A DNA stretch of 64,000 bases from the NCBI RefSeq assembly GCF_000763385.1, contig NZ_JQFA01000002.1, forward strand, positions 186,001 through 250,000, in the 5' to 3' direction. Origin of the DNA: Leptolyngbya sp. KIOST-1 (GTDB lineage Bacteria > Cyanobacteriota > Cyanobacteriia > Phormidesmidales > Phormidesmidaceae). Numbering within the stretch: position 1 is the first letter of the stretch; the number at the start of each line of letters is the position of its first letter. Shown here in pieces: positions 1-64,000 of the stretch. The notes below the pieces were generated by a model that did no database searches, was not told where the DNA came from, and saw only the letters and a program-made list of their open reading frames with translations. Made by a program: the position numbers and the translations under genes.

Positions 1-2
1 TT

Positions 3-119
3 CTGATGCGGGTGCAGCTGAGCGGCGTGCAGCACAAGATTCGCCAGGAAAAGCCCCTCAACTTTCTGGTCAGAGACTACGACAACCAGGTGATCGAGTT
101 GGCCGAAATCGACGATTGA
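3..119 (+). CDS. C-terminal end of a gene cut by the window edge
   Basis: An open frame enters from the left edge and stops at TGA 117-119. It encodes the last 38 residues of a protein, ending in NQVIELAEIDD. The tail is mixed and charged, with no recognisable motif and no membrane segment. I do not recognise the family from this fragment. The next gene converges from the opposite strand, so this one probably ends its own transcription unit. Confidence 0.5.
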   Translation: MMRVQLSGVQHKIRQEKPLNFLVRDYDNQVIELAEIDD

Positions 120-210
120 CGCCAGCACCTGGTGGAGAGGTAGGTAAGATTGAGTGGCGGCCAGCAGACACCCAACCAGACGGCCTGTGACAGCAGGGCC
201 AGCTAACCGC

Positions 211-1020
211 TCAGTAGCCCACCTCGGGCACCGGTTCGGGGTCGAAGCCAAACCACTTGCGGTGCAGAGCCGCGATCGTCCCATCGGCCAGCATGTCATC
301 TAAAACCGCATCAATGTGGGGCTTATTAGGCGAACCGGGGGGGAGGGCAATGCCGTAGTATTCCTCGGTCAGGAGCTGATCGAGCAGGCGTACATCCTGA
401 ATATTGGCCAGCGCCAGCATACCCAGGGTGGTGGGTTTGTCCTTGATCACCGCATCTACGTTGCCCCGTTCCAGGTCCATCAGGGCTTTTTCGGCCGAAT
501 CAAAGGTGACAAGCTGGGTGTTGGGCACCTGGGCAGCCAGCTCCGCGCCGGTGGTGCCCAGCTTGACGGCGATTTTTTTGCCCGTCAGGTCTGACAGCGA
601 GACAATGTCCACTTCGTCGCGACGGACGGCAACGGCCAGCCCCGAACTGAAATAGGGCCGCGAAAAGTCAACCGCCTCGTCGCGACGGGCGGTGATGGTG
701 ATAGCGTCGATCGCGGCATCGGCGGTTTCGGCTTCCAGGGTGGCCAGCAGGCCATCGAAGGGAATAAAGGCAAATTCAACCCCCAGCCCCAGCCGCCGCG
801 CCACCTCGGTGATCAGGTCCACATCAAAGCCTACCAGCTCACCCGCCGCCGTCTGGTACACAAAGGGGGGAAAGGCTGGCTCGGTAGACACCACCAGGGT
901 TTCCGGATCACCTACGTAGCTACGCGCCCTGGGGGCGTGCCGACTGAGGGGAGGGGTGCTACAGGCCAGGGTGAGCAGGCCCACGGCCACAAGGACTTGA
1001 GAACGTTGGCGGCGACCCAT
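211..1020 (-). CDS. Amino-acid ABC transporter substrate-binding lipoprotein (family 3)
   Basis: This 269-residue protein has a signal peptide ending in a lipobox (LTLAC), so it is predicted to be lipid-anchored in the periplasm. The body is a bacterial extracellular solute-binding protein family 3 fold: it opens with the typical PAFPPFVYQ and GFDVDLITEVARRLG segments and has FSRPYFSSG followed by KLGTTGAE in the hinge region. Family members capture polar or basic amino acids for a His/Gln-type ABC importer. No permease or ATPase lies beside it, so it is an orphan here and the exact ligand cannot be read. The ATG at 1020 fits the signal peptide. Confidence 0.88.
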   Translation of the reverse strand: MGRRQRSQVLVAVGLLTLACSTPPLSRHAPRARSYVGDPETLVVSTEPAFPPFVYQTAAGELVGFDVDLITEVARRLGLGVEFAFIPFDGLLATLEAETADAAIDAITITARRDEAVDFSRPYFSSGLAVAVRRDEVDIVSLSDLTGKKIAVKLGTTGAELAAQVPNTQLVTFDSAEKALMDLERGNVDAVIKDKPTTLGMLALANIQDVRLLDQLLTEEYYGIALPPGSPNKPHIDAVLDDMLADGTIAALHRKWFGFDPEPVPEVGY

Positions 1021-1043
1021 GCTAGCTCCCCCTCGTAACTGAT

Positions 1044-2321
1044 CTAGAACAGGGGTATGGTGGCATCGATTGCGGCCCCAAAGAATGTATCGTTAAATCG
1101 TACTCGAGGTTCTGACGATCGCCCAAAACTGACGCCGCCGTAGACGTTGAGCCGTACATTGGGGCTGAGCCGATAGGCCACCTGACCCAGCACTTGCTGA
1201 AACGTGTCGTAGCGGGGCTGGGCGGTGTAGTCGATTAAGTTGAGCTGATAGCTGAGGCCCAGCTGAACTTGAGAGGTGACATCGTAGCCCAGATAAGCTC
1301 CGGCAGATTGAAAGATACGGCTAAAGTCGGTGGCGGTGCCGCCGCTGGTTGACTGAGCGCCGTTGTACTGAAGGAAATAGAAAGAGTCAACGGCAAGCTT
1401 TGGGGTAATCGAATCGCGGCGACCCAGGGTGAGGCCCAGCGCCGTATTTTTAAAAAACCGCTCCCGATTGCCCCCTGGACGATACAGTTCCTGGTAAGTC
1501 AGAACAAGCTGTCCATAACTGCGGGGGCTCAGCCCCTGGCGTAAGCCGACCCGAAACCGTAGGTCGTCGTAGTTGAGGGATGCCTGAGCACCATAGCGCT
1601 GCAGACCCAGATCGGCCGTAGCGATCAGGGCCGTTTGCGGGCCGAGGGTGGGATAGACGCCAAAGGCAATCGAGGGCCGAAAAAAGGTATCGCCGGTCAG
1701 TCCCCCCACATCGTTAATGGCTAGCAGAATGTTGTCACTGCTGGCGATCGCGAGCCGAGCCGAGAAAAACCCAATTCTGGCTGGGGGCTGCGTGGTCGCA
1801 GGCGGCAGCTGCGGCTGCTCACGAATGCGCAAAATTCCCAGGTCAGGATCCTCAAACAGGCTGCGCACCTGAATCACCCCCAGCTCTGGATCGGGGGAAA
1901 CCGACTCCAGATCGTTGCCCCCCTGGGCCAGGTCGCTGGAGCTCCTTTCCTCCGCCTCGGAGTCCTCCGCTGGAGGGAGATTGAGCGGGGCTGGGTTAGC
2001 CAGGGCCGCGGCATTGGTCAGGTAGGCACGGTTGGCTAGGGCAGGATCAACCCTTTCCCGGCTAAGGCCAGAGGCTGGAGAAGGGCCCAGGGAGACAGGC
2101 GGGCTGAGGGGAGCCGTAGTCTGGTGGGTAAACGACTCCTCTGAGCCTTCTTCCACAACCAGCTTAGCCGCCTCGACCGGAGGAGCCGCCGGGAGCGGAA
2201 CCGCCGGGGCCACATCTGGATCGCTAGACGGCGCTGATTGAGCGTAGCCTGGCGGGGCTCCGCAGCAGAGCAGACCAAAGCTCACTAGCGCCAGTTGAAG
2301 GGGAGGGTACCACTTAACCAA
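1044..2321 (-). CDS. Predicted outer-membrane beta-barrel protein with Pro/Ala-rich N-terminus
   Basis: The protein is 425 residues. The frame begins with a TTG codon, and the signal peptide (core LALVSFGLLCC, end GYAQ) supports this start. Residues 30-150 are a Pro/Ala/Glu-rich linker. From about residue 180 to the end the sequence alternates as in amphipathic beta strands and finishes with ATIPLF, the terminal aromatic typical of outer-membrane barrels. I do not know a named family. It is transcribed divergently from an exported FecR-domain protein at 2689, which suggests a related envelope role (inference). There is no plug domain, so it is not a TonB-dependent receptor. Confidence 0.6.
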   Translation of the reverse strand: MVKWYPPLQLALVSFGLLCCGAPPGYAQSAPSSDPDVAPAVPLPAAPPVEAAKLVVEEGSEESFTHQTTAPLSPPVSLGPSPASGLSRERVDPALANRAYLTNAAALANPAPLNLPPAEDSEAEERSSSDLAQGGNDLESVSPDPELGVIQVRSLFEDPDLGILRIREQPQLPPATTQPPARIGFFSARLAIASSDNILLAINDVGGLTGDTFFRPSIAFGVYPTLGPQTALIATADLGLQRYGAQASLNYDDLRFRVGLRQGLSPRSYGQLVLTYQELYRPGGNRERFFKNTALGLTLGRRDSITPKLAVDSFYFLQYNGAQSTSGGTATDFSRIFQSAGAYLGYDVTSQVQLGLSYQLNLIDYTAQPRYDTFQQVLGQVAYRLSPNVRLNVYGGVSFGRSSEPRVRFNDTFFGAAIDATIPLF

Positions 2322-2688
2322 TGGAATCTGCCTAGGTAAACCGTATCTTGCCTTGTCACCAGAAGAATCACTGATCTTTCCGGAGATTCCTGAAACTCGA
2401 GTCTATATTCACCAAATATTTAATCAACGAGGGCACAAGTTTTATGAACCGCGCCAAAACCCACGGGTTCGAAACCTACTATAGAACTACGTATGCCATC
2501 TGTCCTGTTCCACTGTGACCGCCGCGCCATGGTCTCCCTCCAGTCAGGGGTGTTGCCCCTAGAGATCTACTGCTGTGGTCGGGGTATTCTACCCGTACTC
2601 GCCTGGTTATTCTGCGCTCAGGCGACTATGGCCGCATCTACCTCAAGGCCTTAGGCCTGCTGTAATTCGTGGTCACTTTTCTGACGCC

Positions 2689-3657
2689 ATGGTTTTCTGT
2701 ACCAAACCGTTTCGGGCCATGCTGCTGGCAGTGGTCAGCGGTGCTGCGATCGCATCTCCGGCAATGGCCGAGGTTCCCTGGGCCTGGGCTAAGCTGAGAA
2801 CCAGCACCAACCAGGTGAACTTGCTCACCGCCAGCGGCTCATCCCGGCCCGCCGCCATTGACGACTGCTTTTGCCCAGGGGAAACCCTCAATACCAGTCA
2901 GCGATCGAAGGCCGAAGTGCTGTTCAACGACGGGTCCCTGACCCGGATCGGGGAGCGCGCCAGCGTCCGCTTTTGGCCCAATACTCGAAGACTCCTGCTA
3001 AATCAGGGCACAGCGGCGGTGTTTGTACCTCCCAACCAGGGGCGCACCACCGTACAAACCCCCAACGCCACCGTGGGGCTCAACAGCACCGCTGTGGTCG
3101 TACGCTACGTGCCGTCCCGGCAACTGACTCTGGTAATGGCCCTGGCCACCTCGCCCACCGGCCCCGTCCTGGTGACCACTGGCGAAACCGGGCAGGAACT
3201 GGCGCTTCAAGGCGGGCAGATCGCCTTTATCGGGGGCGGTAGCTGGCAGATTGTCGAGTTTGACCTGCTGGAGTTCTACCAGACCAGCGACCTGATGGCC
3301 GGCCTGAGATTAGATGACCCCAACTACCGACCCCCAACGAATGAGCCCCTGGCCGCCCTGCGGCCCAGCTTGCTGCAAGCCCTCAATCAGCAGGCTCCTT
3401 TCGATGCCGGGAACTCCATTTTAGACCCAGCTCTGATTACCGATTTGACCCCCGGGGCTGGCTTTCAGGAGGCAGAGAACCTGTTGGTGACCCCGCCGAC
3501 TCCGGTAGACGAGCTGAGACGCTTCAACGATACGCCCCCCGGCGTGGTCACCCCCCTGCCGGAGATGCCTCCAACGGCTTCCCCCCCGGCTGAAAATTCC
3601 CCGCTGGGGGCACCAGCCGTGGTACAGCCAGCGACGACCACAGCCGGCGATGGCTGA
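2689..3657 (+). CDS. Exported FecR-domain protein
   Basis: An ATG at 2689 gives a 322-residue protein with a clear signal peptide (hydrophobic AMLLAVVSGAAIASP, cleavage after AMA). A GTG 38 codons upstream would bury the signal, so I prefer the ATG. The mature part has a FecR-like domain: a segment around CFCPGETL, then RSKAEVLFNDGSLTRIGERA and a beta-rich continuation with TPNATVGLNSTAVVVRY. The C-terminus is Pro/Thr-rich and disordered. FecR domains act in periplasmic signalling, but many cyanobacterial copies stand alone with no sigma factor, as here. Its likely partner is the divergent barrel protein at 1044-2321. Confidence 0.72.
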   Translation: MVFCTKPFRAMLLAVVSGAAIASPAMAEVPWAWAKLRTSTNQVNLLTASGSSRPAAIDDCFCPGETLNTSQRSKAEVLFNDGSLTRIGERASVRFWPNTRRLLLNQGTAAVFVPPNQGRTTVQTPNATVGLNSTAVVVRYVPSRQLTLVMALATSPTGPVLVTTGETGQELALQGGQIAFIGGGSWQIVEFDLLEFYQTSDLMAGLRLDDPNYRPPTNEPLAALRPSLLQALNQQAPFDAGNSILDPALITDLTPGAGFQEAENLLVTPPTPVDELRRFNDTPPGVVTPLPEMPPTASPPAENSPLGAPAVVQPATTTAGDG

Positions 3658-3719
3658 TCTGGCAAGGGCTGGGTTGTGGCAGACCAGAGCCCGAGCACAG
3701 CCCCCATTCCAGCACTCAA

Positions 3720-4499
3720 TTAAAAGCACCCCTCAACAGACGGGGCAAGTGGCCTGCGACCATGCTCCTCTGCCCCAGGAGGCGCCGCCAGCGACAGCAG
3801 GTGCTCGGCCACCGCTGCGGGAGCCGAGAGGTAGGGGTTGTGGCTCGTCTCCATTGCAAGCACCCGTTCGCAGGGGAGAGCGGTGTACATGCGCCGCTGA
3901 GCCGCCGGGCCAATCACTCGATCCTGGGTGCAGGTGATGTAAACCCTGGGTACTCGCCCGGCCTGCTCCGGCGTGGTCTGCACCGGGGTGGCCAGGGGAG
4001 CCAGGGCCTGGGGAGCCAGTAGCGATCGCACCAGAGCCATATCCTCTGGGGAGCAGTCGGCGTAACCCAGCTCTGGCAGTGCCTCAGGTCGAAAGGTGGC
4101 CGAGAGCTGGTCGTCAGAAAAGATCGCGTTGGCCAGCAGCCGCGACTCGGTATCGGCCTGGGAGATGGCCAGGGCACTTTCGCCGTTGGCCAGCAGGTAC
4201 CCGGCCAGGTACACCAGGGTTTGAATGCGATCGGGACAGTATTCTGCCGCCTGGGTGATGACCGCCCCGCCCAGGCTATGGCCCACCAGCACCACCGGTT
4301 CAGGCGCGGCCCTGAGCAGGTCGCAGATGCAGGCCACGTAGCGCTCCAGGGATACCTCCGCCATGGGCAGGGGGTTAAGCCCGTGCCCCGGTAGGTCAGG
4401 GGTCAACACGCGGTGGCCCTGGGCCTCTAAACGGGGGGCGACTTTGTGCCACACCCAGCCCCCCGACCCGGCCCCGTGAACTAAAACAAACGTGCCCAT
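3720..4499 (-). CDS. Alpha/beta hydrolase, esterase/hydroxynitrile-lyase-like
   Basis: This 259-residue protein begins FVLVHGAGSGGWVWHK (oxyanion-hole HGAGSG) and has the nucleophile elbow GHSLGGAV, with Ser near residue 93. A late His in METSHNPYLS completes a typical Ser-Asp-His triad. Spacing and length match the salicylate-esterase/hydroxynitrile-lyase-like group of small cytoplasmic hydrolases. The substrate cannot be deduced. There is no signal peptide. It converges with the FecR-domain gene and is followed upstream by a long region without genes, so it is probably monocistronic. Confidence 0.85.
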   Translation of the reverse strand: MGTFVLVHGAGSGGWVWHKVAPRLEAQGHRVLTPDLPGHGLNPLPMAEVSLERYVACICDLLRAAPEPVVLVGHSLGGAVITQAAEYCPDRIQTLVYLAGYLLANGESALAISQADTESRLLANAIFSDDQLSATFRPEALPELGYADCSPEDMALVRSLLAPQALAPLATPVQTTPEQAGRVPRVYITCTQDRVIGPAAQRRMYTALPCERVLAMETSHNPYLSAPAAVAEHLLSLAAPPGAEEHGRRPLAPSVEGCF

Positions 4500-4993
4500 G
4501 GCAGTTCTCCTTAAGTTAAGAGTGAAGCAATTGATCGTGTGAGCGATGACCCCTGGGTTTAACCATAGGAGACTGCTGCGGGGCCGTCTTTGCAGAAAAG
4601 TATGGCATTGAGTATGGAATCCAATGCCGCAAATTCATCTATAACCGTGGCTTTAGCGCACTACCAATTCAGCGGTTTGCCGTCGTGGACAAACCCGCAC
4701 GAGGGGCCGCCGTCGGGCAGGGTTGCGGCCCCCACTACGCTCGCCGCACCTGCCACGGTTGACCCCGCTAGGGCAACAAGGGAGAGGACTGTGACCAGGA
4801 TATTGTGCCTGACCCTAGTTTACCGATCGCGCCAGAATGTCGGCCGCTAGCCCGGAGGCCCGATCCGCGCCGCAATCCGATTTGGAATCGCCGCCGCCCG
4901 GGTCATGAACTGGGGTATTTTGGCTGCCCCCTTATTTTGGTAGAATCAAGAGCTTGCAACCAAACACCGCAGTCCGTCTTCAAGGAGAACCCC
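4500..4993. other. Intergenic region upstream of ilvC
   Basis: No convincing gene lies in these roughly 490 bases. Short open frames here lack family signals and sensible ribosome-binding sites. The segment nearest ilvC holds a possible -10 hexamer TAGAAT (4941-4946), and a purine-rich AAGGAG at 4982-4987 lies a few bases before the ilvC ATG. The promoter call is weak. Confidence 0.4.
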
Positions 4994-5989
4994 ATGGCCC
5001 GCATGTACTACGACAGTGACGCCAACTTAGATCTGCTCAACGGCAAGACCGTTGCCATCATTGGCTACGGCTCCCAGGGCCATGCCCACGCCCTCAACCT
5101 CAAAGACAGCGGCGTCAACGTCATTGTGGGTCTGTATGAAGGCAGCAAGTCTGCCGCCAAGGCCGAGGCCGAGGGTCTCACCGTCAAGCCCGTGGCCGAT
5201 GCCGTCAAGCTGGCCGACTGGGTGATGATTCTGCTGCCCGACGAAGTGCAGCGCACCATCTATAAAGAATCCATTGCCCCCAACCTGGAGGCGGGCAACG
5301 TGCTGCTGTTTGCCCACGGCTTTAACATCAACTTTGGCCAGATTGTTCCCCCCGCCGATGTGGATGTGGTGATGGTGGCCCCCAAGGGCCCCGGCCACCT
5401 GGTGCGCCGCACCTACACCGAGGGCCAGGGGGTGCCCTGCCTGTTTGCCGTGTATCAGGATGCTACCGGGCAGGCCCGCGATCGCGCCATGGCCTACGCC
5501 AAGGGCATCGGCGGCACCCGCGCCGGCATTCTCGAAACCACTTTCCGGGAAGAGACCGAAACCGATCTGTTTGGCGAGCAGGTGGTGCTCTGCGGCGGCC
5601 TCAGCGAGCTGATCAAGTCGGGCTTTGAAACCCTGGTGAATGCGGGCTACCAGCCCGAGCTGGCCTACTTCGAGTGTCTCCACGAAGTCAAGCTGATTGT
5701 CGATCTGGTAGTCGAAGGTGGCCTCGCCAAAATGCGCGACAGCATCTCCAACACCGCTGAGTACGGCGACTATACCCGTGGCCCCCGCATCATCACCGAC
5801 GAAACCCGCGCCGAAATGCGCCGCGTGCTGAAGGAAATTCAGACCGGCCAGTTTGCCCGCGAGTTTGTGCTCGAAAGCCAGTCGGGCAACGCTGGGTTCA
5901 CCGCCATGCGCCGCCGCGAAGCCGAGCACCCGATCGAAGAGGTGGGTAAGGATCTGCGGGCGATGTTTAGCTGGCTGAAGAAGGCGTAG
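4994..5989 (+). CDS. ilvC: Ketol-acid reductoisomerase (NADP+), class I
   Basis: IlvC carries out the second common step of branched-chain amino-acid synthesis: it isomerises and reduces acetolactate or acetohydroxybutyrate with NADPH and Mg2+. The Rossmann motif [19 protein letters not shown] is near residue 25. The knotted C-terminal domain carries the Mg-binding acidic region around [14 protein letters not shown] and the conserved [13 protein letters not shown]. The ATG at 4994 follows an AAGGAG site and gives 331 residues, the usual class I length. A longer frame extending upstream is not supported. The TAG stop is the first part of a heptamer-armed hairpin repeat. Confidence 0.97.
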
Positions 5990-6069
5990 GGAGTGGGGGG
6001 TAGGGAGTGGGGGGTAGGGAGTGGGGAGTGTATATCTCACCCCCTACCCCTTACCCCCTACCCCTTACG
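5987..6069. repeat. Heptamer-armed hairpin repeat between ilvC and the DUF427 gene
   Basis: The left arm is about six 7-base units alternating GTAGGGA and GTGGGGG. A short centre (TATATCT) follows, then a right arm of complementary 7-base units (CCCCTAC, CCCTTAC). The arms can pair into a long hairpin. The first unit contains the ilvC stop codon, and the last overlaps the stop of the converging DUF427 gene, so it may act as a bidirectional terminator (inference). Short tandem heptanucleotide repeats are known from cyanobacteria. Confidence 0.75.
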
Positions 6070-6352
6070 CTTCCACCTTCACCTTGTTGCTATAAAACGC
6101 CACATAGCCCTTGATGTTGTTCGCGGCGGGCTTGGGGTCGGCGTAGTACCAGGCGGCACCGGCATTGGTCTCGCCATCGACCACAATGTCGTAGTAGCTG
6201 GCGGTGCCTTTCCAGGGGCAGCCGGTGGTTTTGCTGATCGGCTTGAAGTAGTCCATATTTAGCGAGTCGGGGGGGAAGTATTGGTTGCCTTCCACCACCT
6301 CGCAGGCGTCGCTTTCGGCGAGGACAACGCCGTTCCAGGTCACTTTAGCCAT
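6065..6352 (-). CDS. DUF427 domain protein
   Basis: This 95-residue soluble protein is a single DUF427 domain. It shows the family pattern: an N-terminal VTWNGVVLAES strand, EGNQYFPPDS, the central CPWKGTASYYDIVVDG segment and a C-terminal YVAFYSNKVKVE. The biochemical function of DUF427 is not established. The gene stands alone and converges with ilvC across the hairpin repeat. The ATG at 6352 is well placed. Confidence 0.88.
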   Translation of the reverse strand: MAKVTWNGVVLAESDACEVVEGNQYFPPDSLNMDYFKPISKTTGCPWKGTASYYDIVVDGETNAGAAWYYADPKPAANNIKGYVAFYSNKVKVEA

Positions 6353-6502
6353 GGGATATTCTCCAGATCTGCACTTCAGACTATAGCGAAAGCCAATCCT
6401 CTCTTGGGAGGGGCCGGGGTGGGTTAGTTTAGACTCTGTGACCCACCCCGCCCTGCGGGCACCCCTCCGAGGGGGGGACAGCCATTACCGGCAACGATAG
6501 CC

Positions 6503-8017
6503 ATGCTCGATCAATCGCAGACTCCCATTCTCTCGGCGTTGCAGGACAGTAGTCGGCGACCCCATGCGGCGTTTTACGCGCCGGGGCATAAGCGGGGGCA
6601 GGGGGCCTCGCCTCGGCTGAGAGAACTGCTGGGAGAGGCAGCGCTGGCGGCGGATCTGCCGGAACTGCCGGAGCTGGACAACCTGTTTGCTCCGGCAGGA
6701 GTGATTCTGGAAGCCCAGGCGCTTGCTGCTGAGGCCTTTGGGGCAGAGGCCACCTACTTTCTGGCCAATGGCTCAACCTGCGGTATTGAGGCCGCCATCC
6801 TCGCCACCGTGGGGCCGGGGGAGAAAATCATTGTGCCGCGCAACGCTCACCGCTCGGTGATTGCAGGGCTGGTGCTGGCGGGGGCAATGCCAGTGTTTGT
6901 GGCCCCGGAGTACAGCGCCGGACTGGGTCTGGTGCTGGGGATAAAAGCTGAGGCGATCGCCGCCGCCCTGGCCCACCACCCCGACAGCCGCGCGGTGCTG
7001 CTGGTGTCGCCCACCTACCACGGGATTTGCTCGGATATTGGGGCGATCGCAGCCCTCACCCAGGCCCACGGCATTCCCCTACTGGTGGACGAAGCCCACG
7101 GCCCCCACTTTGCCTTTCACCCCGACCTGCCCACTCCGGCTCTGGCCCTGGGCGCGGACCTGGTGGTGCAGTCCACCCACAAGGTGCTGGGGGCGCTGAG
7201 CCAGGCGGCCATGCTCCATACCCGGGGGCACCGGGTCGATCGCGATCGCCTGCAGGTGGCCCTGCAACTCACCCAGTCCACCAGCCCCAATTCCCTGCTG
7301 TTGGCGTCGCTGGATGCCGCCCGCCACCAGATGGCCACCGAAGGAAAGACGCTGCTGACGGAAACGCTGGCGCTGGCTGATCAGCTGCGCCTGGACCTGG
7401 CCGCAATTTCGGGCCTGCGAGTGATCGATAAATCGGCGGTGATGGCATGCTCCAGCGTCAGCGACTTGGATCTGACACGGCTGACGGTGGAGGTGTCGGG
7501 CCTGGGGATGACCGGATTGGCAGCCGATGAGCTCTTGCACGAAGAGCTGGGCGTCACCGTTGAACTGCCGGAACTGCGGCACCTGACCCTGATCGTCAGC
7601 CTGGGCAATACGGCAGCAGACAGACAGCGGTGCGCGGCAGGGTTTCGAGCGCTGGCGGCAGGCTGTGCCGATCGGCGCTCCAGCGCCGATGCCTGGTCCC
7701 CCCCCACGGTCCCAGAGAATGGCGACCCCTTGTTTACGCTGCCTGTGATGTCCCCCCGGGACGCTTTTTTTGCGGCTACGGAGACCGTCCCGGCCAGCGC
7801 TGCGCTCGGTCGCCTCAGCGCCGATACCGTTTCGGCCTATCCCCCCGGCATCCCGACGCTGGTGGCGGGGGAAGTGATTACCGAGGATGCGATCGCCCAT
7901 CTTGCCGCTATCAAGCAGCAGGGGGGCTACGTAACCGGCGGTGATGCTCCGAAAAAATTCCGGGTTATAGCCAATCGCCGCCCCAGTCTTTGCCTTTGGC
8001 AGAGGCCAATGTCCTGA
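6503..8017 (+). CDS. Orn/Lys/Arg decarboxylase-family PLP enzyme
   Basis: The protein is 504 residues of fold-type I PLP enzyme. Residues 1-300 hold the major domain: FYAPGHKRG near the start, substrate-loop NGSTCGIEA, LLVDEAHGPH with the PLP-binding Asp and His, and QSTHKVLGALSQ with the Schiff-base Lys. The C-terminal domain has SAYPPGIPTLVAGE, typical of the family. Relatives decarboxylate arginine, lysine or ornithine in polyamine synthesis, and cyanobacterial members of this shorter type are often annotated only as aminotransferase class I/II-fold proteins. The substrate is therefore left open. It reads as a single-gene unit. Confidence 0.87.
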   Translation: MLDQSQTPILSALQDSSRRPHAAFYAPGHKRGQGASPRLRELLGEAALAADLPELPELDNLFAPAGVILEAQALAAEAFGAEATYFLANGSTCGIEAAILATVGPGEKIIVPRNAHRSVIAGLVLAGAMPVFVAPEYSAGLGLVLGIKAEAIAAALAHHPDSRAVLLVSPTYHGICSDIGAIAALTQAHGIPLLVDEAHGPHFAFHPDLPTPALALGADLVVQSTHKVLGALSQAAMLHTRGHRVDRDRLQVALQLTQSTSPNSLLLASLDAARHQMATEGKTLLTETLALADQLRLDLAAISGLRVIDKSAVMACSSVSDLDLTRLTVEVSGLGMTGLAADELLHEELGVTVELPELRHLTLIVSLGNTAADRQRCAAGFRALAAGCADRRSSADAWSPPTVPENGDPLFTLPVMSPRDAFFAATETVPASAALGRLSADTVSAYPPGIPTLVAGEVITEDAIAHLAAIKQQGGYVTGGDAPKKFRVIANRRPSLCLWQRPMS

Positions 8018-8140
8018 GCGCAATGGCCATCGCTACATTACCCAGGATCGGCATTAATCTGCCCTTAGATAGGCTAAATTCTGGGGCAGATGGACCTACG
8101 CTTGAAGGCGCAGTATTTGGCACGCTCTCAGTAACCGCGA

Positions 8141-8157
8141 CTGTATACTGAATACAG
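8141..8157. promoter_or_regulatory. Inverted repeat upstream of the ABM-domain gene
   Basis: CTGTATACTGAATACAG is a perfect 6-bp inverted repeat (CTGTAT/ATACAG) with a 5-base centre, ending 37 bases before the ATG at 8195. It resembles an operator. It is not a good match to the cyanobacterial LexA box as I know it. Function is inferred from position only. Confidence 0.3.
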
Positions 8158-8194
8158 CTCAAGGGATGGGATACCTAAAGGATAACCGGGCATC

Positions 8195-8962
8195 ATGGCT
8201 CTCCAGGAATCGGTGACGGCAAACATCAATTGGCTGAAGGATCAGCTCAGCCAGCGGTTGGCGACGTCGAATCGGCTGGGGGCACTGCTGGGAAAAGAAG
8301 CCACCCCCGATCTGCCCAGCCCCAGCGTCATCATTGAGTACATTGTGCCGAGCAATAAAACCTGGGCCTTTCGCAGCTGGCACCGCCGCATGGTGAAGTC
8401 GGCTTCGCGATCGCCTGGATTTTTGCGGGCCGACCGCTACCGCCCTCTGGCGGTGCAGGAGGGTTGCCTCAAGTGGTACACCGTGCTGCACTTCGAGCAG
8501 CCCGACCAGCTTCGGCAGTGGCTCCAGTCGGGCGATCGCGAAGCGCTGCTCAAGGGCGGGCGCGACATTTTCACCTCCTACAAGTTCACCTCCTTTGAGA
8601 CCGGTATGCAGGGCTGGTTTAGCAACGAAGCTGGGGAAGAACTAGCCGGACTTGGCCCCCCCGCCTGGAAGGAAATTCTCGCGGTGGTGCTGGGCCTGTA
8701 CCCAATCATCATGGTGCAGGGCTTTATTCTGGAGCGCCTGGGCGTATTCGAAGACTGGGCCCCTGCCAGCGCAATGCTGGCCAACAACCTGATCACCACC
8801 TGCATTTTTACTCTGGTCGTCATGCCCCGCATCGTGCGCTGGCTCAACTTTTGGCTCCGGCCCGCCCACCGTCGCGCCTCGGTGGGGGTAGAGGTGGTGG
8901 GTACCGTAGTCACCGTGCTGGCGATGGCGGCCATGGTCTACGTGTTTAGCGAGATCGCTTAG
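8195..8962 (+). CDS. ABM-domain protein with C-terminal membrane segments
   Basis: The first 150 of 255 residues form an antibiotic-biosynthesis-monooxygenase-like (ABM) ferredoxin-like domain, seen in WHRRMVKSASRSPGFLRADR and KWYTVLHFEQPDQLRQWL. The last 100 residues contain three hydrophobic segments, around EILAVVLGLYPIIMV, LANNLITTCIFTLVVM and VVGTVVTVLAMAAMVYV. This ABM-plus-membrane layout is known for a conserved family (COG3224-like) whose reaction is not established. The enzyme part probably faces the cytoplasm. A 17-bp inverted repeat lies just upstream. Confidence 0.8.
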   Translation: MALQESVTANINWLKDQLSQRLATSNRLGALLGKEATPDLPSPSVIIEYIVPSNKTWAFRSWHRRMVKSASRSPGFLRADRYRPLAVQEGCLKWYTVLHFEQPDQLRQWLQSGDREALLKGGRDIFTSYKFTSFETGMQGWFSNEAGEELAGLGPPAWKEILAVVLGLYPIIMVQGFILERLGVFEDWAPASAMLANNLITTCIFTLVVMPRIVRWLNFWLRPAHRRASVGVEVVGTVVTVLAMAAMVYVFSEIA

Positions 8963-9121
8963 CCCGAACTACCCCTACCCAAATTACTCAAAATGCTGGC
9001 AGAACGGCTCAGCGGTCCCTCCTACCAGCGGTTGGCCTCCTGGGTTTCCAGCCATTCCACTGATGATACGCCCGAGAATGTGCAGTCTCAGACACAGACG
9101 TTCCGGAGCGTCACCCGTTGA

Positions 9122-10489
9122 ATGAAATCTGGGGAACAGACGGGCTGGCCTGCCCCACCCGCCTCTGACAACCCATACCCTGTGCCCTCCACCGCTGCTA
9201 TGAAACTTTCCGCTGCTCTGCAATGGTCCAACCGCCAGGTCACAATTCAGGCGATCGGGCGGCTGCTGATTCAGGTGAGCTACGGGCTGCTCAACTTCTA
9301 TATCCCTATTTTGTTCGTCAACCAGATGGGGTTTTCGGCCACCGCCGTAGGGTTTGCCCTCAGCCTGTGCGCGGTGCCAGAGGTGGGCGGGCACTTCCTC
9401 GGCGGCACCCTGGCCGACTCGCCCCGGTTTGGCCGCAGGTTGGTGCTCAGTTTAGCGGCGATCGCAGGGATTCTAGTATCGGCGGTGCTGCTGGTGGCCC
9501 ACAGCCTGGGGCTGCTGGTGGTGGCCAGCCTGATGTTAGGCATAAGCCTGGGCTTTTACTGGACGGCCTCGGGGGCAGCGGTAATGGATGTAACCGAGCC
9601 GGAGGACCGCAGCAGCGCCTTTGCGGTCATGGGGGTGGCCGAGTATGTGGGTATTGGACTGGGGGTGCTGGGCGGCAGCGCGCTGCTGACGGTGGTAAAT
9701 GCCGACCCAGAACTCATTTTTGTCGGTTGCGGCCTGATGTTTCTGGCCTTTTTGGCCCTGGTGCAGGGAGCGATGGCGGACAAATACCAGCCCCAGTCCA
9801 AATCTGAGGGGGCAGGCGGCGGTATTCTTAGCGCCCTGGGGGACAAGGCTCTGCTGGTGTTTATGGCCGCCAACACCTTTTTCACCACCTACGTGGCCCT
9901 GGTCACCAGCACCATTCCGCTCTACTTCACCAACTTTCTGGCGGGCAGCGACCCGGTGCCGGGGGTGTCGGTGGGCAGCACCGCCAGCCTGTTTACCTGG
10001 TGCTATATCGGCGTGGGGGCGGTGCTGCAAATTCCGACGACGAGTTTGCTGACCCCCCTGCGGCGGATCTGGGTACTCAGCGGCGCGATCGCCCTGTGGG
10101 GTATCGGCTTTGCCCTACTGTGGGCGGCGGGCACCTTTGCGGCGGCGCAGTTTGTCTGGGCGATCGTGGCCCTGTGTCTGCTGTCGCTGGCGTCGGTGGC
10201 CTACAAGCCATTTTTTGTGGCCACGGTGTCCGACTTGGCCCCGCCCTCCCTGCGGGGTACCTACGTCGCGGTCAGCTCCCAGTGCTGGACGGTGGGCTAT
10301 TTCATCGGCCCGCTGCTGGGGGGGTGGGCGATGGACCAGTCGGCGGTGGTGGCCCAGCGCTTTTGGCTGGGGGTAGGCCTCAGCGCCACGGTATGCATCG
10401 CCCTGCTGTGGGCGTTTGAGAGCATGCGGCTCAAGCTGCCCCCGGTGGCCGACCCCAGTCCGGAGCTATCGGCAGACCCGTCGTCATAG
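9122..10489 (+). CDS. MFS transporter
   Basis: A 455-residue integral membrane protein with about twelve hydrophobic segments and the MFS layout. The loop 2-3 motif is GTLADSPRFGRR, a variant of GxxxDrxGRR, and VVASLMLGISLGFYWTASGA follows. The central cytoplasmic loop (DKYQPQSKSEGAGGG) separates two six-helix halves. The first 26 residues are Pro/Ser-rich and unlike a helix start, so the ATG at 9200 is an alternative beginning. The substrate cannot be assigned. It lies near, but not obviously in an operon with, the small membrane gene downstream. Confidence 0.85.
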   Translation: MKSGEQTGWPAPPASDNPYPVPSTAAMKLSAALQWSNRQVTIQAIGRLLIQVSYGLLNFYIPILFVNQMGFSATAVGFALSLCAVPEVGGHFLGGTLADSPRFGRRLVLSLAAIAGILVSAVLLVAHSLGLLVVASLMLGISLGFYWTASGAAVMDVTEPEDRSSAFAVMGVAEYVGIGLGVLGGSALLTVVNADPELIFVGCGLMFLAFLALVQGAMADKYQPQSKSEGAGGGILSALGDKALLVFMAANTFFTTYVALVTSTIPLYFTNFLAGSDPVPGVSVGSTASLFTWCYIGVGAVLQIPTTSLLTPLRRIWVLSGAIALWGIGFALLWAAGTFAAAQFVWAIVALCLLSLASVAYKPFFVATVSDLAPPSLRGTYVAVSSQCWTVGYFIGPLLGGWAMDQSAVVAQRFWLGVGLSATVCIALLWAFESMRLKLPPVADPSPELSADPSS

Positions 10490-10591
10490 CAGCCCATCGT
10501 GATGGCGGTAACAACTTTCGTGCGGCCCTCTGGGTTACGATAGCCTGGATTTGCTCAATTTCGCCGTTAGCCCAAAAGGGGTTCAAAGTCT

Positions 10592-10834
10592 ATGGATGCT
10601 CTGTTTAATTCTGTCGATTCCCAACTGGTGCTGCTGGTGGCGGCGATCGCCGTCGTTGTTTTAGTCTCCCAGTTGGTCTTCAGAATTTTGAGCGTCGGGC
10701 TGGTGCCCATTCTGGGTCTGGTAGGCATTGTGGCCGCTCTGCAATACCTGTTTGGCATTTCCCCCGGGCAGCTCTGGTTTGAGGTCAGCCACCTGCCCCA
10801 GATAGCCATGAAATTCTTTAACAGTCTGGCCTGA
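10592..10834 (+). CDS. Small membrane protein of unknown function
   Basis: This 80-residue protein has two hydrophobic helices (residues 12-35 and about 37-55), followed by an amphipathic tail with SPGQLWFEVSHLPQIAMKFF. I do not recognise a family. The well-placed ATG, the preceding AAAAGGGG purine tract and the close spacing to the antiporter gene downstream (32 bases) support a real gene, possibly co-transcribed with it. Confidence 0.6.
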   Translation: MDALFNSVDSQLVLLVAAIAVVVLVSQLVFRILSVGLVPILGLVGIVAALQYLFGISPGQLWFEVSHLPQIAMKFFNSLA

Positions 10835-10866
10835 GGCCGGTATTTGCAGTTGAGCCCGCTAATGTT

Positions 10867-12507
10867 GTGGTAGAAACGGCCTTTGCCCAGGGGGTTGCCG
10901 CCCTCAGCCCAGTCCTGAGCAGTCTGCTGACCGATGCAGCGGACCTGGCCATTGAGCGCAACCTGAAAGAGTTTTTGCCGGTGCTGTTGGTCGCCCTCAG
11001 TGCCGCCAGCCTGCCCCGCATTTTTGCGCCCCTGCGCCAGGTACCCTACACCCTGCTGTTGCTGGTGGTGGGTTTGGGGCTAGCCCTGGTGGACCTGCGG
11101 CTGTTCGACCTGTCACCGGGAATGATTTTGCTGATTTTTCTGCCGCCGATCCTGTTCGAGGCGGCGTGGAAAATGCGGTGGCCTGACCTTAAGCGCGACA
11201 TTGTGCCCAGCAGCCTGTTCGCAATCGGCAGCGTGCCGGTGTCGATTTTTGGCATTGGCTGGGCGCTGCACCACTGGATGAATGTGTCCTGGACCACGGC
11301 CCTACTGACCGGAGCCTGCCTGGCCGCCACCGATTCGGCCTCGGTGCTGGGGGTGTTTCGCGAGGTGGGGGCGGGCCAGCGCCTCACCACCCTGCTGGAG
11401 GGCGAAAGCCTGTTTAACGACGGCGCGGCGGTGGTGGCCTTTAGCGTGCTGTTGGAGCAGGCCATCGACCCCCAGCCCATCGATGTCTCTACAACCCTGC
11501 TGCAATTTTTGCTGGTTAGCGCCATTGGCCTGGGGGTGGGCGCGGCCATTGGCACCGCTGTGGCCCTGCTCACCCAGCGCTACGACCTGGGCTGGGTGGA
11601 GCAGTCCCTCAGTCTGGTCACCGCCTACGGAGCCTACCTGCTGTCGGAGGATTTGGGCGGCTCTGGGGTAATTGCGGTGGTGGCGGCGGGGCTGGTGATC
11701 GGCAACCTCGGCCTGGTGCCGGGGGAGCGGCCCCAAAAGCGGCCCACCATGATCGAGTTCTGGGAGTTTGTGATCTTTCTGGTCAACTCGATTGTGTTTT
11801 TGCTGCTGGGGGATCAGGTGCTGTTTCCCTACTTTGTCGAGCACATTGACACTAGCCTGGTGGCGATCGCCGCCGTGCTCATCTCCCGTGCCGTGGCTAT
11901 CTTTGGCTTTAGCGCCCTCAGCGGTCTGCTCACGCGCAACCTGATTCCCTGGGCGACCCAGACGGTGCTGTGGTGGGTGGGGCTGCGGGGCTCGGTGGCG
12001 ATCGCCCTGGCCCTCAGCCTGCCGGATGCGATCGGCGATCGCCAGCAAATTATCTCAAACTCCTTTGGCGTGGTTCTGTTTACCCTGCTGGTGCAGGGGC
12101 TGACCACCAAACCCCTGCTCGACGCCCTCAAGCTGCGCGAAACCGACCCCGCCGAAACTCAGTACCTAGAGCGGCTGGCCCAGCGATCGGCCCTGCGCCA
12201 GGTGCTGAGCCACCTGACTGGAAATGACCCAGGCGCTGCCCCCAGCCCCAGCCAGCCAGAACTGGAGGCAATCAAAGCCCAGCTTGAGGTTGTGGAGGAC
12301 GACATCCTAGCCCTTCAGCAGAGCCATCCCCAAATCGCCGACCGAATTCGCCAGCGGCATCAAGAGACGCTGGTGGCGATCGAAGCCACGGCCTACAATG
12401 CGTTTTTGCAAGAGGGCTGGCTCAAAACGCTCCCGGATTCCGTGGTCGAACCAGCACTGCGATCGCTCCACCCGCCACCACCCACCTCCCCCAACCAGTC
12501 GCCCTGA
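10867..12507 (+). CDS. CPA1-family Na+/H+ antiporter
   Basis: The protein is 546 residues. Residues 35-430 form the monovalent cation:proton antiporter membrane domain, with FLPPILFEAAWKM, ACLAATDSASVLGVF (the conserved Asp region), EGESLFNDGAAVVAF and, late in the domain, GLRGSVAIALALSLP. A soluble C-terminal tail of about 110 residues is charged and helical (ELEAIKAQLEVVEDDILALQQ). Members exchange Na+ for H+ across the plasma or thylakoid membrane. The start is a GTG; the nearest ATG upstream runs into a stop within four codons. Confidence 0.9.
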   Translation: MVETAFAQGVAALSPVLSSLLTDAADLAIERNLKEFLPVLLVALSAASLPRIFAPLRQVPYTLLLLVVGLGLALVDLRLFDLSPGMILLIFLPPILFEAAWKMRWPDLKRDIVPSSLFAIGSVPVSIFGIGWALHHWMNVSWTTALLTGACLAATDSASVLGVFREVGAGQRLTTLLEGESLFNDGAAVVAFSVLLEQAIDPQPIDVSTTLLQFLLVSAIGLGVGAAIGTAVALLTQRYDLGWVEQSLSLVTAYGAYLLSEDLGGSGVIAVVAAGLVIGNLGLVPGERPQKRPTMIEFWEFVIFLVNSIVFLLLGDQVLFPYFVEHIDTSLVAIAAVLISRAVAIFGFSALSGLLTRNLIPWATQTVLWWVGLRGSVAIALALSLPDAIGDRQQIISNSFGVVLFTLLVQGLTTKPLLDALKLRETDPAETQYLERLAQRSALRQVLSHLTGNDPGAAPSPSQPELEAIKAQLEVVEDDILALQQSHPQIADRIRQRHQETLVAIEATAYNAFLQEGWLKTLPDSVVEPALRSLHPPPPTSPNQSP

Positions 12508-12552
12508 TCTGCTCCCTGGTTGGGAGGGCGATACCCATCCCAGGGCGAGGCT

Positions 12553-12768
12553 TACAATATCTTTAGCGTCCAGAATGCGATACCGACGTTTGCGCTGCCG
12601 CTGCGATCGGGCGACCCAGAGCCCATAGTTGACCTACAGAGTTTGCTGAATGAGATCTATAACAAATCAAGCTACGACCTGAAGCTAGACTACAGCGCAG
12701 AACCTGTGCCACCGTTATCTGAAGCTGATGCCGATTGGTTCCACAAAACACTTTCTATAGAACTCTAG
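12553..12768 (+). pseudogene. Remnant of a DUF4058 family gene (C-terminal part)
   Basis: From about 12553 the frame reads NIFSVQNAIPTFALPLRSGD, then PEPIVDLQSLLNEIYNK and PVPPLSEADADW. This is the C-terminal end of DUF4058 proteins, which are common in cyanobacteria and usually over 200 residues. Nothing upstream continues the domain: the preceding sequence is the tail of the antiporter gene. I therefore read it as a truncated relic. A short ATG-initiated peptide from 12520 is possible but would keep only the last third of the domain. Confidence 0.6.
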
Positions 12769-12778
12769 CTGAATCCCT

Positions 12779-12985
12779 ATGACTGAACTCATTTTTTTGG
12801 TTGAAGAAGATCCCGAGGGGGGCTTTGTAGCTCAGGCACTAGGCGAACCTATTTTTACGCAGGCAGAAAACTTGGTAGAGCTGCGGGTTATGGTACGTGA
12901 TGCTGTGCAGTGCCATTTTGAAGAAAATCAACGCCCCAAGCTGATTCGGTTACATATTGTTAAAGAAGAGGTGATTGCCTCATGA
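12779..12985 (+). CDS. hicB: HicB-like antitoxin
   Basis: A 68-residue protein of the HicB-like fold: an N-terminal strand pair (LIFLVEEDPEGGFVAQALG) and a helix (NLVELRVMVRDAVQCHF). HicB proteins bind and neutralise HicA RNA-binding toxins and usually repress their own operon. The gene overlaps the following hicA-like gene by four bases (ATGA at 12982), the classic coupling of a toxin-antitoxin pair with the antitoxin first. No separate DNA-binding domain is visible, so autoregulation is uncertain. Confidence 0.75.
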   Translation: MTELIFLVEEDPEGGFVAQALGEPIFTQAENLVELRVMVRDAVQCHFEENQRPKLIRLHIVKEEVIAS

Positions 12986-13227
12986 GGTTGCCGAGAGATC
13001 TAACAGGCCAGCAACTGGCTAAAGCGTTAGAGAAACTTGGCTATGCAATAGACCGGCAGACTGGTAGTCACCTGCGCTTAACAACGCATGAGAATGGAGA
13101 GCATCATGTTACTGTTCCAAATCACAGCCCTATCAAGATAGGAACTCTCAACGCCATCTTGCGGGCGGTTACAGAACATTTTGAACTAGAGCGGGATGAA
13201 GTAATTAATCAAATTTTCTCGAAGTAG
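12982..13227 (+). CDS. hicA: HicA-like mRNA interferase toxin
   Basis: An 81-residue HicA-type protein with a double-stranded-RNA-binding-like fold. It starts MRLPRDLTGQQLAKALEKLG and carries the conserved catalytic His in RQTGSHLRL, followed by HHVTVPNHSPIKIGTLNAIL. HicA toxins cleave mRNA independently of ribosomes. Translation is coupled to the upstream antitoxin by the ATGA overlap. All expected motifs are present, so the toxin looks intact. Confidence 0.82.
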   Translation: MRLPRDLTGQQLAKALEKLGYAIDRQTGSHLRLTTHENGEHHVTVPNHSPIKIGTLNAILRAVTEHFELERDEVINQIFSK

Positions 13228-13262
13228 GCGGCAGAATGTGTGATCACGCAGCGTGAGGCACT

Positions 13263-13361
13263 GCTCTCGGTCGGATGAACCTCGTATCATAAGACGGTTC
13301 GTTGAGGCTGTGGGGGGAGCTGTTGACTGTGAATATTTTGCAAGCCGACAACGCACCCTAC
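13263..13361. repeat. Diverged 99-bp repeat, copy 1
   Basis: This segment aligns along its length with 14064-14161. Shared blocks include GCTCTCGGT, TCGTATC, AAGAC and ATTTTGCAAGCC, ending in CACCCTA. The copies flank the second HicAB-like pair. The shared TTGCAAGCC...GCACCCTA end resembles relics common between cyanobacterial genes. No coding capacity is seen. Confidence 0.5.
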
Positions 13362-13430
13362 CAACTGTTAAACATTTCCTCATCACACCTTCATAAAGAG
13401 CCAATAATAATTTACGTCATAGCTAAACGG

Positions 13431-13643
13431 TTATAGATCTTTGGGGGTCAGTCCTGTTTTTTTGGCGATACGAGACAGCATTTTTGAGCCAATTTCATCG
13501 CTATCTCGAAAGGCAAAAACGTAATCGTTCCAACCTTCCCGCTCAAGAATTTTGTGCGATCCAGTTTGGCGCTTTAACCGCCAGCCAATTTTCTCTAGCG
13601 CCACCAGCACTTTCTTTGCCTTTGTCGATGACCACTGGCTCAT
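13431..13643 (-). CDS. HicA-like toxin, second pair
   Basis: The protein is 70 residues with the HicA signature: KVLVALEKIGWRLKRQTGSHKIL contains the catalytic His, and RDSDEIGSKMLSRIAKKTG forms the C-terminal helix. It lies 12 bases downstream of a HicB-like gene on the same strand. This toxin is only distantly similar to the one at 12982-13227, so the two pairs are not a recent duplication. An mRNA interferase role is inferred from the family. Confidence 0.72.
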   Translation of the reverse strand: MSQWSSTKAKKVLVALEKIGWRLKRQTGSHKILEREGWNDYVFAFRDSDEIGSKMLSRIAKKTGLTPKDL

Positions 13644-13655
13644 GGCAAGGATGCT

Positions 13656-13880
13656 CTACGCAGCTACAAAGATGAGACTGGCTAGGCCCAGGTCAATTTC
13701 ACCATGCTCTAGCTTATCGGCAATCACGCGCAGGGCTAGAGCTTTGACTTGGGCAACGGCCTGTTGCTGACTGACACCATAGACCAGGGCACCCGGAATC
13801 TCTAGGATTTCGGCAATCCAGCGACCGTCTTCTTCTTGCTCGGTTTCAATGGTGAAGCTGGTAGAAGTCGGGTTACTCAT
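13656..13880 (-). CDS. HicB-like antitoxin, second pair
   Basis: A 74-residue protein with the HicB partial RNase-H-like fold: FTIETEQEEDGRWIAEILEIPG followed by the helix QQQAVAQVKALALRVIADKL. It precedes the HicA-like gene in the same direction, antitoxin first. No C-terminal helix-turn-helix or ribbon-helix-helix is seen. The start ATG at 13880 fits the family beginning. Confidence 0.75.
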   Translation of the reverse strand: MSNPTSTSFTIETEQEEDGRWIAEILEIPGALVYGVSQQQAVAQVKALALRVIADKLEHGEIDLGLASLIFVAA

Positions 13881-14063
13881 GGCGAAGAAATCACCCTAGG
13901 GGTTGATAGAACCATTATAGGTGGAGTTCAGCAGCGGGTCTTGTGAAGAAGGCATATTGGCTCTGCTGCTAAAGCATTGATTGCTAATGCTAGCAACCAA
14001 TCCAGACATCTGCTGGCGCTCTGTGGGATGTGTAAGGTATGTCATACTGCGCTATGACACATC

Positions 14064-14161
14064 GCTCTCGGTTGTAGGAATATCGTATCGCAAGACAGTG
14101 CGTTGTGGTTATGGACAGGGTCGATAAACGCCAGAATTTTGCAAGCCAAAATGCACCCTAT
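14064..14161. repeat. Diverged 99-bp repeat, copy 2
   Basis: This is the second copy of the repeat described at 13263-13361, in the same orientation, with roughly two bases in three identical by eye. It ends about 40 bases before the 3' end of the AT-rich gene at 14204. Together the two copies bracket the second HicAB-like pair. Confidence 0.5.
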
Positions 14162-14203
14162 AAGACTGAACACAGCCAATCAAAATTTTCTTGACTCAGA
14201 TAT

Positions 14204-15412
14204 TCAAAGCAAGCTTTTTCTTTGCAAATAATCCATTGTCGCTTTCTTTAAATTTTCTCCCCATTCAACAATATCACGCAGATCCACAGTGCCTTCAGCA
14301 CCATTTACTGATACCACAGGAATCTTTTTTAGAGATAGTGGAAGACTTTTTTGAAGAGCCAACGGTGAAGCACTATCTCTGATTTCTTGAAAATCTCGCA
14401 ATTGGTTGACCACTGCTCCATTTTTTAAAATAAAAATAACATCACTCATCCGAACAATACTTTCCTCGCTTAATATCAGACAGCAATTAGTTGACATTGA
14501 AATGGCTGCGCCTTCTGCATTCAATGCACCACCTTTTGCAATCCTTAGCCTGCTTGATGGCATTAGCAATTCTCTGTAACCGTAAGGAATAGGCTCGCAA
14601 CCGAAATGAAGCCAACTACTGATGGCAATACCATGCTTCTTCAAAAGATTACTTGCTGCATTCGTATCCTCAACAGAGTCAAGAAAAATCACAGATTTAT
14701 TCAAATTCACTCTTGATCCTGGCAATGCTTCAATAAGGTTGCTTGAATTGCCTGAATCTCCAACCTGAATATATTTTTCTTCCGATATCTCAAATTCAAC
14801 TGGCCTGTCATGCTGCTCTTCGTTTCGAAGAAGAAAAATAGCTGAAAGGACATTCCGAACTGAAGACCCCTGGTTATCTAGGTAGCATTTGAGAGACTCA
14901 ACCTCCTCTTTGGTTAAGCCGCATTTTCTTATGCTGTGGCTTGCAAATGGCGAAATTTTGATGCTATAGCGGTCATTCTTATGTGACTTCAGATTTAACG
15001 ATCTCGTCGCTTTCAATGAGCCAATGACTTGCTTTGACCTCTCTTTATTAGTGCTGGCAAAATCGGCAGCTTCATCTCGTTGAAAGCTTGCTTCAATAAG
15101 GCAGGCTTGGCATATTGACTCGATAATATTTATTTGATGGGGATTGTACTTATCGGTGCTTAGAACAGTGGAACGGAGATCATAGAAATTAAATGAAGTG
15201 CGTCTACTCTTTTCATGATTACCATGATTCCTATCCACCTTATCTAGATAGGACATAACCGAGTTCATATATTTTGATATTTGTAGAATTACGGACGAAG
15301 CGACGTACTCGATCCTAGCTCTAGGAAGATTTTGGTGGAAGCAGTCAGCCAAATCACCAATTGCCTCGGAAACTCTTTGCCAAGAGACTTCAATATCACT
15401 TGAATTTTGCAT
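14204..15412 (-). CDS. Unrecognised AT-rich gene, 402 residues
   Basis: I do not recognise this protein. It is soluble with no signal peptide or membrane segment. The N-terminal half is helical and charged; the C-terminal half is strand-rich (RVNLNKSVIFLDSVED, NCCLILSEESIVRMSDVIFILKNG). A Cys pair at ESICQACL is the only metal-like motif. Base composition is clearly AT-richer than the neighbours, with many AAA/AAT/TTT codons and almost no GCGATCGC, which points to recent transfer. It sits next to two toxin-antitoxin pairs, so a defence or stabilisation role is possible, but that is only inference from context. Confidence 0.65.
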   Translation of the reverse strand: MQNSSDIEVSWQRVSEAIGDLADCFHQNLPRARIEYVASSVILQISKYMNSVMSYLDKVDRNHGNHEKSRRTSFNFYDLRSTVLSTDKYNPHQINIIESICQACLIEASFQRDEAADFASTNKERSKQVIGSLKATRSLNLKSHKNDRYSIKISPFASHSIRKCGLTKEEVESLKCYLDNQGSSVRNVLSAIFLLRNEEQHDRPVEFEISEEKYIQVGDSGNSSNLIEALPGSRVNLNKSVIFLDSVEDTNAASNLLKKHGIAISSWLHFGCEPIPYGYRELLMPSSRLRIAKGGALNAEGAAISMSTNCCLILSEESIVRMSDVIFILKNGAVVNQLRDFQEIRDSASPLALQKSLPLSLKKIPVVSVNGAEGTVDLRDIVEWGENLKKATMDYLQRKSLL

Positions 15413-15599
15413 AAATCTTTTAGGATGTCTGGATACAGATTTTCTTGATCTTAAAATGCACTACATCTTAGGAACTCATAGAATTCTGCTTATGCCAATC
15501 GTGTGAGTCTTCAAAATTTTCTTTAAATTACGATAATCTAACACTAACCATTTCTCCATAACGCTAGATACAAAGTCTAAGCGTACTTCTTGTAAATCA

Positions 15600-15792
15600 A
15601 GAGTACGGGGAATGTATCTGGGACGGGAGTAAGGGAAGTTGGCGCTTCCCCTATCCCCTGAGACATCCCAACTTAGTCGTGGTAAGCGAGATGCCCTAGA
15701 TGCATTCTAGGAGCTAGCGTCTTTTTTTACCCTCCAACTGGGACACCGCTAGACCATTCCCCGTTTTCCTACCCGAAAACGGAGATACCCGT
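15600..15792 (+). ncRNA. Possible structured leader or attenuator upstream of the 79-residue gene
   Basis: The 190 bases before the ATG at 15793 are rich in inverted repeats. GGGAAG/CTTCCC closes a 6-base loop (about 15637-15654) inside an outer GGGA/TCCC pairing. CCTAGATGCATTCTAGG follows (about 15694-15710), and a run of seven T at about 15722-15728 comes shortly after. This is the layout of a leader ending in a terminator or attenuator. No known riboswitch class is recognised. Confidence 0.35.
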
Positions 15793-16032
15793 ATGTTTGA
15801 CCAATCCCTTGGGGAACCCAACCTCCCCACCAGCTTCGCACTGCCCACCTACCGCCCAGATCGCCTCACCCACATTCTGCTGAGTGACTATGCCGCCGTC
15901 ATGGGGGCCATTAACCAGATGGACGTACTGCGCTACTGCGCCAGAGTCGCCTGGATCGACCCCGTACCCACCGGGCGCAACGGCGAATACATCAGCGTCA
16001 TGACCCGCCGCATCGCGCCAGCCGAGGGCTAA
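15793..16032 (+). CDS. Small conserved-looking protein of unknown function
   Basis: A 79-residue soluble protein with no recognised domain. It contains RPDRLTHILLSDYAAVMGAI and a neutral C-terminal strand region (NGEYISVMTRRIAP). It has good codon use for this genome, unlike the AT-rich gene before it. It follows a strongly structured untranslated stretch, so its expression may be controlled at the RNA level. There is no operon partner. Confidence 0.6.
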   Translation: MFDQSLGEPNLPTSFALPTYRPDRLTHILLSDYAAVMGAINQMDVLRYCARVAWIDPVPTGRNGEYISVMTRRIAPAEG

Positions 16033-16098
16033 ACCAAACCCAGGGGGGTGTAGCCGTCTGCACCCCCACCCATAGCCAACAATCGCAGCAATCCTTCG

Positions 16099-18099
16099 TC
16101 AGCGTTTCAGTACTGGGGGCATCGATTCAATTTCCCACCAGGCTTGGGGGTAGGGTTGCCGACTGGTGTTGGTGCCGCAGTGAATTTCGCCGCCCTTGCG
16201 AAAATACGTGTCCCAGTCATCAATAAAGTGGCAGACCAAACCGAGAGGGTCTAGGAGATCTTTCACACAGTCTTCAAAGGCACAGTGACCACTCACCTTG
16301 GGGCCAAAGGGTTTAGGAATGGCCAGGTGCTGATTGAGCACCAGCATGTTCACCATGTTGGGGAAGAAGGATTTGGCGCGACCGTCCTTATCCTCAAACA
16401 GGGCCGGCAAGTCAATAATATTCGCTTCGTCCAGTCCTAATTCCTGCTTTAAGACCTCACGATTCCAGTCAATGTAGGACTGAAAGCACTGGTTCTGACT
16501 GGCTAAATCTTCATTCTCCATCACCTCGGCCACGCTAATGACCGCAGGTTTTTCACCCAGGTGTTTACCCTCTCGCAGCACTGCCTGATCGTGCCCCCGA
16601 TCGCGCAGTTCTTTCAGTACCTCATAGCACCGATTTGGGCTGGCCAGCAGCAGTTTAAATCCCTTCGGGTTGGGCGCGGCGACAAAGTTCACAAACTCGT
16701 CGATGTGACCTACGCTCAGCCAATCCGAGAACAGTTCCACCGGAGCCTGGATTTTTTGGGCAAAGAAAAAGTCGCGCAAAACCTTCAGCTTGCGCCGGGG
16801 GTTGGGCATGATTTCTGGACGGGTGCCCCCAAACAGCAGGCGACCAAAGGGGTAGGTGACGCCGTTGACGGTAACGGGGGGAGAAACCTCCAGATTGCCA
16901 AAGGAGTCCAGTTTGGTCGCTTCGTGAGGGCTTTTGCGAATTACGTAGCCAAACCGGCTGCTGATCAGCTGGCGTTTGGCCAGGTGGTCTAGCCCACGAT
17001 CGCGGGGCGAATCAAAAATAACGTGAATCATTTTTCCCGGTGCCTGGGTGTAGCCGACCTCGATTTCATCCCGCATCCAGGGGTCGTCGTTGTGAAACTC
17101 GAAGGGCACCGGATCGAGCTGAACCCCCGCCTGTGCAACGACTTTTCTCAGATCTTCAATGAAGTCTTCATTTTTGCCCTCCGATAGGCGCGATACAAAG
17201 ACCGTAATGGGGGCCAGGGTGTTGGGCGTCATCATCCAGGGGGCGACTCGAAACACCACGCGATCGCTGTAAATTGTCTCCCCATGCTTGAGCAGGCTCA
17301 GCGTAATCTCAATCAACCCATCAAAGTCGATGTCGGGGTAGCTAATCCCCTGGACAAAAAAGAGCGTGTCTTGATCGCTGCACCGGAGTTTTGCCTGGGC
17401 CTGTCTGGGGCCAATTAGCTCGTCCCCCACTTGATTTAGCTCGTCATAGATGCAGATTCGCTGGGCCTGATCTTGACTCACCGACAGGTAAATTTCACAG
17501 CCCGGCGGTAGGTCGCTCACCCCGGCCCGCCGGACAATCATCAGGCTCGAATCCTTGAGCCTGAGCAGGGCTCTACCCTGGTCCCTGTCGGTGTAGTGAC
17601 TGTCCGAGTGAACATGGTCGCGATCGGTATTGACCAGCAGAATGGCCCCCTGCCCGTTTGTTCCCCACCGCCACTCGCCCTTGTGGGGATTGTCCTCGTC
17701 CACAACGCCGTCGCGATCGGCGTCCACATCCAGACAGATTCGCAGACTGGTGAACGTCAGGCAAACCTGACTAAGGTGGACCCCGCTGTCATCCTGAAAG
17801 GCGATCGCCAGGCTACGGTCTTTGGGGCGATCGCTAAAGGTTCTCGCCAGCAGCACAAGGTTGGGGCACTGCTGTAGCGGCATCAGCGCCGGGGTATCCA
17901 CCCACTGGTCTGCCTCAGTGTAAAGCTCGATCTCCCCCTGGGTCGTGAGGCTGACCGTGACCGCCCCCGCCGGAGCCAGATCGCTCAGGGCAACGTGCAG
18001 CGGCTGCTCCACCACCAACACATCCTCATGCCGCCTGCTTTCTGCTGGAGACTGTCCGGGTAGTGAACAAACCTCTTCAGGCAGAATTAAATGTCGCAT
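16099..18099 (-). CDS. Peptidylarginine-deiminase (PAD)-like protein
   Basis: PADs convert protein arginine to citrulline in a Ca2+-dependent reaction. This 666-residue protein has the size of the vertebrate enzymes. The middle domain carries the acidic Ca-site region DVDADRDGVVDEDNPHKGEW followed by GQGAILLVNTDRD. The catalytic domain keeps the four active-site positions: Asp near residue 343 (WMRDEIEVGY), His and Asp near 465/467 (SDWLSVGHIDEF) and Cys near 641 (GEIHCGTN). Long blocks such as LDSFGNLEVSPPVTV and PNMVNMLVL match vertebrate PADs as I recall them. No signal peptide is seen. A published proposal derives animal PADs from cyanobacteria. The gene is monocistronic. Confidence 0.92.
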   Translation of the reverse strand: MRHLILPEEVCSLPGQSPAESRRHEDVLVVEQPLHVALSDLAPAGAVTVSLTTQGEIELYTEADQWVDTPALMPLQQCPNLVLLARTFSDRPKDRSLAIAFQDDSGVHLSQVCLTFTSLRICLDVDADRDGVVDEDNPHKGEWRWGTNGQGAILLVNTDRDHVHSDSHYTDRDQGRALLRLKDSSLMIVRRAGVSDLPPGCEIYLSVSQDQAQRICIYDELNQVGDELIGPRQAQAKLRCSDQDTLFFVQGISYPDIDFDGLIEITLSLLKHGETIYSDRVVFRVAPWMMTPNTLAPITVFVSRLSEGKNEDFIEDLRKVVAQAGVQLDPVPFEFHNDDPWMRDEIEVGYTQAPGKMIHVIFDSPRDRGLDHLAKRQLISSRFGYVIRKSPHEATKLDSFGNLEVSPPVTVNGVTYPFGRLLFGGTRPEIMPNPRRKLKVLRDFFFAQKIQAPVELFSDWLSVGHIDEFVNFVAAPNPKGFKLLLASPNRCYEVLKELRDRGHDQAVLREGKHLGEKPAVISVAEVMENEDLASQNQCFQSYIDWNREVLKQELGLDEANIIDLPALFEDKDGRAKSFFPNMVNMLVLNQHLAIPKPFGPKVSGHCAFEDCVKDLLDPLGLVCHFIDDWDTYFRKGGEIHCGTNTSRQPYPQAWWEIESMPPVLKR

Positions 18100-18396
18100 C
18101 GGTGTCTTGTCGGTCGTCGCTATACACAGCCCATCCGACTTCAGCGTCTCACACTGCCCTCCGCCACTATATCCCCCCTAGAGGAGAGACTCCCCAATCC
18201 ACTCCCTCACCCCCTACCCCCCACCCCTCACCCACCCTTAACCAACTCTTACCGAATAAAACTTCACAGCCTTGCCAGAGTATTGAATGATGGAGGTAGT
18301 GGATTTTTGCTCTCCAACTTGAGCGGTGGACTTGCTTCTATAAAAAAACTCAACCTGCTCCACGCTTCTCTGTAACCAGCCTATAGGACCAACACT

Positions 18397-20298
18397 ATGA
18401 CCAGCTTTCCCATTGACCTGAGCGCGTACCAGCGAATTTCCCTAGATGCGTCCAACCCCACCCTCACCGACGAGCAGCGCAGCGCCCTGAAGGCCAACAT
18501 TCAGCTGTGTCGGGATGCGATCGTGTTCTTTACGGCAACCGGCGCAGCGCGGGGCGTGGGCGGGCACACGGGCGGCCCCTACGACACCGTGCCCGAGGTG
18601 ATGATTCTCGACGCGCTGTTTCGCGGCGCGGGCGACAAGTATGTGCCAATTTTCTTTGACGAAGCCGGGCACCGAGTGGCCACCCAGTACCTGATGTCGG
18701 TGCTCAACGGCGACATGCCCGCCGAGCAGCTGATGCAGTACCGCGCCGCCAACGAAAAGCTGCCCGGCCACCCCGAGCTGGGGCTGACCCCAGGCGTCAA
18801 GTTTAGCTCCGGTCGGCTGGGGCACATGTGGCCCTACGTCAACGGCGTGGCCCTGGCTAACCCTGGCAAAGTCGCATTCTGCCTCGGCTCTGACGGGGCG
18901 CAGCAGGAGGGCGACGACGCCGAGGCAGCCCGCTTTGCGGTGGCCAACCACGTCAATGTCAAGCTGCTGATTGACGACAACGATGTCACTATTGCCGGTC
19001 ACCCCTCCCAGTACATGGGCGGCTACAGCGTGAAGAAAACCCTGGAGGGCCACGGCCTGACGGTGCTGGAAGGCGATGGCGAAGACCTCGACGGCCTCTA
19101 TGCCAACATCTGCAAGGCGATCAACACCCCCGGCCCGGTGGCGGTGGTGAACAAGCGGGCGATGGCGGTGGGCATTGAGGGCATCGAGGGCAGCACCCAC
19201 GGGCACGATGTGATCTCGGTGAAGGCGGCGATCGCCTACCTCACCGCCAAGGGCCACACCGCAGCTGTAGAAATCCTCGAAGGCATCCAGGCGCCCAAGA
19301 ACACCTACGAGTTCATGGGCTCCAGCAAGACCGTGGGCGCGAACCGCAACATGTTTGGCGACGCCATGGTCGAAGTGCTGGGCGAGCTGGACGAAACCAC
19401 CCGCAAAGAGAGCGTGCTGGTGGTCGATAGCGACCTGGAGGGCTCCTGCGGTCTGGCCCAAATTCGCAAGGCCTACCCCGAGATCTTCATCAGCGGCGGC
19501 ATTATGGAGCGGGGCAACCTGTCGGCGGCGGCGGGCTTTGGCATGGCCGAGGGCAAGCAGGGCGTATTTGCCACCTTTGCTGCTTTTCTGGAGATGTGCA
19601 TTTCTGAAATCACCATGGCCCGGTTGAACTACTCCAACCTGCTGTGCCACTTCTCCCACTCCGGCATCGACGATATGGCCGACAACACCTGCCACTTTGG
19701 CCTCAACAACTTCTTTGCCGACAACGGCCTTGACGACGGCTACGACACCAAGCTCTACTTCCCGGCCGACCCCAACCAGATGAAGGCCTGCGTCAAAAAG
19801 GTGTTCCACGACCCCGGTCTGCGCTTCATCTTCTCGACCCGCTCGAAGGTGCCGATGATTCTCGACGCCGATGGCAACGAGTTCTTTGGCGGCGACTACA
19901 CCTTTACCCCCGGCAAAGACGAGGTGATTCGGGAGGGCAGCGCCGGTTACATCGTCACCTTTGGTGACTCGCTTTACCGCGCCCTCGATGCCGTCGAGCG
20001 CCTGAAGCAGCAGGGCATTGAAGTGGGCCTGATCAACAAGTCCACCCTCAACGTGGTGGACGAAGAGACCATGGCCAAGGTGGGCAAGGCCCCCTTTGTA
20101 CTGGTGACCGAGGCCTTTAACCGCAAGACAGGCCTGGGCAGCCGCTTTGGCACCTGGCTGCTAGAGCGGGGCTACACGCCCAAGTTTGCTCACATTGGCA
20201 CCCACGAAGAGGGCAGCGGTGGCCTGTGGGAGCAGTTCATTCACCAGGGTATCGACCCCGACGGCATCATGGCTAAGGTGAAGGAACTGGTGGGCTAG
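18397..20298 (+). CDS. Transketolase family protein
   Basis: The protein is 633 residues with three transketolase-type domains. The N-terminal TPP domain has VGGHTGGPYDTVPE, GRLGHMWPYVNG and the diphosphate-binding motif GSDGAQQEGDD followed by LLIDDNDVTIAG. The central pyrimidine domain holds DSDLEGSCGLAQIRK and AAGFGMAEGKQGVFATFAAF. The C-terminal domain ends near residue 630. Sequence and domain order differ from the Calvin-cycle transketolase, so I keep the family name; the substrate may be another ketose or keto acid. A strong terminator follows immediately. Confidence 0.88.
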   Translation: MTSFPIDLSAYQRISLDASNPTLTDEQRSALKANIQLCRDAIVFFTATGAARGVGGHTGGPYDTVPEVMILDALFRGAGDKYVPIFFDEAGHRVATQYLMSVLNGDMPAEQLMQYRAANEKLPGHPELGLTPGVKFSSGRLGHMWPYVNGVALANPGKVAFCLGSDGAQQEGDDAEAARFAVANHVNVKLLIDDNDVTIAGHPSQYMGGYSVKKTLEGHGLTVLEGDGEDLDGLYANICKAINTPGPVAVVNKRAMAVGIEGIEGSTHGHDVISVKAAIAYLTAKGHTAAVEILEGIQAPKNTYEFMGSSKTVGANRNMFGDAMVEVLGELDETTRKESVLVVDSDLEGSCGLAQIRKAYPEIFISGGIMERGNLSAAAGFGMAEGKQGVFATFAAFLEMCISEITMARLNYSNLLCHFSHSGIDDMADNTCHFGLNNFFADNGLDDGYDTKLYFPADPNQMKACVKKVFHDPGLRFIFSTRSKVPMILDADGNEFFGGDYTFTPGKDEVIREGSAGYIVTFGDSLYRALDAVERLKQQGIEVGLINKSTLNVVDEETMAKVGKAPFVLVTEAFNRKTGLGSRFGTWLLERGYTPKFAHIGTHEEGSGGLWEQFIHQGIDPDGIMAKVKELVG

Positions 20299-20317
20299 AT
20301 CCCCTTAGATGCATCCA

Positions 20318-20357
20318 GATCCCAGGGTTCTTGAAGAAACCTGGGATCTTTTCTTTT
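20318..20357 (+). terminator. Rho-independent terminator after the transketolase-family gene
   Basis: GATCCCAGG pairs with CCTGGGATC across a short loop containing CTTGAAG, followed by TTTTCTTTT. It lies 20 bases after the stop codon, so the acetyltransferase gene downstream probably has its own promoter. Confidence 0.85.
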
Positions 20358-20376
20358 GCGATAGGAAATTCTTCAG

Positions 20377-20934
20377 ATGGCGAAGTCAGAATTGGAAAAG
20401 ATGCTGGCCAATGAGCTGTACCGGGCAGCGGATCCGGAGTTGGTGGCGCTGCGGCGGCTGGCCCAGGAGCAGCTCTATCGGCTTAACCATTCGCGGCCCG
20501 AGGAAATTGAGGTGAGGGAGGCGGCGGTGAAGTCGCTCTTTCACACCATCGGCCCCAACTTCGAGATCACGCCCCCCTTCTTCTGCGACTACGGTGACCA
20601 CATCCGCGCTGGCAAAAACCTCTACATCAACGCCCACTGCACCATTCTCGACTGCAACTGGGTGACCCTGGGCGACAACGTGCTGCTGGCTCCCAACGTG
20701 CAGATCTACGCGGCCTACCACCCCACTGACCCGGTAGTGCGGCTGACCGGGCTGGAGCTGGCGGCCCCCATTACCATTGGCAGCAATGTGTGGCTGGGGG
20801 GCGGTGCGATCGTCTGCCCTGGGGTGACGATTGGCGACAACACCACCATCGGCGCGGGTAGCGTGGTGACGAAGTCGATTCCTGGGGGTGTGGTGGCCGT
20901 GGGCAATCCCTGTCGGGTGATTCGAACAATTTAG
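20377..20934 (+). CDS. maa: Maltose/sugar O-acetyltransferase (hexapeptide repeat)
   Basis: The protein is 185 residues. The N-terminal helical cap typical of the Maa/NodL group (KMLANELYRAADPELVALR) is followed by a left-handed beta-helix of hexapeptide repeats (NAHCTILDCNWVTLGDNVLL, then ITIGSNVWLGGGAIVCPGVTIGD). The catalytic His is in IYAAYHPTDP. These trimeric enzymes acetylate sugar hydroxyls using acetyl-CoA. The gene is preceded by a terminator and stands alone. Family assignment is firm; the sugar is not known. Confidence 0.88.
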   Translation: MAKSELEKMLANELYRAADPELVALRRLAQEQLYRLNHSRPEEIEVREAAVKSLFHTIGPNFEITPPFFCDYGDHIRAGKNLYINAHCTILDCNWVTLGDNVLLAPNVQIYAAYHPTDPVVRLTGLELAAPITIGSNVWLGGGAIVCPGVTIGDNTTIGAGSVVTKSIPGGVVAVGNPCRVIRTI

Positions 20935-21115
20935 CGAACAAGATCTACGAATTTATATTATTTTTTACGTTCTAGCTGACTTGAATGAACTAAAGAATAA
21001 GGCGTTTCCAGAGACAATCTAGCTAAAAAATTCGGTCATCTGGCTGAACATATGACTCTCCCAAGATTGGACTGGGAATACTAGGGCCATATATCGGTTA
21101 TCGCGGAATTGAGCT

Positions 21116-23359
21116 ATGGGAATACCTGCTGCTAAGACATGTACCTGTCAAAACGTTGCTCGATGTAACGCAGGGGAAGCAGGGCGACTGTTTCTCTGGT
21201 TCCCAGTTCCTCACACCTTAGCTAAAGTCATTCCATTCCTGAAACGAACCTCGTTTGAGTTTGAACTCATGCAGGAACGACCGGGTTTGAGCATAGACTG
21301 CAGAGCTGGGCAAGCTCAAAAAGTCGCTCGCCGCTTAGCGCAATTAGTAACTCCAAGGGAGCTAAAAGAAACTCAGGTTCTGTTTGTGCGCGGCGCAGTT
21401 CAGCCGCAGCTAGAAGATTTTAGCGACATTGCTTCCCTACAGCGATTTATTAAAGTTAGCCAATCCGATTGGCTGGTGGATATGCTGGCTAGCGATCGCT
21501 TTACCAGTCATTTTCAGCCGATTGTTTCAATTCAGGATACCGCTCAAATCTATGGCTATGAATCGCTGCTGCGGGGACTGGACGAACAGGGCAATCTGGT
21601 CATGCCGGGGGCCATCTTTGAGCTGGCGACGGACGCTGGCCTGATACCGCAACTCGACCGGGCGGCGCGGCTCAGCACGATCGCCCAGGCCCATCAGCAT
21701 CACATTCGTGAGCGGATTTTTATTAACTTTACTCCGACAGCTTTGTACGATCCGGTGTCCTGCCTGCGAAGCACCGTGGAGGCGATTGACAGAGCCGGAA
21801 TTTCCCACAGCCAGGTGGTATTTGAGGTTGTAGAGTCCGACAACTTTCAGGATTTAGAACACCTGAAAACGGTGCTGAACTACTACCGGGAGGCTGGCTT
21901 CGCGGTGGCCCTCGACGATTTGGGCTCAGGCTATTCTGGCCTGAATTTACTGCATCAGCTGCGGCCCGATTTCATCAAACTGGATATGGAGCTAATTCGA
22001 GATGTCCACCTCGACATCTACAAAGCGTCCATCACCGAAAAACTGCTGGAGATCGCGCAAAAGCTTAATATCCAGACCGTTGCGGAAGGGATTGAATGCG
22101 TTGAAGAACTGCACTGGCTCCAGCAGCGAGGGGCTGACTTTGCCCAGGGCTACCTGATCGCTAAGCCCAGCGCCGTGCCAACCAGAACCCCTCCCCGGTT
22201 TGCCGCCAAGGCGGTGCCCCTCGACCTGCAACCCTGGCAACCAGAGGCTCCGCAGGTCCAGCACCAGAGCGATTCTGAGCGCATTGTTGCCGCTGTCACC
22301 CAGCGGATTCGGCAGTCGCTGGACCTCAACGAGATTCTACAAACGACAGCGGATGAAGTGCGGCAGCTGTTCGAGGTCGATCGCGTCGTGATCTATCGGT
22401 TTGAATCGGACTGGAGCGGGCTAGTGGCGGTAGAGTCTCTGGCGGCCGGAAGCCCGTCAATTCTCGGCTTTCACGTGATGGACACCTGCTTTAAGACCAC
22501 CCATGCGGCCTACTACCAGCAGGGCAATACCCGAGCAATCGAAAATATCGAAACCGCCGGGCTCAGCCCCTGCCATGTAGACCTCCTGAAGAGCTTAAAC
22601 ATACGGGCCAACTTAGTCGTGCCTATTTTGCACCAGGAGCAGCTCTGGGGCCTGCTGATCGCCCACCAGTGCAGCTATGCCCGGCAGTGGCAGCAGTCGG
22701 AGGTAAACCTGTTCTATCAGCTGGCCAGCCAGGCGGCGATCGCCATTCAGCAGTCGGAGCTTTACCACCAGCTGCAAACGGCGAATCAGGAGCTGCAGCG
22801 GCTGGCCTCGGTAGACGGGTTGACCCAGGTGGCCAATCGTCGCTGCTTCGACGCTCGGCTCAGCGCCGAGTGGCAGCGCCTGGCCCAGGAACAAGCGCCC
22901 CTGTCGCTGATTCTGTGTGATTTTGACTGCTTCAAGCTCTACAACGACAGCAATGGCCACTTGGCCGGAGACGATGCCCTGCGGCAGGTGGCCATTGCCA
23001 TTGCCCAAACCTGTAGGGGCCCCTCAGACCTGGTGGCCCGCTATGGGGGCGAAGAGTTTGCGGTGGTTCTGCCCGAGACCACCGCCGAGGAGGCGATCGC
23101 CGTGGCCAACGCCATCCAGGCCAGTATCGCGGCCCTGGGGATGCCCCACTTTCAAGCCCCTGCCCACCGGGTTACCCTCAGCTTTGGGGTCGCCACGGTG
23201 GTGCCCTCCGAGGAATTGTCCTTTGAAACCCTGATTGACCTGGCGGATCGGGGCCTTTACCAGGCCAAAGCCGAGGGCAAAAACCGGGTAGTGCAAATGA
23301 CCGCTGGACCGCTGACTGAAACCGCTCCCCGCCCAGCGGTCAGGGTTCCTGGTAGCTGA
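21116..23359 (+). CDS. EAL-GAF-GGDEF cyclic-di-GMP protein
   Basis: This 747-residue soluble protein starts with a Cys-containing module of about 100 residues (CTCQNVARCNAGEAGRLFLW) found before EAL domains in cyanobacteria. The EAL domain (about 120-360) has YESLLRG in place of the EAL triplet and keeps LDDLGSGYSGL, FIKLDME and AEGIE. A GAF domain (about 395-545) has VDRVVIYRFESDW and could bind a bilin or another ligand. The GGDEF domain (about 560-735) keeps GGEEF, so cyclase activity is likely; the residue expected for the inhibitory RxxD site is Gly (GPSD). The stop overlaps the converging gene by 20 bases. Confidence 0.92.
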   Translation: MGIPAAKTCTCQNVARCNAGEAGRLFLWFPVPHTLAKVIPFLKRTSFEFELMQERPGLSIDCRAGQAQKVARRLAQLVTPRELKETQVLFVRGAVQPQLEDFSDIASLQRFIKVSQSDWLVDMLASDRFTSHFQPIVSIQDTAQIYGYESLLRGLDEQGNLVMPGAIFELATDAGLIPQLDRAARLSTIAQAHQHHIRERIFINFTPTALYDPVSCLRSTVEAIDRAGISHSQVVFEVVESDNFQDLEHLKTVLNYYREAGFAVALDDLGSGYSGLNLLHQLRPDFIKLDMELIRDVHLDIYKASITEKLLEIAQKLNIQTVAEGIECVEELHWLQQRGADFAQGYLIAKPSAVPTRTPPRFAAKAVPLDLQPWQPEAPQVQHQSDSERIVAAVTQRIRQSLDLNEILQTTADEVRQLFEVDRVVIYRFESDWSGLVAVESLAAGSPSILGFHVMDTCFKTTHAAYYQQGNTRAIENIETAGLSPCHVDLLKSLNIRANLVVPILHQEQLWGLLIAHQCSYARQWQQSEVNLFYQLASQAAIAIQQSELYHQLQTANQELQRLASVDGLTQVANRRCFDARLSAEWQRLAQEQAPLSLILCDFDCFKLYNDSNGHLAGDDALRQVAIAIAQTCRGPSDLVARYGGEEFAVVLPETTAEEAIAVANAIQASIAALGMPHFQAPAHRVTLSFGVATVVPSEELSFETLIDLADRGLYQAKAEGKNRVVQMTAGPLTETAPRPAVRVPGS

Positions 23360-23717
23360 TCACCCGAACTGTGGCCGCTGTGGGCTCCTGGCTAAAGATC
23401 AGAACGGTTTCAGCGTCGGAGTGAGCGGGAATGAAGTCAAAGGTGGTGGTGGCGATTTCTTCGGTGCTGCCTGCCCCCAGACTGCCTTCCACGGTGACCT
23501 CGGCGGCGGTGGCGTCGCCGTCGTTTTTGATGGTCACGGGCAGGTAGTAGAGGCCGTTGGCGGTTCTGACGGCACCGGGTTCCACCGTAAAGACGGCGGG
23601 CTTGAGCGAGGGATGGAGCCACAGGGAAGCGACCGTGGCGACGACCCCCGACAGTAGCGTCAGGGAAATGGCGAGGGAAAACCGCTCGGCCCGGTTGCGG
23701 ATGGGCTGCTCAGACAT
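23340..23717 (-). CDS. TIGR02588 family protein
   Basis: A 125-residue protein with one N-terminal membrane helix (SLAISLTLLSGVVATVASLWL) and an Ig-like beta domain outside the cytoplasm (YYLPVTIKNDGDATAAEVTVEG). It matches the TIGR02588 family, which is found paired with TIGR02587 as here, 13 bases downstream of it. The function is not known. Its 3' end overlaps the end of the EAL-GGDEF gene on the other strand by 20 bases. Confidence 0.82.
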   Translation of the reverse strand: MSEQPIRNRAERFSLAISLTLLSGVVATVASLWLHPSLKPAVFTVEPGAVRTANGLYYLPVTIKNDGDATAAEVTVEGSLGAGSTEEIATTTFDFIPAHSDAETVLIFSQEPTAATVRVISYQEP

Positions 23718-23730
23718 AGGACCTCGGGAA

Positions 23731-24618
23731 CTATACAGCTAGGCGGCCCGCCGCGCCGCCAATGGTAGCGGGCAGACCCAAAACAATGACGTAGCTCACC
23801 CACTGGTTCATTGGGTCGCCGATGCGGAGGACCTGAAACACCCACAGCATCAGCATCGAGATCGCCAGGGAGATCAGGTAGGCGGCCAGGGTCTCGCTGA
23901 TTGGGCTCTGGAAAAAGCCGGGCTGCGATCGCCGCCGTCGCTGCCCGCCAAAGTTGGCCTGGAACACGATGATGTAGGACAGCAGCAGCGAACTGGCCAA
24001 AATCAAGAACAGCCGCATGGGGGATAGCGCACTGGCAATCATCGGAATTTCGTCGGTGGGGGCGATCGAGGCTCCGACCACGATCGCCCCCAGTAGCGCC
24101 GCCCCTGCATCGGACAGGGTATTTCGCCAGGCCTGCTGGTGCCAGCGGTGGTTTTCGGCTGGCCCGCGATCGCCTCGAGCAGCCGAGTCGGGTTCGTCGC
24201 CATTGGTCTTGAGCAGCAGGTTGTTGGCAATGCCAACCCCGATCGCAAAGGGCAGGCACAGGGTAATCACGCGACCCAGAATGGCATCTACGCCGGTTTC
24301 CAGGCGAAGAATGCCCAGCAAAGTCAGGCTGAGGGTGGCGGTCAGCAGGGCGATCGCCAGTCCTTCGGCACTTTCGGCCAAAATTTGGGTGCGGCTGCGG
24401 GGCTGCTCGGCCCGAAAGCCCCCTTTGATATTCAGCAGCACCAGGGCCAGGTAGGCCATCCCCAGAATCAGCATCATGCGCGGCGGCGAGGTGAAGTTAC
24501 CCTTCCACCACACCTCCATGGTGTAGAGAAAGGGCGCCCCAAACAAAAAAGCCCCCGCAATGCCGCGGGTGACGTCGTTAAGTTCGGTCTGCCACTCCTG
24601 GGCTTTGGGCTGTGCCAT
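23731..24618 (-). CDS. TIGR02587 family integral membrane protein
   Basis: The protein is 295 residues with seven or more hydrophobic segments, for example ITRGIAGAFLFGAPF-like at the N-terminus and LILASSLLLSYIIVFQANFGG. A conserved Gly-Ala-Pro-rich first loop fits the TIGR02587 family. It forms a two-gene unit with the TIGR02588 gene and probably a membrane complex with it. No substrate or reaction is established. Confidence 0.82.
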   Translation of the reverse strand: MAQPKAQEWQTELNDVTRGIAGAFLFGAPFLYTMEVWWKGNFTSPPRMMLILGMAYLALVLLNIKGGFRAEQPRSRTQILAESAEGLAIALLTATLSLTLLGILRLETGVDAILGRVITLCLPFAIGVGIANNLLLKTNGDEPDSAARGDRGPAENHRWHQQAWRNTLSDAGAALLGAIVVGASIAPTDEIPMIASALSPMRLFLILASSLLLSYIIVFQANFGGQRRRRSQPGFFQSPISETLAAYLISLAISMLMLWVFQVLRIGDPMNQWVSYVIVLGLPATIGGAAGRLAV

Positions 24619-24717
24619 TCCGTACCTGGATCAGATCCTCTAGTGTAGCGAGTTCTGACCCGGCCTTTGCACCCCGGCTAGGCTTAGTCAATCTGATAAG
24701 GACGGGATCCGCCGCTT

Positions 24718-24782
24718 AGGGTTCACGGTTCACGGTGTACGGTTCGAGGCCAGCCGTTAGCCGTACACCGTGAACCGTAACA
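24718..24782. repeat. Heptamer-armed hairpin with a perfect 16-bp stem
   Basis: GGTTCACGGTGTACGG (24727-24742) is exactly complementary to CCGTACACCGTGAACC (24761-24776). Both arms are built of 7-base units (TTCACGG, TGTACGG; CCGTACA, CCGTGAA). It lies just after the 3' end of the ribokinase gene and upstream of TIGR02587, so it can serve as a terminator for the leftward ribokinase gene only if transcribed past its stop; there is no T-run. Confidence 0.7.
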
Positions 24783-24787
24783 AACTC

Positions 24788-25720
24788 CTAGAGGTGCTTG
24801 AGGCCGATCCGCAGGGCTTCTACCCGCGATCGCTCCGGCATCGAGGCCTGCGCCCCCGGCACCATCACCGAGGCGGCGGCGACGGCACTGGCAAACTGCA
24901 CCGCCTCCTCCAGGGACATCCCCTCGGCCAGGGCCACGGCCAGCCCGCCATTGAAGGCATCCCCCGCCGCCACGGTGTCAACGGCTTTCACGGGCAGAGC
25001 TGGCTGATGAAATGTACACTGGCGATCGGCCACCACCACCCCGCGATCGCCCAGCTTGACGATCGCCACCGACACCCCGCGCTGCACCAGCCGATTGGCA
25101 GCGGCCTGGGCAGTGGCCACATCGTTGACCACCAGCCCCGTGAGCTGGCTGGCCTCAGTCTGGTTGGGGGTGAGAATATCCACCGCTTTAAAGCACTCGG
25201 GGGGCAGATCGTCCGGAGCCGGAGCCGGGTCGAGAATGACGGTTGCGCCCCTGGCCCTGGCGGCTTTGGCAGCAGCTACCACCGCCCCCAGCGGCACCTC
25301 CAGCTGAAGCAGTAGGGTGTCCCCCGGCAACAGCTGCGCGGCGAGGCGACTGACATCCTTCTCGCCCACTTTGCCATTGGCCCCCGGCACCACCACAATG
25401 GTGTTCTGACCAGAGTCGTCCACGGCGATCGCCGCCACCCCCGTCGGCACGCCCGCCGCTGCCGCCACTCCACTGGCATCGACCCCCGCCCCCTGCAACT
25501 CCTGGAGCAGCTGTCGGCCAAAGGCATCGTCCCCCACCCGACCCACCATCGCCGTGGCGGCCCCCAGCCGCGCCGCCGCTACCGCCTGGTTTGCGCCCTT
25601 GCCGCCGGGCAGGGTGGCAAAGTCGGTGCCCAACACCGTTTCCCCCGGCTGGGGCAGGCGCGGCGCGCGGCAGACCAAATCCATATTCAGGCTGCCGAAG
25701 ACGTGGATGGTTTTCTGCAT
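24788..25720 (-). CDS. rbsK: Ribokinase (PfkB family)
   Basis: Ribokinase phosphorylates D-ribose to ribose-5-phosphate with ATP. The ATG at 25720 gives a 310-residue protein beginning IHVFGSLNMDLV, the family start; an ATG eight codons earlier adds nothing recognisable. The first PfkB signature is LPGGKGANQAVAAARLG. The second contains the catalytic Asp in DTVAAGDAFNGGLAVAL. Residues around ATVILDPAP and ILTPNQTEA also fit. No ribose transporter lies beside it. Other sugar or nucleoside kinases of the family are less likely given the full GSLNMD and GGKGAN motifs. Confidence 0.9.
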   Translation of the reverse strand: MQKTIHVFGSLNMDLVCRAPRLPQPGETVLGTDFATLPGGKGANQAVAAARLGAATAMVGRVGDDAFGRQLLQELQGAGVDASGVAAAAGVPTGVAAIAVDDSGQNTIVVVPGANGKVGEKDVSRLAAQLLPGDTLLLQLEVPLGAVVAAAKAARARGATVILDPAPAPDDLPPECFKAVDILTPNQTEASQLTGLVVNDVATAQAAANRLVQRGVSVAIVKLGDRGVVVADRQCTFHQPALPVKAVDTVAAGDAFNGGLAVALAEGMSLEEAVQFASAVAAASVMVPGAQASMPERSRVEALRIGLKHL

Positions 25721-25744
25721 AGACGACACAAATAACTTAGGCAA

Positions 25745-26023
25745 TTAAAATAGCTCGTCCCCATCGCCCCCGTCGCCACTGGCCCTGCCGTAGGGCGACG
25801 GGGGGCGATCGCTGCTCCAGGCCCACCAGGGAGTACCGCACTCGCCGCAGTGGTAAAACTCCTGCCACTTGCGCCGATGGTCGGCCCCGTAAACGGGCGA
25901 TCGCCGGTTGATCCAGACCGCTTTGGCCTGGCGGCTCTCGGCCCCGCACTGGGGGCAGCAAAACTGGGTGGCGTGGGTGGCCGACTCGGCCCAATCGGGC
26001 GGAATAGGGGAAAAAGCTTCCAT
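25745..26023 (-). CDS. Small zinc-ribbon-like protein
   Basis: From the ATG at 26023 the protein is 92 residues. Two Cys pairs, CPQCG and CGECG, are separated by about 40 residues with ADHRRKWQEFYH, a typical zinc-ribbon spacing. The C-terminus is Gly/Asp-rich and disordered. The frame extends upstream, but that part is repeat-derived Pro-rich sequence and is probably not translated. The function is unknown. It ends 24 bases before the ribokinase start and could be co-transcribed with it. Confidence 0.65.
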   Translation of the reverse strand: MEAFSPIPPDWAESATHATQFCCPQCGAESRQAKAVWINRRSPVYGADHRRKWQEFYHCGECGTPWWAWSSDRPPSPYGRASGDGGDGDELF

Positions 26024-26069
26024 AGGGTAGGGCGGTGGGTCACATCCATTATGGGGCAGTCTGGAAGGA

Positions 26070-26169
26070 TAGGTTTGGGGATTGGGTTTTGGGTTTCGGG
26101 GTCGCGGTATTTGACCTGGCACCTATCACCTGGCACCTCGCACCTATTACCTGACACCCATCACCTATT
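26070..26169. repeat. Heptamer-armed repeat upstream of the CNT transporter
   Basis: Eight 7-base units (ACCTGGC, ACCTATC, ACCTGGC, ACCTCGC and variants) run from 26114 to 26169. They follow a G-rich set of 7-base units (GGGTTTT, GGGTTTC, GGGGATT) from about 26070. The two halves are roughly complementary, giving the same mirror layout as at 5987, 24718, 38866 and 40150. Confidence 0.65.
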
Positions 26170-26284
26170 CCCGGTCCCCTTGCCCTGAGTTAAGTTCTAG
26201 AACAGCACGATTCGCAGGGGGCGTTCTTCGGCATAATCGGTGGCAGGCTCGCACACTTTGGGCCAAAAGGAGCATGGATACGCG

Positions 26285-27700
26285 ATGGCACTGCGTTTGA
26301 TTTCGCTGCTAGGTATTTTTGGTCTTTGCTTTATCGCCTGGTTGGGGTCAGAGGATCGGCGGCAGGTGCCCTGGCGATTGATCCAGTGGGGCATCGGTAT
26401 TCAGCTGTTGGTGGGAGTGCTGATTTTTTTGCTGCCCGTTACCCGCGAGGTGGTGGTATGGCTCAGCTCCATTCTCAACGCTCTAATTGACGCCTCCGAT
26501 GCGGGGGCGCGTTTTTTGTTTGGCCCCATTTTTGTCCCCAACTTTAACCAAAGCGTTGGCCCGGCCGGGGCGGGACGCTGGATTGCCCGAGCGCTGACGC
26601 CTGCATTTACCGCCGTACCCGGCGATCGCCTGGGGGCCGACAACCTCAACCTGGGCTATATCTTTGCCTTTCGCTCGCTGCCCCAGGTAGTGTTTTTTGC
26701 CTCGATTTTTGCCCTGCTGTACAACCTCGGGGTGGTGCAGCCCATTGTGCGGGTGTTTGCCCGCTTCTTTCGCTGGGCCATGAACATTAGCGGGGCCGAG
26801 GCCCTGGCGGGGGCGGCGAATATTTTTGTCGGCATCGAGTCTGCGATCGCCATTAAGCCCTTTCTGGAGCGCATGACCCGCAGCGAGCTGTGCGCCATTC
26901 TGGCCTCCATGTTTGGCTCCATTGCCTCCACGGTGCTGGGCCTCTACGCCGGGTACCTGCGGCCCATTTTCCCGTCGATCGCCGGGCACCTGATGTCAGC
27001 CTCGGTGCTGACCATTCCCGCCGCCTTTGTGCTGGCCAAAATTTTGGTGCCCGAGCAGGCAGTACCCCTCACCCTGGGCAAGGTGCCCGCTGTCGAGATG
27101 GCAGACGAGGAGCGCAAAAGCCCGATGGATAGCCTCATCCTCGGTGCCCTCGACGGAGTCAAAATGTCCGTGGGCATTGTCGCTGCCCTGATCGCCATTC
27201 TGGGCCTGATTGCCCTGCTCGACTTGATCTTTGCCAACCTCGCCAACCTCGCCACCAGCGACATAGCCCTGTGGCGGGCGATCGGCCAGGTGTTCAGCGT
27301 CATTACCCTACAAAACATTATGGGGGCACTGTTCTTACCCCTTACCTTTCTGACCGGAGTTTCCCTCGACTGGCCCGAACTGTGGCTGTCGTCTCAGCTG
27401 ATTGGGCGGCGACTGCTGGAAACGGCGATTCCGCCCTACATCGGTCTGGCCAACGCGGCGGCGGCGGGTACCCTCAGCGATCGCGCCCTGGTGATCGTTA
27501 GCTACGTACTCTGCGGCTTTGCCCACCTGCCCTCGGTGGGGATCTTTGTCGGCGGATTGACGGGCATTGTGCCCTCGCGCCGCAAAGACATTAGCGAGGT
27601 GGCCTGGAAAGCGCTGTGGGCTGGCACCCTCGCCACCCTGATGACGGGCTGCGTAGCGGGAATCTTTTTCTACGAAGGCGCTGCGGTGCTGGGACGCTAG
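26285..27700 (+). CDS. Concentrative nucleoside transporter (NupC/CNT family)
   Basis: The ATG at 26285, preceded by AAAAGGAG, gives a 471-residue membrane protein. Hydrophobic segments and motifs fit CNT transporters: SLPQVVFFASIFALLYNLG, GAANIFVGIESAIAIKPFL with the nucleoside-site Glu, FGSIASTVLGLYAGYL, and late YIGLANAAAAGTLSDRA and CGFAHLPSVGIFVGG. Members import nucleosides driven by Na+ or H+. A GTG at 26240 would add a hydrophilic lead and is less likely. It runs independently of its neighbours. Confidence 0.87.
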   Translation: MALRLISLLGIFGLCFIAWLGSEDRRQVPWRLIQWGIGIQLLVGVLIFLLPVTREVVVWLSSILNALIDASDAGARFLFGPIFVPNFNQSVGPAGAGRWIARALTPAFTAVPGDRLGADNLNLGYIFAFRSLPQVVFFASIFALLYNLGVVQPIVRVFARFFRWAMNISGAEALAGAANIFVGIESAIAIKPFLERMTRSELCAILASMFGSIASTVLGLYAGYLRPIFPSIAGHLMSASVLTIPAAFVLAKILVPEQAVPLTLGKVPAVEMADEERKSPMDSLILGALDGVKMSVGIVAALIAILGLIALLDLIFANLANLATSDIALWRAIGQVFSVITLQNIMGALFLPLTFLTGVSLDWPELWLSSQLIGRRLLETAIPPYIGLANAAAAGTLSDRALVIVSYVLCGFAHLPSVGIFVGGLTGIVPSRRKDISEVAWKALWAGTLATLMTGCVAGIFFYEGAAVLGR

Positions 27701-27833
27701 GGCAGCATCCTCGGTTGGCAACCGAAAGACCAGCCCAGTAGCGTTAACCGCTGCCCCGTACCTCACCAACGGTTCTGAATAACAACCCCGGGTCGGGGAA
27801 TCCGTTGGCAAGCCTACAGGGAAGCTACCTTGC

Positions 27834-29252
27834 CTACTCCCCGCCAGAGGTATCTGGCGCCGGCGGATTGACAGCGGGTGGAGGACTGGGTGGGGTTGGA
27901 GCCACTGGCGCAGGAGGTGGAGCCGGGGCCACTGGCGCAGGAGGTGGAGCCACTGGCGCAGGGGGCGGGGCCGCTGGTGCCGGGGCCGCTGGTGCCGGGG
28001 CACTGGGCGCAGGTGAGGCTGGCGCTGGCGGGGCAGGCTCGGCGACGGGCTGGGGCGCAGGCGTGGGCTCCTCGGCTGCCGCTGGCGCTGCGGGTGAAGG
28101 CTCCGACTCCGCTGGCGCGGATTCTGATGGCGCTGGTGGCGTCGGGGTAGCCGCTGGCGCAGGGGCATCAGCGGCAGGCATTGACTCAGCGGTTTGGGGG
28201 CTGGGCTCGGCCGCTGCGGGCGTGGGGGTCGCTTCTGGCGGTAGCTCCACGGCCTGGCGCTCGCCCCGGCGACGGGCATCGCGGTTACGGCGCGAGCCCT
28301 CAATGGTGAGGTCGTACTCGATGGGTACGCTGGCTCCGCCTGCAATGGGCTGGAACCGGGAGTTACGGGCCGCCTGAATAGCGGCCTGGTCGATCGCCGG
28401 GTTGCCGCTGGAGCGGGTCAGGGTAACGCTGCGAACGGTGCCGTCGGGGTTGATATCGACGCTCACCATCGGCTGACCCTCGGCTCCGGCGGCCAGGGCG
28501 CTTTCGGGATAGCTGGGCCGCACGCAGTTTTGGCAGGCAACGGTGCGCGAGCCCTGGCCCTGGCCACTGCCCTGGGAGGTTGAGGGAGCCGCTGCGACCC
28601 CAGGGCTGTCACCCGTTGGGGCATCGGGGAGGTTGCCCGTGCCCGTAGTGGCGGAGTTGGTAGCGGTGGTGGCGGCCTCGTTCTGGGCCTCACGTAGGCG
28701 TTGCAACAGGTCGCGCAGACGCTCGGACTGGGGTTCCGCTGGGGTTGCCTCAGGTTCAGTGGCGATCGCCTCCTCCACCGCCTCAGGGGGCTCCTCAGCC
28801 ACCGCTTCAGTCTCTTCCTCCACCGCCTCGGCCTCCTCCTGCACCGGCTCAGCCAGGTCCGACTCGGCTAGGGTTTCAGGTTCGGGGGTGTCCGGTGTCA
28901 CCGCTTCCACGGGCGGGGCTGGAGTGGGCGGCGTGGGCGTAGGCGGGGCCACCACCGCAGCGGGGCGGGGCGGGGCGCTGGCGGTGGCTGGAGCCGGGTT
29001 GTTGGTCTCGGTACTGAGTTCGGTGGGCTGCTCCGGCTCGGGCAGCGTCTCGGGCTCCTCAGGAATGGCTTCAGTAATAATTAGCTCGATGGGCGCCAAC
29101 TCGTCGGTGGCCGCCTGCCAAAAATTGAACTGACTCAGGCCGAGGGCCACGACATGGACGCCCACCGACCCCAACAGCCCCCAGAGCAAAATTCGGCGAA
29201 GCTTTTGCTGCTCGTGCTGGTGCTGTTGACTACAGATGTCACAGAGACTCAT
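27834..29252 (-). CDS. tonB: TonB energy transducer with an extra C-terminal Pro/Ala-rich tail
   Basis: TonB carries proton-motive energy from ExbBD to outer-membrane receptors. The 472 residues comprise a cytoplasmic start with a CDIC pair, one membrane helix (residues 22-42, LLWGLLGSVGVHVVALGLS), a long Pro/Glu-rich periplasmic spacer, and a TonB C-terminal domain at about 235-325 (RPSYPESALAAGAEGQPMVS). Unusually, about 140 more residues of Pro/Ala repeats (PAAPAPAAPPPAPVAP) follow, ending APDTSGGE; TonB normally ends with its folded domain. It is divergent from exbB, with a 293-base spacer holding a 12-bp palindrome. Confidence 0.88.
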   Translation of the reverse strand: MSLCDICSQQHQHEQQKLRRILLWGLLGSVGVHVVALGLSQFNFWQAATDELAPIELIITEAIPEEPETLPEPEQPTELSTETNNPAPATASAPPRPAAVVAPPTPTPPTPAPPVEAVTPDTPEPETLAESDLAEPVQEEAEAVEEETEAVAEEPPEAVEEAIATEPEATPAEPQSERLRDLLQRLREAQNEAATTATNSATTGTGNLPDAPTGDSPGVAAAPSTSQGSGQGQGSRTVACQNCVRPSYPESALAAGAEGQPMVSVDINPDGTVRSVTLTRSSGNPAIDQAAIQAARNSRFQPIAGGASVPIEYDLTIEGSRRNRDARRRGERQAVELPPEATPTPAAAEPSPQTAESMPAADAPAPAATPTPPAPSESAPAESEPSPAAPAAAEEPTPAPQPVAEPAPPAPASPAPSAPAPAAPAPAAPPPAPVAPPPAPVAPAPPPAPVAPTPPSPPPAVNPPAPDTSGGE

Positions 29253-29417
29253 AGAAACTTGCCCAAGATAACAGCGGGAACCTGTCTAGTCATATTACAC
29301 AATTGGCAAAAGTTTTCATTTGAGCTGCGCCAAAAGATTCAGACCACCCCCAGGGGATGGTGAGCGTGTAGCAACCTGTCAAAACTAAAGATATCAAGCC
29401 AAAAGGGCAGGGGTTAT

Positions 29418-29429
29418 GAACTGCAGTTC
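29418..29429. promoter_or_regulatory. 12-bp palindrome between tonB and exbB
   Basis: GAACTGCAGTTC is a perfect palindrome in the spacer of the divergent tonB and exbB genes, 117 bases before exbB. The words CAGTTCACAGTCAACTG follow. It could be a shared operator. No other copy was noticed, and no Fur-like TGAGAA box was found in this spacer. Confidence 0.25.
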
Positions 29430-29545
29430 ACAGTCAACTGTAACCCCCGAACCCTCAATTCCCAACTGACTAATCAGCACAATACTTGACAACGAGTCGC
29501 AAATCGAGGTGAATCTACTATTAGTACTTTTTTGCAATAGAGTTT

Positions 29546-30193
29546 ATGGGTACCATTTTTGCGGCGGGCGGCATCGTGATGTGGCCACTGCTGGGGTTTT
29601 CAATCCTGGCGATCGCCCTGATTGTCGAGCGTTCGATCTTCTGGTTTCGCATCAACCGCCGCCAGCGCCCAGTGATGCAAGACATTCTGCGCACCTACCG
29701 GCAGGCACCGGTGGATGTGTACCCCAAGCTGCGCCAGAACGTGAACCTGCCCACCGCCCGCATTTTTCTAGAAGCCCTGGAAATCGACGGGGCCAGCCCC
29801 AAGCAGTTTCACCTCGCCCTGGCCAGCGCCATGCAGGCCGAACTGCCCCACCTGCGCCGCTTTAGCACTGTCTTTGCCACCATCATCAGCGTCGCCCCCC
29901 TGCTGGGCCTGCTGGGCACCATCCTCGGCCTGATCCGCTCTTTCGCCGCCCTACAGCTGGGCGACCTGAACACCAACACCGGAGCCGTGACCGGCGGCAT
30001 CAGCGAAGCCCTGGTGTCTACCGCAGCGGGCCTGGTGGTAGCGATCGGCACGCTGATCTTTGCCAACCTGTTTCGCGGCCTCTACAAACGCCAGGTAGCG
30101 CTGATTCAAGAGTACGGCGGGCAGTTAGAGATTCTGTACGAAACCCACCACGGGCGGCAGAACCAGCTCAAGGAAGAGTCGTTGGTGAGGTAG
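29546..30193 (+). CDS. exbB: ExbB proton-channel protein (MotA/TolQ/ExbB family)
   Basis: The protein is 215 residues with three membrane segments: residues 5-25 (GGIVMWPLLGFSILAIALIVE), about 112-135 (IISVAPLLGLLGTILGLIRSF) and about 150-175 (ISEALVSTAAGLVVAIGTLIF). The last two carry the family motif with the conserved Thr in GLLGT. ExbB forms the pentameric proton channel that powers TonB. exbD follows after a repeat of about 200 bases. The stop TAG is embedded in the first units of that repeat, so the last residues (SLVR) adjoin it. Confidence 0.92.
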   Translation: MGTIFAAGGIVMWPLLGFSILAIALIVERSIFWFRINRRQRPVMQDILRTYRQAPVDVYPKLRQNVNLPTARIFLEALEIDGASPKQFHLALASAMQAELPHLRRFSTVFATIISVAPLLGLLGTILGLIRSFAALQLGDLNTNTGAVTGGISEALVSTAAGLVVAIGTLIFANLFRGLYKRQVALIQEYGGQLEILYETHHGRQNQLKEESLVR

Positions 30194-30397
30194 GTGGGTA
30201 GGTGGGTAGGCGGGTAGTCGGGTTGGTGGGTAGGCGGGTGGATGGGTGAGGGGGATTTTTCTATCTCAGCGGTTTCCGCCTCATCCACGCTCCCACTCCT
30301 CCACCCTTCCACTCGCCCACCCTCCCACTCCCCTACCCATACACCCTCCCACTCGCCCACCCTCTCCCTCCCCACCCCCTACCCTCCCACTCCCCCC
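30187..30397. repeat. Octamer-armed hairpin element between exbB and exbD (reverse orientation)
   Basis: The left arm is G-rich octamers of the TAG type (GGTGGGTA) at 30187-30250. The core GATTTTTCTATCTCAGCGGT lies at about 30254-30273. The right arm (CTCCCACTC, TCGCCCAC) runs to the exbD ATG. Read on the minus strand, it has the same polarity as the copies inside genes. A frame beginning at 30242 runs through the core and right arm into exbD, so an N-terminal extension of ExbD is possible but unlikely. Confidence 0.85.
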
Positions 30398-30802
30398 ATG
30401 CCCTACCTCCCCGAAGAACCCGAAGCCGACTTTGAACTCAATATCGTGCCAATGATCGATGTGATTTTTGCGATTTTGACGTTCTTTATTATTTCCAGCC
30501 TGTTTCTCACCCGCTCGGAGTCCCTGCCGGTGAACCTGCCCCAGGCGGCCAGTGCCGAACTTCAGCAGCGAACGCGAATTACTGTGACCGTGGAGGAATC
30601 GGGGGAGATTGCCCTGAACCGAGAGGCGATCGCCCTGGAAGACCTCCAAACTGGCGTGCGCAACCTGATGCGGAATACCCAAGAGTCGGTGGTGGTGATC
30701 AACGCCGATGAAGCGGTCAGCCACGGCCGGGTGGTGGCGGTGATGGACGAACTGCGGGCGATCGAAGGAGCGACCTTGGGGATTGCGACAAGGCGGGAAT
30801 AG
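30398..30802 (+). CDS. exbD: ExbD biopolymer transport protein
   Basis: From the ATG at 30398 the protein is 134 residues: a short cytoplasmic start (EPEADFELNIVPMIDVIFAI), one membrane helix with the conserved Asp needed for proton transfer (IDVIFAILTFFIIS), and a periplasmic domain (ITVTVEESGEIALNREAIAL, then VVVINADEAVSHGRVVAVMD). It pairs with ExbB. The open frame continues upstream only through repeat sequence, so the ATG at 30398 is the sensible start. The stop TAG is followed directly by another octamer element. Confidence 0.92.
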   Translation: MPYLPEEPEADFELNIVPMIDVIFAILTFFIISSLFLTRSESLPVNLPQAASAELQQRTRITVTVEESGEIALNREAIALEDLQTGVRNLMRNTQESVVVINADEAVSHGRVVAVMDELRAIEGATLGIATRRE

Positions 30803-30986
30803 GGGTGGATGGGTAGGTGAGTGGATGGGTGGATGGGTAGGTGGGTAGGTGGGTAGGTGGGTAGGTGGGTAGGTGGGTAGGTGGGTAGGTGGGTAAGATT
30901 TTTCTGTGTCAGCGGTTTTGGCCCCATCCACTCGCCCACTCGCTCACTCGCCCACTCGCTCACCCTCCCACTCGCCCACCCTCCCA
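30803..30986. repeat. Octamer-armed hairpin element after exbD (reverse orientation)
   Basis: Directly after the exbD stop come about eleven GGTGGGTA/GGTGGATG octamers (30803-30894). Then comes the core AAGATTTTTCTGTGTCAGCG (30896-30915), and C-rich octamers (TCGCCCAC, TCGCTCAC, CTCCCACTC) to 30986. Most left-arm units contain TAG, so this orientation would stop translation. Confidence 0.88.
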
Positions 30987-31089
30987 GCGCATTTAATCCG
31001 TCTAGCGGGCAAAAAACTCCGGCTTAGAGCCCTTTGGGTAACGTTCAGCCGCTAGGCTGGGGGCTAGTTTTTTGCCAGATGGTTTAGCT

Positions 31090-32988
31090 ATGGGTAGATC
31101 TGGGCAGGGGTATCGAAAGCTGTTGGCCACCTACCTCAGGCCCCAGGGGGGACGGGTAGTGGGGTTGAGCATCACCCTACTGATGGGCATTGGGTTGCAG
31201 TTGCTCAACCCACAGATATTGCGATATTTCATTGACACGGCGGTGGCTGGGGGAGCACCGCGATCGCTGGTGTTGGCAGCAGGGGCGTTCGTTGCAATCG
31301 CTTTTGTCCAGCAGGGGTTTGCGATCGCCACCACCTACTTCAGTGAAACCATCGCCTGGCGTGCCACCAACACCCTACGCCTGGATCTGACCCGCCACGC
31401 CCTGGGCCTTGACCTGGCCTTTCACAAAGCCCACACTCCCGGGGAACTGGTGGAGCGGGTCGATGGCGATGTGGATGCTCTGTCGCGGTTTTTCTCGCAG
31501 TTTGTATTGCAGGTACTGGGCAACGGCCTGTTAGTCCTGGGGGTGCTAACAATTTTGTGGTTCGAAGACTGGCGGGCCGGACTGAGTCTGAGCCTGTTTA
31601 CCCTGGTAGCCTTTGGGGTGCTGGGCGGCCTCCAATCCCTGGCGGTTGGCCCCTGGCGCACCTACCGCCAGATCAGCGCCGAATTCTACGGCTTTGTGGC
31701 CGAGCACCTCAGCGGCCTGGAAGACATCCGTGCCAATGGGGCCGTCGGCTATGTGATGGACAGGTTCTACAAACTGCTGCGCCGCTGGCTGCGAGCCTTT
31801 CACCAGGCCCGCTTCACCAGCACCCTGCTGTGGGGCAGCACCGTGGGGCTGTTTACCCTGGGCAACGCGATCGCCCTGGCCATCGGTGCCTACCTCTGGA
31901 GCCAGGCTGCCATCACCATCGGTACCGTCTACCTGCTCTTTTACTACGCCACCCTGCTGCAAGACCCCATCGAACGCATCCGCGAAGAACTAGAGCAGCT
32001 CCAGCAGGCCCAGGCCAGCATCCAACGGATTCAGGATTTACTGGGCCACCAGCCTCGGGTGAGCCCAGGCGGCCAAGGGATTTTACCGACGGGAGCCCTA
32101 TCGGTGAAGTTTGAGGGGGTGTGGTTTGGGTACGGGGAGTGGGAGAGTGGGAGGGTGGGAGGGTGGGAGAGTGGGAGGGTGGATGAGGCGGAAACCGCTG
32201 AAATAGAAAAATCCCCCTCACCCACCAACCCGCCTACCCTCCCACCTATCCACCCATCCACCCATCCACCCATCCACCCACCTACCCGCCAACCCGTCAA
32301 CCCACCTACCCTCCACAACCTCACTCTCCACCTCTCCCCTGGGCAAACCCTTGGTCTACTGGGCCGCACGGGCAGCGGCAAAAGTACCCTGGCGCGGTTG
32401 CTGCTGCGGCTGTACGACATTCAGCGGGGGCAGATTTACCTGGGGGGCGTGGATATTGCCCAGGTGTCGCTGCGGGAACTGCCGCACCAGGTGGGGTTTG
32501 TCACCCAGGATGTGCAGCTGTTTCAGACCAATGTGCGGAATAACCTGACGTTTTTTGATGGGCACATCTCGGATGAAGCGATTCTGCAAACCCTGGATGA
32601 CCTGGGCCTGATGCCCTGGCTAGAGGGGCTGCCAGCGGGCCTGGATACGGAGCTGGGGGCAGATAGCGGCGGGCTGTCGGCGGGGCAGGCACAACTGCTG
32701 GCCTTTGCACGGGTGTTTCTCAAAGATCCGGGGCTGGTGGTGCTAGATGAAGCCTCGTCGCGGTTGGACTCACTGACGGAGCAGTTGATCGAGCGGGCAG
32801 TGGATCGACTTTTGGTGAACCGCACCGGGATTATCATCGCCCACCGACTCAAAACCGTGGAGCGGGCCGACCAGATCCTGATTTTGGAGCAGGGGCAGGT
32901 GGCGGAGTACGGCGATCGCACCACTCTCTTAACCGATCCCAACTCACAGTTTTCGCGCTTGCTCAAGGTTGGAGCGATGCCCGATTAA
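31090..32988 (+). CDS. ABC exporter (membrane domain plus ATPase) with in-frame repeat insert
   Basis: A half-size exporter of 632 residues from the ATG at 31090 (a TTG six codons earlier is less likely). Residues 20-310 are six membrane helices of the ABC type I fold. The ATPase has an aromatic A-loop (GVWFGYG), Walker A GRTGSGKST near 424, signature LSAGQ (variant of LSGGQ), Walker B VVLDEASSRLD and H-loop IIAHRL. Residues about 348-408 are an octamer-repeat insert (GEWESGRV... then Pro-rich) placed between the A-loop and the strand before Walker A. Without it the length is about 572, normal for the family. Position in the iron locus suggests siderophore or peptide export (inference). Confidence 0.88.
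   Translation: MGRSGQGYRKLLATYLRPQGGRVVGLSITLLMGIGLQLLNPQILRYFIDTAVAGGAPRSLVLAAGAFVAIAFVQQGFAIATTYFSETIAWRATNTLRLDLTRHALGLDLAFHKAHTPGELVERVDGDVDALSRFFSQFVLQVLGNGLLVLGVLTILWFEDWRAGLSLSLFTLVAFGVLGGLQSLAVGPWRTYRQISAEFYGFVAEHLSGLEDIRANGAVGYVMDRFYKLLRRWLRAFHQARFTSTLLWGSTVGLFTLGNAIALAIGAYLWSQAAITIGTVYLLFYYATLLQDPIERIREELEQLQQAQASIQRIQDLLGHQPRVSPGGQGILPTGALSVKFEGVWFGYGEWESGRVGGWESGRVDEAETAEIEKSPSPTNPPTLPPIHPSTHPPIHPPTRQPVNPPTLHNLTLHLSPGQTLGLLGRTGSGKSTLARLLLRLYDIQRGQIYLGGVDIAQVSLRELPHQVGFVTQDVQLFQTNVRNNLTFFDGHISDEAILQTLDDLGLMPWLEGLPAGLDTELGADSGGLSAGQAQLLAFARVFLKDPGLVVLDEASSRLDSLTEQLIERAVDRLLVNRTGIIIAHRLKTVERADQILILEQGQVAEYGDRTTLLTDPNSQFSRLLKVGAMPD
32134..32316 (+). repeat. Octamer-armed element inside the first ABC exporter gene (forward)
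   Basis: The G-rich arm GTGGGAGA/GTGGGAGG runs 32134-32186, the core GAAACCGCTGAAATAGAAAA lies at 32191-32210, and the C-rich arm (CCACCCAT, CTACCCGC) runs to about 32316. The total is close to 61 codons and stays in frame. It translates as 8-residue repeats (VGGWESGR), TAEIEKS at the core, then PPIHPSTHPP-type sequence. Confidence 0.9.
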
Positions 32989-33084
32989 CTCTCAAACGAT
33001 GCCAATGCTGCATCCTGGCTCAGCAAGGATAGCGGGACGGCCTGCTCTAACTGTGGCGTGGCTGCTTGCCAGAATCAAGCCAAT

Positions 33085-33107
33085 AAATGAGAATAAGTCT
33101 TATTTGA
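33085..33107. promoter_or_regulatory. Fur-like box upstream of the first AraC-type regulator
   Basis: The site contains AATGAGAATAAGT and the perfect palindrome AATAAGTCTTATT (33092-33104), 46 bases before the ATG at 33153. It shares the TGAGAA core with five other sites in this locus. It could bind Fur or the AraC regulator itself. Confidence 0.45.
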
Positions 33108-33152
33108 TGGCTACAATTCCTGAATTCCTTTGGGCAGACTCCTTTCATCCCC

Positions 33153-34139
33153 ATGACTATCTTGCTTTCAGAAAAAGACCAACCGGCGTCGTTGTCGGCC
33201 AATGCTTACTTGTCAGCATCCAGCAACTACGAGCTGGTGATTCAAGCGCCCCAGTCAACCAGTCGGGGTTACAAGCGATCGCTCAACCTGCGCCATGGCC
33301 TGAATTTTCTGATCCGCGACTACTGGCTGAAAGATACGCTGGTCGAAGAAAAACTGCCGGAAGCACCTGGGCGAACTCTCGAGTTTGGCTTCAACCTGCA
33401 CATTGCCCCAGACGCTGAGCACCCCCCAGAACCGACTAGCCAAAGTAGTTTTCTCGAATTCAACGAAACCCGCACCCAGAGACTTTTTCAGACCTGGTCG
33501 GGGCAGCGGCGGGTGTTAAAAATTGACCTACATTTGTTAACCTATGCGGGCTGCTTGACCTTTAGTGATGATCAATTAGTGCTGATACCGGCAGAACTCC
33601 AGGCCGCGATCGCCCTCAATGAAGACGACTGGCATCAGCCGGTCGGGTCAATTTCTCCGACGATTCAGCTGGTGCTTCAGCAAATTCTCAATTGCCCCTA
33701 CACTGGCTCGATTCAGCAGGTGTATCTGGAGGGAAAAGCTCTTGAGCTAATCGCCCTGCAAACCGCCCAGTGGCTAGAGTCCGGCCCCGCTAGAGCGACC
33801 CAGCGGCTGAAGCCGTCAGATATTGACCGCATCCACCAGGCCAGAGATCTGATTACCCAACGCATGGATGATCCTCCGTCACTGCTGGAACTGGCTCGGG
33901 CGGTAGGTCTCAATGACTGCACCCTAAAGCGCGGCTTTCGCCAGGTGTTTGGCACCACGGTGTTTGGCTATCTGCGGCAGCAGCGACTGATTAAAGCCCG
34001 GCAATTGCTGCAAGACACCGAGATGAGCGTGGCCGAGGTCACCTGCCAGGTGGGCTATAGCCATGCCGGGCATTTTGCCGCTGCCTTTAAGCGAGAGTTT
34101 GGCATTAGCCCCAAGGCGTTCAAAAATTCCGTGCTGTGA
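33153..34139 (+). CDS. AraC-family transcriptional regulator, first copy
   Basis: The protein is 328 residues. The N-terminal 220 residues form a variable sensor region. The C-terminal AraC DNA-binding domain (about 230-325) has two helix-turn-helices: SLLELARAVGLNDCTLKRGF, then SVAEVTCQVGYSHAGHFAAA, ending FGISPKAF. The layout is that of PchR-type regulators, which sense ferric siderophore complexes and activate receptor genes. It lies just before a TonB-dependent receptor gene in the same direction and behind a Fur-like box, supporting that role. The region 32989-33152 between the exporter and this gene holds no other gene. Confidence 0.88.
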   Translation: MTILLSEKDQPASLSANAYLSASSNYELVIQAPQSTSRGYKRSLNLRHGLNFLIRDYWLKDTLVEEKLPEAPGRTLEFGFNLHIAPDAEHPPEPTSQSSFLEFNETRTQRLFQTWSGQRRVLKIDLHLLTYAGCLTFSDDQLVLIPAELQAAIALNEDDWHQPVGSISPTIQLVLQQILNCPYTGSIQQVYLEGKALELIALQTAQWLESGPARATQRLKPSDIDRIHQARDLITQRMDDPPSLLELARAVGLNDCTLKRGFRQVFGTTVFGYLRQQRLIKARQLLQDTEMSVAEVTCQVGYSHAGHFAAAFKREFGISPKAFKNSVL

Positions 34140-34256
34140 CTAAACTGTTCCGTGCCGAGGCAGACGCGATCGCACCCTTCGTCCTAGAGTTCCTATACCT
34201 AGATGAAATCTATTCGCATCTAGTGCAGTGAACGCTTAAATGGTGGTGTGACGGCA

Positions 34257-36884
34257 ATGACTCAGCAGCGGATGGGATGGGGTTTACTAACTGGCGTAGT
34301 GGGGGCGATTGCAATTCTGGCTCAACCGCTGATAGCCCAGGCGAGCATTGAGAATGTAGATGAGTGGATGACTGGGCAAGTGGATGAGTCGGAACAACCC
34401 ATGCTCCCATCCACCCAGCTACCTAGCCACCCAGCTACCCGTCCACCCATCCACCCTGCAACCACCGTAGACGAGTGGATGACCCAAATCGCTCAGGCCA
34501 CGGTGCAAATTACCGGGGTGCGGCTGGAGAACACTGAGGCGGGCTTGCAGGTGGTGTTGGAAACGGCGGCGGGGGAGCTGGCGGCACCTACCACGCGCGC
34601 GATCGGTAACGCCCTGATTGCTGAGTTTCCTAACGCGGTGCTGGCTCTGCCCGAGGGCGGCGAGTTTTTCCAGGCCAACCCCGCCGAGGGCATTGCCCTG
34701 GTGACGGCGACAAACTTATCCGATAACACGGTGCAGGTGGCCATCACCGGAGCAGATGCTGCCCCCACCGCAGCGGTGAGTGCTGGGGCTGAAGGATTTA
34801 TCTTAAGCCTAGTGCCGGGTATCGCCACCGCCGCTGCCGAGGATGAAGCAATTCAGGTGATGGTGACGGGAGCACAAGACGAAGGCTATAACCCTTCGCA
34901 GGCCAGCACTGCGACTCGCACTGATACGCCTCTGAGGGATGTTCCAGCTTCTGTTTCCGTGATTCCTCGCCAGGTGCTTGAAGATCAGGGGGCGGTGCGG
35001 CTCGACGAAGCCCTGCGCAATGTCAGCGGGGTCACCTTTAGCAACTCCATAGGCAATCGCGCCCAAAACTTCCTCATTCGCGGGTTCGGGGCTACGCAGT
35101 TTAGGAATGGGCTGAGGGAAGATGCGGGTGGCGGTGGCACATTTAACACTCGAACTGCCCAAGAGACCGCCAATATTGAGCGCATTGAGGTACTCCGAGG
35201 CCCTGCTTCGGTTTTATTTGGCCAGGGTGAACCCGGCGGTATCATCAATCTGGTCTCTAAAGCGCCCCTTGATACGCCATTTTATGAGGTGAGCTTTAGG
35301 GGGGGAAGTTTTGACTTCTACCGACCGACGCTAGATTTTTCCGGCCCACTCACTGCCGATGGCGCAGTAGCCTACCGGTTAAATGTAGCCTACGAAAATG
35401 CGGGCAGCTTTCGAGACTTTGTTGACTCCAGACGCTACTTTATTGCGCCAACAATCGCCTGGACGATTAGCCCCACCACATCGCTGAACCTGGAGGTTTC
35501 GTATTTGCAGGATAGGCGCTCGCCTGATATTGGGTTAATCGTGCTGAATGGAGACAATCGCCCCGCAGACCTACCCTTTAGTCGCACCTTGGCTGACCCC
35601 AATAACTCCACCCAGCTCTACGATGAAACTCGGGCCACCCTTGTTTTTGATCATGCTTTTGCTGACAACCTGTCTATCCGCAGTGCCTTTCGCTACACCA
35701 CCAGCTTTGAGTCTTTTCGAGACGGGCTATCGTTCATCAGAAACCTGCGCAATGACAACCGCACTGTTGAGTTGGGAGTTGCCTTTGGCGATCAGTTTTT
35801 CGAAACCTATACGTTTCAAAACGATTTGATTTGGGAATTTAACACCGGAACAGTGGAGCATCGGCTACTGCTGGGTTTGGAACTCTCTAACAACAATGTG
35901 CGATTCAGCTCCCAAGCACCTGACAATCAACAAAATATTACTGGCGGTCTGCTGGATATTTTTAACCCAGACTATAGCGCCATTTCCTATACAGGTGGCT
36001 TTCAGGTGTTTGCAGAGGGAGATTTCCAAGACCGACGAACTTTTGGCCTCTACTTGCAAGACCAAATTACCCTGTCTGATAATTTCAAGCTTTTAGTAGG
36101 CGGTAGGTTAGACACGGTTAACTCTAATCAACTCTTCCAGGTTGACGACTTTGCTACTAGCCAGCAAGATACCGCCTTTTCTCCCCGTGCCGGTCTAGTT
36201 TACCAACCCAATGAAATGCTGGCGCTCTATGCCAGCTACTCCCGCTCCTTTGTGCCCCAGGGGGGGCGCAGCGCCACCAACACGCCGTTTGAGCCAACTC
36301 GGGGCACCCAGTACGAAGTTGGTGCCAAGGCCGACTTTTTAGAAGGTCGCCTTTCGGCCACTTTGGCGGCTTACAATATCACCCGCAGCAACCTGACCAC
36401 CCCTGACCCCAACAATCCGAATTTTTCAATTCAGGTGGGGGAGCAGCGGAGTCGTGGGATTGACCTCAATGTGGTGGGCGAAATTTTGCCGGGTTGGGAT
36501 GTGATTGCCTCCTATGGGTTGATTGACGCCACCATTACCCGCGACAATCGCTTTGATGTAGGCAACCGGCTGATCAATGTTCCTCAGCATTCTGCTAGTC
36601 TATGGACGACCTACACTTTGCAAACGGGAGATCTCGCCGGGTTGGGCTTTGGTGTTGGAGCCTTTTTAGTCGGTGAGCGCACCGGGGATCTGGCTAACAC
36701 CTTTACGCTGCCGGGTTACACTCGTTTCGATGCCGCTGTTTACTACGAGCGCGATCGCTTCCGGGTTGGCCTAAATTTTAAGAACCTGTTTAATGCCCAA
36801 TACTTTGCGGGGTCGCAGGGGCGGCTATCGGTGCTGCCTGGCGCTCCCTTTGAAGTACAGGGTACTCTCTCATGGCAGTTTTAG
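34257..36884 (+). CDS. TonB-dependent siderophore receptor with N-terminal AMIN domain, first copy
   Basis: An outer-membrane receptor of 875 residues from ATG 34257 (a GTG three codons earlier is possible). Order: signal peptide (GLLTGVVGAIAILAQPLIAQA), a low-complexity stretch at about 34-75 with repeat-derived PSTQLPSHPATRPP, an AMIN domain (VQITGVRLEN to about 190), plug domain (TDTPLRDVPASVSVIPRQVL, then RNFLIRGFG-like), and a 22-strand barrel ending GTLSWQF. AMIN domains bind peptidoglycan and are typical of cyanobacterial receptors. The ligand is a ferric siderophore by family. A 17-bp direct repeat flanks the low-complexity stretch. Confidence 0.93.
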   Translation: MTQQRMGWGLLTGVVGAIAILAQPLIAQASIENVDEWMTGQVDESEQPMLPSTQLPSHPATRPPIHPATTVDEWMTQIAQATVQITGVRLENTEAGLQVVLETAAGELAAPTTRAIGNALIAEFPNAVLALPEGGEFFQANPAEGIALVTATNLSDNTVQVAITGADAAPTAAVSAGAEGFILSLVPGIATAAAEDEAIQVMVTGAQDEGYNPSQASTATRTDTPLRDVPASVSVIPRQVLEDQGAVRLDEALRNVSGVTFSNSIGNRAQNFLIRGFGATQFRNGLREDAGGGGTFNTRTAQETANIERIEVLRGPASVLFGQGEPGGIINLVSKAPLDTPFYEVSFRGGSFDFYRPTLDFSGPLTADGAVAYRLNVAYENAGSFRDFVDSRRYFIAPTIAWTISPTTSLNLEVSYLQDRRSPDIGLIVLNGDNRPADLPFSRTLADPNNSTQLYDETRATLVFDHAFADNLSIRSAFRYTTSFESFRDGLSFIRNLRNDNRTVELGVAFGDQFFETYTFQNDLIWEFNTGTVEHRLLLGLELSNNNVRFSSQAPDNQQNITGGLLDIFNPDYSAISYTGGFQVFAEGDFQDRRTFGLYLQDQITLSDNFKLLVGGRLDTVNSNQLFQVDDFATSQQDTAFSPRAGLVYQPNEMLALYASYSRSFVPQGGRSATNTPFEPTRGTQYEVGAKADFLEGRLSATLAAYNITRSNLTTPDPNNPNFSIQVGEQRSRGIDLNVVGEILPGWDVIASYGLIDATITRDNRFDVGNRLINVPQHSASLWTTYTLQTGDLAGLGFGVGAFLVGERTGDLANTFTLPGYTRFDAAVYYERDRFRVGLNFKNLFNAQYFAGSQGRLSVLPGAPFEVQGTLSWQF
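34356..34483 (+). repeat. Decayed octamer element flanked by 17-bp direct repeats in the first receptor gene
   Basis: GTAGATGAGTGGATGAC (34356-34372) and GTAGACGAGTGGATGAC (34467-34483) differ at one base and are 111 bases (37 codons) apart. Between them lies a C-rich arm (CCATCCACCCAG, GTCCACCCATCC) and a remnant of the core's GATGAG-CGGAA edge. Both repeats encode VDEWMT. This looks like an eroded, in-frame insertion. Confidence 0.6.
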
Positions 36885-36895
36885 GAGGGCGAGGG

Positions 36896-37879
36896 ATGCG
36901 GCAACTCGCAAAGCTTTGGCTACTGGCGGCAGTGGTGGTCATAGTGGCGATCGCCTGCCATTCCCCAACCCCATTGGGGGAACCGGTCCCTTCCTCGCCA
37001 ACCGCTGCCATCGAATGTCGGGTGATGCTCCATGACGGGGGCGAAACGGAACTGTGTGGACAACCTGAAAATGTAGTTGCTCTCAGCCCACCGCTGTTGG
37101 ATATTTTGCTGTCTCTGGGGGTGCAGCCAGCAGGCTACGCCGAAGTCGATCTGCTCAATAGCAAAGTTTTTGATAATCCCAGCCAGCAGATTCCCTACCT
37201 GGGCGATCGCATTACCACCCAGCCGGTAAATCTGGGCGATCGCCATTCTCCCTCCATTGAAACCCTGCTGCAGCTCAAGCCAGACTTAGTGCTGGGCGAA
37301 ACCTTTTATGTGAAAAACAACTACCCTACCCTGAGCCGCATTGCCCCCACCGCGTTTTTTGACACCGGAGCCGACACGGGCTGGCAACCTGCCCTGACGG
37401 CGATCGCCCAGGGACTCAACCGCGAAGCCCAAGCGCAACAGGTGATCGCGGCCCACAATCAGCAGGTTGAAGCGGTTAAAAATCAGCTTGCACCGCTGAT
37501 CGCTGGTCAAAGCATCATCGTCTTGGGGTGGCAAGGCATTGTCAACCAATCCTTTGTATTCGCTGGCGACTTCACCACAGAGCTGTTAGAAGATTTGGGC
37601 TTTCAGGTGATTTTGGGGCCGTCTGATCGCCCGGGTACCTCCATGGAAGCCGTTGCTCAAATTGATGCCGATCACATTTTGGTTATGCCCTCGGGCGAAA
37701 ACACCATCGAGAATGCCCAGCGGCAGTGGCAGAATGATCCCATTCTGCAGGCGCTGCCTGCGGTACAGGCAGGCCAGCTCTACTTTATGGATTACCAACT
37801 CACCCGGATTCGCGGCCCGATCGCCGCCGAGATTTTCCTCAATCAGTTTGCTGCCCTAGTTACTCACCAACAGTCATAG
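36896..37879 (+). CDS. Iron-siderophore ABC substrate-binding lipoprotein (FecB-like), first copy
   Basis: A 327-residue periplasmic lipoprotein from ATG 36896, preceded by AGGAGGGCGAGGG and a lipobox (VAIAC). An ATG at 36872 would overlap the receptor gene and lacks this site. The class III binding-protein fold is seen in VVALSPPLLDILLSLGVQPAGYA, IETLLQLKPDLVLGE and LPAVQAGQLYFMDYQL. The conserved front segment RVMLHDGGETELCGQPENV is shared with the other two FecB-like proteins of the window. It passes ferric siderophore to FecCD permeases. It is 11 bases behind the receptor gene, in an operon with it. Confidence 0.9.
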   Translation: MRQLAKLWLLAAVVVIVAIACHSPTPLGEPVPSSPTAAIECRVMLHDGGETELCGQPENVVALSPPLLDILLSLGVQPAGYAEVDLLNSKVFDNPSQQIPYLGDRITTQPVNLGDRHSPSIETLLQLKPDLVLGETFYVKNNYPTLSRIAPTAFFDTGADTGWQPALTAIAQGLNREAQAQQVIAAHNQQVEAVKNQLAPLIAGQSIIVLGWQGIVNQSFVFAGDFTTELLEDLGFQVILGPSDRPGTSMEAVAQIDADHILVMPSGENTIENAQRQWQNDPILQALPAVQAGQLYFMDYQLTRIRGPIAAEIFLNQFAALVTHQQS

Positions 37880-37886
37880 CACCGCC

Positions 37887-38867
37887 ATGAACGCTCCCTT
37901 TTGCGCCGAACAATCGCGTCAGTCTGGCCTTGATATTGCTGGCACCGCCTCTGAACACAGGCTCTACGTGGCGATCGCCTGCCCGCCCCCCTGGGAGCGC
38001 AACGATATGGCATCCAAGGGCATTCCTACCGTCCTGCGCGAGCTGAGCGAAGAAATCTACGACGACTACGATCGCTACCAAACCCGCTTCCTGCTGATTC
38101 ACAACGACCAGCTCAGCCAAGAAAACCTCACCCGTGTGCTGGTATTTCGCAAACCCTCCGGCTTTGCCACCGCCTATGAAAAGCAAGAATTTCACCTGGG
38201 GGACATCCGCGATGTGGCACCTCTGGTGCGCCAGGTGGTGATGGGCGAACCGCTCAGCGCCACCCCAGTCGATCTGCCCAGCCGCGACATTTTAGTCTGC
38301 ACCCACGGCAGCCGCGATCGCTGCTGCTCCCGCTTTGGCACACCCATCTACCATCAGGCCCGCAAACTGGTGACAGAGTTGGGGTTGCAAAATATCCGCA
38401 TCTGGCAGGCCAGCCACATCGGCGGCCACCGCATGGCCCCCACCGCCATCGACTTCCCCACCGCCCGCTACTACGGCTACCTGGATGAAACTTCTCTGCG
38501 GTCAGTGCTTACCCACAGCGGCGACATTCGCAGCCTAGAGACCATCTATCGCGGCTGGGGTCTGCTACCCTGGGCCGCCCAGGTGCTGGAAAAGCAACTG
38601 CTGCTCACCCACGGCTGGGACTGGCTGACCTACTCAGCGGCTGCCCAAGTGCTAGAGCACGACGCAGACGAAACCTTTAACCGGGTTGAAATCACCTACT
38701 GCCCCCAATCAGGCCAGCAGCAAACCGTTCAGGCCGACATTGTGGCCGATACAGCTCGCACCGTCTACCTGAATGGGTCCTGTGCCAGCGATAAGACGTC
38801 GGCTATTATGCCGTACCGAGTCAAGAATGTGGTGCGGTGCCGGGGGGAGATGGCGGGTAGTAGGTAA
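37887..38867 (+). CDS. Sucrase/ferredoxin-like protein, first copy
   Basis: A 326-residue cytoplasmic protein of the sucrase/ferredoxin-like family (Apd1-like). The thioredoxin-like [2Fe-2S] domain carries Cys in CTHGSRDRCC and the His pair in SHIGGHRMAP. Yeast Apd1 binds its cluster through two Cys and two His, and the same spacing is present here. It follows the FecB-like gene by seven bases, so it belongs to the uptake operon; reduction of the ferric siderophore or of released iron is a reasonable role (inference). Its paralogue at 56773 has a repeat insert where this protein has a short loop (VTELGLQN), which makes it the uninterrupted reference. Confidence 0.85.
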   Translation: MNAPFCAEQSRQSGLDIAGTASEHRLYVAIACPPPWERNDMASKGIPTVLRELSEEIYDDYDRYQTRFLLIHNDQLSQENLTRVLVFRKPSGFATAYEKQEFHLGDIRDVAPLVRQVVMGEPLSATPVDLPSRDILVCTHGSRDRCCSRFGTPIYHQARKLVTELGLQNIRIWQASHIGGHRMAPTAIDFPTARYYGYLDETSLRSVLTHSGDIRSLETIYRGWGLLPWAAQVLEKQLLLTHGWDWLTYSAAAQVLEHDADETFNRVEITYCPQSGQQQTVQADIVADTARTVYLNGSCASDKTSAIMPYRVKNVVRCRGEMAGSR

Positions 38868-38930
38868 CAGGTATCAGGTTCCGCCTTACACCTGTTACCC
38901 AACACCTGACACCGAACACCCAATACCTAT
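38866..38930. repeat. Heptamer-armed hairpin after the sucrase/ferredoxin-like gene
   Basis: The left units AGGTAAC, AGGTATC and AGGT are followed by a short centre (TCCGCCTT) and right units ACACCTG, TTACCCA, ACACCTG, ACACCGA, ACACCCA. It starts at the stop codon region of the gene and may terminate transcription. It is the same layout as the hairpins at 26070 and 40150. Confidence 0.65.
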
Positions 38931-38940
38931 TTTCCGATTT

Positions 38941-38962
38941 TATTGAGAACTATTGCCAATTA
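38941..38962. promoter_or_regulatory. Fur-like box upstream of the second AraC-type regulator
   Basis: TATTGAGAACTATTGCCAAT shares the TGAGAA core and the following TATT with the boxes at 41171 and 33085. It lies about 125 bases before the preferred ATG at 39086. Confidence 0.4.
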
Positions 38963-39085
38963 AGGGTAAGATTGTCCAATCCTCTCCGACATCTAAATCC
39001 TTAGATGGTGGTTGCCCAGGGCTGCCCAATAGGATTGCATCGCAACCGTTGGGTAGCTCTATTTTGTTATTCTCGGCTCACTGTT

Positions 39086-40039
39086 ATGACCCTATCTTTG
39101 TCCCAGGCTGACTACGCCGATTGGCTAGATGAGATCGACTACCGCACCACAACAGACGGTGCTACCGAAGTGAGGGCCTATCCCACCGCCCTGGGGCAGG
39201 GTCAACAGCGCTATGTGCCCCTGCGAGAAGGCATCGATCTCCGCATCGAAGAGGTTTGCCTGAAGGACGATTTGGCGGTGATGCAATGCGATCGCGCCCA
39301 TCCCCTGGAGTTCACCTTTGAGCAAAGCCAGGGCGGCGGCAGCAGCAGCCAGCACTATAACTTTTTTGGCAGCGGGTTGGCCCCGGCTGGAGTCTGGCGG
39401 GTTCCTGTCCAGCGGCGGATCATCAGCGTCAATGTACACATTGAGCCCTTCGTGTTTCAGCACTGGATCGGCGATGACAGCACCGATTGCCACGTTTTGG
39501 ACTTTTTACGACCTAGCGATCAACTCTACTTCGAGCGTTCTGGCACCCCGACGGCGGCCATGCAGGTAGCGGTGCAGGCGATGCTTGGCTGTCCCTTTCA
39601 AGGGCTGACCCAGCGCCTCTACCTGGAAAGTAAGGTGTGGGAGCTCATGGCGCTACTGATCGAAGATCTGCGCACCACACCCAGCCAAAGCAGCGTGCCT
39701 GCCCTCAAACCCGACGACGTAGAGCGCATCCACTACGCCAGCAAAATCCTGCGCCGCCAGCTCACCCAGCCCCCCTCGCTGATTGAGCTGGCGCGAGCGG
39801 TGGGCATCAACGACCACAAGCTGAAGGTGGGCTTCCGCCAGGTGTTTGGCACCACCGTGTTTGGCTACCTGCACGAGCACCGCATGGAGCGATCGCGCCA
39901 GCTGCTCGAATCCGGCGATCTCAGCGTCACCGCCGCTGCCGAGGCGGTGGGCTTTGCCAGCCGGGGCCATTTCGCCGCCGCCTTTCGCCGCAAGTATGGC
40001 GTGAATCCGGGGGTGTATGCGCGGGGGATGAGGGCGTAG
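39086..40039 (+). CDS. AraC-family transcriptional regulator, second copy
   Basis: The ATG at 39086 gives 317 residues beginning MTLSLSQADYADWLDEIDYR; the frame is open further upstream, but that part is unlike the other two regulators. The C-terminal AraC domain has SLIELARAVGINDHKLKVGF and SVTAAAEAVGFASRGHFAAA, then YGVNPGVYA. The N-terminal sensor region resembles the other copies (FEQSQGGGSSSQHYNFFGSG), consistent with a PchR-like siderophore-responsive activator. It precedes the second receptor module, separated from it by a Uma2 gene on the opposite strand. The stop TAG opens directly into a G-rich octamer array. Confidence 0.87.
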   Translation: MTLSLSQADYADWLDEIDYRTTTDGATEVRAYPTALGQGQQRYVPLREGIDLRIEEVCLKDDLAVMQCDRAHPLEFTFEQSQGGGSSSQHYNFFGSGLAPAGVWRVPVQRRIISVNVHIEPFVFQHWIGDDSTDCHVLDFLRPSDQLYFERSGTPTAAMQVAVQAMLGCPFQGLTQRLYLESKVWELMALLIEDLRTTPSQSSVPALKPDDVERIHYASKILRRQLTQPPSLIELARAVGINDHKLKVGFRQVFGTTVFGYLHEHRMERSRQLLESGDLSVTAAAEAVGFASRGHFAAAFRRKYGVNPGVYARGMRA

Positions 40040-40129
40040 GGGTGGATGGGTGGGCGGGTGGATGGGTTGGTGGGTGGATGGGTTGGTGGGTGGATGGGTT
40101 GGTGGGTGGATGGGTTGGTGGGTATCAAG
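40037..40129. repeat. G-rich octamer array without core or C-rich arm
   Basis: The array starts at the TAG stop of the second AraC gene and runs as GGGTGGAT/GGGTTGGT octamers, several as a repeated 16-base pair unit. No core and no complementary arm follow, so this is a solo arm. Confidence 0.75.
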
Positions 40130-40149
40130 ATCCCCTCCTGGGAGGGGCA

Positions 40150-40205
40150 GGGGTGGGTTATCCGGGTGTTGGGTACCGGGTTTTGACCTGACACCTGGCA
40201 CCTAG
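40150..40205. repeat. Heptamer-armed hairpin near the Uma2 gene
   Basis: G-rich units GGGTTAT, GGGTGTT, GGGTACC and GGGTTTT are followed by C-rich units GACCTGA, CACCTGG and CACCTAG. The arms are partly complementary and lie just past the 3' end of the Uma2 gene. Confidence 0.55.
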
Positions 40206-40220
40206 CATCCTGCTGCTGTC

Positions 40221-41027
40221 TCAAGCATTCGGCAGATTATCTGGGTCGAGGCCGAGGGAGCGCAAATAATCGGCCAGTCGCTCCGCCCGCTGCTGTTCCT
40301 GCTCCGCCCGCCGCTGCTCCTGCTCAGCTCGCCGCTGCTCCTGCTCCGCCCGCCGCTGCTCCTGCTCAGCCCGCCGCTGTTCCTGCTCAGCCCGCCGCTG
40401 TTCCTGCTCAGCTCGCTCGGCGGGGGTCAAGTAGCGATCGCCCCGCTGGTCAAACCAACCCAGGGCTTCCCGGTCCATCGGGTCAAACGGGAGCACACAA
40501 CGCCCAATCCCTAACCCGATCTCCGGCATCCAACAGGGTTCGCCCATTTGCAATTGGTAGGTGCCCTCCACCAGCTTGTAGACCTCAAAGGGTAAATGGC
40601 GATCGCGCTGCCAGAAGCTGGGATTGTAAACCACGTAGTACAGCACCCCCAGGCGGGCGTAGATATCTAGCTTGGTGTCGTACTCGCCGCCGGGGGTTTG
40701 TGACACCATTTCCAGGGCTAAAATCGGTGGTGTGTAATTTTCTTCCCAGGTGACGTAGCTGCTGCGCGACTTGCCCCCCTTGCGACGTTCAACCCCCAAG
40801 CTCAAAAAGCCGTCGGGCACCACCGGTACCCGTGGGTTGACCCCGGTGGTATGGTAAACGCCCATATCCACGGCAAAAAACCAGTCCTGGCGGTCTTTCC
40901 ACAGGTATTCCAACACGAAGAGCAAGACATTGGGCAGCCAGTTTTGATCTTCGTTATCCACGGGCGTATCGTCAGAACAGGGGAGTTCGTCGCTAGTCGG
41001 AAGTTGGGTGAGGTCAATGTCGAACAT
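40221..41027 (-). CDS. Uma2 family endonuclease-like protein with a heptad-repeat tail
   Basis: From the ATG at 41027 the protein is 268 residues. Residues 30-200 are the Uma2 (PD-(D/E)XK-like) domain: VPDGFLSLGVERRK gives the first acidic residue, and LALEMVSQTPGGEYDTKLDIYARLG carries the Glu and Lys. This large family expands strongly in cyanobacteria; its members are predicted nucleases with unknown biological role. The C-terminus is seven near-identical AEQEQRR heptads forming a predicted coiled coil, then RLADYLRSLGLDPDNLP. It lies opposite in direction to the surrounding iron genes, so it is an independent unit. Confidence 0.87.
   Translation of the reverse strand: MFDIDLTQLPTSDELPCSDDTPVDNEDQNWLPNVLLFVLEYLWKDRQDWFFAVDMGVYHTTGVNPRVPVVPDGFLSLGVERRKGGKSRSSYVTWEENYTPPILALEMVSQTPGGEYDTKLDIYARLGVLYYVVYNPSFWQRDRHLPFEVYKLVEGTYQLQMGEPCWMPEIGLGIGRCVLPFDPMDREALGWFDQRGDRYLTPAERAEQEQRRAEQEQRRAEQEQRRAEQEQRRAEQEQRRAEQEQQRAERLADYLRSLGLDPDNLPNA
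40281..40416. repeat. 21-bp tandem repeat coding the Uma2 heptads
   Basis: About six and a half copies of a 21-base unit encode AEQEQRR on the minus strand. The copies differ mainly by synonymous changes (TCC/TCA, CGC/CTC contexts). Such tails are common on Uma2 proteins in cyanobacteria. Confidence 0.8.
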
Positions 41028-41169
41028 GGTCACCACCTGGGGCTCTGCCAGCGTTTTGCGTAGCCCCATTGTAGCGCCGGGGCAAGCCGACCCAAAAACT
41101 CCCAGATCTGATCGCAAAAACTCCGCCTAGGGATCATCCTTCGCTTTAGCGGCTCTCGCCGACCTGTAT

Positions 41170-41192
41170 CTTACTGAGAAGTATTCCTGATT
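41170..41192. promoter_or_regulatory. Fur-like box upstream of the second receptor gene
   Basis: TTACTGAGAAGTATTCCTGA lies about 55 bases before the ATG at 41249. It shares TGAGAAxTATT with the box at 38941. Confidence 0.45.
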
Positions 41193-41248
41193 GCCCCGCA
41201 GCGATAGGCAATTAGGGCAGTGTTCTCAATGATTTAGCAGGTGGTGTG

Positions 41249-43735
41249 ATGGGCGTTCGATTGCAGGGGTTCGTGCTGCTGGCGGCATCGCTAGCACTGG
41301 TACCAGTGGCGGCGCAGGCCGAAACGGGGTTGTCTTTAGGGAACATGGCCCCGCCCAGTGGTCAGGCAGCAGACCTGGCCCAGGCGGTGAGGCAAATTAC
41401 CGGGGTGCGGGTAGAGCCCGACGGTGAGGGACTGCGGCTGGTGCTGGAGGCTGACGGAGCACTGGGGGAACCGACCACATCGGTGGTGGGCAATGCCCTG
41501 GTGGCCGAGATTCCCAATGCGGTGCTGGCCCTGCCCGGTGGGGATAACTTTGAGCAGTTTAGCCCCACCGAGGGCATTGCCCTAGTAAGCCTCGCCAACG
41601 AGCCCGGCAACCGGGTACGGGTCTCCATTACCGGCAACGATGGGCCGCCAGCGGTGAATGTAAGCGCTGGAACTGCGGGACTGGTACTGGGCATTGCGCC
41701 GGGGTTGGGTCTGGCCTCGGGCGATGACAACGCTATCCGCATTGGGGTGACAGGGGAAGGCGACGAGGGCTACGCGCCACGAAATGCCACCTCGGCCACC
41801 CGTACCGATACCCCCCTGCGCGACGTTCCGCGCACCATTCAGGTCATTCCCGAACAAGTGTTGGAGGATCAGGCCATTACTCGCGTAGGCGATGCCGTGC
41901 GCAACGTCAGCGGTGTGGTGCAGGATGGCGGCTTTGGCAGCACCACCGACCAGCTCAATATTCGCGGCTTTTTTACTAGCGGCATTTTTATCGATGGGTT
42001 TAGGGGCGATGGCTCGGGGTTTGCCGAAACCGCCAATGTGGAGCGCATTGAGGTGCTGCGGGGGCCAGCATCGGTTTTGTTTGGCAACACAGAGCCCGGC
42101 GGGATTATTAACCTCGTTACCAAGCAGCCCCTCGACGAGCCGTTCTATGGTCTAGAACTCCAGGCGGGCAGCTACGGGTTTATTCGCCCCACGATCGATT
42201 TGACTGGGCCGATCACTAGCGATCGCACCATCCTCTACCGCTTTAATGGGGCCTACGAACGCGCCAATGGCTTCCGGGCCTTCGACCAAACTATCAACCG
42301 CTATTTTGCTGCGCCGTCGTTGGCCTTTAGCCTGGGCGATGCCACAACGTTGAATCTAGACTTTACCTACCGCAACGACGAACGCCCCTTTGACCGAGGT
42401 TTTTTGGCCATCGGACGGGGTATTGTAGACACCCCACTGAGCCGCATTTTTGGGGAACCTGACGATGTCAGCCGAGTGGAGGAATACGGGGCTGGATACC
42501 GCCTGGAGCACGAGTTTAGCGACAGTTGGGAGGTGCGCAACCAGTTTCGGATGCTATCTACCGATAGCTTTGACTATCGGGCCGAGCCTGTACGGCTGAA
42601 CGAGGCTACGGGAATTTTAACCCGCAACTTCCGCTCTAACGACGACATTGGTGAGGTCTATTCACTGCAAACCGATGTGCTGGGCAACTTTTCGACCGGC
42701 TCGGTTGAGCACGACCTGCTGATTGGGCTAGATCTGCGGCGGCAGACCTCCGGTGGCACCCAACGACGACTGCCGGGCGGATTGACGCCCAGCCTCGATA
42801 TTTTTAATCCGGTCTACAACGTCGTTGAGCGGCCTCCCCTCAGCGCCCTCACCAATGAGGTGCGGAATAACAGCGATCGCACCAATGCCCTCGGCCTTTT
42901 TGTGCAGGATCAGATCCAGATTCTCGACAACCTGATCGTGGTTGCGGGGGGGCGGTTTGATGTGGTTTCGCAATACAGCCGCAACAACCGCACCGGTACT
43001 GACTCTGGCCAGGATGTGACAGCATTTACCCCCACGGTTGGCGTGGTCTATCAGCCGATCGAGCCGGTTTCAATCTATGCCAACTATGCGCGATCGTTTC
43101 AACCCAACTTTGGCACCAGTGTCGATGGTAACTTTCTACCTCCAGAGCGCGGCACTCAGTACGAGGTGGGTGTTCAGGCCGCTATCCGCGATCGCCTCAT
43201 CGCCTCGCTGGCGCTCTACAGCATCACCAAAACCAACCTGGCCACCACCGATCCCGTCAACCCAGATTTCAGCATCCCCATTGCTGCGCAACGCAGCGGC
43301 GGCATGGATCTGAATGTCGCGGGCGAAATTCTCCCCGGTTGGAATGTCATCGCCTCCTATGGCTACATTGATTCCGCCTACACCGAGGAGTATTTTGGCC
43401 TACCTCCAGGCAGCCGGGTGCAAAATGTGCCCAGGCATACGGCCAGCCTGTGGAGCACCTACGAAATTCAAAGCGGCAATTTGCAGGGGCTAGGCTTTGG
43501 GGCCGGGGTGTTTTATACCGGCGATCGCGCCGGAGATTTTGAAGACACCTTCGATTTGCCCAGCTTCGTGCGCACTGACGCGGCGGTGTTTTACCGGCGC
43601 AATAACTGGCGGGCTGCTATTAATGTGCAAAACCTGTTTGACGTGCGCTACTTCAAAGCTAATAACTTTGGCCGGGTTGCCATTGAACCCGGCGCACCCC
43701 TGACGGTTGTTGGGTCGCTGTCGATTGATTTTTAG
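41249..43735 (+). CDS. TonB-dependent siderophore receptor with N-terminal AMIN domain, second copy
   Basis: The ATG at 41249 follows AGGTGG and gives an 828-residue outer-membrane protein. Signal peptide (LLAASLALVPVAAQA), AMIN domain (VRQITGVRVEPDGEGLRLVL to about 160), plug (TDTPLRDVPRTIQVIPEQVL, then INLVTKQPLDEP) and barrel ending VGSLSIDF. It lacks the low-complexity spacer seen before AMIN in the first copy, which supports that spacer being an insertion there. The FecB-like gene follows by 18 bases. It is clearly paralogous to the receptors at 34257 and 53081; the ligand specificity probably differs. Confidence 0.93.
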   Translation: MGVRLQGFVLLAASLALVPVAAQAETGLSLGNMAPPSGQAADLAQAVRQITGVRVEPDGEGLRLVLEADGALGEPTTSVVGNALVAEIPNAVLALPGGDNFEQFSPTEGIALVSLANEPGNRVRVSITGNDGPPAVNVSAGTAGLVLGIAPGLGLASGDDNAIRIGVTGEGDEGYAPRNATSATRTDTPLRDVPRTIQVIPEQVLEDQAITRVGDAVRNVSGVVQDGGFGSTTDQLNIRGFFTSGIFIDGFRGDGSGFAETANVERIEVLRGPASVLFGNTEPGGIINLVTKQPLDEPFYGLELQAGSYGFIRPTIDLTGPITSDRTILYRFNGAYERANGFRAFDQTINRYFAAPSLAFSLGDATTLNLDFTYRNDERPFDRGFLAIGRGIVDTPLSRIFGEPDDVSRVEEYGAGYRLEHEFSDSWEVRNQFRMLSTDSFDYRAEPVRLNEATGILTRNFRSNDDIGEVYSLQTDVLGNFSTGSVEHDLLIGLDLRRQTSGGTQRRLPGGLTPSLDIFNPVYNVVERPPLSALTNEVRNNSDRTNALGLFVQDQIQILDNLIVVAGGRFDVVSQYSRNNRTGTDSGQDVTAFTPTVGVVYQPIEPVSIYANYARSFQPNFGTSVDGNFLPPERGTQYEVGVQAAIRDRLIASLALYSITKTNLATTDPVNPDFSIPIAAQRSGGMDLNVAGEILPGWNVIASYGYIDSAYTEEYFGLPPGSRVQNVPRHTASLWSTYEIQSGNLQGLGFGAGVFYTGDRAGDFEDTFDLPSFVRTDAAVFYRRNNWRAAINVQNLFDVRYFKANNFGRVAIEPGAPLTVVGSLSIDF

Positions 43736-43753
43736 GATTTTGAGTGTTAGCGA

Positions 43754-44791
43754 ATGCCCATGGATGGTGACAGAATGACTCGACAACTTTTCTGTGGCAG
43801 CCTAGGAAAGCGGAGATGGCGATGGCTTGTCTTAGGGTTGTTGATATGTCTTGCTGTCGTCATCCTGGGCAGTGCCTGCACACCCAATGCCTCTACTCAA
43901 AGGGACGGTGCCCTCGCCAGCGCCGACTGTCGAGTCATTCGCCATGCTAGGGGTGAAACCTGTGTGCCCAACGACCCGCAGCGTATCGTAGTTTTAGGTG
44001 GTTTAGAGGATGCGCTGAGCTTAGGTATTAAGCCAATTGGCAGTGACGAATTAAATGCTGAAGGCATTCACCTGAGCGGTATGCTCGACGGCATTGAGGA
44101 TGTGGGCGGCAACGATGCCCCCAACCTTGAGAAAATTTTGGCGCTAAAGCCAGACTTCATAATTGGCGGAGATTATGTCTCAGCTAACTATGGTGCCTTA
44201 TCTAAAATCGCCCCCACAGTCTTGATTGCCTACGGGCATAGTGGTCAGTGGAAAGAGTTTTTCATGGGCTACGCAGAAGCTTTTGATAAGACCGCAGCAG
44301 CCCAGCAGGTCATGGACGATTATTACGCCCGCGCAGAAGACTTTAAGACCCAGATGGGAGACCGCGCGGCTGAATTAGAGGTGTCGATCGTGCGGGTATA
44401 CCCAACCCATGTGAACCTGTACCTCAAAGATTCATTTTGTGGCACGGTGGTTGCTGATGCTGGTCTGTCTCGACCCCCATCTCAAGATTTAACCGCATCG
44501 GAGGCCAATGCGTTATTTGGCAATAGCATTCAGTACACTATCAGTCGCGAAAAACTATCCGATGCTGATGGTGATGCTATTTTTATCTGGACTTATGGGT
44601 ATCAAGATGGCATTGCCCAGCAGGCCCAGACTGAGAAAGGTAGGCTTATGGGTGATCCGCTGTGGTCTACCTTAAATGCGGTTCAGAATGGGCAGGTTCA
44701 TGAAGTTCCTTCCTATTGGATTGGCAGCGGCCCGATCGCCGCCAATGCTATTCTCGATGACCTGTTTAACTATTTGGTGGAGGACTCGTAG
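43754..44791 (+). CDS. Iron-siderophore ABC substrate-binding lipoprotein (FecB-like), second copy
   Basis: The protein is 345 residues. The signal peptide is followed by a lipobox (LGSAC). The ATG at 43775 (MTRQLFCG) is an alternative start. The binding-protein fold appears in RIVVLGGLEDALSLGIKPIG, LEKILALKPDFIIGGDY and VQNGQVHEVPSYWIGSGP. It is less similar to the first and third copies than they are to each other (no ELCGQ segment), matching a different siderophore. It sits between the receptor gene and a DUF1636 gene with tight spacing, in one operon. Confidence 0.9.
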   Translation: MPMDGDRMTRQLFCGSLGKRRWRWLVLGLLICLAVVILGSACTPNASTQRDGALASADCRVIRHARGETCVPNDPQRIVVLGGLEDALSLGIKPIGSDELNAEGIHLSGMLDGIEDVGGNDAPNLEKILALKPDFIIGGDYVSANYGALSKIAPTVLIAYGHSGQWKEFFMGYAEAFDKTAAAQQVMDDYYARAEDFKTQMGDRAAELEVSIVRVYPTHVNLYLKDSFCGTVVADAGLSRPPSQDLTASEANALFGNSIQYTISREKLSDADGDAIFIWTYGYQDGIAQQAQTEKGRLMGDPLWSTLNAVQNGQVHEVPSYWIGSGPIAANAILDDLFNYLVEDS

Positions 44792-44793
44792 CC

Positions 44794-45165
44794 ATGCCAG
44801 ACCAGTTAATTGTCTGCAAAAGCTGCGGCTTTTCGGTGGATGAAGAAAAGCGCGATGGCGAAACGGGCGGGGGGCACCTGCTAAAGCAGTTGGAAACCCT
44901 GTACGAGCAGTGGCCCCGCCAAGCTGAGCTGACCATTGAGACCACTGGCTGCCTCTGCATTTGTGAACAGCCCTGCGCGATCGCCTACGTGGGTACCGGC
45001 AAACCCACCTACCTCTTCACCGACCTCGACCCCACCACCTGCGCCGCCGACCTGCTCACCGCCGCTGAGCTCTATCTCGATTGCGACGATGGTATGGTGC
45101 CCTGCTTCAAGCTGCCCGATGCGCTGCAAGCTCACAGAACGGCGCGAATTCCGCCTGCGTGTTGA
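44794..45165 (+). CDS. DUF1636 family metal-binding-like protein
   Basis: This 123-residue protein is rich in Cys: CKSCG at the start, CLCICEQPC in the centre and CDDGMVPCFK near the end. The arrangement fits DUF1636, a thioredoxin-like [2Fe-2S]-type family of unknown function. It starts two bases after the FecB-like stop and is probably translated with it. In this module it takes the position that the sucrase/ferredoxin-like protein holds in the other two, so it may play a matching redox role (inference). Confidence 0.75.
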   Translation: MPDQLIVCKSCGFSVDEEKRDGETGGGHLLKQLETLYEQWPRQAELTIETTGCLCICEQPCAIAYVGTGKPTYLFTDLDPTTCAADLLTAAELYLDCDDGMVPCFKLPDALQAHRTARIPPAC

Positions 45166-45415
45166 GTGGGTTTGGTGGGGGCCAATGGTTTCTCCTGGCC
45201 GCCGTTGTCGACAATCGCGTGTCAGTTTCGAGCGTATTCCCAGGGGTTGGGAGTGAAATGTTTCCCCAGGATGGATGGATTTTCGTTGTCGAAGCAGCTT
45301 AGGGGAGATCTGCGATCGCACTCAATGTATGGCGGATGGGGGATGCAGCGATCGCTGTTGCTGCTTACGCTAACCAATAGGTGCTCCCCGGAGCCGACGT
45401 AAAAGAAGTGGTCTT

Positions 45416-45625
45416 ATGGCTGAGAATCAACAAAATAACCCCGACAACGCTCAATCTGCTGAGGGGGAAACTTTCGACCCCCGTGACCTGGTAAATAAAG
45501 GCGGCTACGACAAAGACCCCCGAGAAATTATTGCGAATCCTGCTGTCACCCCTGAAATGCTTGGCGATCGCCGCGACGAAGACGGCGTAGGCATGGGGCA
45601 AGACGATAACCAAGACTCTGAATAG
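45416..45625 (+). CDS. Small disordered protein of unknown function
   Basis: A 69-residue hydrophilic protein, rich in Asp, Asn, Gln and Glu (MAENQQNNPDNAQSAEGETF) with no hydrophobic segment. It contains RDLVNKGGYDKDPREIIANP in the middle. I do not recognise the family. A clear terminator 35 bases after the stop and a free-standing position support it being expressed. The 250 bases before it hold no gene. Confidence 0.6.
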   Translation: MAENQQNNPDNAQSAEGETFDPRDLVNKGGYDKDPREIIANPAVTPEMLGDRRDEDGVGMGQDDNQDSE

Positions 45626-45659
45626 TTTTATTGCGGGATTCAAGGTTAAGGTCGATGAA

Positions 45660-45699
45660 GGCTAGGTAGTGCATTGGCGCTGCCTAGCCCAATTTTTTT
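45660..45699 (+). terminator. Rho-independent terminator after the small disordered-protein gene
   Basis: GGCTAGGTAG pairs with CTGCCTAGCC (one G-U pair) across a 10-base loop, followed by CAATTTTTTT. Confidence 0.85.
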
Positions 45700-45831
45700 C
45701 CCTGAAACTGTATTTTTGCGCCTTTGGCTGCTGTCCCGTCTTCAGGGCGATCGCGCCCATTGAGTAAAATCTTTCTGGAATGGTTGGGTTGACGAAGGAA
45801 AGCCAGCTACAGGAAATATGCGATCGCGTGT

Positions 45832-46272
45832 CTATGACTGCCAGTCAATCGGCTCCTCAAAAATTTCTGCTTCCGAGAAGGGACAAGATTGGGGAAGTTG
45901 TTTGATGTTGAGAGGTGTTTCTCTATCTACCAGGTTTAACCCAGATCGATAGCCCTTGAGAGTTGCTTCAGCCAAATAGGGCCTCAAGCTGGGGTTTTCT
46001 GCCAGGTGCTCCTGAATGCGCTCCCGCTGTTCTCGGATGGTGGCAGCCCAGCTTTTAGATCGGGCCTCTGGCTGATAGCGCCATTTGAGCAGATGCCCTA
46101 GCAACACTCCTAGCCGGTTACGCAACCCTTGCCGTTCTTGCCGACCCAGCGACTCTATCTCCTCGATCAGGTTGTCAATATCCAGTTCCCCCAGTTGACC
46201 TGAGCGCAATAGCTCGACTTGACGCTGAGCCCAGGCGTAAAAATCTTGCTCATAGAGCGTGGTGGTTTGCAT
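45832..46272 (-). CDS. DUF29 family protein
   Basis: The ATG at 46272 gives 146 residues starting MQTTTLYEQDFYAWAQRQVE, the usual DUF29 beginning. The pattern continues with DNLIEEIESLGRQERQGLRN, LLKWRYQPEARSKSWAATIR and the closing PQSCPFSEAEIF. This helical family is abundant in cyanobacteria and has no established function. The frame remains open 20 codons upstream, without family similarity. It is an orphan between the second uptake module and the pseudogene at 46462. Confidence 0.88.
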   Translation of the reverse strand: MQTTTLYEQDFYAWAQRQVELLRSGQLGELDIDNLIEEIESLGRQERQGLRNRLGVLLGHLLKWRYQPEARSKSWAATIREQRERIQEHLAENPSLRPYLAEATLKGYRSGLNLVDRETPLNIKQLPQSCPFSEAEIFEEPIDWQS

Positions 46273-46355
46273 GGGCGTGACCGTAACGATAAAGCCTGTT
46301 CTGCCATTATAGAAACTCCGCCAAGCAGCCAAAAAACTCCGTCTGGGGCTCTTTT

Positions 46356-46461
46356 GGGGAGTGGGAGGGTGGGAGAGTGGATGGGTAGATGGGTGGGGGG
46401 GTGGATGGGTGGATGGGTGGATGGGTGGGAGGGTGGATGGGTAGGAGAGTGGGTGAGTGGG
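46356..46461. repeat. G-rich octamer array next to the four-helix-bundle pseudogene
   Basis: GTGGGAGG, GTGGGAGA and GTGGATGG octamers run to the stop codon of the pseudogene on the other strand. Both AG-type and TAG-type units are present. No core was found. Confidence 0.7.
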
Positions 46462-46845
46462 TTATTGGATTGTCCAGGGGGAAGCGGTTTTGATCATGTT
46501 GACGAGTTGCCCTAAGACTTGGTCGTAGTTGCGATAGAGGTCTCTACCGGCTTCAGAAGCTAAATATTGTCATCTAACCGCAAACTCTAACCAAATTTGG
46601 GTTTCTGTCGCTTCAGCCTGGCAGTCACTGATTTTTGCCACAAAAGCAGCTTGGTATCGCCGTTTTCGCCAGGCTTCTCCCAAATTTGCACACACTGATC
46701 GAGACGACCTGCGAATCTGGTCAATCAAGCAATATCTCTCCTCAACCGGAAATCGCTTAGATACCTCAAAAATCTCCATAGCTGTGGCAAAAGCCACCTG
46801 ATAAACCTCCAAATCCCGATAACTCCTAACCAATTGCCTAGCCAT
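46462..46845 (-). pseudogene. Four-helix bundle (S23-type) protein gene with an in-frame stop
   Basis: Reading from the ATG at 46845, the protein begins QLVRSYRDLEVYQVAFATAM and has RSSRSVCANLGEAWRKRRY, the signature of the four-helix-bundle family related to 23S rRNA intervening-sequence proteins. A TGA at 46572-46570 interrupts it after WLEFAVR. The same frame continues with the expected last helix (YLASEAGRDLYRNYDQVLGQ) and ends at TAA 46464-46462 after SPWTIQ. One base change would restore it, so this is a young nonsense mutation or a truncated protein lacking its last helix. Confidence 0.8.
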
Positions 46846-46879
46846 CCTTCTACCCTTTCCTTACCATCTCTCTCCAAAT

Positions 46880-46965
46880 AATTCCCATCCACCCCCTACC
46901 CATCCACCCATCCACCCCCTACCCATCCACCCATCCACCCCCTACCCATCCACCCATCCACCCCC
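46880..46965. repeat. C-rich array immediately before the second ABC exporter
   Basis: CCATCCAC octamers and CCCCTACC units repeat in blocks of about 23 bases and run directly to the ATG at 46966. A ribosome-binding site is not visible, so the array forms the entire leader. No core or G-rich arm adjoins it. Confidence 0.7.
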
Positions 46966-49083
46966 ATGCCCCCCATCCACCACCTACTCTGGCAACTCAT
47001 CCGCTACGCCCAGCGGCTCTACTGGGTCGATACCCTGCTGTGGCTGTTCATTCTAGGTCTGCCGGCGGTGCCGGGGCTGATCATTCGCGAGTTTTTTGAT
47101 ACTCTCACTGGCGAATCGCGCTTTGATAGCTCGCCCTGGGTGTGGATTGGGCTACTGCTGGCGGTGGGGCTGGCGCGGGTGGTGGCGATTTTTGTGGGGC
47201 GCATTACCAAAACCCAGCATCGGTTTTTAATCAGCGGGCTGGTGCGCCATAACTTGCTCTACGAATTACTCAAGCGGCCTGGGGCGGAACTAGCGACCGG
47301 GGGGGTGGGGCAGCATAACGCCTCGCCGGGGGAAATTCTCAGCTACTTCCGCGACGATGCGGCCCAGATTGAGGATGTGGTGGTGGGCACCAATGAAATC
47401 TTCGGGGCCGGAGTGTTTGCCATGGGCTCCGTGGCGCTGCTGCTGATCGTCAACCCAACCATGACCCTACTCGTGTTTTTGCCGTTGTGCGCGATCGCCC
47501 TCCTCGCCCACCAGGCCGAACACCGCCTTAAACGCTACCGTCGCGCCAGCCGCCAGGCCACCCAGCGGGTCACCGGACTGATTGGCGAACTGTTTACGGC
47601 GGTGCAGGCGGTCAAAGTCGCCGGGGCAGAAGCCCAAATGCTGGCGGAACTGCGGGAACGGTGCGATCGCCGCCGCGATCTGATGGTGCGTGACCAGGTG
47701 TTCACCGCCATCCTCAACTCCGCCTTTGAAAACGTCGTCAGCCTCGGCACCGGGTTAATTTTGCTGGTTGCCGCCCAGAGCCTCGGTGCCCAGGGCAGCC
47801 TCACCGTGGGCGACTTTGCCCTGTTCGTCTACTACCTCTCCTTCGTTACCTACTTCCTCGCGTTTCTCGGCGGCTTTATGGCCGTCACTAAGCAGAGCGA
47901 AGTTTCCTTTGAGCGGATGGGGGGATTGGTGGGGGAGTGGGAGGGTGGGAGGGTGGGAGAGTGGGAGAGTGGGAGGGTGGGAGAGTGGGAGGGTGAGAGC
48001 GTTGATGGGGCCACAACCGCCGAAGGAGACCAATCCCATCCACCCATTCATCCATCTACCCGCCCACCCGCCTACCCGCCTACCCATCTACCCATCCACC
48101 CATTCACCCATCCACCCGCCTACCCCCTCACCCATCCCCACCCCCTCTACCTCAAACCCCTCCTTGGCCCAGAACCAACCTTACCGGCGATCGCCTCCGA
48201 CTCCCCGCCCGCCCCCCTCCACGAGCTACGGGTGGAGGGGTTGACCTACCGCTATGCTGGTGGGGGCGGTATCAGTGACATTAGCTTTACCCTCACCCCA
48301 GGTAGCCTGACGGTGATTACGGGCCAGGTGGGGGCGGGGAAAACTACTCTGTTGCGGGTACTGCTAGGGCTATTGCCCCGGCAGGCTGGGGCGCTTTACT
48401 GGAATGGTCAGCCCATTGCCGATCCGGCGAATTTTTTGGTGCCGCCTCGGGCTGCCTATACGCCGCAGATTCCCCAACTCTTCAGTGCCTCGCTGCGGGA
48501 CAATCTGCTGCTGGGGTTGGGGGACACAGTTGGCCCAGAGCAGCTTGAGCGGGCGATTGCCGCCGCCGTCTTCGACCAGGATCTGGCCACCCTGCCCGAG
48601 GGTCTCGATACCCGAGTGGGCACGCGCGGCTTTCGCCTCTCTGGCGGGCAAAAGCAGCGGGCCGCGGCGGCCCGCATGCTGCTGCGTCAGCCCGCCCTGC
48701 TGGTGTTCGATGACCTCAGCAGCGCCCTGGATGTGGAAACCGAGCAGCGGCTGTGGGAGGGGTTGTTTGGGGGTGGGAGAGTGGGAGGGTGGGAGGGTGG
48801 GAGGGTAGGAGAGTGGGAGAGTGGGAGGGTGGGAGGGTGGGAGGGTAGGAGAGTGGGAGGGTGGGAGAGTGGGAGAGTTGAGGGGGCGAAAACCGCTGAA
48901 ATAGAAAAATCCCATCCACCCATCCACCCACCAACCCGCCTACCCACCAACCCGCCTACCCACCAACCCGCCTACCCACCAACCCATCCACCCACCTGCC
49001 TCGTCGTCTCCCACCGCCCTGCCGTCCTGCAGCGAGCCGATCAGGTTCTGTATCTCGACAATGGGCAGCTACACGTCCAGTAG
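46966..49083 (+). CDS. ABC exporter (membrane domain plus ATPase) with two in-frame repeat inserts
   Basis: The protein is 705 residues. Residues 10-310 form the membrane domain. Insert one (about 321-394) lies in the linker to the ATPase. The ATPase then has GQVGAGKTT (Walker A, near 453), LSGGQKQR, and LVFDDLSSALD where the usual catalytic Glu is Asp. Insert two (about 601-677) lies between the D-loop (SSALD) and the H-loop (VVSHRPAV). Both inserts are octamer elements translating as VGEWESGR repeats, TAEGDQS or TAEIEKS, then Pro-rich tracts. Without them the length would be near 555, normal for a half exporter. It is upstream of the FecCD permease genes; siderophore export is plausible. 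Confidence 0.85.
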   Translation: MPPIHHLLWQLIRYAQRLYWVDTLLWLFILGLPAVPGLIIREFFDTLTGESRFDSSPWVWIGLLLAVGLARVVAIFVGRITKTQHRFLISGLVRHNLLYELLKRPGAELATGGVGQHNASPGEILSYFRDDAAQIEDVVVGTNEIFGAGVFAMGSVALLLIVNPTMTLLVFLPLCAIALLAHQAEHRLKRYRRASRQATQRVTGLIGELFTAVQAVKVAGAEAQMLAELRERCDRRRDLMVRDQVFTAILNSAFENVVSLGTGLILLVAAQSLGAQGSLTVGDFALFVYYLSFVTYFLAFLGGFMAVTKQSEVSFERMGGLVGEWEGGRVGEWESGRVGEWEGESVDGATTAEGDQSHPPIHPSTRPPAYPPTHLPIHPFTHPPAYPLTHPHPLYLKPLLGPEPTLPAIASDSPPAPLHELRVEGLTYRYAGGGGISDISFTLTPGSLTVITGQVGAGKTTLLRVLLGLLPRQAGALYWNGQPIADPANFLVPPRAAYTPQIPQLFSASLRDNLLLGLGDTVGPEQLERAIAAAVFDQDLATLPEGLDTRVGTRGFRLSGGQKQRAAAARMLLRQPALLVFDDLSSALDVETEQRLWEGLFGGGRVGGWEGGRVGEWESGRVGGWEGRRVGGWESGRVEGAKTAEIEKSHPPIHPPTRLPTNPPTHQPAYPPTHPPTCLVVSHRPAVLQRADQVLYLDNGQLHVQ
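47928..48147 (+). repeat. Octamer-armed element, first copy inside the second ABC exporter gene (forward)
   Basis: The G-rich arm is at 47928-48010, the variant core ACAACCGCCGAAGGAGACCA at 48013-48032 and the C-rich arm to about 48147. It lies in the linker between membrane and ATPase domains and is in frame. Confidence 0.88.
48769..48998 (+). repeat. Octamer-armed element, second copy inside the second ABC exporter gene (forward)
   Basis: The G-rich arm is at 48769-48885, the core AAAACCGCTGAAATAGAAAA at 48889-48908 and the C-rich arm to about 48998. Two G-arm units contain TAG (near 48817 and 48846), but in both cases the TAG is out of frame. Confidence 0.9.
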
Positions 49084-49183
49084 ATAGGACTTTTTGGCTA
49101 TAGAGAGGGCGATCGCCCAGCAGGGGTATGCCCATAATTAAAACCCTCTGAGGCTTTGCTCTAGGGCAGCGACAGGATATCTT

Positions 49184-49206
49184 TTATAAGAATAAGTTGC
49201 ATTAGG
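49184..49206. promoter_or_regulatory. Fur-like box upstream of the first FecCD permease gene
   Basis: TTATAAGAATAAGTTGCATT is a TAAGAA variant of the TGAGAA sites, ending about 12 bases before the GTG start at 49218. This would place it over the promoter or ribosome-binding region. Confidence 0.4.
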
Positions 49207-49217
49207 GTTTCTGGCCT

Positions 49218-50237
49218 GTGTCGGCGATCGCCCCATCTAAACATTCCGCTCCACCAGCGCTGCTGCTAACCATTGGGCTAGGGGTAGCCGGGCTGGTGCT
49301 GCTGATCTGTCTGCTGGTCAGCATTTTGCTGGGGGCGGCAGACATTGCCCCTGGCACCGTATGGCAGTCTATTTTTCAGTTCGATGGTTCCACCGAGCAT
49401 TTGATCATTCGCACGGTGCGGCTACCCCGCGCCATTCTGGCGGTGGTGGTGGGGGCGGCCCTGGCGGTGGCAGGAGCCATTACCCAGGGGCTCACCCGTA
49501 ACCCCCTGGCGGCCCCCGATATTTTAGGCATCAATGTGGGGGCGGCCCTGGCGATGGTGCTGGCGGTGTTTTTGCGGGGGGGCGGCGGCAGCTATGTGGG
49601 CTTTGCCTTTGCCGGGGCGGCGATCGCCGCTGTCACCGTCTACTGGCTGGGCTCCCTGGGTCGCAGCGGCCTGACGCCCCTGAAGCTGGTAATCGCTGGG
49701 GCGGCGCTCTCCTACCTGCTCAGCTCCCTGACCACGGGCATTCTCATCCTCAGCCAGCGCACCCTGGATGAGATCCGCTTCTGGCTGGCGGGGTCCCTGG
49801 CGGGGCAAGATATCGCCTCCATTCTGCCGGTGCTGCCCTACATTGCCGTAGGCCTGGTAGCCTCTTTGGCCCTGGGACGCCAGTTAACCCTGATGAGCCT
49901 GGGGGAAGATGTAGCCCAGGGTTTGGGCCTGCAAACGGCCTGGGTAAAGGTGGGATCTGCGATCGCCGTGGTTTTGCTGGCCGGTAGCGCCGTCGCCCTG
50001 GCCGGACCCATCGGCTTTGTGGGCCTGGTGGTACCCCACGTCGTCCGCTTTGCCGTCGGCGTCGACTACCGCTGGATTTTGCCCTACTCAATCATTTTTG
50101 GCGGCATTTTGCTCTCGGTCGCCGACACCGCCGCCCGCCTGGTGATCCGCCCCCAGGAGCTACCGGTGGGGATTATGACGGCAGTCATCGGGGCACCGTT
50201 CTTCATTTATTTGGCCAGGTCGAAGATTAAGCGGTGA
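49218..50237 (+). CDS. FecCD-family iron-siderophore ABC permease, first
   Basis: A 339-residue membrane protein with about ten helices, starting at GTG 49218. FecCD motifs: [60 protein letters not shown]-like and GLVVPHVVR. It forms half of the inner-membrane channel for ferric siderophores, probably together with the permease at 50559. No FecE-type ATPase follows; both must borrow one from elsewhere. The two permeases are separated by a long octamer repeat. Confidence 0.93.
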
Positions 50238-50558
50238 ACGGTGGACGGGTGGGAGAGTGGGAGAGTGGGAGAGTGGGAGAGTGGGAGGGTGGATGGGTGG
50301 GAGGGTGGATGAGTTAACAGGTTCATAACCGCCGAAAGAGATCAATCTCACTCATTCACCTACCTACCCATCCCTTCACCCACCTACTCATCCCTTCACC
50401 CACCTACTCATCCCTTCACCCGCCTACTCATCCCTTCACCCACCTACTCATCCCTTCACCCGCCTACCCGCCTACCCGCCTACTCGCCTACTCGCCCACT
50501 CACCTATCCCCCTACCCATCCACCCATCTACTCATCCACCCCCCTACCCGCCCACCCC
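50238..50558. repeat. Octamer-armed hairpin element between the two permease genes (forward)
   Basis: The G-rich arm GTGGGAGA runs from 50247 to about 50310, the core ATAACCGCCGAAAGAGATCA is at 50326-50345, and a long C-rich arm (CACCCACCTACTCATCCCTT repeated) extends to the ATG at 50559. The core belongs to the variant type seen at 48013. This is the longest C-rich arm in the window. Confidence 0.88.
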
Positions 50559-51602
50559 ATGACCCCCAAACCCTGGCTCTCCCTCCGTCCTCGCCAACTC
50601 CCCCTCTCCTTCCGGGTCGATCGCCGGGTGCCTGGGGTGCTGGCAGCGCTGGCGGCGATCGCCCTCCTTTCCCTGATCTTCAACGTCAGCCAGGGAGAAT
50701 ATCCGGTGCCGCCGCTGGAGGTGGTTAAAACCATTCTGGGATTTCCGGCCAGCCCCGACTATGCCTTTGTGGTGAATACCCTGCGCCTACCTCGGGCGCT
50801 GGTGGCGCTGGTGGTGGGCATGGGTCTGGCGGTGGCGGGGACAATTTTGCAGGGGCTGACCCGCAATCCCCTGGCGGCACCGGAGATCATCGGCATTAAC
50901 TCGGGGGCGAGTCTGGTGGCGGTGGCGATGATTGTGTTGTTTCCGGGGTTGCCAGTGGGGTGGCTGCCAGCGGCGGCGTTTTTGGGTGGTCTGGGGGCGG
51001 CGATCGCCATTTACCTGCTGGCCTGGAATGGGGGGAGTTCGCCGGTTCGCCTGATTCTGGTGGGCATTGGCCTGACGTCGCTCACCGGGGCCTTCACCAG
51101 CCTGATGATCACCTTTGGCAATATCTATAGCGTCAGCCAGGCGCTGGTGTGGCTGACGGGCAGTGTCTACGGACGCAGTTGGGAGCACCTGTGGCCGCTG
51201 CTGCCCTGGCTGTTGTTTTTTCTGCCGCTGACAATGGTGCTGGCGCGGGATCTGGATACTTTGAATTTGGGTGATAACCTGGCCCAGGGGTTGGGGAGCC
51301 GGGTGGAATGGACCCGCAGCCTACTGTTGCTCTGCACCGTGGCCCTGGCTGGGGCTTCGGTGGCGACCGCTGGCACCATCGGCTTTGTGGGGCTGATGGC
51401 TCCGCACCTGGGGCGACAGCTGGTGGGGCCATCCCACGCGGGCCTGGTGCCGGTGGCGGCGTTGACAGGGGCCTGCATTGTGGAGCTGGCGGACCTGGTG
51501 GGGCGACTGGCCTTTGCCCCCATCGAGCTGCCCTGCGGGGTGATTACAGCGGTGATTGGCGCGCCCTACTTTCTGTGGCTGCTGTACCGCGATGGTCGAT
51601 GA
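50559..51602 (+). CDS. FecCD-family iron-siderophore ABC permease, second
   Basis: The protein is 347 residues and homologous to the upstream permease. It has [40 protein letters not shown] and GFVGLMAPHLGRQLVGPSHA, the FecCD pattern of the second subunit. The ATG at 50559 directly follows the repeat arm. It ends at 51602, just before a perfect stem (51639), so the permease pair is the last part of this unit. The ATPase is missing here as noted. Confidence 0.93.
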   Translation: MTPKPWLSLRPRQLPLSFRVDRRVPGVLAALAAIALLSLIFNVSQGEYPVPPLEVVKTILGFPASPDYAFVVNTLRLPRALVALVVGMGLAVAGTILQGLTRNPLAAPEIIGINSGASLVAVAMIVLFPGLPVGWLPAAAFLGGLGAAIAIYLLAWNGGSSPVRLILVGIGLTSLTGAFTSLMITFGNIYSVSQALVWLTGSVYGRSWEHLWPLLPWLLFFLPLTMVLARDLDTLNLGDNLAQGLGSRVEWTRSLLLLCTVALAGASVATAGTIGFVGLMAPHLGRQLVGPSHAGLVPVAALTGACIVELADLVGRLAFAPIELPCGVITAVIGAPYFLWLLYRDGR

Positions 51603-51638
51603 TCGGCCCAAGGGGCCATCGCAACCGCTGAGGTTTAG

Positions 51639-51667
51639 AACCCTGGGTTTTGCCAAAACCCAGGGTT
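51639..51667. terminator. Perfect 13-bp hairpin after the permease pair
   Basis: AACCCTGGGTTTT pairs exactly with AAAACCCAGGGTT across GCC. It lies 37 bases after the permease stop. There is no T-run, so it is a strong structure of probable terminator role and not a typical one. Confidence 0.6.
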
Positions 51668-51714
51668 CTGCCTTCGACTAACCCTTCACTCAGGCTCAGC
51701 CTTCTTAACAAAAA

Positions 51715-51736
51715 AGAACAATTCTCATTTAGTAAC
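51715..51736. promoter_or_regulatory. Fur-like box upstream of the third AraC-type regulator
   Basis: ACAATTCTCATTTAGTAAC reads AAATGAGAATT on the minus strand. It ends 15 bases before the ATG at 51752 and argues against the longer frame that starts at 51650. Confidence 0.45.
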
Positions 51737-51751
51737 AGGACGCATGCCACC

Positions 51752-52813
51752 ATGGCAACGTTGGTCAGCCATAGAACACCCATTTCGAGCCGTTCAGCCG
51801 ATGTGCTTCAGCTGACGGAGGCCGATTGGTCGGTGCTGGGGGAACAGGCCCAGCGGCAGGGGGAGGCGCTCTATCAACCGCTGGCCCTGGGGGCTCAGCA
51901 CAATCTGCCCACGGTTTTGGGCCAGGGGGGCGATCGCGTCATTTCCCTGCGCCATGGACTGACGCTCTACATTCGCCATGCCACGCTACGGCGACCCTTA
52001 CACTTTGAGCGGTGCCACGGTTCTGACTTTCCGCTGACGGCCACCTTTTACCTGTCGGGCTCTTCTAGGGTGAGAACCAGGGCTGAGGCAGGGGTAACAC
52101 CCGACTACACAGAAATTGCGGGCTGCAACTATCTCTACCACCTGCCCAATTTAACTGAGGTCGAGGAATGGCCCTCAGATGAGGTCATTCGTGGGCTGAT
52201 GATTTGCGCGCCCATCGACTATTTTGGTCCATCCGACCCAGACGAAACCCTGAGCCCACCGCTTGCTCGCCTTTTGCAAGGGGACAGGTCTCAGCGATTT
52301 CACCAGCCGCTGGGGCAGACGACAGCCGCCATGAATCAGGTGTTGCAGCAGATTTTGCAGGCCCCCTACACCGGCCTGACGCAGCAGCTCTATTTGGAAA
52401 GCAAGGCGCTCGAACTGCTGAGCCTACAATTTTCGCAATGGTCAGACGACGCAGCATCGCAACAACGAACTCGGTCTCTGTCGGCTGACGAACGGGACCA
52501 ACTCCATGCCGCGAAGGAACTGCTGGTGCAAGACCTCAGCGAATTGCCCCTGTTGGGGGCGATCGCCCAGCAGGTGGGGCTCAGCGAATACCGTTTGAAG
52601 CGGGGCTTTCAGCACCTGTTTGGCACCACGCCCTTCGGCTACTGGCAGCGCCATCGCCTGCAGCTGGCCCAAACCCTGCTGCGGGAGTCGCACCTGTCGA
52701 TCGCCGGGGTGGCCGCCCGCGTCGGCTACTGCAACCCCGAGGCGTTTAGCACCGCCTTTCGCCGCCAGTTTGGCATTAGCCCCAAGGCCTACCAGCTGGG
52801 GAAACAGCCGTGA
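51752..52813 (+). CDS. AraC-family transcriptional regulator, third copy
   Basis: The ATG at 51752 gives 353 residues. An upstream start would run through the hairpin and the Fur-like box. The sensor half shares its RHGLTLYIRHATLRRPLHFE region with the first regulator (RHGLNFLIRDYWL). The C-terminal domain has PLLGAIAQQVGLSEYRLKRG and SIAGVAARVGYCNPEAFSTA, then FGISPKAYQ. It is a PchR-like activator candidate for the receptor module immediately downstream. The Fur-like box covers its own promoter, so it should be iron-regulated. Confidence 0.88.
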   Translation: MATLVSHRTPISSRSADVLQLTEADWSVLGEQAQRQGEALYQPLALGAQHNLPTVLGQGGDRVISLRHGLTLYIRHATLRRPLHFERCHGSDFPLTATFYLSGSSRVRTRAEAGVTPDYTEIAGCNYLYHLPNLTEVEEWPSDEVIRGLMICAPIDYFGPSDPDETLSPPLARLLQGDRSQRFHQPLGQTTAAMNQVLQQILQAPYTGLTQQLYLESKALELLSLQFSQWSDDAASQQRTRSLSADERDQLHAAKELLVQDLSELPLLGAIAQQVGLSEYRLKRGFQHLFGTTPFGYWQRHRLQLAQTLLRESHLSIAGVAARVGYCNPEAFSTAFRRQFGISPKAYQLGKQP

Positions 52814-52844
52814 GGGCCTAGACTAAATTCTTTACACCCCCAGC

Positions 52845-52935
52845 TTGTCGGTTGGGTGGCGCGCTAGCAGAACCCAACCAGGCTGATTACCGTTGGGTTA
52901 CGCTCCGCTTCACCCAACCTGCGGGAACCCTAATT
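52845..52935. repeat. GTTGGGT-type short intergenic repeat
   Basis: GTCGGTTGGGTGGCGCGCTA, then AACCCAACC, and further on GTTGGGTTACGCTCCGCTTC with ACCCAACC again, form an imperfect inverted structure. This is the common cyanobacterial GTTGGGT...ACCCAAC intergenic repeat. No gene is seen in 52814-53080. Confidence 0.5.
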
Positions 52936-53042
52936 TACAGCTTTGTCGCTGCACTAGGCCACTGGATTGCAAAGTTCTCCCGATCGCAAAGAAAAATCTT
53001 CGGTTCACAAAGAAAATTTAGCCCTACCCTCTCTATCATCCC

Positions 53043-53062
53043 TCTATTGAGAGTTGTTCCTG
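53043..53062. promoter_or_regulatory. Fur-like box upstream of the third receptor gene
   Basis: TCTATTGAGAGTTGTTCC carries the TGAGA core with one change (TGAGAG), 19 bases before the ATG at 53081. Confidence 0.4.
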
Positions 53063-53080
53063 TTTATTGTGGGAGTCAAG

Positions 53081-55636
53081 ATGGGCAAGATGTGGATGAT
53101 GTGGCTGGGTCGCTCGGCTTGGGTGGCGATGGGGCTGGGGTTATGGACAGGCTCAGCGGCTATGGCTCAAGACACGGCAGCGTTGGAGGCCGGGATTGCC
53201 CCTGGTCAAGCGCTACCCCTGAGCGAAGTCGAGCGACCGGCAACCACCGTGGCGGACTGGCTGGCCCAAACCCCGGTGGTGCAGATTACCGGGGTGCAGA
53301 TCGACGAGCGGGATGGCACCCTGGAACTGACCCTGCAAGCCACGGGGGAACTGGCCCGCCCGACGACGGCAATCGCAGGCAACGCCCTGATTGCCGACAT
53401 TCCCAACGTGGTGCTGGCTCTGCCCGAGGGGGGTGAGTTTACCGCCACCGCCCCGATCCCAGGGATTGCCCTGGTCACCCTCAGCCCCCTGGGCGACAAC
53501 CAGGTGCGCGTAGCCATCACCGGCACCGATGCTCCCCCGGTGGCCCAGGTCAGCGTCGGTGCCGCCAGCTTAATTTTCAGCGCCAGGCCGGGCGACCCAG
53601 CCGCTGGGGCACCCACGGACGACACGATTCAAATCGCGGTCACGGGGGAACAGGCCGACAGCGGCTACGTTGTGCCCAATGCCAGCACCGCCACCCGCAC
53701 CGACACCCCCCTGCTGGAGGTGCCCCAGGCGATTCAGGTGATTCCCCGGCAGGTGCTGGAAGACCAGCAGATTACTCGCGTGGACGACGCCCTGCGCAAC
53801 GTCAGCAGTGTTTCGGGTCGTCTGGGGCCGTTTGGAAACAGCACCAACCTGACCATTCGGGGATTTACCAGCGACAGTTTCACCGCTGGGCCCATTTTGC
53901 GCGATGGCTACCGGGTGAATAACAACCTGGGTAGCCAGGACATTGCCAATGTTGAGCGCATTGAAGTCATCAAAGGGCCGTCTTCGGTGCTGTTTGGCCA
54001 GGCTGACCCTGGGGGGCTGGTTAACCTGGTAACCGTGCGCCCCCTGGCCAACCCGGCCTATGGCTTTGGCCTGCAGCTGGGCAGCTATGGGTTCGTTCGC
54101 CCTACCCTCGACCTGACTGGGCCAATCACCGCCGATGCTGCCCTACGCTATCGCCTCACCGCCGCCTACCAGCGGGAGGATGGGTTTCGGGACTTCAACA
54201 CCGATGCGAATCGATTCTTTCTGGCGCCAGTGCTGAGTTGGGAGATTGGCGAGGGCACCAGCCTGACGGTGCTGATGGAATACACCGACGAAGAAGTGCC
54301 CTTTGATTTGGGATTGCCCGCCTTTGGGACGGCGATCGCCAATGTGCCGCGCAGCCGCATTCTCGGTGAACCCGACGACTTCTTAAGGAACCGTGCCCTC
54401 AACATCGGCTACGACTTAACCCACCAGTTCAACGACAGCTGGACTTTAAACCAGGGCTTTCGCTACGTCGGCCAGGACTACAACGTGCTGACGGCGCTGC
54501 CCTTCGTGGTGAATGAAACGACCGGAGACATCACCCGCTTTTTCGCCGATCGCGCCTACCACTCCGACGACTACACCCTTCAGGCCAATGTCGTGGGTGA
54601 GTTCACGACGGGTTCTGTGGAACACCGGCTGCTGGCCGGAGCCGACCTCAACCTCAATCGATTCGATGAGCGATACACCCGGCTCAATCTGGCTAACCCG
54701 CTCCCCCTGAATATTTTTAATCCGGTGTATGGCGCCCCCCGGCCCAATTTTGAGTCGTTGCCCCCGTTGCCTCCGTTTGACACAGAGCACGATCGCATCG
54801 GCGTATTTCTACAGGACCAAATCTCCTTCACTGACAATTTGATTCTGGTAGCCAGCCTGCGCTACGACAGCGTCAACTTTCGCAACCTGAATGATGCGAC
54901 CAGCAGCCGTTCCGATCAGGCCTGGAGCCCCCGGCTTGGCCTGGTCTACCAACCCGCAGACACCGTATCGCTCTACGCCAACTATTCCCAGTCCTTTACC
55001 CCCAACTCAGGGCAAACCGCCAGCGGGGTGCCGCTCGACACTCAAACCGCCAGAGGCTTTGAAGTGGGAGCCAAAGCAGAATTTCTCGACGGCAACCTGT
55101 TTGCCACCCTGGCTTACTACAACATCACTAAGCGGAACGTGGCGACCACCGACCCCAACAATCCCTTCTTTACGATCGCAGCCGGGGAGCAGCGCAGCCA
55201 GGGAATTGAATTGGATATTGCGGGGGAAATTTTACCCGGCTGGAACGTGATTGCCAGCTATGCCTATACCGATGCCAGGGTGACCCAGGACAATACCATT
55301 CCGGTCGGCAATCGGCTCTTTAATACCCCAATCCACAGCGCTAGTCTGTGGACGACCTACCAAATTCAGTCGGGTAATTTGCAGGGGTTGGGCGTTGGCC
55401 TGGGCGTTAACTATGTGGGCGATCGCTACGGCGATCTGGCCAATAGTTTCACGGTGGGCGACTATTTTCTGACCAATGCAGCCCTTTTCTACGAGCGAGA
55501 TGACTGGCGGATGGGGTTAAACATCAACAACCTGTTTGATGTGAACTACATCAGCAGCACCAACAATTCTCGCAACTTCGGCAATGCTCCCGGATCCCCC
55601 CTGTCGATTGTGGGGTCAGTGTCGGTGTCGTTTTAG
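53081..55636 (+). CDS. TonB-dependent siderophore receptor with N-terminal AMIN domain, third copy
   Basis: The ATG at 53081 (preceded by GGGAG) gives 851 residues. The signal peptide ends AAMAQ, followed by a spacer with TTVADWLAQTP, the AMIN domain (VVQITGVQIDERDGTLELTL to about 170), plug (TDTPLLEVPQAIQVIPRQVL) and a barrel ending VGSVSVSF. The spacer aligns with the region around VDEWMT of the first copy but has no low-complexity stretch. The FecB-like gene follows after about 66 bases. It is closest to the first receptor in layout. Confidence 0.93.
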   Translation: MGKMWMMWLGRSAWVAMGLGLWTGSAAMAQDTAALEAGIAPGQALPLSEVERPATTVADWLAQTPVVQITGVQIDERDGTLELTLQATGELARPTTAIAGNALIADIPNVVLALPEGGEFTATAPIPGIALVTLSPLGDNQVRVAITGTDAPPVAQVSVGAASLIFSARPGDPAAGAPTDDTIQIAVTGEQADSGYVVPNASTATRTDTPLLEVPQAIQVIPRQVLEDQQITRVDDALRNVSSVSGRLGPFGNSTNLTIRGFTSDSFTAGPILRDGYRVNNNLGSQDIANVERIEVIKGPSSVLFGQADPGGLVNLVTVRPLANPAYGFGLQLGSYGFVRPTLDLTGPITADAALRYRLTAAYQREDGFRDFNTDANRFFLAPVLSWEIGEGTSLTVLMEYTDEEVPFDLGLPAFGTAIANVPRSRILGEPDDFLRNRALNIGYDLTHQFNDSWTLNQGFRYVGQDYNVLTALPFVVNETTGDITRFFADRAYHSDDYTLQANVVGEFTTGSVEHRLLAGADLNLNRFDERYTRLNLANPLPLNIFNPVYGAPRPNFESLPPLPPFDTEHDRIGVFLQDQISFTDNLILVASLRYDSVNFRNLNDATSSRSDQAWSPRLGLVYQPADTVSLYANYSQSFTPNSGQTASGVPLDTQTARGFEVGAKAEFLDGNLFATLAYYNITKRNVATTDPNNPFFTIAAGEQRSQGIELDIAGEILPGWNVIASYAYTDARVTQDNTIPVGNRLFNTPIHSASLWTTYQIQSGNLQGLGVGLGVNYVGDRYGDLANSFTVGDYFLTNAALFYERDDWRMGLNINNLFDVNYISSTNNSRNFGNAPGSPLSIVGSVSVSF

Positions 55637-55702
55637 ACGTAACATGCTACGCCCCCACGGGGTGCCTGGTTATGAATCGGGGTTTACCAAATCAAATCTT
55701 GT

Positions 55703-56776
55703 ATGAGACTTATCGCAGCGATCAAACCATTCTCATTGGCGGTGTTTACGGCTGCATGTGCCGTGGCCTGTCAAGGGATTGCCGACATACCAGGGGCTGA
55801 GCGTCCGGCTGGTCAACCCTCCGCCCCATCGGCAGACTGCCGCACCGTTGTCCACAGCCTGGGGGAGACCGAAATATGTGGGCAGCCCCAGCGGGTGGTG
55901 GTGCTGGGGCCGTACCTGCTGGAGCAGGTGCTGGCGCTGGGGGCACAGCCCGCCGGGTACGGCGACCACATGGTTCTGCACCAGGGCGACTACACCGACC
56001 CGGCCCGGCAAATTCCCTACCTGGGGGACCGGGTGACCACCCAGCCGGTCAATGTGGGGCTGGCCTACCAGCCCTCGATGGAGGCGATTTTGGGCGTCCA
56101 GCCCGATTTGATTTTGAGCCCCGACTACAATGCCGGGCAATACGCCACCCTCTCAGGAATTGCCCCAACCCTGGTGTTTGACATGACCGGCGGTCAAACC
56201 CATCTGCAGGAAATTGGCCAGGCGCTGAACCAGGGCGATCGCGCCCAAAGCTTGATCGCCGCCACAGAAAACCGCGTTAAAGCGGCCCAGGCGGAGTTTG
56301 CCGCCGTCGTGGCTGAGCATCCCAACGTGCTGATGCTGACCTCTGGAGAGGGCCAGACCTTTAACCTGATCAGCCACAGCAACAGCTTTTGCGGCGCGTT
56401 GGTAAACGATCTGGGGTTTCAATTGATCTACCCCTCAGGCCTTCAGGAGGCCGAGCTGCGCACCCCGGCAGCGGTGTCGCTGGAGGCGTTACCCGAACTC
56501 AACGGGGCAGATTCGATTATTCTGCTGGGCTTCAACTGGGATAGCCCGATGCAGTCAACGGCGGGCGCTGAGTTTACCAACCACCAGCTCAATCGCCTCA
56601 AGCAGGACTGGGCAAACAATGCGATCGCCCAGTCCCTCAATGCCACCCAAGCCGGACGCGTCTATTTCATCCCCGCCTACCTGTGCCTGGGCTTCCCCGG
56701 CCCCATCGGCACCGAGCTGTACCTGAACGAGCTTAAAACCCAGCTTCTCGCCCCCTCAGAACCGCACAATCCATGA
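55703..56776 (+). CDS. Iron-siderophore ABC substrate-binding lipoprotein (FecB-like), third copy
   Basis: A 357-residue lipoprotein with a signal peptide ending at a lipobox (AVAC). It shares CRTVVHSLGETEICGQPQRV, GDRVTTQPVNVGLAYQPSME and the closing RVYFIPAYLCLGFPGPIGTE with the first copy. The binding fold is complete. Its stop TGA overlaps the ATG of the sucrase/ferredoxin-like gene (ATGA), showing translational coupling. It serves the third module. Confidence 0.9.
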   Translation: MRLIAAIKPFSLAVFTAACAVACQGIADIPGAERPAGQPSAPSADCRTVVHSLGETEICGQPQRVVVLGPYLLEQVLALGAQPAGYGDHMVLHQGDYTDPARQIPYLGDRVTTQPVNVGLAYQPSMEAILGVQPDLILSPDYNAGQYATLSGIAPTLVFDMTGGQTHLQEIGQALNQGDRAQSLIAATENRVKAAQAEFAAVVAEHPNVLMLTSGEGQTFNLISHSNSFCGALVNDLGFQLIYPSGLQEAELRTPAAVSLEALPELNGADSIILLGFNWDSPMQSTAGAEFTNHQLNRLKQDWANNAIAQSLNATQAGRVYFIPAYLCLGFPGPIGTELYLNELKTQLLAPSEPHNP

Positions 56777-57909
56777 CTATTTCATCGTTGGCCGCCGACT
56801 GTCAGCTTTGCTCAGTGATCTCCAAATCCAATGGTGAAGACCCGATTGGTAGCGCCAAGTTCGCCGACGGCTGGCTGGTGATGGAGCTGCCCCTCCCCTG
56901 GACAGAAGACCGCTTCCACAGCGACCCGCTCTTGCAGCCGATTCACGATTTATTTCACGCCCTCTACGACCAGGGCATACAGGTCGCCCCAATGGCGATC
57001 GCCCCCGACCGCGAGTATTCCGTTCCTAACCTGTCCCATGTTTTCTACTATCGCCGCCCCAACAACGCCTTTGCCCAGTTTGAAAAACAGACCTTCTTGC
57101 TGCCTCCAGCTCAAATCATTGGCTTGATTAACGCCCTGCTGAGCCAGCCTGAAAACTTGCATCGTTTCTTGGCCTACCAACAGCCCACGGACAGCATTCG
57201 CGACCTGATGGTCTGTACTCACGGCAATATCGATATCGCCTGTGCCCGCCTTGGGCAACCCATCTATCGGCAGCTCAGGGAAACCTATGTGGGAGAGTGG
57301 GCGGGTGGGAGAGTGGATGGGTGGGAGAGTGGGAGAGTGGATGATTCCAAAACCGCTGAAATAGAAAAACCCCGCCAACCCACCTACCCATCCACCCATC
57401 TACCCATCCACCCATCTACCCATCCACCCACCTACCCATCCACTCCTCTTCGCGTCTGGCGCTGTTCCCACTTTGGCGGCCACCAGTTTGCCCCGACGCT
57501 AATTGACTTCCCCACCGGGCAGGTCTGGGGACACCTTGAACCTCAAATCCTGGCGGGGCTGATTAACCGAGACTGTCCTGTGACCGAGCTCCGTCCGTTT
57601 TATCGAGGCTGGTCGGGATTAAACCAGTACGCCCAGATCGTGGAGCGCGAGATCTGGATGCAGCGGGGCTGGGATTGGCTGCACTACCGCAAAGTGGCCC
57701 AGGTGCTGGCCCAAGACCCTGACCATGAGCCGTGGGATGCCGATTGGGCCGAGGTGCGGTTGGAATTTGTGCCCCCCGATGGGCAGAAAGCAGGAGCCTA
57801 CGAGGCCAGAGTTGAGGTCTGGGGTTCTGTAATGACGGCTCACAATTCTGGTGCAGAGCCTGTCTCAGTGAAGCAATATCGGGTCAGCCGTTTGGTGCAG
57901 GTCGCTTAG
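56773..57909 (+). CDS. Sucrase/ferredoxin-like protein, second copy, with in-frame repeat insert
   Basis: The protein is 378 residues. The family core is a thioredoxin-like [2Fe-2S] domain with Cys in CTHGNIDIAC (C-x8-C) and the His pair in SHFGGHQFAP. Between them, residues 172-225 are an octamer-element insert (VGEWAGGRVDGW..., TAEIEKP, then YPSTHLPIHP). Without it the protein would be about 325 residues, one shorter than the paralogue at 37887 (326), which has a short loop at that point. Overlap with the FecB-like gene (ATGA) and the MFS gene 14 bases downstream place it in one operon. The same ferric-siderophore redox role is inferred; whether it folds with the insert is not known. Confidence 0.87.
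   Translation: MTISSLAADCQLCSVISKSNGEDPIGSAKFADGWLVMELPLPWTEDRFHSDPLLQPIHDLFHALYDQGIQVAPMAIAPDREYSVPNLSHVFYYRRPNNAFAQFEKQTFLLPPAQIIGLINALLSQPENLHRFLAYQQPTDSIRDLMVCTHGNIDIACARLGQPIYRQLRETYVGEWAGGRVDGWESGRVDDSKTAEIEKPRQPTYPSTHLPIHPSTHPPTYPSTPLRVWRCSHFGGHQFAPTLIDFPTGQVWGHLEPQILAGLINRDCPVTELRPFYRGWSGLNQYAQIVEREIWMQRGWDWLHYRKVAQVLAQDPDHEPWDADWAEVRLEFVPPDGQKAGAYEARVEVWGSVMTAHNSGAEPVSVKQYRVSRLVQVA
57289..57446 (+). repeat. Octamer-armed element inside the second sucrase/ferredoxin-like gene (forward)
   Basis: The G-rich arm (GTGGGAGA, GTGGATGG) is at 57289-57344, the core AAAACCGCTGAAATAGAAAA at 57349-57368, and the C-rich arm (CTACCCAT, CCACCCAT) to about 57446. The insert is in frame. Confidence 0.9.
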
Positions 57910-57923
57910 GTTCTGGGCCAGCC

Positions 57924-59180
57924 ATGCGAACATTCATCACTCTCTGGCTGGGGCAGTTGGCCTCGTCTATCGGTAGCGCCATGACCTACTTTGCCCTCAC
58001 CCTGTGGGTGTGGGAACGCACCCAATCGGCCACGGCGATCGCCCTGATTCTGGTGTTCTACCAGCTGCCGCAGCTGGCGATCGCGCTGGTGTCAGGGCTG
58101 CTGGTCGATCGCGTCTCCCGCAAGCGCCTGCTAATTTTCAGCGACATTGGCTCAGCGGTTTGCACTATCTCGGTGGGCATTCTGGCCGCCCTGCACCTGC
58201 TCCAGGTCTGGCATATCTACGCGATCGCGGCCATCATTGGCTGCTTTGGCAATGTGCAGTCCCTCACCTACGCCACCCTGATTCCGCTGATCGTGCCTCC
58301 GGCCCATCATAGCCGCGCCAGCAGCCTGGCGGCGATGATCGACTTTGGGGCGGCCATTCTCGCTCCGGCCCTGGCGGGGTTGCTCTACCCCACCGTCGGC
58401 CTGCTGGGAATTACGGCGGTAGATATGACCAGCTTTGCGATCGCCCTGGTGACGCTGCTGTTGGTGCCCATCCCCGCCGCCCAGAACCCAGAGGAACCGC
58501 CCCCTACCGAGAAAGCCACCCTCTGGCACCGGGTCACCTTTGGCTTTCGCTACATTGCGGCCCAGCCCAGCCTGGTGGCCATGGTGGTGGCCCTGTCGGC
58601 TTTCACCTTTCTCCACCAGATCGGTGAAGCCCTGTACCAGCCCATGATTTTGGCCAGAACCGGCGGCGACGCCCAGGTGCTGGGGCTGGTGGTGGCGACC
58701 TCGGGGCTGGGGGGCGTGGTGGGGGCGATCGCCTTTAGCCTCTGGAATGGCTTTCAGCGGCGGGAAGTCGGTATCCTCGTTGGATTTATGGGTACCGGGC
58801 TGAGCAAACTGCTGCTGGGTCTGGGGTCATTCCCCAGCCTGTGGGCGGTGGCGCGGTTTGGCAGCTCGTTCCACAACCCGCTGATTTTGAGTTCGTATAT
58901 GGCGGTGTGGTACGCCAGGGTGCCCCCGGAGCGCCAGGGGCGGGTGCTGGCCGCCGACTACCTGATCGGCACCGTGGCGATGCTGCTGGCAAATCTGGCC
59001 GCCGGACCACTGGCCGATGGGGTGTTTGAACCCTGGATGCTGGGTTCGAGCAATCGCCTGTCGGTAATTTTTGGCGCCGGCCCCGGCAGCGGCATGGCGC
59101 TGCTTCAGGTCGTGCTGGCCCTCGGTATACTGACTCTCGGCCTCGGGAGGCTGGGCTGGGAGCGGATTAAGAATCCGTAG
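57924..59180 (+). CDS. MFS transporter of the uptake operon
   Basis: A 418-residue carrier with twelve predicted helices. It begins RTFITLWLGQLASSIGSAMT and has the loop motif GLLVDRVSRKRLL, like the EntS/macrolide-efflux branch of MFS. Located 14 bases behind the sucrase/ferredoxin-like gene and in the same direction, it may export siderophore or recycled siderophore from the cytoplasm (inference from context). No other gene follows it in this unit. Confidence 0.85.
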   Translation: MRTFITLWLGQLASSIGSAMTYFALTLWVWERTQSATAIALILVFYQLPQLAIALVSGLLVDRVSRKRLLIFSDIGSAVCTISVGILAALHLLQVWHIYAIAAIIGCFGNVQSLTYATLIPLIVPPAHHSRASSLAAMIDFGAAILAPALAGLLYPTVGLLGITAVDMTSFAIALVTLLLVPIPAAQNPEEPPPTEKATLWHRVTFGFRYIAAQPSLVAMVVALSAFTFLHQIGEALYQPMILARTGGDAQVLGLVVATSGLGGVVGAIAFSLWNGFQRREVGILVGFMGTGLSKLLLGLGSFPSLWAVARFGSSFHNPLILSSYMAVWYARVPPERQGRVLAADYLIGTVAMLLANLAAGPLADGVFEPWMLGSSNRLSVIFGAGPGSGMALLQVVLALGILTLGLGRLGWERIKNP

Positions 59181-59249
59181 AACTTGGGCGAATGCATCCG
59201 AAACTGATGGATAACAGTACACTTGTTCGACAATGTGAGCTAGTGCGTC

Positions 59250-59601
59250 ATGATCCACATCATTCGCCAGAAGTCTGAACCTAAGCAGATGCGTCAGATG
59301 CTAGAAGCACTGGGAATTTACATTAAACTGGCGGTAGATGTTGAGCGCCGCATCCTGGCTGGAGAAGGCGAATTGCACATTGCACTCAGACTGTGAGCTA
59401 ATTTTGCTAGACGATGGAAGCCAACAGCGCTATGTGTGGGGGGCAGATTGGTATCCACTGAATCAGACGGTGGGTTATGAGGCGCTGATCAACATTCGCC
59501 CTAGCGCCAATAACCGTTCGATGACGATTCAAGATTCTGGTTTGCGGGATGATATCCGTCAGCTAGTGCAGTCTCTATTGGGCGACGTTCAATGGCCATA
59601 A
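59250..59601 (+). pseudogene. DUF5674 gene with a frameshift from a 7-bp duplication
   Basis: The frame from ATG 59250 reads IIRQKSEPKQMRQMLEALGI and continues to GEGELH. Then ATTGCAC is present twice in tandem (59372-59378 and 59379-59385). Removing one copy restores GELHSDCELILLDDGSQQRY in the downstream frame, which continues YVWGADWYPLNQTVGYEALI to the stop at 59601, a complete DUF5674 protein of about 114 residues. The family's function is unknown. The first piece ends shortly after the duplication; the second lacks a good start. Confidence 0.82.
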
Positions 59602-59942
59602 ACTGGGACATTCTCAAGGCGCAGTACCTCCAGGCGAACCAGGCGACTCAGCTCGACAGTTTGGCGTTGAATTTGACGCGCATTCAGCTGCTGGCCCGTA
59701 GCGGCACCGATGAGTCAGTGGCCCAGCACCTGGTCAGGGAAAGTCAGTTTTTCATCGAATGGGCAGTACTCGGCGTTAATCTGGAAACCGACATCGCGTT
59801 TGCCAGTGATTTAGTTGACTTGCAACGGTTGCTGAGCCGGTGGAAGCTGGGCTGGGCTAAGTTGTGGGCCAATGAGCCTAAACGCCAGGAAATGGCGTCG
59901 TTGGCTCAGCAGTGGTGCGATCGCCTTGGGCGGGTCACATGA
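59592..59942 (+). CDS. Hypothetical protein downstream of the DUF5674 gene
   Basis: The protein is 116 residues and all-helical by composition, with LDSLALNLTRIQLLARSGTD and SQFFIEWAVLGVNLETDIAF. It overlaps the end of the DUF5674 pseudogene by 10 bases, the arrangement expected for a functional pair. I do not know a named family. It appears intact. Confidence 0.65.
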   Translation: MAINWDILKAQYLQANQATQLDSLALNLTRIQLLARSGTDESVAQHLVRESQFFIEWAVLGVNLETDIAFASDLVDLQRLLSRWKLGWAKLWANEPKRQEMASLAQQWCDRLGRVT

Positions 59943-60025
59943 CCATCGCATCCACGGACAGGGGGAGTTGTTGGCCAGTTGAGGGCGATCGCGACACATC
60001 CACGACTTCAGACTATAGAACAAAC

Positions 60026-61274
60026 CTAAACATCAGTAGGCCGCAGTTTATCCATCTTCAGCCGGTCTAAATAGCGATCTTCAATCACCTTGGAAGAATT
60101 GCCTACCCACCGGGCAATGGTGGTAGACGAGTGACCCGCTAAAGCCTGGAGGGTAATGAACGTATCTCGGCAGTTGTAAGGGGTCATCGTGGCCCCCTCC
60201 TTTTCGTTCAATCCCAATGCAGTCGTCACGGTTGACCAGGCTCGTTGGTGGAAGTTTTTCTCGCTGATGATGCCACCTTTGGGGGCACAAAACACTAAAT
60301 TCTCTGGCAGGCATTCATCGGGCTTAATCGATTGCAATAGTTGCTGCAAACGCCCTGGGCAGGTAAACCAGCGTCTGACACTCGTTTTGGTTTCTTCGCG
60401 GCGTTCCTTCTTGCCAGACACTTCTACAATGCTTTCGTGGAAATGCACTTTGCTGCAATCCTCCGCCACGCTGCCCCAGCGCAAGCCAATCGCCTCGCAA
60501 GGGCGGCAACCGGTCCAAAACAGGAATTTCACAAAGGGAGCGTAGTGCTGATACGTCATGCCTTTGCCCTGATGAGCTTCAAAGGCTTCGATAATGCGAT
60601 GGCCCTCTGGGCCGGTCTTTGACCATCGCGCTCCCCACGGAATAGGCCACAGGTGGCAGCGGCTTGGTTGGATCCAAAGCAAGATACATGCCCTGAAAAG
60701 GGTTACTCGCCACCAGCTTATGCTGGATGCCCCAGTTACAGGCGGCTGACAGCTGCATTAAGGTGCGTCGGGCCTGGGATTGGGTGGTAGCTTTGAGCAA
60801 TTCTTGCCGGAACTTGAGCGGGTTTACCAACCCATCTGTCTTACACCGGCCGATGTGGGCGGTAACAGGATTGTAGGTGCCGTTGATCGTCTTGGGAGAA
60901 GCGTTAGGCGTCAGGTACTCCACGTAGCGCTCCCAGAGCGCCAGCAGTTTAGACCCTAACTTGGCCACCTTGCCAAGCGATCCAGACGTGGGCTCATGGC
61001 TACGAATCTTGTACTTCTGGTAGGTCGGGTCAAACTCACCGTACTCGATGTCTCGCTGCACCTCAAAGGCTTTGTCCTGGGCCGTCTTTCGATTGAGCGG
61101 CGTATTGGACAGGCCCAGCGATACAAAATGGCGCTTCTCCCCATGGGTGAAGACCAGCTGTAAGCGATTGTTGGAGCTACGGATGGTGACGGGGCCTGAC
61201 TTGGCTTTCCGATGCCTGCGTGTGGTGGTCGAAGTCATGGCACTTCCCCACGGGGAATCGAGGATTGAGCGCAT
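60026..61274 (-). pseudogene. Frameshifted tyrosine recombinase/integrase
   Basis: The N-terminal piece (from ATG 61274 or 61238) has an Arm-type DNA-binding start (RLQLVFTHGEKRHFVSLGLS) and a core-binding domain ending SNPFQGMYLALDPTKPLPP. The frame is lost near 60620-60650. The second piece, in another frame, resumes with IIEAFEAHQGKGMTYQHYAP and holds the catalytic part: Arg in TGCRPCEAIGLRW, the ALAGHSSTTIARWVGNSS region with His, and the Tyr in DRYLDRL. Together they make one integrase of about 400 residues. It is next to a tRNA fragment and is probably no longer active. Confidence 0.82.
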
Positions 61275-61417
61275 TGTAATTTATCTCAATCTTTATCTCA
61301 ATCTGGGTGTTAAACCTGCCTAATTACCCCTAAAAATGCCCAACGCAATTCGAACCCTGGTAGAACCGAGAGCCTCGAAACCTTTGTCAAGTGGGCGAAA
61401 CGCCTGTTTTTACCGAA

Positions 61418-61464
61418 AGCCGATGGCGGGATTTGAACCCGCGACCGCTCGATTACGAATCGAA
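61418..61464 (-). tRNA. 3' part of tRNA-Thr(CGU), probable attachment-site remnant
   Basis: The minus strand has an anticodon arm with loop TTCGTAA (anticodon CGT, Thr), a five-base variable loop CGGTC, a complete T arm GCGGG TTCAAAT CCCGC and the acceptor 3' strand CATCGGC. The D arm and the 5' acceptor strand GCCGATG are absent upstream. This is a fragment from about position 27 to 73, as left by integration into a tRNA gene. It lies 144 bases from the integrase start. Confidence 0.82.
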
Positions 61465-61695
61465 CAAGAACTGCCTTTTTGCAAGAGTTTTAGAGGCGTA
61501 AAATTAACTTAAACCCAGCTTACACCCAAACGGAGTTTTTCCCTGTTTATTAGTTAATGTTGTTACTGCCATCAGGTACTGCTGGCTCCCATAAACGCCC
61601 AAAACCTTTTCCAGGGTAAGGTTATAGACGATCACTCCTGAGACTCTTTTACAAGCAATCCTACTTTTCTAGGAAAGCAAGCGTGGAGTGAGAAG

Positions 61696-61865
61696 TGAAG
61701 TGACCCCCGATTTTCGGACACAAGGCTAAGAGCAGTATCCTTGTTCCACAGGAGGGGGCAACTATGAGCGCAAACCGACGACAGTACACAGCTGAATGGA
61801 CGACCAGCGGTACTCACCCCGGATAGAACGACTGAAGATAACCCATCTGCCACTTCCGCTCCCAT
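61696..61865 (+). mobile_element. 5' remnant of an IS3-family element
   Basis: TGAAGTGACCCCCGATTTTC at 61696-61715 begins an IS3-like inverted repeat that matches the right end (63228 inward) at 20 of 25 positions. An orfA start follows at 61764 (SANRRQYTAEW) and soon stops. The rest of orfA is gone. Confidence 0.6.
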
Positions 61866-62275
61866 CCAAATCGGAGCGCATTGATCTAATTGGACCTGGT
61901 AGAACAGCTTGGAGGCCGACGAGCCTAGATCAGCGGCTAACTGAACCATAGGGGGGATAACTGCAGAAAGTTTCATTGTGAAACCTAGAACGCTACTCCT
62001 TCACCATAGGGCTATCTAACCTCAAAGGATTCAAAAGGTTAATTAAATTTACTTTTAAGCCAGAAATGCTCGAAAAATGGTTATACAATGTTAGCTAGAT
62101 CAGGTCATGTTCTCAGTGCTACGCCCCCTCTGAGGGGCTTCGCGGAAAGGCTACACAGTACGCCAGGGTTTTGGCAAAAACCGGGCAACGGCCCTCCCCC
62201 CAGGGTTTCTACCGTTTTTGAAGACGCTGCCGCTCTCGCCTCAGGGTGGCGTCATATTTTTAACCCAGCTTCTCC
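61866..62275. other. Non-coding stretch before the relaxase
   Basis: No supported gene is present. A segment near 62120-62155 (ACGCCCCCTCTGAGGGGCTT, then CGCGGAAAGGCTACAC) is a common type of cyanobacterial short intergenic repeat. The part at 62030-62080 is AT-rich. Short open frames on either strand have no family signals. Confidence 0.4.
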
Positions 62276-63181
62276 ATGCTTTCCACGAGCAACCTCTCCG
62301 CCGCTCAAGCGGAGACCTACTACACCCACGAGGACTATTACTCGGCAGAAGAAGCGGCTCATCCGACAAAGTGGGTGGGGAAAGGGGCTGCGTCGTTGGG
62401 GTTGGCTGGGATTGTCAATCAGCAGGAATTCAGCCAGATGCTTTCTGGGCAGGCTCCGGACGGGCGATCGCTGATGGGGAAGGTGGTCGATCCAGAAAAG
62501 CGGCGGGCGGCAACAGACTTTACCTTTAGTGCCCCCAAGAGCGTCAGCATCGCAGCCCTGGTGCAGCAGGATGAGCGGGTGTTGGCGGTCCATCATCAGG
62601 CGGTCGCGAAGGCGCTGTCGGTGTTGGAAGAGCGCTATGCCCAAACTCGAATTTCGACAGAAGCAGGGAGAACCAAGGTGACGACAGGGAATATCGCCGC
62701 AGCGGTGTTCACTCATTCCACCAGCCGGGAGGCGGAGCCGCAGTTGCATAGCCATTGTGTGGTGATGAATGCGACGCAGCTGGAGGATGGGCGGTGGTTT
62801 AGTTTGAGCAATGAGGGGGCGATCGCCAACCAAAAGCTCCTCGGCCAGATCTACCAGAATGAACTGGCCGTCGCGCTGAGGCAGCAGGGCTACCAGATTG
62901 AGCCGAAGGCTCAAGAGAAGGGAGTCCAAATTAGCATGGCAGAAGTCGGACAAGCTTGGCAGAACGGCTATGCCGAACGATTAATGAGAACCATAAAAGA
63001 GGAGGAAGTTGATCTATCGGAATATCGAAACTTTACAGAGGCGTATCAACAGATCGAACACTTCTTGGAGGATGTGTATATGAAGAAAAGAATCCATTCC
63101 TCTCTAAGTTATCTAACACCTGAAGAATACGAACAAAAATGGAATGAACAACAAAAGAAAAAGCATGATATAAAAGAGTAG
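62276..63181 (+). pseudogene. MobF (TrwC-type) relaxase N-terminus fused to an IS3 transposase end
   Basis: Residues 1-212 are a TrwC/MobF relaxase: the paired catalytic Tyr in AETYYTHEDYYSAEE, FTFSAPKSVSIAAL, and the metal-binding His motif in PQLHSHCVVMNAT. From about 62908-62922 the frame runs without a stop into an IS3-family OrfB end (GVQISMAEVGQAWQNGYAER, then KRIHSSLSYLTPEEY). MobF relaxases normally continue for several hundred more residues with a helicase domain, so the gene is truncated. The nicking domain itself looks complete, but function of the chimera is doubtful. It marks a former mobilisable element. Confidence 0.82.
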
Positions 63182-63228
63182 ATCTCTTAATTCCCTTGAT
63201 CTACTGTCCGAATCTAAGGGTTCACTTC
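62910..63228 (+). mobile_element. 3' remnant of an IS3-family element
   Basis: This AT-rich segment encodes the end of OrfB, including the catalytic Glu region NGYAERLMRT. It closes with GGGTTCACTTCA, the right terminal repeat. Its end also supplies the last codons and stop of the gene on the other strand at 63222. No target-site duplication is seen with the left end at 61696. Confidence 0.75.
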
Positions 63229-63884
63229 AGCGGCATTCGCTGCGATTGCCCCATTTGGAGCGCCTGAATCGCTCGCACCTGCGCCACCGTCCCTCGGGCA
63301 TACTGCTCCGCAGTCTGAAGTGACATACCCTGAACATCCTGTTGAAAACGAGAGTATGGCCCCTGAAGCAGCAGCGCCGCAACTCCATCACCTGATTCCC
63401 CAGCCCCCAGCGCTGCTGCCGTCACCTTCTGGTCGAGCTGAATCGCTGACAGGTCACTGCTCACATAGTCGCGATAGAGGTCTGGGTAGCTCTGAATTTT
63501 CCCTGTTACCGAGCAGGCATACTCCAGGTAGCGCTGCTGCTGAAGGCTGTCCACGGTCGTCTGGGCGTACTGGAGCAGTTTGGGCAACGCCGCTTTTTTC
63601 TCCTCGTCAGATAATCCCAAAATCTGCTGTTGGGTAAATGGCCCTTGGGCCAAGAGCTGGATGACCTGTCGCGGTGACTTGCCGGTCTGTAGCGCGGCTC
63701 TAGCTACTTCCTGATCTAATACCTGCGCTGGTACCAAATTATCGCTATAGCGGGTGTAGAGGCTCTCGTAGTCCTTGGCATCCTTGAGCGAAGCCTTGGC
63801 CAGCGCCAGGTATTGCTGACGCATCAATCGTCCTTTCTCCGTCTCTGGCTCCTTCGGCAACTGTGGTAACTGTGGCAAGGTCAT
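63222..63884 (-). CDS. Hypothetical protein of the mobile region, 3' end altered by the IS
   Basis: The protein is 220 residues, hydrophilic and helical (MTLPQLPQLPKEPETEKGRL start). It contains two similar blocks: VLDQEVARAALQTGKSPRQVIQLLAQGP and LDQKVTAAALGAGESGDGVAALLLQGP, each followed by a Tyr/Gln-rich helix, so it arose by internal duplication. I do not recognise a family. The last two residues (LK) and the TGA stop come from the IS terminus, so the original C-terminus may be lost. Its place beside a relaxase gene suggests a plasmid or element accessory protein (inference). Confidence 0.6.
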   Translation of the reverse strand: MTLPQLPQLPKEPETEKGRLMRQQYLALAKASLKDAKDYESLYTRYSDNLVPAQVLDQEVARAALQTGKSPRQVIQLLAQGPFTQQQILGLSDEEKKAALPKLLQYAQTTVDSLQQQRYLEYACSVTGKIQSYPDLYRDYVSSDLSAIQLDQKVTAAALGAGESGDGVAALLLQGPYSRFQQDVQGMSLQTAEQYARGTVAQVRAIQALQMGQSQRMPLK

Positions 63885-64000
63885 AGGGCGTCCGTGAACT
63901 CGTCGAGCAAGTCAGCCGCCAGAGCTGAAACGGTCACAGGCTGTACTAGTGCAGTGTCTTGCCTCTGCTGGTAGTTTCTCCTCATCAAACGTGCCTACCA
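63885..64000. other. Right edge of the window, no supported feature
   Basis: Upstream region of the leftward gene at 63222-63884. No complete gene, tRNA or clear repeat is seen in these last bases. Confidence 0.4.

Follow-up and report, generated by a model that had tools for sequence, protein, structure and literature searches.

How a cluster-binding protein comes to hold a long repeat-coded segment between its metal ligands, and what that repeat is, are questions raised by a gene in the siderophore cluster of Leptolyngbya sp. KIOST-1, within a stretch of 64,000 nucleotides analysed here as a whole (the window). The gene (56773-57909, plus strand; E 8.3e-28) encodes a protein of 378 residues that scores 98.2 bits against the Suc_Fer-like profile PF06999 (curated cut-off 34.9) and is a member of that family; its start overlaps the stop of the upstream binding-protein ORF by four bases. 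Sequence and family alignment identify two ligand pairs, C148-x8-C157 (57214-57243, plus strand) and H233-x3-H237 (57469-57483, plus strand), which constitute an Apd1/Aim32-type motif with an exact spacing that we take to be that of Apd1. The genome contains two PF06999 matches, both inside the window, the other being a paralogue with a short loop (37887-38867, plus strand) assigned by profile match and alignment. A sequence search of solved structures with the 378-residue protein gave no match at E ≤ 1. Neighbouring genes encode a PF01497 periplasmic binding protein, TonB receptors, a FecCD permease and an MFS transporter according to Pfam. The most likely role of the PF06999 protein is that of a bis-histidinyl [2Fe-2S] electron carrier in this siderophore cluster, and it may function in siderophore iron release; it is presumably made and holds its cluster. 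The window also contains a different kind of coding repeat, a 21-nt tandem repeat of 6.5 copies (40280-40416) within the minus-strand ORF 40221-41117.

The insert comprises residues 173-225 and is encoded in frame by repeat DNA at 57289-57447 (plus strand). A sequence-only reading of the window had described this order of C-x8-C, 53 repeat-coded residues and H-x3-H, and had placed the start of the insert correctly and its end one base short, at 57446. It had also located the short loop of the paralogue (VTELGLQN) at the place that alignment confirms, where the Cys-to-His spacing is 29 residues. Removal of the insert leaves 325 residues (378 minus 53) against 326 in the paralogue, and the two proteins had on this basis been offered as an internal before/after pair. 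The arithmetic is right, but the near-equality means little because the paralogue is about 30% identical, and the two do not form a real pair. The orthologue in genus-mate G013 and the short-loop relatives are better suited to the comparison. The G013 protein (331 residues, 91% identical to the window protein) is nearer than the paralogue yet keeps a 21-nt remnant: at the identical left junction stands GTGGGAGAGTGGGAGAGTAGG, 21 bases of G-arm type that encode seven residues, with neither spacer nor C arm. G013 also lacks the Leu codon before RVWRCSH, a residue that hardly varies across the family and that the window protein has. The simplest reading of these sequences is that G013 would carry the deletion remnant of an older insertion, a preference for loss in G013 over gain in the window that turns on one missing Leu codon in one gene pair. 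Unfilled loops in G054 and G063 have four residues at the insert site; the net gain is therefore 49 codons, a multiple of three. No empty site at the nucleotide level was near enough to look for a target duplication, which together with fixed terminal inverted repeats would mark a MITE; G013 itself retains part of the arm.

Loop length was compared across 109 aligned relatives (80 loci, taken as the best among 546, plus 29 from further genomes), rows that are not all independent, several representing one genome present twice. Of the 109, 107 have the complete set of four ligands; the two incomplete rows are a fragment in G021 (L014) and a protein that ends at a contig edge (L129). Cys-to-His spacing is 24-33 residues in 104 of these 107 relatives, 52, 55 and 55 in three rows, and 75 in the window protein. 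The three long rows represent two distinct proteins, L016 (52) and the identical L013 and L104 (55), in which the insert site is occupied by a long low-complexity loop of different sequence. The earlier reading had held that natural long loops of unrelated sequence at this place in other family members would count against it, and to the extent of these two proteins such loops exist. Because two other proteins have long low-complexity loops there, the insert site is a place open to length change. Between R143 and Q288, the intervals separating alignment anchors are of fixed length except Y172-R227 and, in one row, H254-R278. Y172-R227 measures 3-34 residues in the 107 relatives (commonest 8) and 54 in the window protein; judged by alignment, the insert occupies the sole clearly length-tolerant interval of the cluster domain.

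The location of this interval in space was approached through predicted structures. An AlphaFold2 model of the 378-residue protein (47 sequences) has a mean pLDDT of 86, with values below 50 at residues 1-7 and 178-220 and confident values over most of the rest; a helix (155-173) leads into the insert and a strand (226-231) leads out of it. For L061, a relative of 332 residues with a short loop, the model (46 sequences; pLDDT 90) shows essentially the same secondary-structure elements in the same order. Foldseek returned no match at E ≤ 0.001 for either model. VIA-align with residues 140-286 matched thioredoxin-like [2Fe-2S] ferredoxins and also listed NuoE-type domains, the best chains (1f37, 1m2a, 1m2d and 1m2b) reaching a Z of 6.5, below the level of a safe fold match, with an rmsd of 2.7-3.4 over 92-101 residues. 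If the thioredoxin-like fold is right, the insert probably lies at the pole opposite the Cys and His ligands, and residue counts would put some 20-28 Angstrom between loop and ligands. An insert placed next to the ligands, as had been proposed, is thus correct along the sequence and doubtful in space, given a model in which the loop connects the end of helix 155-173 to the start of strand 226-231.

The insert DNA consists of two octamer arrays, the first G-rich and the second C-rich, on either side of a spacer, all on the plus strand. The G arm (57289-57344) is an array of the octamers GTGGGAGA/GTGGATGG; the spacer, or core (57345-57371, 27 bases), contains AACCGCTGAAATAGAAAAA and is common to neighbouring copies; the C arm (57372-57443) is an array of ACCCATCC that is predicted to form a hairpin with the G arm. 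At up to two mismatches the octamer consensus has 162 matches in the window (overlaps included), whereas 100 shuffles gave a mean of 1.26 and a maximum of 4. Elements of this build, defined as a paired G-octamer array, spacer and C-octamer array, number at least 39 in the sampled parts of the genome (38 found by script and one, at 50241-50557, that the script missed). Rfam at gathering scores has no match in 56500-58200.

Folding of the insert transcript yields -75.4 kcal/mol (z -3.9), with none of 200 shuffles as stable, and 35 of 38 elements have a quadruplex motif on either strand. Together with the similar arrays that flank IVP genes (see below), these properties would suit an insert that acts at the RNA or DNA level, its hairpin or G-quadruplex slowing or halting ribosomes or inviting RNase III and in that way tuning or splitting the protein. 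Such action is unlikely given the state of the reading frame: just one of the six frames through the insert is open, it is the frame in use, and routine cleavage would make this openness needless, as it would the observed conservation of the C-terminal part between the KIOST-1 and G013 proteins. An open frame through an element is not automatic, as 15 of the 38 elements have none, 12 have one and 11 have two.

Elements occur both within and between genes. Four lie in frame within genes of the siderophore cluster, and a fifth, degenerate one is found in a TonB-receptor ORF. In addition to the PF06999 insert, the ABC transporter gene 31072-32988 has an element between its membrane and ATPase domains (32139-32309, plus strand), and the ABC transporter gene 46966-49083 has two, one in the membrane/ATPase linker (47929-48123, plus strand) and a second after the ATPase domain (48773-48999, plus strand). 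The degenerate element (34356-34462, plus strand; G arm of 16 nt) lies upstream of the AMIN domain in the TonB-receptor ORF (34248-36884), and could precede the true start of that ORF. Intergenic copies include the plus-strand element at 50241-50557, between the FecCD gene (49218-50237) and ORF 50559-51602, and two with reverse-oriented cores (minus strand) at 30190-30396 (paired part 30190-30360) and 30805-30986 (paired part 30805-30939). An in-gene element is also likely in a glycosyltransferase-9 ORF on contig C5, at approximately residues 326-375, before the better of two GT9 stretches (460-694). Several other candidate in-gene copies were discounted. In ORFs for a homocitrate-synthase-like protein, NifU and an oligopeptide ATPase, the element is upstream of the first domain according to Pfam and probably before the true start; at L164:6937, L166:10469, L179:2613 and L185:2755, the ORFs have no Pfam match at E ≤ 0.01. 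Octamer elements also cluster near nitrogen-fixation-type genes, namely NifU and homocitrate-synthase-like genes (L163, L164; G000:C2:588000-604500).

The spacers of these elements are alike mainly among neighbours. The spacer is read in a common frame (TAE...) in the three ABC transporter copies and the PF06999 copy, and of the 19 pairs with similar spacers 16 are no more than 30 kb apart, a distance within which 53 of all 630 pairs fall (the pairs are not independent of one another). At up to two mismatches, the core pattern has eight matches in 6.3 Mb, seven of them within the window, and other neighbourhoods mostly have other spacers; a fixed mobile element with a conserved core was rejected on these grounds. 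Spacer sharing among neighbours instead points to local copying, as far as sequence can tell. Of 26 genomes of the genus, 18 contain similar octamer arrays, a count to be read beside a backward control that matches in many of them, mostly with fewer matches.

The insert is probably a gene-less copy of this dispersed hairpin-array element, seated in the helix-strand loop of the PF06999 protein and tolerated there. Octamer arrays would grow by slippage and be copied locally, and an element would have been copied into, or have grown at, this loop. For a copy inside a gene, survival might require both a frame that remains open and an elastic loop in the protein; the insert may owe its persistence to a length that preserves the reading frame, to the absence of stops in that frame and to its position at a length-tolerant loop probably away from the cluster. 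The PF06999 protein would with its insert still fold and bind the cluster. At the protein level, the insert is most likely a tolerated disordered loop without a function of its own, and is presumably harmless to the protein.

Comparison of 324 flanking codons with G013 gives a dN of 0.043, a dS of 0.306 and a dN/dS of 0.14, a ratio that is the mean of both branches and cannot single out the window copy as still constrained; the flanks of the insert nonetheless appear to evolve under constraint. The orthologue in G021 (L014, on contig C12) is a fragment without its middle part, so the gene can be lost, and this loss, along with a stop in the PF05635 gene of the window, would fit a decaying gene in which the insert is damage to a pseudogene still open by chance. 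Decay is nevertheless very doubtful for a gene in which 378 codons are open, all ligands are kept, the flanks show the above dN/dS and the start overlaps the upstream gene. The original proposal of a long loop accepted within a cluster-binding domain stands insofar as the repeat DNA is in frame, the ligands are kept, the flank ratio is low and the predicted fold is essentially that of L061, and is modified as to the position of the loop.

Repeats at the same sites in relatives bear on whether the encoded peptide matters. Orthologues of the ABC transporter encoded from 46966 have, in their linker, octamer-type repeats in G000 (KIOST-1), G003, G011, G012, G018 and G020, a different inverted heptamer repeat (TTTTGAG ... 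CTCAAAA) in G004, G013 and G016, a mixture in G033, neither in G028 (where the sequence ends at a contig edge) and none in the outgroup G069. CTCAAAA arrays have 192 matches in G013 and two in KIOST-1, counts for which the control is uninformative, the pattern being near-identical when read backwards. Two intergenic octamer sites of the window likewise have other short repeats in G013. A tree of the transporters, with G028 left out, has bootstrap values of 22-76 and is too weak to show an in-place switch of repeat unit. In the C-terminal part of the same transporter, octamer-coded residues (48773-48999) in the window correspond to a different repeat-coded peptide in G018 and G020 (L144, L146). 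A loop that has gained a protein-level function, for example in docking a partner of the siderophore pathway, would accord with the two other proteins that have long low-complexity loops at the site and with the presence of in-frame elements in several genes of one cluster. Such a gain is very doubtful, however, for a loop that is predicted to be disordered, is represented in G013 by just a seven-residue remnant and resembles peptides in unrelated proteins, while the ABC linkers of some relatives carry unrelated repeat-coded peptides.

The origin of the arrays may be connected with a gene family found among them. The PF05635 (S23/IVP) family takes its name from the 23S rRNA intervening sequences, which are hairpins that split rRNA and can hold IVP genes; IVP proteins are similar to Avd, a protein of diversity-generating retroelements. 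A broken IVP gene lies within octamer arms ten kb from the insert. This gene-bearing form (46361-46961) consists of a G array (46361-46456), a four-helix-bundle gene (46504-46818, minus strand; PF05635, E 6e-26) with one in-frame TGA, and a C array (46892-46961). PF05635 genes are present in 42 of 76 genomes (its own and related ones), with 110 matches in total. Flanks were analysed at 31 loci, drawn from a sample of 37 (nine from G000 and G013 and 28 as the best per genome) after six with short flanks were dropped. Tandem arrays occupy both flanks at 20 of the 31, and at 24 the complementarity of left and right flanks exceeds the 95% level set by 400 random placements, counts in which related loci are not independent. 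The nine loci from which the idea came contribute six to each count, and the other 22 contribute 14 and 18. In the controls, arrays on both sides were found in four of 150 random placements, and flank pairs drawn from different loci exceeded the 95% level in 22 of 248. Among 168 control genes from repeat-rich genus loci, 15 have arrays in both flanks and nine have complementary flanks; the corresponding numbers for 77 control PF06999 genes (three of 80 dropped) are zero and two. Seven of the 31 PF05635 loci are not above the complementarity level, and some (L200, L210) match better in direct than in inverted orientation. Similar arrays are thus associated with S23/IVP genes.

The repeat units themselves vary by PF05635 locus, being AATTACG at L219 (G079), CGGGAGT at L211 (G023) and L210 (G059), and GTTATTG at L227 (G041). 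AATTACG arrays have 74 matches in G079 and none in seven other genomes, and in G079 they surround the PF05635 matches on C93 and C94, not that on C57; in G059, 15 of 16 CGGGAGT array matches are within 5 kb of the PF05635 gene on C134. In KIOST-1, two IVP genes are octamer-flanked and have 12 of the 39 octamer elements within 20 kb of them, while the four other IVP genes have none within that distance; random point pairs reach 12 in 5e-5 of 20,000 draws. With the window cluster set aside, the second octamer-flanked IVP gene shows a weaker excess (4 of 31 within 10 kb, P 0.006). Against a link with IVP, the octamer clusters at C2:550-607 kb (eight elements) and C5:37-50 kb (four elements) have no PF05635 match. 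It can be suggested, tentatively and with the balance of probability against it, that cyanobacterial S23/IVP genes represent the gene-bearing form of a class of elements that move or copy themselves and are bounded by inverted arrays, whose tandem repeat unit of 7-9 nt is specific to the lineage or locus. Gene-less hairpin arrays, including the PF06999 insert, would then be derivatives that spread mostly near an IVP gene, so that homologous protein linkers would acquire unrelated units across species. IVP proteins may help array copying, the least certain step of the proposed mechanism, and we know of no recombinase activity of PF05635 and of no tests of the S23/IVP role. The association could instead mean that IVP proteins bind such hairpins.

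These observations can be placed beside several known systems. In contrast to Apd1 and Aim32, which are bis-histidinyl [2Fe-2S] proteins, the protein described here is bacterial, belongs to PF06999 and to a siderophore cluster, and has a repeat-coded loop and a [2Fe-2S] cluster predicted from sequence. The filled, remnant and unfilled proteins form a natural set for testing how a cluster domain tolerates a disordered loop of 50 residues, a tolerance confined to one loop of that domain. Like 23S rRNA intervening sequences with IVP, the gene-bearing form has a PF05635 gene between complementary arms; the insert is not itself such a sequence, being gene-less and situated in a protein gene. Short inverted tandem arrays are common in these cyanobacterial genomes, and their link to the S23/IVP family makes array origin and spread testable. 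Among the titles and abstract openings listed by searches of open-licence PubMed Central, none dealt with cyanobacterial genes that contain inverted octamer arrays in frame, or with IVP genes between tandem arrays, a result that leaves absence from print unproven.

Rickettsia palindromic elements (RPEs) are families of fixed palindromic sequence. They are hairpin repeats of 105-146 bp that occur between genes and in frame in conserved protein genes, including 19 reading frames, and an RPE-bearing guanylate kinase stays active with altered affinity (PMC2229807). The hairpin repeat described here is likewise found between genes and in frame inside them. Unlike in RPEs, its arms consist of octamers in tandem, in arrays that vary in length, and its spacers differ by genome neighbourhood, being alike mostly locally (19 of 630 spacer pairs), which argues against an RPE-type fixed-sequence family. 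In Nostoc, the GGGGA(C/T)T heptamers form G-rich tandem arrays of a short unit with quadruplex potential, which are over-represented in non-coding and under-represented in coding regions (PMC4692102). The octamer arrays share the short unit and the quadruplex potential; they differ in standing as inverted pairs, several of them in frame in genes. In-frame hairpin repeats (Rickettsia) and short G-rich tandem arrays mainly outside genes (Nostoc) are already known. By analogy, the insert is best read as resembling an RPE in effect while being built differently.
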